Part shown: in pieces, positions 1 to 64,000 of the stretch
Numbering within the stretch: position 1 is the stretch's first letter
Layout of the letters: every line of letters begins with the position of its first letter
Origin: Halichondria panicea
Lineage: Eukaryota > Porifera > Demospongiae > Suberitida > Halichondriidae
DNA: 64,000 nt
Reading direction: 5' to 3'
Assembly: GCF_963675165.1 (NCBI RefSeq)
Contig: NC_087378.1
Location: 829,001 to 893,000, forward strand
The notes under the pieces: generated by a model
What the model saw: the letters and a program-made list of their open reading frames with translations, nothing else
Databases searched by the model: none
Told to the model about the DNA's origin: nothing
Made by a program: the position numbers and the translations under genes

Positions 1-2606
1 AAATTTTGGCTGAAGCAAGACTCAATACCAAAGTCCAAATTCATCCAAGCGATTGGAACAGTAAGAATGTAATATGCAACAGTTTGCCTATTTTGATGTG
101 GAAACAGTATGGGATTGTTCATCCATATAACATTGGCATAAAATATAAGTCCGTTGATTGTACCTGTGCTCACTGTGATGTCCAAAAACTTTATGAAAGC
201 TACCAAGAGAATTCCGAGAATCATAAAAACAATCAATAGAGCAAGAAAACTGTCAACACATTGTTCGCACTTGTTCCCACCCAACTGTAGACTGTAGTTA
301 GCTTGACAACTCCCACACAAAACTCCAACTCGATTCATGCTGCACTGGGTGTCAGGGGATTTCAGGTCGATGGATGTTGTTGAGGTATTGCAGTAGTCAC
401 GTGGGCAGTATCTGTGCCAGTAGTAGACATCAGTGTTGTTTTGCCTTGTGTCCACTCCAACCCACAATGTTCCTTCTCTGATAATGTATCCTGTTCGGTC
501 GAAAATTTCACAAGTCAGATTATTATAATCTCTAAAGTTAACAAGGTTTTCATCACAATTACAATCCTTATTTGCAATGAGCTCAAATCCCAATGGACAC
601 GATTCCAGTTTGATGTTAACATAGACGAGCGTCGTGAGGAGTGCCAAACAGGGATAAAATAAGTTACTTACAAATCTTTTCTCAGGATCACATACTAGCG
701 AGTAGGCATTCCTTATGCTCAATTCCATGTCTTCCTTTTGAAGGCTATCAATGACTGGTTCATTTACCATAAGAGCGACTGTAGCTGTTCTGTTTGTCTC
801 ACTAGACGAAACTGTATAGGTTAAGTTACTGCATTGTGTGTTATCAACGAATTGTGAGCGCTGAGCTTTGTCAAGTGTGCCAGCACTGTCAAGCACATTA
901 GCAAATACAGTGCCCACAACTCTTCCGTAGTTGAATCCGACTAGAACAACTGGAACCTTAAAAATTTCCCCAGGATATCTTGTTTCGTTTAACACAAGGA
1001 AGCTTCGATCGTTGCACTGTGGCTTGTTGTCAAAACAAAAGCAAACACGAGTTGGATCAGATGTTAGCTGAAAATCAAGCGACGAGGAATTGTCAAATTC
1101 AAAAATAGTTTTTTCCCGGTTTACTTCAACAACCGGACATGTTGAAGTGTATGATGACCTGGACAATCCAAAAATACTTGTTCCCCCAAGGTATGCGATG
1201 TTATTGGAGAAAGTAACATTAATGTTGTTTGTCAACAGATCTGTTGAATAGAAGCATGACCTGCTGTTTATTACTACTTCAAATCCTGAAATCGCCAATT
1301 CTAGTGTAACGAGAATTTGAGGTAGAGGAAGTGAAATTGCTGCAACATATATGCCTCCACCATATTCTGTAGCTGTGTTGTTCTCAAACAATGTGTTTGA
1401 TCCTTGATTAAACTTCACTGTTGACTGGTACAAAGCCATACCACATCCTCTTTCAGCTTTGTTGTTTGAGAAGACAGTATTTCTGGACAATTTAAATTTG
1501 CTCTGGTATGCCAAGATTGATGTTCCATTGTTGTAATCGAACGTACAGTCACGAAACACTACCATTTCTTGGAAGTACAAAGACACTCCTGCCACACTGT
1601 TTTGAGTTATGTGACAACCATCCATTTCAATAGCGGAGTTTCTACTCAATGCTGTTTCCAGGAAATTGACACTGACAAATCCAACGCCATTGCTACTGAT
1701 TAGCGAGCTCCAAATTGTCACGGTAGAGCTAAATAAACTGATGCCAATCTCATTGTACATGAAAGCTGAGTTGATAATTGTCACATTTGATACCCCAAAT
1801 ATAAGTAATCCATAATGTTCGGAGTAGGAGACAGTAGTGTTTTCAATTATTACTTCATCATTATAATAAATTGTAATTCCTTGAGGACTTTGAGAAATCA
1901 AAGTATCAGTAATGGCAATGGAGGTAATTCCAAATGTATACAATCCGCCAGAAGGGTATTGTGTGATTGAGCTATTGTATAGAGCTAATGTGTGCTCACC
2001 ATCATGATTTATGTATATAATGAGACCAAAATCTTGGAAATCTGAATCAGGATCATAGTCTGAGTTTCCATGAAAAATGGAGTCGGATATTGTGATATTA
2101 ACACTGATACATGTATTATTAGGACTTGTTCTAACAACTACATTGCCACTGTACAAAACGCACCTGTTGAGAGTGATGCTTCGTAGTAAATAGATTTCAT
2201 CCATAACAAGCACTCCAACTCGTACAAATGTTAGCTTCTCCAACACAATAAACTGTCCAATAAGTATGATTCCATAAGTATCAACGTTGTAAATAACAGT
2301 TCCATTTGGTGAGAGGCTCTCATTATAAGTATGTGGTTGCAAAATAAGTTCGTCTCCCTCTAGTGTCAGGCCATAATTCATGTTGTGAACTCCTCCAAGA
2401 AATATCAGGGTAATATTGGTTTGGTTTGAAAACAGAGAGGAATTCTGAGCATACTGATCCAGAGTGTAGCACGGAGGGGGGCAGGGCTCAGCTGCAGGCA
2501 GGGTAGGAGTCACATAGAAGTCCTCTGCACGGCATGGGGAGAGTATGCAACTACTTATGAGCAGCAAAACAACTAAAAATATATCTTTCACAACTTTGTG
2601 ATGCAT
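1..2606 (-). CDS. Beta-helix / multi-TM membrane protein, copy 1 (C-terminus off the left edge)
   Basis: Single open frame on the minus strand from ATG at 2606 to the window edge, with no stop seen. It is a tandem paralogue of the complete gene at 3046-6606: window base 1 corresponds to base 4013 there, and the length difference is 12 bases, so indels are in frame. The N-terminus (MHHKVVKDIFLVVLLL...CRAEDF) is a signal peptide. A long Asn/Ser/Thr-rich region follows with repeating short hydrophobic strands typical of a right-handed parallel beta-helix, then a Cys-rich stretch leading toward the membrane part, which is cut off. One local difference is a short in-frame insertion near 660-690 (CDPEKRFVSNLF against CDNIF). 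Function is unknown. The architecture suggests a cell-surface protein with an extracellular adhesive or recognition stalk. The gene model is firm; the function is not. Confidence 0.85.
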   Translation of the reverse strand, partial: MHHKVVKDIFLVVLLLISSCILSPCRAEDFYVTPTLPAAEPCPPPCYTLDQYAQNSSLFSNQTNITLIFLGGVHNMNYGLTLEGDELILQPHTYNESLSPNGTVIYNVDTYGIILIGQFIVLEKLTFVRVGVLVMDEIYLLRSITLNRCVLYSGNVVVRTSPNNTCISVNITISDSIFHGNSDYDPDSDFQDFGLIIYINHDGEHTLALYNSSITQYPSGGLYTFGITSIAITDTLISQSPQGITIYYNDEVIIENTTVSYSEHYGLLIFGVSNVTIINSAFMYNEIGISLFSSTVTIWSSLISSNGVGFVSVNFLETALSRNSAIEMDGCHITQNSVAGVSLYFQEMVVFRDCTFDYNNGTSILAYQSKFKLSRNTVFSNNKAERGCGMALYQSTVKFNQGSNTLFENNTATEYGGGIYVAAISLPLPQILVTLELAISGFEVVINSRSCFYSTDLLTNNINVTFSNNIAYLGGTSIFGLSRSSYTSTCPVVEVNREKTIFEFDNSSSLDFQLTSDPTRVCFCFDNKPQCNDRSFLVLNETRYPGEIFKVPVVLVGFNYGRVVGTVFANVLDSAGTLDKAQRSQFVDNTQCSNLTYTVSSSETNRTATVALMVNEPVIDSLQKEDMELSIRNAYSLVCDPEKRFVSNLFYPCLALLTTLVYVNIKLESCPLGFELIANKDCNCDENLVNFRDYNNLTCEIFDRTGYIIREGTLWVGVDTRQNNTDVYYWHRYCPRDYCNTSTTSIDLKSPDTQCSMNRVGVLCGSCQANYSLQLGGNKCEQCVDSFLALLIVFMILGILLVAFIKFLDITVSTGTINGLIFYANVIWMNNPILFPHQNRQTVAYYILTVPIAWMNLDFGIESCFSQN

Positions 2607-3045
2607 TGCAGCTTGTATAATACTTTGCAGACAGAGGTACTGATGTTGTCTTGCTAGGCCGGTGAGCTGACACTGCCACGCCCTCAAATTGGAGTCGATG
2701 GAACGCGCATGCTCAGTTGCTAAAACATGTTAACCATGACTCTGAGTTAACTAACTAACTAACACAAAACACTGATCAATAACACCTTTTTTTGAATATT
2801 GCTTTGTGAATCAACCAAATCAGCTTTTTCGATCTAACTAACTATTGCGTTCTGCAAGGATCGTGTTTTGTTGATCAATCGAAGTTCATTATTATGTTTT
2901 GATGCTTGCAGTAATACGGTAATAGGAAATATCTAGGTGGTAACAGTACATATACATGTATACACAAAACACTAAAGTAATCTAACCATCTAAGGTGCCA
3001 GCGAGTCTAGGTAAATAGTATTTTTATGACAAAAGTTATTTTTAA
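2607..3045. other. Intergenic gap between the two beta-helix paralogues
   Basis: About 440 bases separate the start of copy 1 from the stop of copy 2. Bases 2672-2694 match 6684-6706 upstream of copy 2 exactly (starting actgccacgccctc), so the proximal 5' flank was duplicated with the gene. No other gene or RNA is visible. Confidence 0.7.
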
Positions 3046-6000
3046 TTAATTTAGGAGTGGTTCTCTCAAAGTGGTGTTGAATGCATTATTCAATTCCACA
3101 ACTTGTTTTGTCACAGTCGTATCATTCTGACCGTCTACGATATTTTCTTCCACCAATTCTGACACTTGCAGTTTTCTTTTCTTTAACAAATAGTCCACCA
3201 TTTTCTTGGGTATGACTCGCTTGCAAATGTGAAAGAGCAGAATGCAAATAAATTGGAAGAGAGCAATAGATACGGAGATAGCAATTGCAGGGCTCAACTG
3301 TTCCCCTTGTTGAGCTCGATCGATTGTAAATGATCCTCCAAGCACGATTAAGTTTCCTATGTAAATGCTTTCCATGAATGACAAGAGCCATATTTTATAC
3401 AGCAAGCCAGTCAGTGCACTGTACATTAGAAGGAACACTGATATCAGAATCATGAGTAGTATGTTTGCCAACGGGTTGAATGTCGAGGTTGATGCGAACA
3501 CAATCAATATCACTACGCGAGAGATGAGCAGAATCCCAGTCCATACCTGATGCTGCTTCTTCAATTTGAAAGGGCCGTAGAAAGTATCAAAGAACGGAGT
3601 CAGTGTATTGATCCAACGAAGAGGCCAAAGATTGGATTTACCCTTGAGAAATGGTACTAGCAGGAGCATCAACGTGAAGGGAATCAAAAACAAGAGTAGG
3701 AAAGCAATTGCCAATATTATCAATACAATATGTCCTGATGTCACTCCATACTGTACATTACCATTGAGGGACCAAACTTTGCGAAATGTACCGTTTGAGT
3801 CCGCCACATCAGCACTGATAAAAACATCCGTGATAGCCCTAAACACTTTACCATAAGAGAGCAGGAATAAAGTAGCTAGCACTGCAACAGAATTGTTTCC
3901 AAAGAGCTTAGTGGCTCTGGTTGAATAGTGAGAAACTAGGATGATGATAGCAGCAATACTCCAGATGTAGACAGGAAATACAAATTGTAAGCCACTCTTT
4001 GTAAGTTGATCTAAATTTTGGCTGAAGCAAGACTCAATACCAAAGTCCAAATTAATCCAAGCGATTGGAACAGTAAGAATGTAATATGCAACAGTTTGCC
4101 TATTTTGATGTGGAAACAGTATGGGATTGTTCATCCATATAACATTGGCATAAAATATAAGTCCGTTGATTGTACCTGTGCTCACTGTGATGTCTAAAAA
4201 CTTTATGAAAGCTACCAAGAGAATTCCGAGAATCATAAAAACAATCAATAGAGCAAGAAAACTGTCAACGCATTGTTCGCACTTGTTCCCACCCAACTGT
4301 AGACTGTAGTTAGCTTGACAACTCCCACACAAAACTCCAACTCGATTCATGCTGCACTGGGTGTCAGGGGATTTCAGGTCGATGGATGTTGTTGAGGTAT
4401 TGCAGTAGTCACGTGGGCAGTATCTGTGCCAGTAGTAGACATCAGTGTTGTTTTGCCTTGTGTCCACTCCAACCCACACTGTTCCTTCTCTGATAATATG
4501 TCCTTTTCGATCGTAAATTTCACACGTCAAATTGAGTAGATAGTTAATGAGGTTTCCATCACATTTACACACACCCTTAGTTGCATCGATTTCAAATCCC
4601 AATGGACATGATTCTAGTTTGATGTTAATATAGACGGGTGTCGTCAGAAGTGCCGTACAGGGAGGAAATATGTTATCACATATTGGCGAGTAGGCATTCC
4701 TTATGCTCAACTCTATGTCTTCTTTTTGAACGCTGTCAATGACTTGTTCATTTACCATAAGAGCCACTGTAGCTATTCTGTTTGTCTCACTAGATGAAAC
4801 TGTATAGGTTAAGTTACTGCATTGTGTGATATCAACAAATTGTGAGCGCTGAGCTTTGTCAAGTGTGCCAGCACTGTCAAGTACATTAGCAAATACAGTG
4901 CCCACAACTCTTCCGTAGTTGAATCCGACTAGAACAACTGGAACCTTAAAAATTTCCCCAGGATATCTTGTTTCGTTTAACACAAGGAAGCTTCGATTGC
5001 TGCACTGTGGCTTGTTGTCAAAACAAAAGCAAACACGAGTTGGATCAGATGTTAGCTGGAAATCAAGCGACTCAGAATTATCAAATTCAAAATCAAAAAC
5101 CGGACATGTTGAATTGTATGATGACGTGGACAATCCAAAAATACTCGATCCCCCAAGGTTTGCGTTGTTGTTGAAGAACCTGACACTAGTGTTGGTTGTC
5201 AAATTACCTAGGTCTGTTGAATAAAAGCATGATTTGCTGTTTACTATTCTTTCACTCCCGAAAATTCGCAAGTTTTCCAGTGTAACGAGAAACTGAGGTA
5301 GAGGAAGGGGAATTGCTGCAACATATATGCCTCCACCATATTCTGTAGCTGTATTGTTCTCGAACAATGTGTTTGATCCTTGATTAAACTTCACTGTTGA
5401 TTGGTACAAAGCCATACCACATCCTCTTTCAGCATTGTTGTTTGAGAAGACATTGTCTCTGGACAATTCAAATTTGCTCTGGTATGCAAAGATCGATGTT
5501 CCATTGTTGTAATCGAACGTACAGTCACGAAACAATGCCATTTCTTGAATGTACAAAGATACTCCTGCCACACTGTTCTGAGTTACATTACAACCATCCA
5601 TTTCAACAGAGGAGTTTTTTATACTCATCAGCTCAGTTATACTCATCAGTTCAGAAAAAATATTTTCCGAGGTATTGATAATAACAACTCCAACAGTATT
5701 GCTACTGATTAGCGAGCTCCAAATTGTCATGGTAGAACTAAGTGAACTGATGCCAATCTGATTGTATATGATAGTTGAGTTGACGATTGTCACATTTGAC
5801 CCAAATGTAAGTAATCCAACCTGTTTAGAATGGGATACGGTGGTGTTTTCAATAATTACTTCATCAGCAAACAAAATGTGCATTCCTTGAGGACTTTGAA
5901 AAATCGAAGTGTTAGTAATGGCGATGGAGGAAACTCCAACTGTATACATTCCACCTTCATTGTATTGTGTGATTGAGCTACTGCATAGAGTTAATGCGGA

Positions 6001-6606
6001 TTCACCATCATTATCTATTAAGATACTGAGGCCAAATCCTCCCAAAAGTGTATAATCTCCATAAAATATGGAGTCGGATATTATTATATTAGCTTTGATG
6101 TTATCAGCTACATGGAGTTGAACAGTTAGGCTGCTAGAGTACAAAACAGACCTGTAGAGGGTGATGCTCCGGATGCGTAGTGAATTGAACAAATTCGTAA
6201 GACCCATTGCAACTCGTTCAAATGTTAGGCTCTTCAAAACAATAAGCTGTCCAATAATTCCAATTTTATGATTAATATCGACGTTGTAGATAACAGTTTC
6301 AGTTGGTGAACGTGAAAGGCTCTCATTATGTGCTTGCAAAATAAGTTCGTCCCCGAGTATTGTCAGGTCATAATTCATTCTGTGAACTCCTCTAAGAAAT
6401 ATCAGGGTAATGTTGGCGGTTTGGTCTGCAACAAATGTACGGTCTTGAGCATACTGATCCAGGGTGAAGCAAGGAAAGGGGCAGGGCTCAGGTGCAGGCA
6501 GGGTAGGAGTCACATAGAAGTCCTCTGCACGGCATGGGGAGAGTATGCAACTACTTATGAGCAGCAAAATAACTAAAAATATATCTTTCTTGGCTTTGCG
6601 ATTCAT
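3046..6606 (-). CDS. Beta-helix / Cys-rich / multi-TM membrane protein, copy 2 (complete, 1186 aa)
   Basis: Intronless frame of 1186 residues. Residues 1-27 form a signal peptide (IFLVILLLISSCILSP). Residues about 70-470 are a beta-helix-like region with many short hydrophobic strands and N-glycosylation sequons (NTSIFQ, NNGTS, NNTAT). Residues about 500-780 are Cys-rich, ending in LCGSCQANYSLQLGG and CEQC. From about residue 780 to 1120 there are about ten hydrophobic segments, beginning FLALLIVFMILGILLVAF. The cytoplasmic tail is short. This layout, with PMP/beta-helix-like repeats ahead of a multi-TM block, resembles a family I associate with sponges and other early animals that has no assigned function. 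Its start lies only 187 bases from the FIP200 start on the opposite strand, so the two share an intergenic promoter region. A receptor or adhesion role is inference. Confidence 0.85.
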   Translation of the reverse strand: MNRKAKKDIFLVILLLISSCILSPCRAEDFYVTPTLPAPEPCPFPCFTLDQYAQDRTFVADQTANITLIFLRGVHRMNYDLTILGDELILQAHNESLSRSPTETVIYNVDINHKIGIIGQLIVLKSLTFERVAMGLTNLFNSLRIRSITLYRSVLYSSSLTVQLHVADNIKANIIISDSIFYGDYTLLGGFGLSILIDNDGESALTLCSSSITQYNEGGMYTVGVSSIAITNTSIFQSPQGMHILFADEVIIENTTVSHSKQVGLLTFGSNVTIVNSTIIYNQIGISSLSSTMTIWSSLISSNTVGVVIINTSENIFSELMSITELMSIKNSSVEMDGCNVTQNSVAGVSLYIQEMALFRDCTFDYNNGTSIFAYQSKFELSRDNVFSNNNAERGCGMALYQSTVKFNQGSNTLFENNTATEYGGGIYVAAIPLPLPQFLVTLENLRIFGSERIVNSKSCFYSTDLGNLTTNTSVRFFNNNANLGGSSIFGLSTSSYNSTCPVFDFEFDNSESLDFQLTSDPTRVCFCFDNKPQCSNRSFLVLNETRYPGEIFKVPVVLVGFNYGRVVGTVFANVLDSAGTLDKAQRSQFVDITQCSNLTYTVSSSETNRIATVALMVNEQVIDSVQKEDIELSIRNAYSPICDNIFPPCTALLTTPVYINIKLESCPLGFEIDATKGVCKCDGNLINYLLNLTCEIYDRKGHIIREGTVWVGVDTRQNNTDVYYWHRYCPRDYCNTSTTSIDLKSPDTQCSMNRVGVLCGSCQANYSLQLGGNKCEQCVDSFLALLIVFMILGILLVAFIKFLDITVSTGTINGLIFYANVIWMNNPILFPHQNRQTVAYYILTVPIAWINLDFGIESCFSQNLDQLTKSGLQFVFPVYIWSIAAIIILVSHYSTRATKLFGNNSVAVLATLFLLSYGKVFRAITDVFISADVADSNGTFRKVWSLNGNVQYGVTSGHIVLIILAIAFLLLFLIPFTLMLLLVPFLKGKSNLWPLRWINTLTPFFDTFYGPFKLKKQHQVWTGILLISRVVILIVFASTSTFNPLANILLMILISVFLLMYSALTGLLYKIWLLSFMESIYIGNLIVLGGSFTIDRAQQGEQLSPAIAISVSIALFQFICILLFHICKRVIPKKMVDYLLKKRKLQVSELVEENIVDGQNDTTVTKQVVELNNAFNTTLREPLLN

Positions 6607-6793
6607 AGCTTTTAGCTTGGTTAGTTGAGCCAGTTGAGTAGTCTTGAATCAATTCCAGAGGCTGCATGCAATACATGGCCAGGACTGCCACGCCCTCAAA
6701 TTGGAGGTGGTGTTTGGCACCAAAGCTGACGCAGCAGAAGGTCAGCACAGTCATGAATTCATGAGCTTGCTTGAAGAGACACTAGCTACAGAC
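6607..6793. promoter_or_regulatory. Compact bidirectional promoter region
   Basis: 187 bases lie between the ATG of the minus-strand beta-helix gene (6606) and the preferred ATG of FIP200 on the plus strand (6794). Both 5' ends must use this interval or lie within the neighbouring gene. A 23-base piece (6684-6706) also occurs upstream of copy 1 at 2672-2694, so it may be a conserved promoter element. No TATA box is obvious. Confidence 0.5.
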
Positions 6794-7324
6794 ATGCTGA
6801 GACCGTTTCAAGTTAACGTGGGTAAATTCCTAAACTTGGATAGAGACATCCTACCTACAGCAAAGTGAGTTGAAACCTAAATGTACAGCTAGCTAACCAG
6901 AATGTAGTCTAGTAAAATGTATTGTATGTGGCTCAGTACTATTATTAATATCACCACTAAACAAAGGCTCTGTGTGATCGTGCAGGGTGTCTGAGCTATG
7001 TGCGGTGGTAGAGGCTGTGAGTGGTGAGGACGCTAGTAGTCAGGTGTTGCTAGCGTCTGATGGACGACAGATGAACCCCTCAGAGCACATCGGAGCTTAC
7101 GCAATCACAGTGTGTTTAATTAATGTGTTTATGAATTATTGGTGTAATAGTACATTGCTGAAAACATTGTGGTATATCATCTATTTTGTCATTTGTCATA
7201 TTTTTCAGGAAAGCCAACCAGTGTATGTGTTCTATCGGAGTCACCTGATGTCACCTGATCCTCCTCTCGTCCCCACCATCCTACCCCATCGTGAGTACCA
7301 TCATTAGTAACTGCATCTGCATCT

Positions 7325-7365
<41 letters not shown>

Positions 7366-10300
7366 AATTGCCCCTGTAGGAGGAGAGCTGCAACAACACC
7401 TTGAGCTATTGAAGCTGAAACCATCACCAGCACTCTTCAAGAGACAAGTGGCTCTGGCAAAGGTTAGATCATTGTTGCTGATAAGATTAGTGATGAGGTT
7501 AGGTTGATTTCACTCTGTTGATGTACCGTATAGCGGGTAATTTTCGGGGGACAAAATATTCGTGGTTCAGCAATATTGAGACATTTTGTGGGCAATATTT
7601 TCGTGGTTGCTGCTTGGATTGTAGGTAAAGGTAGGCAAGGTCGCTTCATTCGTGGGTAAAATATTCGTGGTCAGACCTCCAACCACGAAAACCACGAATA
7701 TTTTGCCCCCACGAAAATTACCTGCTATACGGTAATACATTATTAATAGCCTTAAATTACGCAGTGCTTTTTATTACCGTTCTGTGTCTGTGTGATGCTA
7801 GTTTCATCCTAGCTAGATTTGTTGTCCCTAGAAACATACTACCAATCCACTAGGATCATATTTTGTGATCCCCCCCCAGAGGCTGAGTGAGTATTCTGCT
7901 CTGGTGGGCCGTGTCTGTGGTCAGCTGGCGGAGGAGTACCAACTACAAGTCAGCGGCTGGAGGACTGTTCTCAGCAACTGCACCTCCATCATCAAGTAAG
8001 ACTAGTGTGTGTGTGTGTATTAGTGGAGCTTTAATTGCTTCATAATTGTCAATTACCCTTTTGAATTATACACAATTATGGTCTCAGCTATTCAGATATA
8101 GCAGTATCAAATGTATGTGTATTAATATACGCTGTCCATATTGTGTTTTGATAATTGTGTGTGTTATAATGGATATGGGACGTTGTTGTTTGTTATGTAG
8201 GATGTACCAGAAACACAAGACACTGTTCACGAAGTCAGTGGAAGGATTTAACCAGGCCAAACCCCAATTCTGGACATTGCTACAAGAGTGAGAACTATGG
8301 ACTACCCAAGCCTCCTATTTTACCTCAGTTTGTTACAGGTTCCCATCTCACTTGAAGCTACTGCAACAGTTACCTGTTCCCAGTGCACTATCTAAGGAAG
8401 CCACACCCACTTCTCTGTACGACTGGATCAGTACACATGTGAGAGTCTACCCTCCACCACTATTACATCTTGGATGATAACACTCACACACACTTTGTAG
8501 GATGAGAAGAATAGTTTACAAGACCTGGGAGCAGAGTGTCAACGTTCCCTCTCCAAGGTAAAGCATACAGCTTGAATCGCGGCCTGTCATAAACATCACC
8601 ACTTTTATTAGGTTGACAGTGACCGGATTGACTCAACTCTCAAATCATCAGAACTGATTCTCTGTAGGTTGCTTCCAATCAGTGTCGATCTGTATCAGCG
8701 TCTTAATTAACTCATTGCAGCTGGTGCTGACTCGCTGCTTGTTCAAGAAGATGAGTTGACTGAGAAGATAGCTCACCTCCGATCACTGGCTGAGGATGCC
8801 ACAGTCAAAGTCGACACCCAGATGAGACTTTCTCAGGTCTGCGCACGTGTGTGTGTGTATAGTAGCTGTACACATCAAGTGATTAGTCATGACTTCACAG
8901 AGAGACATAATTTTTCTGTGCTGATAATTTATAAATATCTTAATTGGTACACTATAGGAGGACCCTCTTGAATGCTGTAGTTAGGCTAAAAACTCATTCT
9001 GTTTTGATATTTACATCTTAATTTCCGTTGATTTGAGTGAATGAACTGTTCCCCTGTTTTGCAGAATATCCTATCTACGAGTGAGAGAGCCCTACGTAGT
9101 GGAGATGCTGGCACCATTGCTGACCTAGTCCTCAGTCATCACAAGTCCCTCGAACTAATGGCCAGCTATTGTCAACAGTTAGAAGCATCCGGACGAGAGA
9201 TGGAAAGAAGCAAGATCGCTCTCACTAGGCACATTCATACCAAGCTCAAGGAAGTCACTCAGCTACAGAAGAGAGTTGCTGACAGTAACAATCAACTGTT
9301 GATGTTTCATGAACATGTCAAGTTAGCTAAGAAGAGGTTTGAGATTCTAGAGCAAGTGTGTACTGCACCTGACATCCTTGGAAATGTCCTGTCTGAAGTG
9401 GAGAGAAGGCGATACTACAACTCTTCTCTTGAGAAGGTGAGAATCATTAAATTTATATTCTAAGCTGCTTTCTATATAAAATTAAGATTCTTTTGCTATC
9501 TCCTCACACCACTATAATTATTGTCTAGTCATGAGAACTGTGTTTTTTGTCCTGACAGAAAACTGGAGAGGTGAGTCAGCTCCTGAGAAGGGCCAGAGAA
9601 GAGGAGAAGCTATTGAGACGGAGCTTTGCGGGGAACTATGGTCAACACTTCATCCTCACACTCTTCCCTGAGCTACAAGACAGGGTCCCTAATATAACAG
9701 TATGTACCCCAGTGCTCTTAGAGGTGTTACTAACAACGCCCCTATTGCAGGTACACCTCCCGGAGTCGTTGCTGAAGTCTTCACTATCAGCTGACAAAGA
9801 CCTGGAGAATATCAGACATCTCCTCCCTGAGAATGCAAGGTATGTTAATTGTTCAGTTTGTCAATAATTAAGCCCTAGGTGGTATTGATAAGAACTTGAT
9901 AAGAGTGAATAGGCTATAATTTAGGTAAAGGCAACTTGTTAGAACCTGTATGATACGAAATGCTCTATGCACGTGATTCCATCTTTCTAATTGCAGATCG
10001 TCGACCATGGACCTGAACTGTACTTCCATCAAGCTACTGTCCACTCCTCTAGTCATGAGTGACATGGAACTGAATGCTACAGAGCTGAGCTTACAAATAG
10101 ACTCAACTGATTCGCCACTCTCCATTAGCAAAGTTACCACAGCCGAGACTGATACTCAAACAGATGAACAACTTGGGGGGGATGATAAGCAAAAATTGCA
10201 CGAGCAATTGGAATCCATTACTCACAAAATTCACTTAAATAGAGAGCAGTATACGACAGAAAAAGAGCAATTTGAAACATCTCTTTATGAAGAACGTATC

Positions 10301-12433
10301 AAGAGCACTCAGTTATCTGTACAAGTCGAACAACTCCAGAATGATAAAGAACAGTTACAGCTGGTGATTGAGCAGCTTCAGAAGGAAAGAGAACAATTCA
10401 TCAATAGTGAGAGTACCAAATGTACACAGTTACAATTACAAATGGAGGAACTAAATAAGGAGAAGGAAGAGTTGTTGAAACGTCTCAATACTCAACAGAT
10501 TAAAACCACTCAACTGTTTACTCAAGTAGAGCAACTGAACGAGGAAGCGGAAAGTTTAAGAAGTTTGATCAAAGAACATCAAGTTCTCATGGCAGATAAA
10601 GAAAATAATTTGTTGCAAGTTGAAACTGAAAACAGGCGCTTGCAATCTAGTAATGAGGAACTTAAAGTTACGTCTGATGATCTATCTCATCAATTAGATG
10701 AGTGTAAGCTTGAAATATCCACCCAGAAGACTATCGTTGGTCAGCAAGAGGTGGCCATAGAGCAATACCAGAGAGAAAAAGAAGAACTTAAGAAATGTGT
10801 TGACGAAGGTATAGCTACTAAGAACAATCTGCTCACACAATTAAACAATGTTCAAGTTGATCAATCTACAGCTACTGAAAAGTTTGAGCTTGAACAGACA
10901 AGAGCAAAAGAAAGGGTTGAAATGCTGAATGAGCAACTTAAAAAACTTAGAGGAGAACTAGAAGAATCAAAAGCTGAAAAAGATATGCTCATAGTACAAG
11001 CTAATCAAGTTCAAGATCTGGCAAATGTGTCTAAGAGACTTAATGAGAAAGAGCTAGAGTTAAATCATGCAACTGAACAATATGAAGATAAAACGAAAAT
11101 GCTCCAACAGAAATACGATAAATTGGAATCAGAGTTACTGCAACTTAAAGAGACAAGTGCAGCAGAAAAACAACTGCAGGAAAGTAGATATCAACAAGCA
11201 CAGGTAGCTATTAACAGTCTCAAGTCTCAGCTAGATAAAGCACAGCAACAAGTTAGAAATGCTGAAAGCAAAGAAAAAGAAAGCAAAGAAAAACTAACAG
11301 TAATTGAAGGCAAAATTGCCTCAACTAATAATGTAGCACTGCAGTTACAGACAAGTGAAAGACATAAGAAAGAAGCACTAAAGATAATGGAAAACAAGCT
11401 TTCAGAATGTGAAAGAGAGAGGAAAGAGTTTAAAAAACGTGCTGAAGAGGCAAAAAAGAAGATAACAGTTTGTGAAAATGACTTGAAGCAATCTCGAAAT
11501 GAGAGAGACAAAGTATTGAGTGAGTCTAAAGAAAAGCAAGCAAAATGTTACGAAGAAATAGAAGTCCTAAAAGCGAAGTGCATTGACATAAGTACTGAAA
11601 GAGATATTCATATGAAACATGCAATGGAGGCGGAAAGAGAACTGAAAGAGCACAAGAGAGATATGGGACTCAGTCCTCCTGCATCGTTGGATCCAAGTGA
11701 ATCACCGTCAGTACCATTCAAACCTTTCCCACCACCTGCTTCTTCCTCTAAGGTTGTCATGACAGTATCTATTGGAACGTAAGTCCACATACTGTACAAT
11801 AATTATATTACACAACTTGTTGTTGTTTATTGTTGTTTTCGTACATGTAATTTAGGCTGCAAGTTGGTGACACAGCACTGTTTGTGAATGACCCCTTTGG
11901 AAACTATCTTGCATTGACATTGGATGACAAGACCTACTACCTCAACCAGAGCTCAGTGGGAGAACTGGACGATCTTGCACTGAAAAACCCAAGATTAAAC
12001 CTGCCAAGGTAAGGATGAACCTTTGAACAGTTAGAGGTAATTTGTACACCTTAAATGGACTGTATGTGTTTGCTTAGCGCTCATTAATTAAATTTGCGTT
12101 GTCCGTAGTCTGTAGTAAGAATGTGTAATAGGAAGTTACCTTAATCACTCCCCTGGCCTACTCACCATAGTGGGTTGATAAAAGGTTTGAAGATAATGAC
12201 AAACTTCCTAAATAGATTAGCCTGTGATGTCATCCCTATTTCATTATTGCAGAAAAATTCTCTGCGGGAAGCTCACTAACAGGGTACTTGTGGAGGTTAG
12301 GAAGGTGAGATTGTTTGCGTTATGGATTGCTAATAATGTTTTTTTGCAGGAGAGTAACCGGCTTCACGTCCCTGTGGGAGAGAGACTGTATAAAGTTGAT
12401 GCCGAGAGCCACAAACTTAATGAATTACTTTAG
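6794..12433 (+). CDS. RB1CC1: RB1CC1/FIP200 orthologue, ULK1-complex autophagy scaffold (17 exons, 1186 aa)
   Basis: Exons: 6794-6864, 6986-7109, 7209-7290, 7380-7462, 7880-7995, 8201-8287, 8339-8438, 8501-8557, 8612-8663, 8721-8836, 9065-9436, 9559-9699, 9751-9839, 9997-11778, 11856-12008, 12253-12304, 12350-12433; all phases agree. FIP200 scaffolds the ULK1/ATG1 kinase complex and binds cargo receptors in selective autophagy. Residues 1 to about 90 align with the ubiquitin-like N-terminus (MLRPFQVNVGKF, VSELCAVVEAVSG). The middle contains LYDWISTH, matching human SLLDWINVQ. The 1.8 kb exon 14 encodes a long coiled coil. The last three exons encode the Claw domain (LQVGDTALFVNDPFGNYLAL, then HVPVGERLYKVDA), matching human FQVGDLVLIILDE and KVPLGTKFYRVKA. 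The start at 6794 is chosen because it aligns with the human Met; in-frame ATGs upstream at 6644 and 6761 are possible. It is shorter than human (about 1590 aa), mainly in the coiled coil and linker. Confidence 0.93.
7326..7363. repeat. (CA)n microsatellite in FIP200 intron 3
   Basis: About 19 uninterrupted CA units lie just upstream of the exon 4 acceptor at 7379. They sit beside the pyrimidine tract, so length changes could affect that acceptor. Confidence 0.95.
7524..7734. mobile_element. MITE with taccgtatagc termini in FIP200 intron 4
   Basis: About 211 bases bounded by inverted ends, taccgtatagcgggtaa on the left and its near complement ttacctgctatacggta on the right. Internal inverted copies of the motif attcgtggt and its complement accacgaat give a long imperfect hairpin. 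There is no coding capacity. The superfamily is not certain. Confidence 0.8.
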
Positions 12434-12672
12434 CATTAATAATTTGTTGTTGTGTTTTCTTTATTGAATTGTAATGAAATTTTGTTTGGAGCCCCACCCC
12501 CAAACAAGTTGCAATTTATCACGTGATTTGTTATGACGTCCACTAATTAGAAGAGGTCGTGAAATTAATAGCCACAACATTAATAATACAGTACAGTAAG
12601 ATCATCATCAAGATCAACCTCAAAACTAGAAAGATATTGTAATTGTATAGAGAGTTACACAGAGAGTCTGCT
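12434..12672. other. Intergenic spacer between FIP200 and the RhoGAP gene
   Basis: 239 AT-rich bases between the FIP200 stop and the RhoGAP ATG, both genes on the plus strand. It must hold the FIP200 3' UTR and the RhoGAP promoter or 5' UTR. No canonical AATAAA is obvious; taatgaaat near 12471 is the nearest AT-rich candidate. Confidence 0.5.
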
Positions 12673-22803
<10,131 letters not shown>

Positions 22804-23426
22804 TCATTGAACTAACACATCAAACTTACAAACTTATTGTTATTTATGACTGTATGTTCACACAAGCTTTGGAGCAGGTCTCGCCCTGTGCACTGTGTAT
22901 GTACAAAGTGTTTGTTGATCTTCCCTGGCGGAAGGATTTATTTAGTGTGTTCTAGCTTTCGTTATTTCATGATAACACTAGACACTGGTATTAGAATTGA
23001 TGCATGCATATGTTACTCGGTTTTGAAATCTGTCAGCAACTTATTTTCCCATGTTTTTATCAAGTTATCGCACATTTTAACAATAAATTTGCAATTTCAA
23101 TTCGATTGATAATATCCAGTCTATATGTTCAATTGCATGCTATATATACATCTTTATGAAACTGAGCCAGATTGACTGACTTTTGTGTGATGTTGCAAGC
23201 TTCCCAACAATGAATTTTGCATGTGAGCATGCGCACAAATTAATTGTAAATTAATGATATTCATAGGAAATGCAGACACCGTTCTTGAGGGGTTTCCATG
23301 CAGTCGACACACAAAAAGCCAAATCTATTTGCAGCAGGTCAAAAGCCCCTACGCTATCAATTGTGAAGCAACTCTGTGTTAATAAGAACAAGTCAGTGCT
23401 AACTAACCAGAAGAAGACACCTAGCT
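22804..23426. other. Intergenic region RhoGAP to FAM89/LURAP1-like gene
   Basis: About 620 bases, AT-rich. It contains AATAAA at about 23082 (probable RhoGAP polyadenylation signal). A short open frame at 23270-23488 overlaps the next gene's exon 1 in another frame and is rejected. Confidence 0.5.
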
Positions 23427-26400
23427 ATGGAGTATATTCGACAGAGAGAGAGGTCGTTAGTGAATGGACACTCAACTGCTTCCAGTGACTCCAGTGTGTC
23501 TGAGAGACTCAAGAGTATTGACTCTGCAATGATCTGGATTAGAGGAGAATTGGTGAGTGTCTGGGGTTACTGTATTAACTGTATAATAGCTTCATGCTGC
23601 ACATGAGTTATCACAAACATGCATGGCTATAGTCATATCCAAAACATGAACGATGGTCATTTGTCATTTATAATTGCTATTGCCATATTGGATGTCTAGC
23701 TAGTCCTACCGTACCAGTGAGTCAACCCTTTTGGGTACTGGTGTGTTACACTTCTTTGTACGACCATCGTTCATAATGAACTGTTTTGGATATGACTCTA
23801 TCCGTGGCCTGCAAAGTTTCGGCCTGCAAAGTTTCGTATTACATTCAGTAGACACTCCTATCAGCTAGTGGGGCATGAATGTTGTTATGCTGGCTCTATC
23901 TTAGTGGGGCCAATTCGGTTATTCACTAGCTAATGGTCTCTAAAGGCCCAATAAATGCACTTAAGTGGTAGACATGCAACGACTTGGTGGGTGGGAGAAC
24001 AGTACTGTTCTCATGTAGTCACTTTGCTGACCATGCTGTATATCGAGTGTTAGGTCTTGGGCTAAGTGTAGTTAATGTTGTTAGAGCCGAAACAAAGGGT
24101 TTGTGTGTTGATGCCTAGCTGCTGTTTTCCATACACCCAAAATTCTTGTAGGTAAATATTGGCTATAGTTCAGTGCTAACACCCTTAGAGACAGGTGCTT
24201 TGTGAGGCCTATGCCAATTAACCTGTTGGATGATAATCACAAGTCACCCATGCATGTAGTAGTGTACATGCAGACACACTGACTGACCCCTGTGCTATCA
24301 TAATGTGGCTAGCTTATCAGAATCTGTATCTTGTTGCTATCTTCATATTTTTAAGTTTCCAGGCTGTAGGTGCAAACAATAGCTAACATTTCCTTCATCA
24401 TAATTATTTCACACCCATCATGTTCGATTAGATAATAACACCAATTGCGTAATAACACCAATTGCGATTTAACGCTCAGTCAGATTGTTGTCTGTGTGCA
24501 TCCCACCTGATATAACATTTTCAATGCACTTTATACAGCTTCTGTGTCAGTAAGGCATCATGCCACTGTTGAGTATTTACCAATGCATTTCAAGGATGTG
24601 AGGTATCTTTGTTTATAGACATGCATGCTTTACTGACCAGTGGTGTGAGCCGTGTAGCAGACTGAGAGTCTAAGTGATTTATCCCCCCTCCCCCACGTGT
24701 ATCAATTTCAGGTTGTATAGCGCTGCTCTCCCTGACTTGTGATATGAGAAAGTTGTCATGTATGCAGTTTCTTGCTCAGATTATGGTTTAGGCTGGTGTA
24801 GTGCTTGTGTACAAATTTATGTTAATTTGTGGTCTAGGTAAAATAAAAGTTTCACTGCTATGGCTTGTAACGTGACCAACAGCATATGCTAAATGCATTC
24901 CACTTGTAGACATTAACAATAGAACAACTGGCCTTGCATACCTGTGACCATAGCTAGCCTATCTGACTCCCTGACTCCATTACTACTCATTCAGCATATA
25001 GAGTAATACTTACCTTTGATGTGGTGTCTGCCGTGTGCCAGTGTTTATATTGGCCTGGTGTATGGATTGCAAGGAAAGTGTATGCTGAGTGGGCTGCTGT
25101 TATTACTCTCAGTTCTAGATAACTTGTTGAAAGCACTTTCTATGAGTGCCGTGTTGTTAGGAAGACGTGTGTCTTCATTTTCCTATAGAGAAGCCTTTCC
25201 GTAACTTGCACCCATAATCGAATAAATATCTTACCTCATGTAGTGTGGCCAATACTTGTACATTCTATAGCTTGAATGTGGGAAACCTGTGTAATAGCTG
25301 AGGCTGCTGTGTGTGTGTTGTCTTCTTACCTCAAGGTTACTGGTAAAGCTTCAAATATTTCTGGTGTGGTCTTGTAGGCGTCTATGGTAAATTGGGGAGT
25401 TACTTGTGGATAACATCGGTAACACGGGCTGCTAGACAGAACAATAAGTACAGTCTGAGTGGCTCGAATTGTGTGTAGGTATCATGCATCAACAGTTTGT
25501 GATTTTCTGCCACTTGAGTAATAATACTGAGATGGGTATTAGTACACTATCACTCCATTATGGCCCATGTGAGCCATAACAAGCTTTGATCTGCTTACCT
25601 CAACACACCTGGTTAGCTCACCTGTTGAGCAGTATAGCTCACATGCTTTTAACTTCCTACTGTGGGGAAATATTGGAGCTTTGTAATCTAGCCTCAATAC
25701 AATTTCATGATATTCCAAAAGTCATAGTTTCTTTATGATTTATTGTGTAGGGGGTAGAAACATAAACCGATGCAACAATTCTTCCCCATTTTTTTGATAC
25801 TGAAACAGGCAAATAATGTGATGACCTACACATCTTTCCCCTAAACCTTTATGATGTAACCTATAAATTGAAAGTTGGTACATACATACACAGACAGCTC
25901 TGTGTGTGACTGGAAACTAACAGTACCGTGTATTTATAGATACTTGTCATGAATTGAATTATAGCTATTGATAGAAGGACATCAAGTACTGTGATTATAT
26001 ACCCGTTTAAGGACACACTTGCTTGTCCGCAATTAGTGGGCCGAATGAGTAATTAGGCGTATACACACTGACAGTAACTCAACACCAATTGTTGTATAAA
26101 TTCAATGTAACTCTATTCAGTATTGTTGGGTAACTTTACTGGTCGTTGCATGTGGGATTGCTAGGCATCGAATAATTGACAACGGTGTGTATGTCAGGGT
26201 GTGACACTGTATAGGGTTTGGTTCGCATTCCTTACACTACAACTCCAACACCTCACCTAAGAAATTGAAATTAAGAACATTTTTTTTTAATTAGGACTGA
26301 ATTCTGCATGTGCATTTGTGTAGCTTTAGAGACATTATTTCCCACAATTCATTGTATACTTAGTCAGGGTACGTGAGCTAAGCAGATAGTCTGTTACATT

Positions 26401-27311
26401 GCTAGCATTTTGTTCATACTTTGTCTAATGTGACAATTTTGTACCTGCATGCAGTAACAATAGTGGAGTCATGTGTCTATCGCTGCTCTATTGACTATTA
26501 TCATACTATTTGATTTGGAGCTCAATTAGTACTGTATTACACACCCTATTGTGTTCGTGAGACAGATATCCCACAAGTAGTATAAATTATGGATGCATGC
26601 AGCTTTGTATAGATATATTAAATTACACCTGTTCCTCCCTCATTACAGGAAGAGATTAAGGAGTCAGATCGCTCCCTCATGGATATATTTAAGCAACTGG
26701 AAGGTGACGTGTCAGACCTCAACACTTATGTGCATTCGTGGCGATTCAGTCAACACTCATACAGAGACAGTTTTGCATCAGAAGGACGCCCTGTGAGTGC
26801 CTCGGACCTTGACCTGAGTATTCTCGACGAACCTTTATCAATCTCAGCGTCCGATCAGAGTCTAGCATCAACTAAAGAAGAAGGACTTAAATCACATTTA
26901 TCACCAGAAGTGGACAGTGCAAATGGTAGCTCTACATACAGCCCTGTGCTGTCCAGTCAAGGCCTCGCCACTAGCGCCTATCCCACTAACAATCACAGAA
27001 TGATTCCTTCGGCTACTACAGCAAATATCGTTGGATCTAAACGGCAATCCAGTGCAAGCCCACAGCTCAAGTCGAGTTCGAGTATGAACAAACTCCACAG
27101 TCCCAGTCTAATCTCACGGCTTCAAGATGAGACTGCTTCTGTGAACAGTCGTACTAGCTCTGAGTCGATTGACAGTGGAGTTCAGTTTGAGAATGGGGTA
27201 GACACTACTAATACACCGGCACCGTGCAGTACAATAAAAGAAACAGAAGATGGATTAGGATTTGGAGATTTCGCTACTGACGTATTGTCAATGTTTGGCA
27301 TGAGGACATAA
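23427..27311 (+). CDS. FAM89/LURAP1-like short coiled-coil adaptor (2 exons, 262 aa)
   Basis: Exon 1 is 23427-23552 and exon 2 is 26649-27311, joined in phase 0 across a 3.1 kb intron, the longest in the window. Residues about 28-65 (RLKSIDSAMIWIRGELEEI, then KESDRSLMDIFKQLEGDVS) form an amphipathic helix with the spacing of leucine-rich adaptor proteins (FAM89/LURAP1: ELxxLKxxDxxLLxQLxxLxxxI). The rest is Ser-rich and disordered (SSTYSPVLSSQ, SSESIDSGVQF), ending in a conserved-looking GFGDFATDVLSMFGM. In vertebrates these adaptors link to MRCK/myosin or NF-kB signalling; that role here is only inferred from the helix. The start ATG at 23427 is the only in-frame Met close upstream. The gene is tail-to-tail with regucalcin. 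Confidence 0.6.
23553..26648 (+). other. 3.1 kb intron of the FAM89/LURAP1-like gene
   Basis: No supported exon or RNA gene is visible. It contains a MITE-like inverted repeat at 23631-23797, a direct 15-base doublet (ggcctgcaaagtttc) near 23806-23835 and a doublet taataacaccaattgcg near 24436-24464. Such length is unusual for this window, so regulatory elements or an unrecognised ncRNA could be present. Confidence 0.5.
23631..23797. mobile_element. MITE-like inverted repeat (agtcatatccaaaac termini)
   Basis: About 167 bases. The left arm is agtcatatccaaaacatgaacgatgg and the right arm is its near complement ending ttttggatatgact. CTAT flanks both sides (23627-23630 and 23798-23801), consistent with a 4-base target duplication. 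Non-coding. Confidence 0.7.
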
Positions 27312-27673
27312 CCTAACTCGACTCTGTGTATAAATGTTTATGTGCTCAACTGCATAGGTTAGCTGTGTGTTATCATGACTCTTCAACATTCGTATATATG
27401 TATTCTTTGTCAGCACCCCAGAATTTTGACTGTGCACTCTATTTATGTATGTCTCTCAAATCATTGAGAGAGGCAATCATGTTTATTTGTATTTTGTATA
27501 ATGGCTAGTGTGATATGTTCAGTGTATTAATAATGAATTATATATATAACATCTTTCTTTCACTTTGAAATAATCCATTGCAATTAACAAAATGATCATG
27601 ATATATTATATTCCATTACGTCAAATTAAGTTTCCAAACAAATATAGGTTAACTCTGTACGTTCACAACACAA
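27312..27673. other. Convergent 3' spacer (FAM89/LURAP1-like gene to regucalcin)
   Basis: 362 AT-rich bases between two stop codons facing each other, so both 3' UTRs lie here. No gene is visible. Confidence 0.5.
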
Positions 27674-29417
27674 CTAATGCTTAAACCTGTTAGCAGGCAG
27701 TCCTTTAGTTCCCAAGTCCTTGATCACAAAGACGCTCCCTCCATTAGGTCCTGCAGTGGGAGAGAGGCTGGCACAGGTCACAAACAACCAACTGTGATCA
27801 GGCCCTCCAAAGCAACACGAGGTGATTTCTTTAGCTCCAGGTATTTCAACGCACAAAATCAGGTCACCAGTTTTGGGGTCCAAGCACGAGACACAACCTC
27901 CACTAAAAGTTGCTACCCAGATCCGACCTTTAATATCTGTACACATGCCATCAGGGAATCCAATATCTCCTCGTTTCCCAAAATCGACCAAAATCTTTTG
28001 ATTAGCAATCGCTCCATCAGCAAGGTTGTAGTCGAATGAGTATATGTGTCTTGGTGGACTGTCAATGTAGTACATGGTCTTGTTATCGAGGCTCCAACCA
28101 AGGCCATTCGAAATAGTGACTCCCGGCACACATAGAGAAAGCTTGCCTGCATGGAACAAAACATAATAGCATTCATGAAGTTTTCTCAGGGGAGTATGCA
28201 CGTTGCACAGAATAAACTTACCTGCAGCATAAGTGTAGAGATTTCCATCCAAAGGAGTTTGCGATTTTGCCATTGTCCCTGCCCACAGACGACCATTGAC
28301 ATCACATTTGGCATCATTGAATCTATTGTCAGGCTTGTCCTCTTCCACACTAGCTAACTCTTCTATGACAGCACCTGCGATAGTGGTGATGTGAGAGCAA
28401 AACTAATATGCCGATACAATAATTTGTGTCCTGCACATACTTGTAAGATATCTCATGTACGTAGAATTGGCTCTGTAACTGATTCTAATAAATTCATTTT
28501 ATGATAGCTTAGAAGGATCCCGTTCAGATGGCATGCTCAAATCCCAAATTTGGAACGGGCCATAATTTCCTATTTCAGTCCATAATTATAAGCCTGATAA
28601 TGCCCAAAATAGACTTTTGTGCATAGCAAAATAATAAAACGCCTCTCTTTAAGCTTTCAGAAAATTGTAAGTTATTGGATGAGCGGAACTAAGTTTATGG
28701 CCGTTCTTATAAGTATTGCTCTATTTAACGCTAGGTCCCACACCACAGTATAGTACTACATGTACCACGTCTAATGATAGTTATAAGTCAGTAAGCCAAT
28801 CTAGGAACATACCCGTTTCTCTGTCCACAATGCACAGCTTCCTGCCTACTGCAGCTAAGAGATTGGTAGAGCCCTGAATAGGGATCACAGCCCCAACTGT
28901 GTCCAGCAACTTGATGGACCTACACAAACCAAACACGTAATAAGTGATCTCTCTGCATGTCTATACTTTAGCCTCCTTCACCGCCCTCAAGAAGTGCGGC
29001 CTGGGATCGAGGCTAGTCTATACTTATACCATATAGCACGAAAGGGAAAAGATTACACAGAGTGCATGTATTTGACAGAGGTTATGGGCTGACCTATTCT
29101 GGGCAGTGTCCACGTTAAGGAAGTTGATGGAGTTGGCATCAATGTCCACCCAGAGTAACTGATTGGTCTCAGGCTCAAAGAATGGCCCCTCACCCAGCAG
29201 AGCCTTGGCAGCATAAAATACCTCCACTGTGGGGGTCGGATTCAAAGCTGTGTGGAGTAGAGGAAAAGAGGAGGGAAAATTGATAGACATCTTAGCATTA
29301 TATAAAAGGTTGGTTGCAAACATAATTCGATGAAGTGTGTAGATATAATTATACATGAATTGCTCAGTGCAGTGTGTTATAACTTTTTATAAGTCATGTA
29401 CCTTGATTCTCAGACAT
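27674..29417 (-). CDS. RGN: Regucalcin / SMP30 (gluconolactonase), 5 exons, 300 aa
   Basis: Exons on the minus strand: 29402-29417, 29094-29247, 28813-28919, 28222-28374, 27674-28146. The sum is 300 codons plus stop, against 299 residues in human. This is the SMP30/gluconolactonase six-bladed beta-propeller, a metal-dependent lactonase (ascorbate-type pathway, Ca/Zn binding, cytosolic). Metal and active-site motifs are present: the Glu in LLGEGPFFEP, Asn in RFNDAKCDVNGRLWAGTM, Asn in TISNGLGWS and Asp in FPDGMCTD. The first coding exon holds only 16 bases (MSENQ plus one base). It is head-to-head with HAP40, 220 bases apart, suggesting a shared promoter. Confidence 0.93.
28625..28715 (-). repeat. 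Interspersed repeat copy in regucalcin intron 3
   Basis: In reverse complement this reads acggccataaacttagtt, then gctcatccaat, then gagaggcgttttatt. A related stretch lies at 59126-59200 on the plus strand (gcggccataactttagtt, then gttggtccaat, then gagaggcctttttca). Two dispersed copies suggest a repeat family. The class is unknown. Confidence 0.4.
28969..29015. mobile_element. Minimal tagcct...ggcta hairpin element with 10-bp target duplication
   Basis: A 47-base element (tagcctccttcaccg ... gatcgaggcta) in regucalcin intron 2. It is flanked by the perfect direct repeat gtctatactt at 28959-28968 and 29016-29025. A 9-10 base duplication is typical of Mutator-like transposons, so this looks like a genuine, extremely short non-autonomous insertion. 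Confidence 0.75.
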
Positions 29418-29637
29418 TGCCAGCTTCTGAAATTATTCTGTTGCACCACCAAAATCAATACAAAGCTGCAGAGAAAGCTGACAAGCTAAAAGGCAAAGGC
29501 TTCCTTGCAGTCACTCAGCCACGCCCCTCTTCTTTTCTCTCTGACCTTTTTCTATCTACAGCACACCAATAACACAGTGTCAAGCTGGCACAGTATACTA
29601 ATACTAATACTAGAGTCCAGTACTGTAGTGACTATAT
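29418..29637. promoter_or_regulatory. Bidirectional promoter region, regucalcin / HAP40
   Basis: 220 bases between two divergent start codons. No core element is clearly recognisable, but both genes must be driven from here or from within each other's 5' region. Confidence 0.45.
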
Positions 29638-31671
29638 ATGATGTCTTCAAAGCAAGATAAACTGGATCATTTGGACAGCAGAAGCCATGAGCTATTCTCT
29701 CAGTACAGGATTGTGGCAGGGAAACTCAAAAAGCAAGTTTCAAGCCAATAATTATCTTCTACACTGCTGAAATCATCGTACCATGGATTACCATTTATCA
29801 TCTCTTTAATACAGACGTTTCATGAAGAAACCCAATGTCCGAGAGGCCAGTGATGACTATGGTAAGTGGATTAGCTAGATGCACATGTTTTTCTCTACTA
29901 TATAAATGGTACTTGCAGGTAAGCTAGCGAATGCCCTGAAGAACGAAGAGAACCCTCAATACGCTGCTCTATGTTTCTCGGCCATGGCAAAGTAAGGGTA
30001 CACAGTTATTATTGAAAGTGTCTTCAGTTTCATTATGTATGCCTCCACGCAGATGTGATCAGATACTGGGTGATGTGTCAGGGGAAGGTGAAGCTTGGGC
30101 CAATGCAGGTATCTAGTGTGCTCTGTCATGCTAATAGATCTAGTCATTTTCCTTAAAACCAAGCTTAGATGTGAAAAGTAACGTTTTTAAGTAGTAGTAC
30201 CATACAGCTAACTGTGTGGTGTGTGTTTGCAGGTCGCCAGTTCCTTATTGCCGAAGACATTCTGTTCACTGGAGGCTACCCCAGTTACGGGGACAGTTTA
30301 GACGCTGGCGTACAGTGTTTCTTGTTAGCCATTGAGGTAGGTCTGCGCTCTGTGTGTGTTGAGCACTCGATCAAATTGAAGGTCATTCCACCAGGCTCAC
30401 TATAAGCAAGGCAACGAAGTGATGGCTGCCATGTTCTGCTTGGAAATTGCTCACAGACTTAAGGTACATAGTGATACATGTGTTAATGAGATAGTGTCGG
30501 TACTGTCTATTATCAAAGGGTTGCATTTTGAGATATTGTCTTGCAAGAACTCCATCTGTGTCAAAATGTTATCTTCCCTCCAGCATTTTAAGAAGTTTCA
30601 CGAGGCTCTCACCTTTCTCAATAGAGCAGCAGATCTTCAAAATAACGTGAGATTGTGTGTACATGTGTGCTGGATTCTAATTATGCTTGTCACTATAGAA
30701 ACCAGAATGTCAATTGCAGACTATGGAAGAAATTGCTTTGTGCAAGATACGACTACGTAAGAAAAAGCCATAGAATTAGTTGTCATGCATCTACTTGTAA
30801 CCATTTTCTTACAGGCGAATACGACAGTGCACTATCTATAATCAGCAAAATCACCAGCGAGACAAAAGGCAAAGAAGGTGGAAAGTTGAAAGTCATATTG
30901 AAAATACCTAGTACAGTACCCCCCTTCTCTCTAGGTCCGTATGCAGTACTGAGACAAAGGTGTGAGGTGTGTCAGCTCTTGCTACTCCTCATACTGCAAG
31001 TAAGTTGAGCTTAACATGTCATTGTGACATATATAACTCTCTAAAGGCCATAGTTTAACCATTTAACGTTGATTCATTCCCCTTGTCAATAGATCCCTAG
31101 AAATCATCTCAAGGCAGAGCACAGTCAAGTACTCAGTAAATTCTCTAAAGATGTTCTGGACACCAGTGTTGTAGGTGAGTGCCTGATCACCTTGATCACA
31201 GAATTGTGTGAGGAGCTAGGGTCTTATTGTTGTAGGCCCTGGGATGCATGGAGAGCTGTACGTCCTCCTGCAGTCACTGCTGGTGAGTGCGTTGTGTGTC
31301 CATTTCCTTACCTTCTTCTCATGGGCACGTGTGTGGACACATAATTTATGTTGCGTGATTTGGACACTTCTAATGTCCACCTATTAATTATTGTGCTTAT
31401 AATTATTGAGTTTTGCTATAATTATTGTAATTATGTCGTGTGCATAGCTATAACTATTCTTTTTTTATGTCAGATTGCAGTTGAGGACAAATGCTACAAG
31501 GAGATAGAGGACATTCAGCCCATTATGTGGTAAGTTGCTTCACTTTTTGTGTCCCATAGCACCTCAGATTAATATCTTTCTTCCTGCAGGAGATATCTGA
31601 CGTCCATCCAGCAGCATTTGTACAGTCTCCTGATGGAGGCTCACAATCCACACAGACAGTCAATACTTTAG
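29638..31671 (+). CDS. F8A1: HAP40 / F8A orthologue, huntingtin-associated protein (13 exons, 338 aa)
   Basis: Exons: 29638-29732, 29815-29861, 29919-29991, 30053-30108, 30233-30336, 30395-30463, 30584-30646, 30699-30756, 30815-30999, 31093-31174, 31236-31282, 31474-31529, 31590-31671; phases agree. HAP40 is a TPR-like alpha-solenoid protein that stabilises huntingtin and links it to Rab5 endosomes. Diagnostic matches: LFSQYRIVAGKLKKRFMKKP against human [32 protein letters not shown] against YAAWCQLAVARC; VLRQRCEVCQLLLLLILQ against VLVRCEVSRVLLLLLLQ. The first intron must use a GC donor (AAAAA|GCAAGT at 29733), because the nearby GT would break the frame. Exon 9 may hide a small in-frame intron (donor at about 30880, acceptor cttctctctag before 30935). 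Human HAP40 is 371 aa and intronless within F8 intron 22; this copy has many introns. Confidence 0.93.
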
Positions 31672-31882
31672 CAGCTCTCAATTTAGATTGTTGATTATAA
31701 ATTAACAATTTTTATTGCTTTAACATACAATGTGTTGTGTTATTTGTGAGAATCTCAACAGCCACTACTGCCACAATGTTTAGTTTTTTTCTCTCATACT
31801 GCTAGACTATGTCTTCTATCTAGGGTATGGGGGTTGTCCCAGGGAATTTCCAGCCTAGCTATAGGCTAGAGTTTACATTATT

Positions 31883-33431
31883 ATGATGTCTGACACAGTA
31901 CCAGAACTAGAACAGCTACAGAGGCAACTCCATCTCTTCAGGGATCACTATGCCCAAATAATCATTGCAGTCACTGACCCCAACAGATTTGGGGCAGAAT
32001 TGTTCTCTAAAGGAATGATATCTCACCTACAGTTCAAGAATGTACGCTCAGGCACAGACTGCAGATTCAGTACAATGATGTGTGATTTGTTAGACTATGT
32101 ATATTCAGCAATATCGATGGGAACTGTAAGATTCGATTCATTTTTGGATGTGCTTGAAAATCTGGAACCGCAAACAGAAAGTGTCGCGAAAACAATCAAG
32201 GTGTCATTAGGTAAACTTAACTATTATATCAGACTCACATTTATAATTATAATTATCCGTAGATAAAGAACGAACTGGTGATGTGTCCCATGGCTGCTCG
32301 ACATTATATAAATCTAGACTAAAGCCGATAGTTGATCTCCAAACACCTGCCTCTAAACGAATCTGTCTTCTACCCTCGATACTGGATCACTTTATGAGTG
32401 AGGAAGACATTGAACCGACATCAACTACTGATGATCCTATAATAGAAGAACTGAATCCCTCTGAGGACGTGGCAAGCAGTGAGGAATTGTTGACAATACA
32501 GTCTCTATTTGAAGATCGAGAGGACAATTGTGAAAACATTGACTCAATTCCACGCACTTTGAGTCTACTGCAACCAACAGGGTCACTCACAAGGAAAGCA
32601 CATGCTCGTGTTTACAACAAGTTGTTCAAAATGGCCTGGAACGGGGAAGATCAACAGGCAATGTCGTTTGTTCGAACTCTAAGAAAGCACCAATCAGTAT
32701 CCATCGATTTAAAGGTTGTTTGCATGGAAGTAGTGCACACAGTGAATAGTGAACGGGACTTGAAAATGCTACTATCAGCATTAGCGTACACGGATAGGCC
32801 CGAGTGCGAGAACAAGACTATTCTTAAGTGTCGACTGCACCGTCGAATTGCCGGGCTTCACTACCGCAATGGAGACCTTGAAGACGCCGGTGAGCATCTA
32901 GTGACAGCAACCCAGCTAGCTGAGCACCTCTCCCCTGATATTGACACTGTTTACACTTTGAGACTGAATGCTCTAATGCTGTTTGAGCAATACAAAGAGA
33001 ACAAAGATGACAAATCTCGCAAAGGTGCAGAAAAATACTTCCAACTGGCAATGGATCATGTCAAAAGACTTCCCGACTCTAAACGCTTAATCACAGAGCG
33101 TATTAAAGTAAGCAAAGCATTATTCCATTTGGACATGATGAAATTGTACACAGAGCACTCCAAAAGTGAGGACGCAATTGAGCAACTTGAATACAGAGCA
33201 AGAGACACTTTGGAGGACATTGACGAGACATACCTAACGGATGGTGATCGAGCTTTTTTCTATTCTACCCAAGCTCAGTTGAAGTTTTGCGACACATCTG
33301 AAGTCAATAAAGCTGAGGAGTATGCCAAGAAGGCTGTGAAGTTGAGTGATCAGTGTGGACTGAAAGGAGGACTGGCTCATAGAAACGGAACCGCAGTCAT
33401 TGAGGAGATTCAAAAGTTGAAAGAGATCTAG
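31883..33431 (+). CDS. CARD-like death-fold protein with C-terminal helical repeats (2 exons, 498 aa)
   Basis: Exons 31883-32210 and 32263-33431. Residues about 5-105 have the pattern of a caspase recruitment domain: FRDHYAQIIIAVTDPNRFG, then LFSKGMISHLQF, then MCDLLDYVYSAI, then VRFDSFLDVLENL, matching the six-helix CARD signature (I..PDRL...L...G.L......I ... LLD.L...G...F..FL..L). A linker of about 100 residues is acidic and Ser-rich (EEDIEPTSTTDDP). Residues about 210-490 are a string of amphipathic helices like TPRs or another alpha-solenoid (HRRIAGLHYRNGDLEDAGEH; AEEYAKKAVKLSDQCGLKGG). CARDs mediate homotypic assembly in apoptosis or innate sensing, so an adaptor or sensor is plausible; the named function is unknown. 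AATAAA at about 33472 is a good poly(A) signal. A second ATG follows directly at 31886. Confidence 0.7.
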
Positions 33432-33794
33432 TTTGGATACTGTTAGCTGCGCATACTTCCTACATCGACACAATAAAGAACTGATGTGTTTCAACTTGAG
33501 GGCTTAATTGCTATATATTCATCTCATTTCCATACTCATTTTTACTTCCTTTTATATACATAAAAACATACAATCTCATTTTACTGTTAATAGATCTATA
33601 TACAGCACCAAATAAAAAAAAGTTTAAATTGCTTCATTAGGCGACAAAACACTTAGAGAGCATAATTATACGTGTAATTAGATTGAATTAAAACATGACA
33701 CAAAATAATTATACTAAAAACAGAAGTGGGTAGTAGCTGTCGTTACACTGCATGCTGTGGTGGGTTACAAGACATATATAACTCATAAAAGAGT
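33432..33794. other. Convergent 3' spacer (CARD gene to HS1BP3)
   Basis: 363 AT-rich bases between facing stop codons, including AATAAA at about 33472 for the plus-strand gene. The minus-strand 3' UTR probably also ends here. No gene seen. Confidence 0.55.
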
Positions 33795-35897
33795 TCAAAA
33801 CAAGTCCAAATCATCATCATCATTATCTGCCTGATTCTGTTCAATGTATTTCATGATGTCATCAGTTCCCATACTCGTAGCCACAGAGTCGTCGATATCA
33901 AACAGGCCATTGCCTTCACTCGACTTGCCCGGTGCTGTCTTGGTGACGCTTGGCCGCTGTTTGGTGGGCTTGTTGGCAATCTGTAGGACGTCATCCAGCG
34001 ACTCTGACACACTACAATAGGACAAGGAAAGGGTTGACTTAGTTTACACCTCTCGAGTTTTGAGTATAGCAATTTTAAATTTACTGGTATAACTAGGGAT
34101 GGAAGTTTAGTTGTGTGCTGCGAATATTACACTATTGTTGGACGGGCAATTTACAATACAAAAATTAATTAGGACCAGTACTAATGAGACTGCCTAGAAG
34201 AGAATTGCTATACCAGACAGACTTGACCATCTGAGAGAGAGATTCTTGACTTACTTCAGTATATCAGAGTTATCTTCTGTTTCAAACTCTCCTGTCGGCC
34301 CAATTTGCTCACTAGATTCGATCGTTGTGTCATTGTTGAGAAACAAGTCATCACTTTCCAGCAAAGCCACCTTTACCGCGCCCTCACTGCCGCCCTCCTC
34401 GAATATCGATCCACCTGGAATACAGCAAGCTATTGTAACTTGCGTACAAATAGTAAAGTATGGTCTACGTATAGTACCAGTTTAGTCACACTTAGAAGCA
34501 GCTTATGGTCAATTAGATATCATATTAATGGTGGAGATGTTAGAATATCTTATGGACAATATATCAGTACAGATATTAAGTCAGTTCGGACTAACCTACA
34601 TAAGTGGTGGAGGCTGAAGTGGTTTTAGGTACCCCTGCAAACAAATCTTCTCCCGTGTCTTCATTATCTCCAAACAGCTGCTCCTCACTGACCTCTGGTA
34701 ACTGGGCCTCTTCGTTCCTCTTAGCCTCTTCCATCTTCTGCAAGTATTCTCTTCTTCCCTGTTGTGGAAATAATAATTATACATCTTTCTCGGGCTATAT
34801 AGCAACATACAGAACTAGCTTCTCCCAACCCACAACAGAGAGCATGTGGTTTAATGCAAGCATAGCCTAGCAGACTAATAAGAGCAACGATTGATATCCT
34901 GACAGAGCCTAATGTCTAACTTTCATGGGCACTCAAAGTCTTACAACTGCCAAGATAGTTTTCGATTTGAGACTTGTCACACAACACAATAGATTCTCTT
35001 TGACCTATAGAAATACATTACATGTACTCACCTTGTAATAGTTCTTGTCAGCTAATAAATCAAACCCCAGAAATTGGAGCATTGGAATAGACACAGCCAT
35101 TGCTTTATCTTTGGCCAGCACTTTCAACAGACAATCGAACGCTATTTGCCTCTCTTCTATGTCATCAATATCCACAAACAAATGAAACTTTCTGGGCATA
35201 GGAGGAAGTTTCAGCTCTGGGAACATCTGAATAATGTCCTTCTGCAACTTCTCAAACGCCTCATAATCTTTTTGCACCTATTAGAGAATAATTAGAACCC
35301 CTGATCATTGCATATCTAGTTAGCAATATTGGTAAGCGGAACTTTGTAGCTACTAAAGATACCATCTGGTAGAGCTCCTGTATACATGTACAAACACAGT
35401 AACGGTTAGCTAGAGACCGAAACCCCTCGACTCTTGGATCTGGCTTCAAGCTAGGAGTATGTATTGCTCGGTATTGCCCCACGAATGCACATTAATATAC
35501 CATGCAGCCATGGTGGTAAAGACCTTACCATGAACTGAACAGTATCTTCTTCGCTGTGCTCAGCTCGTTTGTAGAAGGGCAGGTTGGTGATGACCACGAC
35601 GTGATAGTACCTCACTTGCTTAGCACTAGCAGCCTTCTCGTGGCCCGTGACTGACAGGTCCACCCCAGACTGCTTGTTCTTTATGCCCCTGAATCAGGGG
35701 AAACGTACACTTCAAAATTGTGGTAGGTATCTACACGTATTTGTAGTATACACACACCATAGATTTGATTATGTACACAAAGTAGTTACAATGTAGATAT
35801 TGAGTACACACACACACACGTACACTGCACCATGAACCAGCATACTGACTGGTGACAGCTACACTCACCTTTTTGTGACTGCTATTTTGATAGGCAT
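33795..35897 (-). CDS. HS1BP3: HS1BP3 orthologue, PX-domain phosphoinositide-binding protein (6 exons, 324 aa)
   Basis: Exons on the minus strand: 35869-35897, 35529-35688, 35032-35277, 34596-34758, 34255-34414, 33795-34011; phases agree. The PX domain covers residues about 10-145: GVDLSVTGHEKA, YYHVVVITNLPFYKR, EEDTVQFMV, then LPPMPRKFHLF and DIEERQIAFDCLLKVLA, matching human TGLDLTVPQ, YQILVVTRLAAFKS, LPPLPRKVLF and DIRERRAVFNEILR. The C-terminus is acidic and disordered, and ends with TDDIMKYIEQNQ and DDLDLF, matching human EMDILQYIQDHD and its terminal SLF. In mammals HS1BP3 binds cortactin-family proteins and phosphatidic acid and restrains autophagosome formation. It is shorter than human (392 aa), mainly in the proline-rich part. 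It is head-to-head with the gene at 36302. Confidence 0.9.
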
Positions 35898-36301
35898 CTT
35901 AGTGATCTAGCATGCACTTCTTGCAACCAAAGATATAGATATAGTTGCTCACAGCTAGCTTTTGTGTGTAGATAAATTTGACCACACCTTGATACCAGTC
36001 ACACCCCTTTTTCTGTATGCAAATTGCTAGCCTCGACTCCAGCCCCTTGAATAGGCCTTTCTCAGCGGCCTGGAATCGAGGCTAGCAAATTGCTAGCTAC
36101 ATGCTGCAACACTTGTTTAGGACCACACACTTGTTAGGCTACTGGCTATATCAGAATTGGGCAGCAATACAAATGAGTGTTAACCAGATAATAAAAATTA
36201 ATGTGTACATATCCTGTTAAAAATTCCATCACTAGGGATGGTTGCTAGTTACAATGCTAACATTATTACACACATCAGCTTTGTAGCTAGCTAGCCTAAC
36301 A
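35898..36301. promoter_or_regulatory. Divergent intergenic region HS1BP3 / type II membrane protein
   Basis: 404 bases between divergent start codons. It contains the short tagcctcga...tcgaggcta hairpin element (36028-36083). Nothing else is recognised. Confidence 0.45.
36028..36083. mobile_element. Minimal tagcctcga...tcgaggcta hairpin element with 9-bp target duplication
   Basis: A 56-base element flanked by the direct repeat gcaaattgc (36019-36027 and 36084-36092). Termini tagcctcga and tcgaggcta are perfect inverted copies. Same family as 28969-29015 and the long copy at 56331-56932. Confidence 0.78.
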
Positions 36302-37690
36302 ATGTGGAGTATTAAGTCACAGTTAGGTTTAATGGTCGCTCTAATGGCACTGTACATTATAACATTCATTATATTGGAAGGAGGAGAACAAGACACGAGA
36401 GTGGCCAGAGTGACGATCGAGCGGTTTAGGGAGCAGAACGGACACATTCTAACATTGAATTACACCGGACAGCAAGCTGCTGGGATTCGAGGATTGTTCT
36501 CGCAACAATGCTGGGTCAAAGACTTTCACCTGCCAATGAATATTGTAGCACCTTTTGTCCAAAACTCTAAGCTACAGCATTCACAAGACGTTTGGAATAG
36601 ACATGATCTTGTTCCCACTTTCGATGATTACTATGATAACGTACATTTCAACAGAGAATCGAGGATGATTGGAAATCCAGTACTGACACCGTGGAAACAG
36701 TTCATAGAAACGGGATCTAGGAGTTTGATAGTTGTAAGCATCCACAATATATATGCCAGAGGTTGCTTGGCGTACAGTACAGAAAAAATGTGTTCCAAGC
36801 AAAACGACTCTGTATCAGACATGTTAAAAAGCAATTGTCCGATGAGGAAAGGAACTATACAGGCTTTAGAGTATCTAAATAAAATGGGATTTCAAGTAAA
36901 AAGGAAGGTTTGTCTCGACTGCAGTGTTGGATTAAATCCAACGGCTACACCAAAGGAGGTTGTGGAGCATATATTTGGAGAGTATCGACCACAAGATGTC
37001 ACCCTTCTCATAGATCAATGGAAGTTTAGTATACAAATGAGTCCTACATGCTTTAATAAATGTCCAACAGACGGACAAATGCTAAAAATAATAAAGCCAA
37101 GTCAAACCCTCAGCTACAATGCTATGTCCTATGTCAATGCTCTATCAAACAATCTGTTTCCTAACTCAAGTCCACAGTTGACAGTTGGTGTAATGATTCG
37201 TTTGGAATGGCTTCTGATAGCTAACAGTGCACACAAACAAGAACAAGAAAAAGCGATACAAAGCTGTTTGAAAGATCTACTGCTCAAGTACGACAGCTTA
37301 GAGGATACTATGGGAAGAAAAGCAATTAAAAAACTACCGCTTTTGGCGCTAGATATTGGAGAGTATGGAAGCACTACCTTTAAGAGTAGTATGAGAATTC
37401 ATAAAATCAGCGAGGAAGAAATCAACACTGTATCGGCAATGGTGGAAGGCTTCGTTAGCACAATGTATCAAGATAAGCTAACGTTCAAAGAATGGGAACA
37501 AACGTACACAATGCTCAATAAAGATGGAGGCTACATTGCATACTTGCAAAACACCTTAGTGGGTGAATCAGACTGTCTACTGCTTCTGGGAGGCGGACAT
37601 TTCCAAGAATTGGCTCTTGATCATTATAAGAGAACACATTCAAGCAACAAGACATGCATTCATTCATTTTGTACATCATACAAGATGTAA
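36302..37690 (+). CDS. Uncharacterised single-exon type II membrane protein (462 aa)
   Basis: Intronless frame. Residues 9-25 (GLMVALMALYIITFIIL) form a signal anchor after a short cytoplasmic N-terminus, so the bulk should face the Golgi or ER lumen. Distinct segments are LTLNYTGQQAAGIRGL, QQCWVKDFHLPMNIVAPFV, LTPWKQFIETGSRSLIVV, paired cysteines (KVCLDCS, CFNKC) and LTVGVMIRLEWLL. The type II layout and the 'lumenal Rossmann-like with Cys pairs' look suggest a Golgi glycosyltransferase-like protein, possibly a distant relative of the O-fucosyltransferase superfamily. I recall similar uncharacterised proteins in cnidarians and molluscs, but I cannot point to a definite catalytic motif. The CDS is firm; the function is a weak inference. 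Lack of introns contrasts with most neighbours. Confidence 0.7.
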   Translation: MWSIKSQLGLMVALMALYIITFIILEGGEQDTRVARVTIERFREQNGHILTLNYTGQQAAGIRGLFSQQCWVKDFHLPMNIVAPFVQNSKLQHSQDVWNRHDLVPTFDDYYDNVHFNRESRMIGNPVLTPWKQFIETGSRSLIVVSIHNIYARGCLAYSTEKMCSKQNDSVSDMLKSNCPMRKGTIQALEYLNKMGFQVKRKVCLDCSVGLNPTATPKEVVEHIFGEYRPQDVTLLIDQWKFSIQMSPTCFNKCPTDGQMLKIIKPSQTLSYNAMSYVNALSNNLFPNSSPQLTVGVMIRLEWLLIANSAHKQEQEKAIQSCLKDLLLKYDSLEDTMGRKAIKKLPLLALDIGEYGSTTFKSSMRIHKISEEEINTVSAMVEGFVSTMYQDKLTFKEWEQTYTMLNKDGGYIAYLQNTLVGESDCLLLLGGGHFQELALDHYKRTHSSNKTCIHSFCTSYKM

Positions 37691-38252
37691 ATTTGTTATA
37701 AATTGAATGTGCAGAAGGAAAGGGACACAAAAGTACTACACACACTCTAAAAAAAAAAAAGATTATATGATCTTGATACAGAATACTCAATATTAATAAG
37801 GGCCTGAAAATCTAAATAGCTATTAGATTCAAAAACTATAGGTATCTTAAATATAAGAACATACGTACGAAAAGTGTAGTTGTCCGTTTCAATGCATTTA
37901 ATATTCGAAGTCCACACTTGGTCAGGACAAATCCTGCATGGGTTGAAGATACAACATTACATGACGATGAGTGTGCATTTTGTTGTACTACATATTTATT
38001 TATACATGTGTAATTAACAAAAAAAGATGGTTATTGCAGCCCTAGCAACCAACAACAGTGACACAGTACAGTACAGTACAGTACAGGAAATGGCTACTGC
38101 TAGTACATACATGCACACCACTAATGTAATGACGGCTGGTACAGGGCATGCTTTGTCTACACACATCAGAATGGGCTACTCCTTAGCAACCATTAATTGC
38201 TTAGTAATACGTGCACTGACAATAAGGAAAATGGAGAACCCAGATTTCAGTG
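37691..38252. other. Convergent 3' spacer with possible YTHDF 3' UTR
   Basis: 562 bases between the type II protein stop and the YTHDF stop. It has an A-rich run at about 37748-37760 and a short agtac tandem near 38065-38082. No independent gene is supported. A good donor at the YTHDF stop region (see the YTHDF entry) means an extra terminal coding exon here cannot be excluded. Confidence 0.45.
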
Positions 38253-40142
38253 TTAAGTTACATACAAACATACCGGTTTTCCAGACTCCTCTTCTTGCTT
38301 TTTCTCATAGTGATCAAAGTCATCAAATATAGACGTCGTATGTTGGTAAGAGTGAATAATCTTCATCACTTGCTTAGCCTTGGGTAAAGGCACTTCTTGT
38401 GTGTCTCTGGAATTAGTGACAGGTTTGTTCTCATTGTTCTCAAGCCTAATGTGTCGCAGCTGGCCATTTGGAACGTCCTTCACATATATCCATTTGACAT
38501 CAAATCGACCTTTCCACTTGTCCTGCGCCCACACACCAGTTGAAGTATTTGTATCAACCTCCGACATCATCTGCGCCACACCACAAAAGTGCCCACTTCC
38601 ATTCACACTGAACAACAAGTACAAATTCCCTTTACCCTTTTGGTCTCGGAAGGCTTGATCTAATCGTCGGTTTCCATGTTCTGTGCTCGTCCAGATACTG
38701 TACTTAATCGACCGATGGATGTCGTCCTCTGCGTAGCTCTTGATGACAAAGAATCGAGCACTGTTCACGTTCAATGTGAGATCAGACGGGTTGTACTTAT
38801 TCTCAGATAACAGTTTCCCGACAAGTTCAGATTGCTGTTGACCTTTAGAACCAGTTCTAGCCGAAATTGTTCCTGTTGTCGATGACTGACTTTGTTGGCT
38901 CTTTCGAGGGTTTCCTTTTCCACTATTTGACGGCACAGACGACGAAGCCACGGATGATTTAGCCTGGGAGTTAAATCCACTTCGTCCTTGAGATTTTCGT
39001 TGGTTAGATGAAGTCGTTTCCACTACTTGAGGCTCAGGTTGTGGGGCTGGTTTGGGTGGAGGGGGTCTTGGTTTGGCTGGCTGACTTGCGATGGCAGCCC
39101 AGCTTTTAGGTTTCTCAGGTTGTGGAGCACTGTTTTGTACGGGGACACCACTTCCAACGGGAGCAGCGACAATGTTCTCAATAGGAGCACCACGGGGAAC
39201 GCTAGTTATCAAGTTTGCAGGGCCGACAGCCATCATTCCAGGCATAGCTCCATTTAACATGAGACCAGAGAAGCCTTGAGTGAGTCCAGTAGGGTCTAGC
39301 ACAGGTGCTACTGGGACAGCTGGAGCGTTCATTTCCGTGGGAACCTCAGTGATTGTGACTTGTTGTTGTTGTTGCTGTTGTTGTTGTTCCATACTGACAG
39401 GGCTCATTAACGGATAGTTCATCATGAGGGGATTCGTTGCGGCTGCATCTTGCCCCCAAATATCCCCTGCTCCCGGGAAATAGAAGGGCTGCTGAAGGTA
39501 GCTCAACGTTGCCAAGAGGTTAGGGTCATATTGAGTAGGGGCGCCTCCGGCCCAAGTTCCGTCTAAACCAGTAAACGGTGAGTAAAGAGGCATTGAGGGG
39601 AGAAAGACAGTCTGATAGTCTTGAAGATTGGTTGCAGCACCGGACACAACCTGGGAAGGGGAGGGGGGATATAGTCAAGAGCTGGTGTGTACGTACATGT
39701 ACATTGATAGTACTTACTGCTTCTGTGTTATCAGTGCTCGCCCCATTGAGAGTTTTGGAAACTTCCCCTGCAAAAAATCGAACTTGTAAGTAACCGAACA
39801 TTTCTACAGACATGTTATGTACATACCTTTATCGCCTGTTGATGACGGTTTGACCTGAAATAACGGAAACTGATTAAAGACGGCAATCATTTATATTACT
39901 AACAAAAGTGCCACTAAAAATAACAAGGTTTGGTTTTGTGAGACTATGACTATGTACGAAAACAAATTGATTTATATGGTGCTAAAAATTTGGACTAACA
40001 CGCTCGGACGTATGAAGTACATATGCATTTACGAGCACAGCAGAGTATGGAGTGTGCTTCAACAAGAAGACTGTGGTCATATTGTTGGCCTAGTGCCCAC
40101 AGTAGAACCAACGTTAGTACTTACGTTCTCACTTGTTGACAT
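38253..40142 (-). CDS. YTHDF: YTHDF-family m6A reader (4 exons, 497 aa)
   Basis: Exons on the minus strand: 40125-40142, 39827-39854, 39718-39767, 38253-39650. YTHDF proteins bind N6-methyladenosine in mRNA in the cytoplasm. The C-terminal YTH domain starts at about residue 325: [68 protein letters not shown] and [20 protein letters not shown]. The aromatic-cage tryptophans are in [14 protein letters not shown] and FDVKW. The N-terminus is low-complexity with a nine-residue Gln run (39360-39388) and Pro/Ala-rich parts, as usual for prion-like YTHDF N-termini. The frame ends ...[12 protein letters not shown]; the DNA there also reads as a strong splice donor (CCG|GTATGT), so the last five residues may be intron read-through. 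Head-to-head with the SDR gene. Confidence 0.93.
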
Positions 40143-40529
40143 CTGGAGGACGTGTGGTACACAGGGATCTAAAGTGTAAACAAGCAGATCATAATTATTA
40201 CCATGTCATCAATGTTAGAGCTCTGTATGGATACGGGTTGTAAACATGGAAAAAAGACGAAGTAAATCAAAAATCTCACGGAACATTCAGTAAATATTAT
40301 GGAGCTAAGCTTTATACGTACTACATACTCACTCTACTGGCCCCTTTTCTTGCACTTTTGTCTTCGAAATTAAATAATTAGTAATCACCACGTGTAAACT
40401 TGAATACTGTCATTCTATAGAAATATTGAAATAAATAAATTCAGATAAATAGAGAGAAATGCCAGCAAGAAACACACTCAGAATACCGTACCAGTAACAA
40501 GACTGAAGCTACTACACTAACAGTGCAGC
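40143..40529. promoter_or_regulatory. Bidirectional promoter region, YTHDF / SDR
   Basis: 387 AT-rich bases between divergent start codons. No individual site is recognised. Confidence 0.45.
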
Positions 40530-42890
40530 ATGCATTTGCTATTAGAGTTTCTCCTGTCCCTAATGAAGATCGGATGGATATGCTTACTGGCATTCTGGAA
40601 GTTTTTCAATCCATTCAAGTCAAAGAAGAACTTGGAGAGAGATATTGTCCTCATCACTGGAGCAGGCAGTGGGATAGGGAGGCTTATGGCCATCAGGTAT
40701 GCAGTGGGATGTGAGGCTTATGGCCACCAGGTGTGCAGTGGGATAGGGAGGCTCTTTCGTACCATATACATGTACAACTGATTATAAATGGGGAAATCCC
40801 TAGCTGAGAGGTGTACGTACCTTTCAACATCATGCATGAAGCTGATATCTGTGGTCTGGCTTGTAGTTTCTTATTGATAAAACATTGTGTATATACTTAT
40901 AATGTATTGTAAATGCCATTTCACAGCACCTCTAACTTCTCTTTGTCTTCGTAGGTTTGCTAAGTTGGGGGCCAAATTGATTCTCTGGGATATTAACAGA
41001 GAGGCTAACGAAGCTGTTGCCACGGAGATCAGAGAGTTGAGTAAAATTGCTCATCCATATGTGGTGGACTGCAGCAAGAGGGAGGAGATATACAGAGTAG
41101 CTGAACAGGTGAGGAAGGGCCATAGTCAAATTGTTAGGCATAGACTACATACAAGAATGAAGAATGTGATCTTTCTCTGACATTCATATACATGTATTGT
41201 TATTCAATTAAAATAGACAGCACTATTAAACGTGCATCTGTAAGGAGTAATGAGCATCTATTGCTGTCTACTTTGATTGAATAATAATAGTATAAATGTC
41301 AGAGAAAGATCATTCTTTATTGTTACTTGTATGTAGTCATCTAATTGTATGCCTTGACTATAATTATGGCTATGAATTGCTTGGACAGTGATTAGTTCTA
41401 CTGCTCGATTGTAGGTCAAGCGTGAAGTGGGAGAAGTGACTGTTTTGGTGAACAATGCTGGAGTTATCAGTGGGAAGAAGTTCTTTGATGTCGCTGATAA
41501 GATGGCTGACCTCACGCTTCAAGTCAACACTGCTGCTCATTTCTGGGTGAGTGTCATTTCCCATAGACACAGCAAAGCAGTGTAATGTACATGAGCTATT
41601 ACAGTATAGTCGTTGCCTTAGTTTCTAAAATAAATTTAGTTACGTTAGAATTCACTAAGGGTGTATAGTGTCCGTGCTTTAAATCTCAAACCTGCTTCAC
41701 TTAAATACAGACTGTCAAAGCGTTTGTTCCAGCAATGATTGCCAAGAATAGAGGGCATATCCTCACCATAGCATCCTCTGCTGGTATGTTTGGTGTTGCT
41801 GGACTCATGGACTACTGTGCCTCCAAGCATGGCGCTGTGGGTCTTCACGAGTCACTCACTTCCGAGCTGCACACTCTCGGGATGGATGGGGTTAAAACCA
41901 CTTTGGTCTGTCCCTACTATATCAACACTGGAATGTTTAACGGAGTCAAAACCAGGTAAACTAGAGCACTGAAGTGCTAACCCTTGGCTGTTTACATGAA
42001 TACAAGCAATAAATACAGTAGTATGTATGAAGCATGGAAGCTGGCTAAGTAGTAGGAACACGAGCAATGAAATTCTATAAACCCTTTTCCATCGTTCCTG
42101 GTACAGGATCACTTTCACTTCAGCTGTAACGTACCTCGAAAAAAGGACGCATGTAGCTAACTAGAGGCCATGCAGCCAACATGCAAGTTCAAGCTTCTTA
42201 GCTTTTGCTTGCTTTTATTTGATAACGAAGCTTTAACATCAAAATCTGCCACTTTAACTTGTTATGTGAAGGCTATCCATGCTGTAAACACAGTGCTATG
42301 ACATCCAGGTGAGTAGACTCAAAACACACAACCAACGGACTACTATACCCGCTGGCCGCGGCACGGCCTCGGGTAATAATCAATGAGATAAAGTGCACCT
42401 TTGTCAGGTGCTTGTGTATGTTATGTTTGTGCAATGTAGCTATTATAGTGTGTGTATTTAGAGTGTATACATTAGGTAATATAATTTACATGCATGATTT
42501 AATTGCTTACTTATGCATACCCAGCTCGTAAACAAGGTAAAGTAAACTGCACAGAACAACAGTTAGTACAAGAGGTAACCTGCTTCATTCACACACCACC
42601 ATTCTCAGACTCCCTCGGATTTTGCCGATTTTGAAGCCCGAGTTTGCAGTAAACAAGATAATGGAAGCATTTCATTCTGACCAGTATTTGCTCATGACTC
42701 CAAGGATCCTTTATTTATTTTATCTCTTGCAACCGTAAGCCATACCAAACTTGTTTTGTTTACGTGTAGGTATCACTTGTTTCTGTTTTGTTACAGGATT
42801 TTGCCCAAGTATGCTATGCTAGAGGCTGGCAAGTTCTTCGGTGTAGATAGAAGTATGGACACTTTTGTGGGCAGGCAAAAGAACGACTGA
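40530..42890 (+). CDS. RDH10/SDR16C-like short-chain dehydrogenase (6 exons, 305 aa)
   Basis: Exons: 40530-40696, 40955-41108, 41415-41546, 41711-41955, 42609-42734, 42797-42890; phases agree. It is a classical SDR with an N-terminal membrane anchor ([20 protein letters not shown]). Family motifs: cofactor TGAGSGIG (residues 44-51), acidic switch LWDIN (predicting NAD preference), [10 protein letters not shown], catalytic Ser in [10 protein letters not shown], and YCASKHG with the YxxxK pair, then [12 protein letters not shown]. Human RDH10 has [51 protein letters not shown] and LVCPYLVDTGMF. Probable ER/lipid-droplet oxidoreductase of retinoid- or steroid-type substrates; the substrate is not determined. 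Exon 1's end is embedded in a tandem duplication that repeats the splice donor (40666-40753). Tail-to-tail with receptor A, 169 bases apart. Confidence 0.9.
40666..40753. repeat. Tandem duplication (34-35 bases x 2.5) covering the SDR exon 1 donor
   Basis: Units start gcagtgggat at 40666, 40701 and 40735. Unit 1 ends in the donor CATCAG|GTATGC used in the model; unit 2 ends in a second candidate, CACCAG|GTGTGC. Using the second would add 34 bases and shift the frame. Confidence 0.85.
41160..41317. mobile_element. MITE-like inverted repeat in SDR intron 2
   Basis: The left arm begins agaatgtgatctttctctgacatt and the right arm ends aatgtcagagaaagatcattct. A second paired block, ttcaattaaaatagacagc against gctgtctactttgattgaa, lies inside. 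About 158 bases, non-coding. Confidence 0.7.
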
Positions 42891-43059
42891 AACTGATTTT
42901 TTATTCTATTCATTCTTTGAATGCATACCTTTGATGATGCAATGTCATATAATTTTCTACACAACAAATAATTATTGTGCTATAATTATAATTATAAATG
43001 GTGCATTGAGGGAAATACCAAACAAGCTAAACACGTACAGCACTATATAATATGCATGT

Positions 43060-46000
43060 TTACATAATTGTTCCCGGGTCAGAATCGACGGAGCCAATAG
43101 AGCCAATGTTATTGTTCACCAAGATTTCTAAAGATTTCTCATTCTCGTACTGCATGCACAGATCCATCAATTAAACACTGTGAAATAATTATAGGCTTAC
43201 CTTCTGTAGCTGCTTCTTCTCGATCTCTAGCTGAGCAACTTTGGCCTCTAGTTGCTTAATTTTCAATTCAGCTTCATCTACAACACTTATTTTCCTAGTA
43301 CTTAGAGAAATCTCAGCTGTATTAGGTTCACTGCTTTTGTCAAAAATGTTCTCTCCCTTTGGATCTCGAGCTAGGCTCACCATCTGCATGTACAGAATAC
43401 ATAATTAAGTATAGCTATAGAATTATGCTTACCTTGGGAATGAAGACAAAACTCAAGAATGCAGTACTGACAATTATAATTCCTCCAGAAAAGATGGCCT
43501 CGCTCACATTGAGTAGATGGTTTACACCAAATATAGCAACTGCTCTGGTGACTAACACAATGCTGGATATGTAAATCAGAGCAGCGATGTACTTGGAATC
43601 ATTCAACACTTTGACCTTCACTTTGCGTGTTTGAATTGCTAGAACAATTCCCACAATTTGCAACAATACCAAATAGAGGAAGGTCACAATCATCCACGGA
43701 GTAGCTTCTACACTGGCACCATCAAAGCAGTTGTATACTTTGTTGTTGATGCTTACATTATATTCCTGTAAATGAGTTTTAAGTACATAGTTGTATGTCT
43801 AAGGTTGGAGGATAGAAAGTATGAACAAACGTACGTCTTTTTCAATCCCGTGTTCATCGTCAGGAATCAGTTGTGGAGTTGGCCTGAGTTGAGGAATAGC
43901 CACTTGCAGTGTTACGAGTAGTGTTCCGAATCCTGTGACGAGCAGTGTGACTATAATCAGATGCCAATCCCTGACAGTCTGTAAAGCAACAATAATGCGT
44001 GACTGTACTTTCCACATGCATTATAACAATAATACCGTTTTGCTTGCTGTTGGGTTATTAAAGATGTAGTTGATCCTCCCCATTTTCGCTAGAATCACTC
44101 CAAACGCCATACAGTAGCCGATGTTGTACACTAGGGTATCCATCTATTGTGCACATGCAAGCATATACAATTTCGAAGTAATACCTGGCTGAGGCATTAT
44201 GTTGCAATATGTTTATACTATTTTACTGACTTACAATGCATCTCGCATAGTTAATGTCATACACAGTGCTTGATATGAGTCGAAGAAACACTGCTGCATA
44301 CATTATGTATGTGCCAGCTATGAGAAAGTAGTTGAGGTTAGGGCTTGTGAGTTTCACAATCCTACAGCAAAAAATAAATAATACATGTCTTTAGTAGAGT
44401 GCCACTTGGGCTAAAGTTTACTATATACCTCTTATTTCGCTGTGTAAAGTTGAAGACCAGGCAGACAGTACTGTACAGGATACCCAAACCAGCGAGGATG
44501 TAGTAGCAACTAACCAGTGCATCGTGAAATGTATTGACCTTATTGAATGGAGTTCCATCAGGAGGAACACCACCTATTTGCATAAGTTGAGTAGATAGAT
44601 ACATGATCCACATGACACTGTACCTGAATAGACTGTATCAGTTGACTCGTTGCTCAGGTGTACAATTGCTATTGCAGTAGTACTGTTCTGATCATACTCT
44701 GTTCGTGCAAAGTACTGTTCTCGCAGCATTCCATCACTTATTCTATACTGAAATATCTGACTGTTTGCTTGAAACCTGGAGCCAACGGCGAATTGAACTC
44801 GGCCCTATAAAAGCAGCATAAAAAAATAATAAACTTGTATACATTGAACTTACAGATACTCCTAAAAAGTCTGTTCTTTGAAGGTTCCATCGTATAACAC
44901 AGCTCATGAGTCGATTGTCATTTGTGAAATTCCCCAGAGAGACTAATTCCCAGCGCATTCCGTCTATTGAGTTTTCTCCCAAGCACCCTGTTGTGTTTAG
45001 AATATCATCTCTTGTCATCTCTTGTAGCATATGGTTTGTTTTGTCCAGAGCAAATGCAAAGGTCCATAGAGCGTCATATCCAATAGGAGCCACAAACGAA
45101 GAACTGTAGTTGCTTGTACTCGATGTTGTTTCATAGAGGGTGTCAAATTCATTAGCGGTCTGAATAAAGAAAGAATTACACTAATAAATCAACTAAGTAG
45201 GACGGACACTCACCAGTCCAGTATCAGTCATAGCGTTTTCATCAGTTGGGACGGCAAAGATCTGAATTGTTATAACTTTATCCAAAAACTCTGCTAACTG
45301 GCTGCTTGTACAACCAGTATCAGCATCTTGAGTCCACCATTCCTCTGCATACCATGCGTACAAGATCCAAGCATACCTTGGATAGGTATAGCCGCGTTTA
45401 TAGGCCTGAATTAGTGAGAGACATTCACAATGGTAGCATTTTGAAATACCTCTCCATCTCACCTCGCATATTATGTGTTGTGCAAATTGAGAGTAAGCAC
45501 TGATAAAAAATACACGATAGTCATCATCTTCTAACTGCATTTTTGTGTGTGGGATAAACATAGACACGATATACTAATGGTATAGGATTATAATATTAAG
45601 TAACACAGTAACTATATATACACATGAAGTACAACACATTTTAGCTCAAACAATAGCAATACAGTTGAGCCTCGATTATCTGAATCGCTGAATTCTCAAT
45701 TATTCGGATGAAAGATTAGTCGCAAATGCCTTAGCCATAGATTACGCATTAAGTGTCCATGCATGAGGTTGAAAGCTTTTGTGTTGCTGATTAGCAGAAG
45801 CAGCTAAACGCTTCAGCTTAGCCTAACAGTATAGCTTGCTACCTTGTTCTGTCCACTGATGCATTATGTCCCAAACTTAATTAAGTATATAAGAGCTCTG
45901 GACATCGTTTGCTGATTTTTCATGCAGAGGCTACTCGAATTATGGATGTGGCTCATAATTATATAGAGTCGTTCTGATATCTGAATATTTCAGCCATCCG

Positions 46001-46983
46001 GATGAGGTGGGGACACCAGGTGCATGTTCGAATAATCGAGGTTCAACTGTACTAACCTGGCTGCTTATAAAAATGCTCATGTATTTTACAGAAGAACAAG
46101 TTGTTAACATAAATTATACTTATAACTCACAAAGAAGTTCTCTGTGGAAGTATTCAGTCCTTGAATGGGTAGCTCACTACGAAATACTCTGTTCTGTACA
46201 GTCACATTCTGAGCGACTAATGTTTGTTTCAGTGTTTCAAAATTCTGCAAAAAAGATTGATTTGAAAAACTACACAGTATACCAACTTCTTTTTACCCCA
46301 GTAAAGATTCCTTCATTTTGAATTAGGATGGCAACTCTTTTCCATCCATACTGCTGAACGATTGCATTAAAGACTGTGGGAAATTCAGCATCAGATGGAT
46401 AGGTACGAAAGAAGTTAGGAAATCGATCCTGGTCATCAAGTTCAACCGAAGACGATGCATAAGCTATCTGTATTGGTATTAAATGGATAAATGCCCCTAG
46501 GCATACTGTAGCTGAAAACATAATAATGTAACACTTTCTGCTAACCTGTGAGAGGCTCTTGTGTTGCACTATCTCTGCCACTGGTGTAGAAGCTACTGAA
46601 CAGCCACACCCAAGTAGTCCCAGGATAGGAGGATTGGGAGAAGAGAGGGCCTCAAAGAATAGACCCAGTGATATTGCTCTGTCACACTGTGTAGAAGGGG
46701 AATGGTTTAACTAGCTAGAATCACAATAGCTGGGTGCAAAATGCAGCTGAGTTTGTATTCAGCATACCTAACTTGCCTTAGTGTCTTTGATTCCAATATG
46801 TGCTAATGTGTAGCCAGGCAAGATAGAGTCATTGCTGTTAACCATCTGCTCAGCCAGTTCAATCGCAGGCACTGCTCCAGATGAGTCAAATCCTTCAGTT
46901 GCAGTGAATAATGCATACTTTAGCTCCACAGTTTGTCCCTGTGAGTATCTCAAAAGCATCAGTAGAAGAGCAAGGACCTTCAT
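43060..46983 (-). CDS. GABA-B-like class C receptor A (15 exons, 837 aa)
   Basis: Exons: 46777-46983, 46546-46686, 46297-46467, 46131-46244, 45463-45534, 45214-45405, 44854-45159, 44624-44804, 44429-44573, 44235-44361, 44036-44143, 43835-43978, 43433-43765, 43201-43383, 43060-43149; phases agree. Signal peptide (VLALLLMLLRYSQG), then a Venus-flytrap domain to residue about 460: GLLGCGCSVASTPVAE matches GABA-B1 LGCSSVSTLVAE, and DRFPNFFRTYPSD matches QRFPTFFRTHPSA. Seven TM helices occupy residues about 470-745, ending FVFIPK (GABA-B FVPKM region). The tail carries a coiled coil (ELKIKQLEAKVAQLEI) like the one GABA-B subunits use to dimerise. Ligand unknown. Intron 1 uses a GC donor. Intron 4 holds a pogo-like MITE. 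This copy sits beside the intact SDR gene and so probably marks the ancestral site of the array. Confidence 0.93.
45662..46049. mobile_element. pogo/Tigger-like MITE in receptor A intron 4
   Basis: 388 bases with inverted ends cagttgagcctcgattatc and gataatcgaggttcaactg (reading the right end 5'-3' as aataatcgaggttcaactg), flanked by TA at 45660-45661 and 46050-46051. Internal sub-terminal copies of attcggatga/catccggatg are present. CAG...CTG ends with TA duplication and the CTCGATTATC core are typical of pogo-type Tc1/mariner elements. It is absent from the same intron of B and C. Confidence 0.8.
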
Positions 46984-47631
46984 TTTCCACAAATATAGAC
47001 TCTTTGACACTATACTATACTTGGCAGTTGGCACACAAACAGTTGTTATACTCCCACGGATCACAGTAGTAAGGGGGGTGGGGCTCGTTGTGTTGACTCT
47101 GTGGATACAATAGTCTCGCGGGCCACTACTGTTGAAGATCATCTAGCCTCGATCCCAGCCCTCTAGTGAGAGGGGCTAAACTCGAAACAGAGCCGTCACT
47201 GTTGCGAGTCATCAAAGCTGCTATGCATTCGTCTCGCAAGTCAGACGTTTCATCCCGGATGTAACTAGTCTAGCTAACTAGATCTAGATGTAGCTGAACT
47301 ATTAGTAACTGTACAACCTTACTACTGCTTCATTGCATTCACACACCTGCACCATGCACCCTATTCAGATTTAATATAATTCCTGTCAATTCTGTCTTGC
47401 TTTGAGTGAATAACTTTGATGATACAATGTCTACAACAAATAATTATTGTGCTATAACATAGCTCATAGTTCCCTGCTAAACATACTCAAATGGGATCTA
47501 TACATGGTGAATTGGGGAAGTATACATGTACGAAACAATTAAGTTAAACTATACAGCATTATTAAAAGGAACAGCATGCATGTTTATATAGTTGTTCACG
47601 AGCTAAAATCAACAGAGCCATTGATTGTTCA
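46984..47631. other. Spacer between receptors A and B, with a decayed SDR 3' flank
   Basis: 648 bases. Bases about 47401-47457 (tttgagtgaata, then tttgatgatacaatgtc) match the 3' flank of the SDR gene at about 42915-42970. A degenerate tagcctcgatcccag hairpin of the short-element family lies near 47152-47185. Otherwise AT-rich; it should hold the promoter of A and the 3' UTR of B. Confidence 0.6.
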
Positions 47632-50600
47632 CTAAGATTTCTCATTCTCGTACTGCAAGGAGGTATAATTATAATCATCATGCATGCATGCATCAGAGAA
47701 TTAAACACTGAAAATAATTATAGGCTTACCTTCTGTAGCTGCTTCTCAAGCTGAGCAACTTTGGCCTCTAGTTGCTTGGTTTTCAATTCAGCTTCATCTA
47801 CAACACTTACATTCCTAGTACTTAGAGAAATCTCGGCGGCAGTAATGTTACCGCTTCTGTCAAAAATATTCTCTCCCTCTGGATCTCGAGCTAGGCTCAC
47901 CATCTGCATGTATATAATTATACAGAATACATAATTAAAAATAAAACATTTATATGCTTACCTTGGGAATGAAGACAAAACTCAAAAATGCAGTACTGAC
48001 AATGATAATTCCTCCAGAAAAGATGGCCTCGCTCACATTGAGTAGATTGTATACACCAAATATAGCAACTGCTCTAGTGACTAACACAATGCTGGATATG
48101 TAAATCAGAGCAGCGATGTACTTGGAATCATTCAACACTTTGACCTTCACTTTGCGTGTTTGAATTGCTAGAACAATTCCCACAATTTGCAACAATACCA
48201 AATAGAGGAAGGTCACAATGATCCACGCAGTAGCTTCCACATTGGCATCATCAAAGCAGCTGTAAAAGGTGTTGTTAATTCTTACGCCTTCCTGCATGTA
48301 AATGAGTTTTATAAGCACTATATATGATAGTATAGCTAATTCGAAGCCTGAAGTGAATAGTTAGTATGTCTATAAGGATGCTTGGGAAAGTGACGATAGT
48401 ATATACTGTCACACTACTGTTGGGCCTATCAATTTTGGGTATAGTTCCGCTTTTTAATATTAACGTTCCCTTCAACATTTATTGAGTTGCCATTTGAATT
48501 AGAACGCAAAAATTAGAAAGGTAAGAACAAACGTACGCCTTGATCAATCCTATGTTCATTGTCTTGAATCAGTTGTGGAGTTGGCCTGAGTTGAGGGATA
48601 GCCACTTGCAGCGTTACGAGTAGTGTTCCAAATCCTGTGACGAGCAGTGTGACTATAATCAGATGCCAATCCTTGACAGTCTGTAAAGCAACAATAACGC
48701 GTGTAATTTCCACATGCATTATACCAATAATACCGTTTTGCTTGCTCTTGGATTATTAAAAATGTAGTTGATCCTCCCCATTTTCGCTAGAATCACTCCA
48801 AACGCCATACAGTAGCCGATGTTGCTCATTAGGGTATCCAACTATTGTGTACATGCAAGCATATAATTATATAATAATGTACAATTTCAAAGTCCATGAA
48901 GCTTTACATTTAATATAACATATACCTATTATTCTACTGACTCACAATGCATCTTGCATAGTTTACTCCATCAAGCACAGTGCTTGATATGAGTTGAAGA
49001 AACACTGCTGCATACATTATGTATGTGCCAGCTATGAGAAAGTAGTTGAGGCTAGGGCTTGTGAGTTTCACAACCCTATATACAGAGAAAAATACAAAAA
49101 TTAATCCACTTCTTTAGTATATATATAACGTACATTTAACTATACCTTTTATTTCGCTGTGTAAAGTTGAAGACCAGGCAGACAGTACTGTACAGGATAC
49201 CCAAACCAGCGAGAATGTAGTAGCAACCAACCAGTGCATCGTGAAATTTATTGACCTTATTGAATGGAGTTCCATCAGGAGGAACACCACCTATATATTG
49301 GTACAAGTTGAGTAGATAGATAGATAGATGATCCACATGTCACTGTACCTGAATAGACTGTACCAGTTGACTCGTTGCTCAGGTGTACAATTGTAGTAGT
49401 ACTGTTCTGATACTCTGTTCGTGCAAAGTACTGTAGTTGCAGCGTTCCATTACTTTTGTTTAGTCTATACTGGAATATCTGACTGTTTGCTTGAAACCTG
49501 GAACCAACGTCATTGAAATGAACTCGGCCCTATAAAAACACCATCAAAAATAGTAAACTTGCACATTGAGCTTACAGATACTCCTAAAAAATCTGTTCTT
49601 TGAAGGTTCCATCGTATCACACAGCTCATGAGTCGATTGTCGTTTGTGAAATTCCCCAGAGAAACTGATTCCCAGCGCATACCGTCTCTCAAGTTTTCTC
49701 CCAAGCACCCTGTTGTGTTTAGAATATCATCTCTTGTCATCTCTTGCAGCATATGGTTTGTTTTGTCCAGAGCAAATGCAAAGGTCCATAGAGCGTCATA
49801 TCCAATGGAAGCCAAATACGAATAACTGTAGTTGCTGTAGTTGCTTGTACTTAATTTTTCTTTATATTGGGTGGCAAATTCATTTGCAGTCTGAATAAAG
49901 TTACGATATAATAAATAAACTAAGTATATAGGACGGACACTCACCAGTCCAGTATCAGTCATAGCGTTTTCATCAGCAGGGACGGCAAAGACCTGAATTG
50001 CTATAACATTATCCAAAAACTCTGCTAACTGACTGCTTGTACAATCAGTACCAGCATCTTCAGTCCACCATTCATCTGCATACCATGCGTACAGGATCCA
50101 AGCATACCTTGGATAAGTATAGTTCCGTGTATAAGCCTGAATAGTGAGATCAAGAGTATAATGATAGAGAAGAAAGTATATTGAACGTAGGCATGCTGTA
50201 CATCAGATGTATGCGGAGAGTAACGTGACTTCCTGTATCTGTCACAAGCTGGAATTTGCACACTGACCAATCCAAGCAGGTGGTGATGTAATCTATCAAG
50301 AAAGTAGATTACATCACCCACACTTGGATTGATCAGTGTGCAAATTCCAAGCCCAAGACAGATATAGGAAGTCGCGTTACTCTCCGCATACATCTGCATG
50401 ATGTACAGCATGCCTACGTTCGATACTCTCTTCTCTATCACAATTATACTCTTGGTGAGAGGCATTCACAATAGTAGCAATTTCAAGTACTTCTCGATCT
50501 CACCTCGCATATTATGTGTTGTGCATATTTAGAGTAAGCACTGATAAAGAATACACGATAGTCATCGTCTTCAAACTGTGCATGGGATAAAAAACACACA

Positions 50601-51909
50601 ATATCTAAATGCTGGGATTAAAACCACCATATACTGTAAGTCTATACATGCAGCAAACAATAATTATAGCTCAAACAATGGCTATATATTCTAGCCTGAC
50701 TGCAAGCAGTTAGCGCCGCGTTACTTTCGAAGTGTGTTCTTTAATCCATTACTCATATATACACACGTAAAGATAATATTTTGTTCTTTAATCCATTACT
50801 TACACACGTAAAGATAACATTATTTGCTGTAATCCATTACTCATACACACACGTAAACTTAAGATAACACTTTGCTCTTTAATCCATTACTCACAAAAGT
50901 TGACCTGTATATACCTTCTGTCACAAACACATGCAAGTCGCTTGTACCTTCTGTCACAGTATATTATTCGAAAAGAAACTCACAAAGAAGTTCTCTGTGG
51001 AAGTATTCAGTCCTTCAATGGGTAGCTCACTATGAAATACTCTGTTCTGTATTGTCACATTGTGAGTGACTAACGTTTGTTTCAGTTTTTCAAAATTCTG
51101 CAAAAAGTATATGAGAAGAGCCACACAGTACAAAAATTATTTTTACCCCAGTAAAGATTCCTTCATTTTGAGTTAGGGTGGCAACTCTTTTCCATTCATA
51201 CTGCTGAATGACTGCATTAAAAACTAGGGGAAATTCAGCATCAGATGGATAGGTACGAAAGAAGTTAGGAAATCGATCCTGGTCATCAAGCTCAACCGAA
51301 GAAGATGAATAAGCTACCTGTATTGGATATTAAATGCCCATAGATAAAAACTAACGACTAAAGAATGACACCTTCTGTAGATTACAAAGCTTGCATAATG
51401 TACCTGTGAGAGGCTCTTGTGTTGCACTATTTCTGCCACTGGTGTAGAGGCTACTGAACAACCACACCCAAGTAGTCCCAGGATAGGAGGATTGGGAGAA
51501 GAGAGGGCCTCAAAGAATAGACTCAGTGAAGTTGCTCTGTCACACTGTAGGAGAGGAATGGTTCAGTATTTGCTGAGCACACTAAAATGTTGTGTATTGC
51601 ACACTTTTGCAATTAAAAGTATGCAACATTTTAGTGTACTTCAGTGAAATATAGCTGCATGGGTGCAAAATGCAGCTGATCTGTATTCAGTACCTAACTT
51701 ACCTTAGTGTCTTTGACTCCAATATGTGCTAATGTGTAGCCAGGCAAGATAGAGTCATTGCTGTTAACCATCTGCTCAGCCAGTTCAATTGCAGGCACTG
51801 CTCCAGATGAGTCAAATATTTCAGTTGCAGTGAATAATGCATACTTTAGCTCCACAGTTTGTCCCTGGGAGCATCCCAAGAGCACCAGTAGAAGAGCAAG
51901 AACCTTCAT
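47632..51909 (-). CDS. GABA-B-like class C receptor B (15 exons, 814 aa, short tail)
   Basis: Exons: 51703-51909, 51404-51544, 51147-51317, 50984-51097, 50504-50575, 49945-50136, 49576-49890, 49349-49529, 49146-49290, 48946-49075, 48734-48841, 48537-48680, 47962-48291, 47730-47903, 47632-47652; phases agree. Same architecture as A: signal peptide, Venus-flytrap, seven TM helices, coiled coil (ELKTKQLEAKVAQLEKQLQK). The last exon stops after YENEKS, whereas A, C and D continue for 23-26 more residues ending near GSVDS. Intron 1 has a normal GT donor (AAG|GTAAGT), unlike A and C. TM3 starts LDTLMSNIGYC instead of MDTLVYNIGYC. Intron 5 carries a 0.3 kb foldback insertion and intron 4 a tandem repeat. 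It looks functional; ligand unknown. Confidence 0.92.
50151..50454. mobile_element. 0.3 kb foldback element inserted in receptor B intron 5
   Basis: Arms of about 145 bases are almost fully complementary: the left arm begins caagagtataatgatagag and the right arm ends tctatcacaattatactcttg. The centre is near 50300. It is flanked by gtgaga on both sides (50144-50149 and 50455-50460). Receptors A and C have the uninterrupted site (cctgaattagtgagaggcatt), so this is an insertion with a 6-base target duplication, younger than the array duplication. Confidence 0.88.
50737..50893. repeat. Tandem repeat (about 45 bases x 3-4) in receptor B intron 4
   Basis: Units share ttctttaatccattact...cacacgtaaagataaca, starting near 50737, 50784, 50826 and 50876 (last partial). 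A single relative occurs in receptor C intron 4 near 55730-55760. Confidence 0.75.
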
Positions 51910-52895
51910 TTTCTAAATTCTGACACTAGGCACACAAACAGTTGTTTAAATACTCCCACAGATCAATCACAGCCATAAAAGTGCTACTAGTAGTAGGGGG
52001 TGGGGCTCGTTGTGCTGAACTCCACAAGGTGCACTCTATTATTGAACCTGTGTGACCTAGGAGTGCAGCAAGGATGCTATATATAAGGTGAGGGTGTGCA
52101 GGAAACATTTTGTCTCCTAAAATCTTCAAGTATGAAAGGACCAATTTTTAAATTATATTTCGTACCAATCATATTAATTAACTCTGTAGCCTTTGAAAAA
52201 TTAATAATTATTCTGTAAGCTATTGTCTACTATTGTTTCGTACTTATGCAGAAACTGAAGTTGAGTGTTGTTGGGTCAGAGATAATTGGGCCAGTGCCTT
52301 GATAATTATGCTCGAATAATTTTAGCATAATAAATGCCCATTTTTGGTAAAGATCATTACATTAAGTTTTGTATATAACGACGATGTTCTCATCAAATGG
52401 CTGAAGGTGGATCAGTTCAAACCAGCAAACACTGAGATCAATTATGTCGTGTGTCAGTTATGTGCTGTGTTTATGTCTACGTCCTAATTTGTATTATGTC
52501 ACATTCAGATTTTTATAAGAATAATCAGAGAATGTTCGGATTTTTTTATGAGATTAATTAATAGGCACATTTTTCAAGAATAGAATAATGGGTGAAAAAA
52601 AGCATAATTTATCAGGGCCTAGTCACTGTTTTGCAAGTCTTAAAAGTGCGATTGGTCATCTAGACAGACAGGGTCTCAGTTCCATATCCACAAGTATGGA
52701 CACTTCTGTGGGCAGTCAAAAGAAGGACTGAAACTGTTATTAATTGTTTAATTCCTGTAAATTCTTTGAGTGAATACCTTTGATGATACAATGTCATATA
52801 ATTTTCTACATGTCTATACAATGAATAATTATTGCTATAAAATGGTGCATTGGGAAAAACAAGTTGAACACGTACATACACTATAATAGACATGT
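51910..52895. other. Spacer between receptors B and C with an SDR 3'-exon remnant
   Basis: 986 AT-rich bases. It holds the SDR remnant at 52691-52740 (listed separately) followed by an SDR-like 3' flank to about 52830 (tttgagtgaatacctttgat). The remainder, including 52140-52650, shows nothing I recognise. Confidence 0.55.
52691..52740 (+). pseudogene. SDR last-exon remnant beside receptor C
   Basis: The stretch aagtatggacacttctgtgg...ggactgaaactg matches the end of the intact SDR exon 6 (42850-42895), including the stop region. The rest of the exon is gone. It lies at the same position and orientation relative to receptor C as the intact SDR does to receptor A. Confidence 0.8.
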
Positions 52896-55800
52896 TTATA
52901 TATTAATTGTTCCTGTGACAGAATCGACGGAGCCAATAGAGCCATTGATATTGTTTTTGTTTACCAAGATTTCTGAAGGTGTTTCATTGTCATACTGCAC
53001 AGAGGTATATTTATCAATCAATTAAACACTGGAAAATAATTATAGGTTTACCTTCTGTAGCTGCTTCTCAAGCTGAGCAACTTTGGCCTCTAGTTGCTTG
53101 ATTTTCAATTCAGCTTCATCTACAACACAATTCTTAGTGCTTAAAGAAACCTCGGCTGTAGTAGTGCCACCGCTTATGTCAAACATTTTCTCTCCCTTTG
53201 GATCTCGAGCTAGGCTCACCATCTGCATGTACAGAATGCATAATAAAAAATATATAGCATTTTTAATACTTACCTTGGGAATGAAGACAAAACTCAAAAA
53301 TGCAGTACTGACAATTATAATTCCTCCAGAAAGGATGGCCTCGCTCACATTGAGTAGATTGTTTACACCAAATATAGCAACTGGTCTGGTGACTAACACA
53401 ATGCTGGATATGTAAATCAGAGCAGCGATGTACTTGGAATCATTCAACACTTTGACCTTCACTTTGCGTGTTTGAATTGCTAGAACAATTCCCACAATTT
53501 GCAACACTACCAAATAGAGGAAGGTTACAATGATCCACGCAGTAGCTTCTACACTGGCACCAGCAAAGCAGTTGTAAACTGTGTTGTTGATCCTTACATT
53601 ATATTCCTGTAAATGAGTTTTACAAGCACTATAATTATGACAGTGGATAATTCAAAGTGTATAGTTGTATGTTGGGAGTGAGTATTATATATAAAGTATG
53701 AACAAATGTACATCTCTTTCAATCCCATATTCATCGTCTAGAATCAGTTGTGGAGTTGGCCTGAGTTGAGGGATAGCCACTTGCAACGTTACGAGTAGTG
53801 TTCCGAATCCTGTGACGAGCAGTGTGACTATAATCAGATGCCAATCCTTGACAGTCTGTAAAGCAACAATAATGCGTGACTGTACTTTCTACATGCATTA
53901 TAAAATAATACCGTTTTGCTTGCTGTTGGGTTATTAAAGATGTAGTTGATCCTCCCCATTTTCGCTAGAATCACTCCAAACGCCATACAGTAGCCGATGT
54001 TATACACTAGGGCATCCATCTATTGTGCACATGCAAGCATATACAATTTCGAAGTAATCCCTGAGGCATTATGTTGCAATATCTTTATACTATTCTACTG
54101 ACTTACAATGCATCTCGCATAGTTAATGTCGTACACAGTGCTTGATATGAGTTGAAGAAACACTGCTGCATACATTATGTATGTGCCAGCTATGAGAAAG
54201 TAGTTGAGGTTAGGGCTTGTGAGTTTCACAATCCTACAGCAAAAAATAAATAATACATGTCTTTAGTAGAGTGCCACTTGGGCTACACTTCACTATATAC
54301 CTCTTATTTCGCTGTGTAAAGTTGAAGACCAGGCAGACAGTACTGTACAGGATACCCAAACCAGCGAGGATGTAGTAGCAAATAACCAGTGCATCGTGAA
54401 ATGTATTGACCTTATTGAATGGAGTTCCATCAGGAGGAACACCACCTATTGGCATAAGTTGAGTAGATAGATACATGATCTATATCATGCTATTGGCATG
54501 AGTTGATTAGATAGATAAATGATATTCGGTACCTGAATAGACTGTATCAATTGACTCGTTGCTCAGGTATACAATTGCTAGTGTAGTAGTACTGTTCTGA
54601 TCATACTCTGTTCGTGCAAAGTACTGTACTCGCAGCATTCCATCACTTTCGTTTAGTCTGTACTGAAATATCTGACTGTTTGCTTGAAACCTGGAGCCAA
54701 CGTCATTGAATTGAACTCGGCCCTATAAAAACAGGATCAAAAACAGTAAACTTGCACATTGAACTTACAGATACTCCTAAAAAGTCTGTTCTTTGAAGGT
54801 TCCATCGTATAACACAGCTCATGAGTCGATTGTAACTCGTGAAATTCCTAAGAGAGAAAAATGTTGCGTTTATCAAGTTTTCTCCTGAGCACCCTGTTGT
54901 GTTCAGAATATCATTATCTTGCAGCATATGGTTTGTTTTTTCCAGAGCAAATGCAAAAGTCCATAGAGTGTCATATGCGACAGAAGCCGAATACAAGTAA
55001 CTGTAGTTGCTGTAGTTTCTTGTATTTAATTTTTCTTTATATTGGGTGGCAAATTCATTTGCAGTCTGAATAAAGTTACGATATAATAAATATAATAGGA
55101 CGAATGCACTTACCAGTCCTGTATCAGTCATAGCGTTTTCATCAGCAGGGACGGAAAAAACCTGAATTGCTATAACTTTCTCCAAAAACTCTGCTAACTG
55201 ACTGCTTGTACAACCAGTACCAGCATCTTGAGTCCACCATTCATCTGCATACCATGCGTACAGGATCCAAGCATACCTTGGATAGGTATAGCCGCGTTTA
55301 TATGCCTGAATTAGTGAGAGGCATTCACAATGGTAGCACTTTCAACGATCTCACCTGGCATATTATGTGTTGTGCATATTGAGAGTAAGCACTGATAAAG
55401 AATACGCGATAGTCATCATCTTCAAACTGTGCATGGGATAAAAACACTAAATGCTGGGATTATATGCAAGTATAGATGATAGCATCAAACATTATATATA
55501 GCTCAGGCAATAATTATGTTATTACATGGCTATGAAAAGGCCCTCGACCACAATCTACTACCGGGCCAATAATCTGTTCGTGACGAATTGCCATGTAATA
55601 ACTAATTTTGTAGAAGTGAGTGTATTCATGCATACTCTGTACCATAAAAACCATATACTCGGGCTCCGCCCCTCGTGCTTGGTGGGTTTACTGCCATAAA
55701 TCCCTAGAACCATAGTATAACTATAACTTAATCCATTACCGTAAAAATAACATTTTGTTCGCTACACCATTATACTCACACACATTCCCTGCAGAGAATA

Positions 55801-58050
55801 CAACACCATACTAAACCCTACACAAGAATACCTGCACACACAATAAAGGGCCTAACAACAACAGTACGTTGGCGAGAATGATCACAATGCACACAGAGCC
55901 CAACAACTGTAACAACAACAGTTGGCGAGAATGATCACAATGCACACAGAGCCCAACAACTGTTACTTTCACTTTATACAATTACATAAAGTTAACATTT
56001 TCATTGCTCACACACGTAACAAAAGTTGTTTGAGATACAGTTATTGGTTTGCAGAACACAGAGTAGCTGTATAGGCCGTGACTCTAAAAGTGTGTTGTGA
56101 TTTTATGGTGATCAGTTCATGCATGAAATGAAGTTGCTGTACTGCCCATCACCTTTAATAAATCTTTGAATATGGTGTAGGTAGGCACGTTAGCAGGCGC
56201 AGCACTGAAAAGTATCAAATTTACTGCACATGCAGTGTTGATTTGTAGAATTTGAACTATACTCTTCAGTATTTCTCTTGTGGGAAGCTACACCATAACA
56301 GAGGATTGTACAGCTCAACACATGAAGTTCTAGCCTCGATTCAAGGCCGATTAAAATACGGCCTGGTACCTATTGCATGGTGATAGTGCGCATGCGTTAG
56401 TTTATTCACTAGAATCTGGGGAATCCCCTTTTTTCTTTCTCATCTATTTTCTATCTTTGTACATCAGCTTAGCTCTCTATTGCGTTGTTCCAGAAGGCTT
56501 TCACACTATTCTGAAGCCAGAAGAGGCTTTCATCTACCTCTATGTCAGTTGTATGGTCAGAAAGTCTTACCTTGGATCTGTACAGGCTATGGGAAGTGTA
56601 TGGTGCTTCAAACTGCTACTCTCTAAGACAACCCGGGCCGGCTATAGGACCATCCTAAACGTAGATGAGAGCCTCTTCTGTCTTAAAACTAGTGTTCAAG
56701 CTTTCTAGACCAACGCAATAGACGGCATAAGCCACAGCTTCACAGAACTCAGTCACAGAGATAAAGTATTATGGAACATATTCTTAGTAAACGGAGTAAT
56801 TTCCGGTATAATTTACTAAGGTTTTACGTTCGTAGTACGATTACCCATATTCTGGTAATTTGAAGCGCATGCGCACTATCACCCCTGCAATAGGTACCAG
56901 GCCGTATTTTAATCGGCCTTGAATCGAGGCTAATGCAGTTCATGAAAGACTCCTCGACGTGGGCAGTGCCTGGGCGGATAAATTGCTTGATCAAAGAGCT
57001 GCACTGCACCTGTCATACCTCCTCTGACTCAGAGTATAACAACTGCTATTCTGCAAACCACTGTATACCTTCTGTCACAAGAAATATTGTTGTCTTTAAC
57101 ACTGTACTATTCATATAGGAAGCTCACAAATAAGTTCTCGGAAGGCATCTCACAAAGAGGTTCTCTATATGGAAAAAACTCACAAAGAAGTTATCTGTGG
57201 AAGTATTCAGTCCTTGAATTGGTAGCTCACTACGAAATACTCTGTTCTGTACAGTCACATTCTGAGCAACTAATGTTTGTTTCAGTCTTTGAAAAGTCTG
57301 CAAAAAGTATTGGTATGAAAAACCACACAGTACAAAAATTCGGTTTACCTCAGTAAAGATTCCTTCATTTTGAGTTAGGATGGCAACTCTTCTCCATCCA
57401 TACTGCTGACGTATTGCATTAAAAACTGTGGGAAATTCAGCATCTGATGGAATGACACGAAAGAAGTTAGGAAATCGATCCTGGTCATCAAGCTCAACCG
57501 AAGACGATTCATAAGATACCTGCATTGAGAATTGCCATAGATAAAATTAGCGACTAAAGAATGACAGCTTCTGTAAGATTACAAAGCTTGCATAATGTAT
57601 ACCTGTGAGAGGCTTTTGTGCTGCACTATTTCTGCCACTGGTGTAGAGGCTACTGAACAGCCACACCCAAGTAGTCCCAGGATAGGGGGATTGGGAGAAG
57701 AGAGGGCCTCAAAGAATAGACTCAGTGAAGTTGCTCTGTCACACTGTGTAGGAGGGGAATGGCTAGCTTAGACTATAGAATCAATAGCTAATTGGTGCAA
57801 AATGCAGCTGAGCATCTACCTAACTTGCCTTAGTGTCTTTGACTCCAATATGTGCTAATGTGTAGCCAGGCAAGATAGAGTCATTGCTGTTAACCATCTG
57901 CTCAGCCATTTCAATTGCAGGCACTGCTCCAGATGAGTCATATCCTTCAATTGCAGTGAATAATGCATACTTTAGCTCCACAGTTTGTCCCTGGGAGTAT
58001 CCCAAGAGCACCAGTAGAAGAGCAAGAACCTTTATTACAAATATCTTCAT
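52896..58050 (-). CDS. GABA-B-like class C receptor C (15 exons, 841 aa)
   Basis: Exons: 57829-58050, 57603-57743, 57349-57519, 57184-57297, 55355-55426, 55114-55305, 54769-55065, 54533-54722, 54301-54445, 54107-54233, 53912-54019, 53712-53855, 53274-53606, 53052-53222, 52896-52994; phases agree. The architecture matches receptor A. The N-terminus has five extra residues (MKIFVIKVLALLL). The flytrap segment differs most from the others: DRFPNFFRVIPSD instead of RTYPSD, and a shortened exon 7 (NHMLQDNDILN, NLINATFFSLRNF), so ligand specificity may have shifted. Intron 1 uses a GC donor like A. Intron 4 is 1.8 kb and carries a 0.6 kb tagcctcga-type element and other small repeats. The gene appears intact; ligand unknown. 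Confidence 0.92.
55518..55603. repeat. Small inverted repeat in receptor C intron 4
   Basis: The arms gttattacatggc and gccatgtaataac enclose about 60 bases. It may be a hairpin MITE remnant. Non-coding. Confidence 0.5.
55868..55963. repeat. Direct 43-base duplication in receptor C intron 4
   Basis: The unit gttggcgagaatgatcaca...caacaactgt occurs at 55868-55910 and 55921-55963, essentially identical, so the duplication is recent. Confidence 0.85.
56331..56932. mobile_element. 0.6 kb non-autonomous element, tagcctcga family, receptor C intron 4
   Basis: About 602 bases with inverted termini of about 65 bases: tagcctcgattcaaggccga...gcgcatgcg on the left and the complement on the right. Flanks atgaagttc (56322-56330) and atgcagttc (56933-56941) match at 8 of 9, an aged 9-base target duplication. 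This suggests a Mutator-like origin. The open frame inside (56373-56708) has no transposase features. The very short hairpins at 15013, 28969 and 36028 share the same ends. Confidence 0.8.
57121..57195. repeat. Repeated exon-4 donor motif in receptor C
   Basis: The motif ctcacaaagaagttctc (complement of the exon 4 end plus donor) occurs three times in imperfect form: near 57122, 57150 and 57178. Only the last matches the frame used in the paralogues (donor at 57183). Confidence 0.6.
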
Positions 58051-58400
58051 TAAAAATATAGACTATTAGATTCTGACACTATAGGCACACAAACAGTCTG
58101 AGTTGCTTAAATACTCACAGATCGATTAGTCTTGCACAGCCATCCCCGGATGTTTTCTATTTGAATGCTAGGTCGTCGATAACATGGTTTTTTAGGGGCT
58201 GGTGCGAGACTACAGATTGATCACCTACAATCCACAATTGTTAGGGTGGGGGTGGGGCTCGTTGTGCTGAACGCCAAAAATGCAACCTGGTTGTGAGTGT
58301 GTTCCCAACTGACGCAATGTTCAAGCCATCCGCCTCTGCCATCAAGAGTACTGAAGGATGCTCTCTGTTGGACGTGTAGAATATTTAAGTGTAGCCTGTA

Positions 58401-58484
58401 GGGTGTGAAGTATGAAATTCAGAACATCTCAGAATGCCATGCCAAACAAAGCATGAGATGTTCTGAATTTCATATTTAACACCC
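58401..58484. repeat. Hairpin repeat upstream of receptor C
   Basis: The arms gggtgtgaagtatgaaattc...acatctca and tgagatgt...gaatttcatatttaacaccc pair over about 30 bases with a 20-odd-base loop. Possible minimal foldback element. Confidence 0.65.
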
Positions 58485-58834
58485 AAACACAACCATGTTA
58501 GTCTGTAGCCTTCAAATAAACATCTTTCTGTAAGCTACTATTGCTTTTTACTTGTGCAGGAGCTGAAGTTGGGTGTTGTTGGGTCAGAGATAGCTAGTGG
58601 GACTAGTACCTCTCAAGCCCATTTTGATGGCAGCTGATTTAAATATTACACATACTGGGTCTCAACTTCATACCTGAGTTCAAGCCTCAGGAAAAATTAT
58701 TGAGTAGGTTTAGAGTTAGAATTTTAACAGTAACTTGGTTACAATCATATAATGTACAATGTCACTGTAGAAGTTGATCAAGGATAATGTATTCCTAGAG
58801 CTCAATCTACGTATTACCATTTCCTCACTCTCAG

Positions 58835-58961
58835 GTATCGTGTTGGGAGCAATGCAGATGGTCCTTTGGCCAGTGGTAGTGTGCGCTCATTTGTGGAACA
58901 GCTGACAGAGAGAACGTCAGCACCAGGAGGGGGCTCTACTTCAGCCTACATTACTAGTATG
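58835..58961 (+). pseudogene. Orphan exon fragment of a formiminotransferase-cyclodeaminase-like gene
   Basis: An open segment bounded by a good acceptor (cctcactctcag) and donor (ATG|GTGAGC). It encodes LASGSVRSFVEQLTER followed by TSAPGGGSTSAYITSM. This matches the start of the cyclodeaminase domain of FTCD (FV..V..RT..PGGGS..A). No neighbouring exons of such a gene are visible, so it is most likely a fragment carried in by duplication. An exon of a gene with distant exons is less likely. Confidence 0.65.
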
Positions 58962-59125
58962 GTGAGCACTCTGTTACTGTGCATGATGAGATTTGTTCAT
59001 GGTAGTTGTTTGTTTGTTGTTTGCATTGCGTATGTTGTCTGCATGTGTCTAGCAATAGGACCCGAGGAGGTGGTGAATGTAGAAGTGTCCCTGTTTGAAC
59101 AGTAAAGTGTTTAATAAAGTATCTT

Positions 59126-59200
59126 TGAGCGGCCATAACTTTAGTTACGTTGGTCCAATCGCATTGAAAGCTAAGAGAGGCCTTTTTCAGATAATGTGTT
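59126..59200 (+). repeat. Interspersed repeat copy, plus strand
   Basis: Related in reverse orientation to 28625-28715 (gcggccataactttagtt ... gagaggccttttt). Unknown class. Confidence 0.4.
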
Positions 59201-59271
59201 AAAAATCGGCCAAAATACCAGGGGCTTTACTTATCTTGTGTACAACTCATCCAGGGAGCAGCATTGGGTTT

Positions 59272-59492
59272 GCAAGATATGGAAGCGTTTCATTCTGACC
59301 AGTATTTGCTCATGACTCCGTAACATTGTAGTATTATATGAACCATAAGCCATGCCAAAACGTGTGTTGCTTAATAGGTATCACTTGTTTCTGTTTTGTT
59401 ACAGGATTTCCCCCCCAAGTATGCTATATATATGCTAGAGGCTGGCAAGTGCTTCGGTGCAGATAAAAGTATGGACACTTTTGTGGGCAGGC
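59272..59492 (+). pseudogene. SDR exon 5-6 remnant beside receptor D
   Basis: Bases 59272-59320 (atggaagcgtttcattctgac, agtatttgctcatgactcc) match SDR exon 5. After a shortened intron, 59405-59492 match exon 6 (gaggctggcaag, tatggacacttttgtggg). Exon 5's end and donor are deleted, exon 6 carries indels, and the reading frame and stop are lost. The intervening ggtatcacttgtttctgttttgttacag is retained almost unchanged from 42769-42796. Host gene fragment, not functional. Confidence 0.88.
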
Positions 59493-59714
59493 ATATGAAT
59501 TGTTTTTAATTCTTGTTCATTCTTTGAGTGAATACCTTTGATGATACAATGTCATCTAATTTTCTATACAACAAATAATTATTGTGCTATAATTATATTG
59601 AGGGAAATACAAAAAAAGAATTATAATTTTCTAATCACTATTTTATGCTATATATATATAATTATAAATTATTGGGAGAAATACAAATTACAAATACAGC
59701 ATAATTATTCATGT

Positions 59715-62700
59715 TTATATAATTGTTCCCGAGACAGAATCGACTGAGCCAATACAGCCATTGATATTGTTTTTGTTCACCAAGATTTCTGAACATTTTT
59801 CATTCTCATACTACACAGAGGTATATATTTATCAACCAATTAAACACTGAAAATAGGCTTACCTTCTGTAGCTCCAGTTTCTTTTTCTCAAGCTGAGCAA
59901 CTTTGGCCTCTAGTTGCTTTATTTTCAATTCAGCTTCATCTACAACGCTTACTTTCCTACTTAGAGAAATCTCGGCCGTAGTAATGTCACTGCTTTTGTC
60001 AAACACATTCTCTCCCTTTGGATCTCGAGCTAGGCTCACCATCTGCATGTATATACAGAATACATATTTAAGAATAGACATTTATATACTTACCTTGGGA
60101 ATGAAGACAAAACTCAAAAATGCAGTACTGACAATGATAATTCCTCCAGAAAGGATGGCCTCGCTCACATTGAGTAGATTGTTTACACCAAATATAGCAA
60201 CTGGTCTGGTGACTAACACAATGCTGGATATGTAAATCAGAGCAGCGATGTACTTGGAATCATTCAACACTTTGACCTTTACTTTGCGTGTTTGAATTGC
60301 TAGAACAATTCCCACAATTTGCAACACTACCAAATAGAGGAAGGTTACAATGATCCACGCAGTAGCTTCTACACTGGCACCAACAATGCAGTTGTAAACG
60401 GTGTTGTTGATCCTTACATTATATTCCTGTAAATGAGTTTTAAGTACATAGTTGTATGTCTAAGGTTGGAGGATCAAAGTATGAACAAACGTACGTCTCT
60501 TTCAATCCCGTGTTCATCGTCTGGAATCAGTTGTGGAGTTGGCCTGAGTTGAGGGATAGCCACTTGCAACGTTACGAGTAGTGTTCCGAATCCTGTGACG
60601 AGCAGTGTGACTATAATCAGATGCCAATCCCTGACAGTCTGTAAAGCAACAATAACGCGTGACTGTACTTTCCACATGCATTATAACAATAATACCGTTT
60701 TGCTTGCTGTTGGGTTATTAAAGATGTAGTTGATCCTCCCCATTTTCGCTAGAATCACTCCAAACGCCATACAGTAGCCGATGTTGTACACTAGGGTATC
60801 CATCTATTGTGCACATGCAGGCTTATTAGTCTCCCGGAGACATTATATTATTGCGATGTACATTATAATGTATGGTGCTAAAATATAGATTTCTCTTATA
60901 AGCAGTCAAAACAAACAATGAAACCGTCTAACAAACATGCAAGTGGTCTAAACATTCAAGCGGTCTAAACGCACATGCAAGGAGGAAACGATATAATACT
61001 TATTTTTTGACTCTGAGCTCACACACACACCAGTTATTGCTTATTCAAACAATCGTCTAAACAAACATTTAAGCGGTTTAAACGCACATGCAAGGAGGAA
61101 ACTATATAACACTTATTTTCTGACTCTGAGCTCACACACACACCAGTTATTGCTTATTCAAACAATTGTCTAAACAAACATGCAAGCGGTATAAACGCAC
61201 ATGCAAGGAGGAAACGATAACACTTATTTTCTGACTCTGAGCTCACACACACCAGTTATTGCTTATTCAAACAATCGTCTAAACAAACATGCAAGCGGTA
61301 TAAACGCACATGCAAGGAGGAAACGATAACACTTATTTTCTGACTCTGAGCTCACACACACCAGTTATTGCTTATTCAAACAATCGTCTAAATAAACATG
61401 CAAGCGGTATAAACGCACATGCAAGGAGGAAACGATATAACACTTATTTTCTGACTCTGAGCTCACACACACCAGTTATTGCTTATTTAAACAATCGTCT
61501 AAACAAACATGCAAGCGGTATAAACGCACATGCAAGGAGGAAACTATATAACACTTATTTTCTGACTCTGAGCTCACACACACACCAGTTATTGCTTATT
61601 TAAACAATCGTCTAAACAAACATGCAAGCGGTATAAACGCACATGCAAGGAGGAAACTATATAACACTTATTTTCTGACTCTGAGCTCACACACACACCA
61701 GTTATTGCTTATTCAAACAATCGTCTAAACAAACATGCAAGCGGTATAAACGCACATGCAAGGAGGAAACTATATAACACTTATTTTCTGACTCTGAGCT
61801 CACACACACCAGTTATTGCTTATTCAAACAATCGTCTAACAAACACGCAAGTGGTATAAACGCACGTGCAAGGTGGAAACTATATAACACTTATTTTCTG
61901 ACTCTGAGCTCACACACACACCAGTTATTGCTTATTCAAACAATCATCTAAACAAACATTTAAGCGGTATAAACGCACATGCAAGGAGGAAACTATATAA
62001 CACTTATTTTCTGACTCTGAGCACACACACACACCAGTTATTGCACTTGAATTCTGTCATGTGACTGTATTAATTAGAACCATTGGTGCTGGCAAATGTG
62101 GTGAGAAAGATCACTCGCACTATATCACAGCTAGGGAGTATGTATAGAATGTGAGGTTTTCACATGTGACCTTTATTTTTTATCTACCAAGCTACTAGCC
62201 TTGGTCCCACACCAATTTTTTTTAATACCTAGCGTTCAATTAGTGGGCCAGGAATGAGGCTTCCAAGCTACAGCTTATGGTTGTTTTAGATGCTGACCGC
62301 TTGCATGTTTGCATGATGACTCATTCATATTGGCACTGATTGCACACTATATAGATCTATAATTATTACTACTGACTTACAATGCATCTCACATAGTTTA
62401 CTTCATACACAGTGCTTGATATGAGTTGAAGAAACACTGCTGCATACATTATGTATGTGCCAGCTATGAGAAAATAGTTGAGGTTAGGGCTTGTGAGTTT
62501 CACAACCCTATACAGAAAAAGACAAAATTAATACACACTTCATAAGTACGTATACATTTAACCTTTTATTTCGTTGTGTAAAGTTGAAGACTAGGCAGAC
62601 AGTACTGTACAGGAGACCCAAACCAGCGAGAATGTAGTAGCAAATAACCAGTGCATCGTGAAATGTATTGACCTTATTGAATGGAGTTCCATCAAGAGGA

Positions 62701-64000
62701 ACACCACCTATTGGCATAAGTTGAGTAGATAGATACATGATCTATATCATGCTATTGGCATGAGTTGATTAGATAGATAAATGATATTCGGTACCTGAAT
62801 AGACTGTACCAGTTGACTCGTTGCTCAGGTATACAATTGCTAGTGTAGTAGTACTGTTCTGATGGTCTGTTCGTGCAAAGTACTGACTTGCAAGCGTTCC
62901 ATTACTTTCGTTTAGTCTATACTGATATATCTTACTGTTTGCTTTAAACCTGGAGCCAATGTCATTGAAATGAACTCGTCCCTATAAAAGCAGCACATCA
63001 AATATAGTAAACCTGCACATTGAACTTACAGATATTCCTATAAAGTCTGTTCTTTGAAGGTTCCATCGTATAACACAGCTCATGAGCCGATTGTCATTTG
63101 TGAAATTTTCCAGAGAGACTAATTCCCAGCGCATACCGTCTCTCGAGTTTTCTCCCAAGCACCCTGTTGTGTTTAGAATATCATCTCTTGTCATCTCTTG
63201 CAGCATATGGTTTGTTTTGTCCAGAGCAAATGCAAACGTCCATAGAGCGTCATATCCAATAGGAGCTACAAACGAAGAACTGTAGTTGCTTGTACTCAAT
63301 GTTGTTTCATAGAGGGTGTCAAATTCATTTGCGGTCTATAAAGAAAGAATTACACTAATAAATCAACTAAGTAGGACAGACACCCACCAGTCCAGTATCA
63401 GTCATAGCGTTTTCATCAGAAGGGACGGCAAAGACCTGAACGGCTAAAACTTTATCTAAAAACTCTGCTAACTGGCTGCTTGTACAACCAATATCAGCAT
63501 CTTGAGTCCACCATTCATCTGCATACCATGCGTACAGGATCCAAACATACCTTGGATAGGTATAGCCTCGTTTATAGGCCTGAAATTATATAATAATAGT
63601 GAGAGGCATTCACAATGATTATGGTAGTACTTCATCTCACCTCGCATATTATGTGTTGTGCAAATTGAGAGTAAGCATTGATAATGAATACACGATAGTC
63701 ATCATCTTCTAACTGCATGGCATGGGGATAAAAAATACAATATCTAAATCTAACCAACAACTATTTTAAATACACAGTAACTTATAGTATACAATCAAAC
63801 AACAGCCTGAATGCTTAGAGGAATGCCGTTCCCTAATCCATCACAGACGGTATAACTATGTTGTTATCTTTGCCATACTTATAATTATAGCCGCTATAAT
63901 TCATAGGAAACTCACAAAGAAGTTTGTATTTAATTCTTGAATGGGTAGCTCACTACGAATTACTCTGTTCATTACAGTCACATTCTGAGCGACAAACATT
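59715..64000 (-). CDS. GABA-B-like class C receptor D (5' part off the right edge)
   Basis: Visible exons, numbered as in A: part of exon 4 63917-64000 (edge), then 63641-63712, 63388-63579, 63030-63335, 62795-62981, 62563-62707, 62381-62507, 60696-60803, 60495-60638, 60094-60426, 59863-60042, 59715-59810; phases agree and the frame is open throughout. It holds the second half of the Venus-flytrap, all seven TM helices, the coiled coil (ELKIKQLEAKVAQLEKKKLE) and the GSVDS-type tail ending SGTII. Exon 7 is closest to A and intron 8 is closest to C. The intron between exons 10 and 11 is swollen to 1.6 kb by a minisatellite array. It looks intact; the missing signal peptide and exons 1-3 should lie beyond the window. 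Confidence 0.9.
60904..62043. repeat. Minisatellite array, unit about 110 bases, about 10 copies, in receptor D intron 10
   Basis: Units contain aacaaacatgcaagcggtat, aacgcacatgcaaggaggaaac, cacttattttctgactctgag and ccagttattgcttattcaaac. Copies are very similar; most differences are short (ctatata/cgata, cacaca length). A stray inverted piece, accgcttgcatgtttgc, lies beyond the array at about 62298-62315. Receptors A-C lack the array. Frames through it are not genes. Confidence 0.92.

Follow-up and report, generated by a model that had tools for sequence, protein, structure and literature searches.

Decayed junctions of two neighbour genes in the spacers of a tandem GABA-B-like receptor array of Halichondria panicea

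Four receptors in direct tandem

How a tandem receptor cluster began, and whether the genes at its edges reveal which copy came first, can be asked directly at a locus of the sponge Halichondria panicea (GCF_963675165.1, contig NC_087378.1, positions 829,001 to 893,000; the window, 64,000 nucleotides). Four GABA-B-like receptors lie there in direct tandem, all on the minus strand: A (43060..46983, 837 aa), B (47584..51909, 814 aa), C (52896..58050, 841 aa) and D (59715..64000, continuing to window-equivalent position 64742, 837 aa), the last with exons 1–3 and the start of exon 4 past the window end. Their exon structure is identical, with 15 exons each; introns are GT/GC-AG, all four frames are open, and receptor B has an early stop within its last exon (exon 15). 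Self-comparison, exon structure and open frames thus bear out the array of four that an earlier note on this DNA had proposed, and the receptors are probably expressed. Where the copies align over long stretches, self-comparison gives 83–92% identity, not near-identity, and the contig carrying them is 8.6 Mb, which makes an assembly artefact unlikely. No extra receptor copy, including those that the earlier note had looked for to the right, was found on either side: when the four receptors were searched by tblastn against the window plus 20 kb to the left and 50 kb to the right, 137 of 137 matches fell within the array, and the genome 7tm_3 scan has no entry on this contig between 889.4 kb and 1.37 Mb.

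The Pfam scan covered receptor A, to which B, C and D are linked by 86–89% pairwise protein identity. Receptor A carries PF01094 (ANF_receptor, ligand-binding; residues 39–421, E 1.2e-43) and PF00003 (7tm_3; residues 477–747, E 6.4e-37), with no other Pfam domain at E 0.001 and so no cysteine-rich domain between the two. GABA-B-type class C GPCRs are not known to carry a cysteine-rich domain between the ligand and 7TM domains. Among the best 60 of 107 matches to solved structures, the first 17 were GABA-B subunits (E 1.7e-70 to 3.1e-30) and the best mGluR structure reached E 4.1e-14, so that, of the solved structures, those of GABA-B are nearer to the receptors than those of mGluR. With GABA-B subunits 1 and 2 (9jqx, 6uo8 and others) they share a near full-length match, at the best of these E-values, and an ANF-type ligand domain joined to a 7TM domain, but the relationship is only distant, and the array receptors are GABA-B-like by sequence.

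SDR and FTCD remnants in the spacers

An intact SDR gene (40530..42890, plus strand; 305 aa, open frame; adh_short E 1.5e-48), with six exons at 40530–40696, 40955–41108, 41415–41546, 41711–41955, 42609–42734 and 42797–42890, lies tail to tail with receptor A and is intact beside A only. Remnants of it, all on the plus strand, occur beside the other three receptors. Beside D, a remnant with lesions (59273..59597) spans SDR exon 5, intron 5, exon 6 and 3' flank, matching 42654–42990 (82%, E 1e-92); beside C, the end of exon 6 and the 3' flank (52692..52895) match 42851–43059 (76%, E 7e-39); and beside B, in the A/B spacer, 47400..47457 matches the non-exonic 3' flank at 42915–42985 (75%, E 3e-11), with no SDR exon found in that spacer, all these E-values being computed against the three spacers only. 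The earlier note had described exon pieces beside C and D and flank alone beside B, and had taken them for by-products of duplication that decayed while the receptors stayed open; the first claim agrees with self-comparison and directed searches, and the second also stands. A search with 42590–43180 against the whole genome (131 Mb, 39 contigs; 4/4 candidates scored) gave six matches at E ≤ 0.001, each of them at the SDR gene itself or inside the array. Chance matches or dispersed pieces, either of which had been named as a threat to the earlier reading, are thus excluded at that sensitivity.

The spacers hold a second gene. An intact formiminotransferase-cyclodeaminase (FTCD) gene lies on the plus strand just past the window end (bases 966–3930, with the start codon 966 bases past the end), in head-to-head orientation with receptor D, the only receptor beside which it is intact. 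Decayed FTCD 5' exons, also on the plus strand, occupy the spacers left of receptors C and D; the earlier note, whose letters stop short of the intact gene, makes no mention of them. In the B/C spacer (52043..52688) these are exon 4 scraps (52043–52056, weak at E 0.08, and 52059–52079), an intron 4/exon 5 piece (52228–52298) and exon 5 (52636–52688). The C/D spacer (58289..59269) retains exon 1 (58289–58379), a run from intron 4 through exon 5 and intron 5 to exon 6 (58376–58998), and the end of intron 6 with the first 15 bases of exon 7 (59230–59269); exons 2–4 are absent and the frames are broken. Because the internal losses are unlike in the two spacers, their decay was independent. Residues 1–422 of the 546-residue FTCD protein gave eight matches in the whole genome, seven to the intact gene and one to the C/D spacer.

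In two of the three spacers, the FTCD and SDR pieces stand end to end, 3 bases apart, on one strand and with gene order kept. At the B/C junction (52689..52691), FTCD exon 5 (equivalent of 66472) joins SDR exon 6 (42851); at the C/D junction (59270..59272), FTCD exon 7 (equivalent of 67085) joins SDR exon 5 (42654). The A/B spacer keeps only outer traces of both genes, with 26 bp of FTCD-side sequence (47071–47096) and 58 bp of SDR-side sequence, and it is so reduced that its junction is one we infer, not one that is seen. The duplicated unit therefore comprises the SDR 3' tail, the receptor and the FTCD 5' head, and the spacers are scars of the FTCD-head/SDR-tail junction. No SDR or FTCD piece was found at E ≤ 1 beside other receptors in four stretches (30.5 kb) representing part of the genome's 7tm_3 loci. 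The frame that opens where FTCD exon 7 begins crosses the C/D junction for 22 codons and then meets a stop, and a fusion protein over this junction was rejected as a working gene because the frame ends so soon.

Upstream of each receptor lies a 19-bp element, GGGGGTGGGGCTCGTTGTG, identical in 4/4 units and with no other exact copy in the genome. It is found on the plus strand at 47074..47092 for A, inside the FTCD-side trace, at 51996..52014 for B and at 58248..58266 for C, and at bases 894–912 past the window end for D.

Origin of the array and exchange among its copies

The best explanation, to which we assign a probability of about 0.85, is one founding tandem duplication with breakpoints within both neighbours, followed by unequal exchange. 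The ancestral order would have been SDR (+), a single GABA-B-like receptor (−) and FTCD (+), with the receptor's 3' end facing that of SDR and its 5' end facing that of FTCD. Tandem duplication, its breakpoints falling in SDR exon 5 and FTCD exon 7, would have copied everything between them and created a new junction, at which a tailless FTCD met a headless SDR, both on the plus strand. Unequal exchange among receptor copies may then have produced four copies, carrying the junction along; the junctions would have decayed through separate deletions while the receptors were kept open, and conversion or crossing over would have passed sequence from one receptor copy to another. At the two outer edges SDR and FTCD are whole, as expected since a tandem duplication leaves one complete neighbour at each end. 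The B/C ends and the A/B remnants are nested within the C/D ends on both the FTCD and SDR sides, which is the pattern that later deletions trimming a single junction would leave.

The B/C and C/D junctions end at different points, which also fits separate duplications. The array could have been built by two or three tandem duplications that were independent of one another and broke SDR and FTCD at different places each time, and copying a whole early array could bring in fresh ends of both genes. This is improbable, since breakpoints would have to strike SDR and FTCD again and again when two copies are already enough for homologous unequal exchange, and since the nesting of the B/C ends in the C/D ends is what deletion predicts. 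Divergence between the junction pieces and the intact genes (K80) ranges from 0.12 to 0.31, with about 0.49 for A/B, and it varies by piece in gappy alignments. The C/D FTCD exon pieces give 0.12–0.15, C/D FTCD introns 4 and 5 give 0.21 and 0.22, B/C FTCD exon 5 gives 0.13, C/D SDR exons 5–6 give 0.155, and SDR exon 6 with flank gives 0.21 (B/C) and 0.22 (C/D); the alignment is poor for a three-way FTCD block (0.24–0.31) and for the A/B flank (0.49). Dating or ordering the junctions by divergence was rejected as too noisy, and because these values overlap we claim no junction order.

The receptors are mosaics in which sequence has been swapped between copies since duplication. Across 83 two-against-two sites there are 38 partition changes; shuffled data give 51.2, and a count this low came up in 22 of 20000 shuffles. 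For the longest shared tract of each of the six pairs, 5000 shuffles were run: none matched that of A-C, none that of A-D and none that of B-C, and 92, 538 and 1891 matched those of C-D, A-B and B-D, respectively. Receptor dS is 0.118–0.126 and dN/dS 0.43–0.59. Two receptors from the C7 cluster served as root for the trees. B groups with C in the trees of the whole protein and of the ligand half (support 74 and 86), and C groups with D in that of the 7TM half (support 56). A single receptor tree was rejected as a history, given the conflict between halves and the low support. In the SDR-side flank (133 columns, gappy), 12 two-against-two sites support the pairs A-C and B-D, 3 support A-D and 0 support A-B; a simple growth of the array from left to right does not account for this grouping, and the receptor blocks taken together do not fit it either. 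Comparing receptor trees with the SDR flank, a check that the earlier note had proposed, thus yields no ancestral copy.

These results bear on the view that the SDR tail plus receptor is the whole unit and that A occupies the ancestral site. The SDR tail is indeed part of the unit, with sequence that stems from SDR next to B, C and D and an intact gene beside A alone, and A branches first in the 7TM-half tree with weak support (61, 56). The unit is incomplete without the FTCD 5' exons, which lie in the same spacers and stop at the SDR pieces. Intact FTCD only by D makes the same polarity logic point both ways, placing D at the ancestral right edge as A is at the left, and the receptors are mosaic with conflicting trees; this view is very improbable, and no copy can be called the original. 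Least credible of all is that the spacers were retained for use, as a joint receptor/FTCD start region with short FTCD/SDR transcripts, for which the unique 19-bp element and the 22-codon frame might speak: the receptors' own promoters account for the element, the C/D head has lost exons and frames, and the A/B spacer is nearly empty.

Known receptor clusters and what this locus adds

Receptor expansion of this kind is already known in sponges; this one has a founding junction that can still be read. For Ephydatia muelleri, the portions of PMC7385117 that treat these genes give more than 120 predicted metabotropic GABA-like receptors, one cluster exceeding 50, and many gene clusters whose exon structure is identical, a pattern pointing to slippage and unequal crossing-over. 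The Halichondria array shares this clustered multiplication of GABA-B-like class C receptors, but with four copies it keeps the founding junction in two neighbour genes, whereas the Ephydatia account in those portions is without such junctions. Sdic of Drosophila melanogaster, as described in the relevant part of PMC7475035, is a tandem family between sw and AnxB10; fragments of these two genes form its repeat, and gene conversion between the copies is widespread. It resembles the present locus as a local tandem family with neighbour-gene fragments in its repeat and conversion among copies; in Sdic, however, the joined fragments were themselves multiplied, whereas in the sponge such fragments have decayed into spacers and it was the intact gene lying between them that multiplied. 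The joined pieces form no Sdic-like open gene, the C/D head being broken and the B/C head reduced to scraps.

Tentatively, and with less likelihood than not by a wide measure, the locus might also shuffle receptors, with ligand-domain and 7TM parts moving separately and the shared unique upstream element acting as common control; if so, every receptor would be a new combination of ligand-domain and 7TM parts. The locus also carries a caution, in that an intact gene at the end of an array does not reveal the first copy. The beginnings of many receptor clusters are no longer visible, and at this locus the founding duplication is still readable, in the remains of two cut neighbour genes, unrelated to each other, at the joints between copies. 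The locus permits a direct test of how a GABA-B-like cluster started, in its breakpoints and number of events, and of how such a cluster later evolved through exchange among its copies.

The array and its flanking genes

The window was placed at 829001-893000 of contig C2 in an assembly of 131 Mb and 39 contigs. Self-comparison revealed the receptor region repeated in direct orientation, and exon mapping recovered 15 matching exons per copy, confirming the tandem array of four GABA-B-like receptors proposed in the earlier note: A (46983-43060, 837 aa), B (51909-47584, 814 aa, with the end of the tail missing), C (58050-52896, 841 aa) and D (64742-59715, 837 aa). All lie on the minus strand, and D extends into L013, the DNA just right of the window, which holds its exons 1-3 and the beginning of exon 4. 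A domain scan identified both ANF_receptor and 7tm_3 in receptor A, whose best matches among solved structures are GABA-B subunits. Across the six receptor pairs dS is 0.118-0.126 and dN/dS 0.43-0.59, placing the receptors under loose constraint. Broken down by region, dS spans 0.13-0.17 for the ligand domain and 0.06-0.12 for the 7TM part, with 0.13-0.30 for the short tail.

Several local features were also recorded. Exon 1 closes with a GC donor in A (46777) and C (57829) and with GT in B and D. A long imperfect hairpin was spotted by eye in intron 5 of B (50180-50445), an inverted repeat with two arm pairs (82-85%), possibly a small transposon, occupies part of the long intron 4 of C (56321-56944), and a minisatellite of about nine ~113-bp units lies within intron 10 of D (60950-62044). 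The left window end carries a 2.6-kb direct duplicate (1-2609 and 4013-6609, 84% identical).

Left of A stands an intact plus-strand SDR gene (305 aa), with a dispersed repeat in its intron 4 (41950-42380) that takes most of the 76 genome matches listed. Right of D, the plus-strand formiminotransferase-cyclodeaminase gene (FTCD; 10 exons, 546 aa) starts at L013 966, just beyond the window and head to head with D; FTCD_N, FTCD and FTCD_C domains were found in the 422 residues scanned. The additional copies to the right considered earlier did not materialize: searches with the receptors yielded no further receptor exons in the 20 kb to the left of the window or the 50 kb to its right, and in a genome scan the stretch of C2 between D and 1.37 Mb held no 7tm_3 match.

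Each receptor start codon is preceded, at a distance of 86-197 bases, by the element GGGGGTGGGGCTCGTTGTG, which is identical in the four units; a genome search found no exact copy elsewhere and four one-mismatch sites. Since the FTCD side survives only in decayed form left of B, C and D, the element is most simply read as a putative receptor promoter element, and the copy beside D may serve FTCD as well.

Origin of the spacers

All three spacers hold remains of both flanking genes. In C/D, the plus-strand FTCD remnants start with exon 1 at 58289-58379, continue with intron 4 through exon 6 at 58376-58998 and close with the initial bases of exon 7, inside 59230-59269; a plus-strand SDR exon 5 piece begins three bases past the FTCD piece, at 59273. 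In B/C, plus-strand FTCD scraps derive from exon 4 (52059-52079, with a weak 14-base match at 52043), intron 4/exon 5 (52228-52298) and exon 5 (52636-52688), and a plus-strand SDR exon 6 piece begins at 52692, again three bases past the FTCD piece. A/B retains nothing beyond a 26-base trace of the start region on the FTCD side (47071-47096) and SDR 3' flank at 47400-47457. The SDR-side starts, from self-comparison and directed searches, agree with the earlier positions to a base or two, and a whole-genome DNA search returned no other site for SDR pieces, which excludes dispersal at that sensitivity. FTCD residues 1-422 gave eight matches in the whole genome, seven in the intact gene and one in the C/D spacer; the B/C scraps were not recovered this way and rest on directed spacer search. 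The FTCD DNA search of the genome is weaker evidence, as 40 of 1115 candidates were scored and a dispersed repeat in FTCD intron 5 swamped the result.

An FTCD head followed by an SDR tail, both on the plus strand, is the junction expected from tandem duplication of a segment with one end within SDR and the other within FTCD. The segment had been proposed to run from inside SDR through the receptor; its SDR-side start holds, but its end at the receptor does not, given the FTCD 5' pieces in the spacers. Since the B/C junction ends and the A/B remnants are nested inside the C/D ends, a single founding junction trimmed by deletions suffices to account for all three spacers, although separate duplication events may instead have produced the junctions. 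The FTCD parts lost differ between B/C and C/D, indicating that these spacers decayed independently.

Mosaic receptors and polarity

Receptors A-D are mosaics. Pairwise identities were taken in 200-column steps along the receptor alignment, introns included. A-D reaches 96-98.5% in the steps starting at 43748 and 43799 (remaining five pairs 61-82%), A-C 96-98% at 44075-44345 (remaining pairs 77-86%), C-D 97-98% at 44436 and 44536 (87-96%), and A-D again 94-97% at 44985 and 45085 (78-93%). The 83 two-against-two sites change partition 38 times against a shuffle mean of 51.2 (22 of 20000 shuffles as low), and their longest run, 22, was matched in none of 20000. Among the six pairs, tracts of A-C, A-D and B-C were matched in 0 of 5000 shuffles, and those of C-D, A-B and B-D in 92, 538 and 1891, respectively; these tests presume even rates along the gene, and uneven constraint could inflate their support. 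The two receptor halves give conflicting trees of modest support, and a further grouping, A-C plus B-D, is favoured by the SDR-side flank (12 of 15 two-against-two sites in a gappy stretch). Thus, the comparison of receptor and SDR trees suggested in the earlier note yields no single shared history.

In a tandem array of such origin, the leftmost copy has an intact left neighbour and the rightmost an intact right neighbour. As intact neighbours persist at both array ends, A and D hold one ancestral edge each. The earlier placement of A at the ancestral site is therefore not upheld, because D, beside intact FTCD, equally keeps such an edge and the receptors are also mosaics.

Related clusters

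The genome holds 123 exon-level 7tm_3 matches. A larger class C receptor cluster on contig C7 (~3.21-3.29 Mb; L020, L021) contains distant relatives of the array receptors, 29-57% identical per matched segment, and more groups of matches lie on C3, C4, C5, C9 and C17. Four stretches sampled from C7, C2 and C9 contained neither SDR nor FTCD pieces. Large sponge clusters of GABA-B-like receptors are already described in passages of PMC7385117, and the literature matches listed held no SDR/FTCD-bounded receptor array. The present array resembles Sdic, a tandem family that, according to passages of PMC7475035, incorporates fragments of its bounding genes and undergoes gene conversion: both are bounded by genes contributing fragments, with exchange among copies. 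The array is an unusually legible example of a kind already described.
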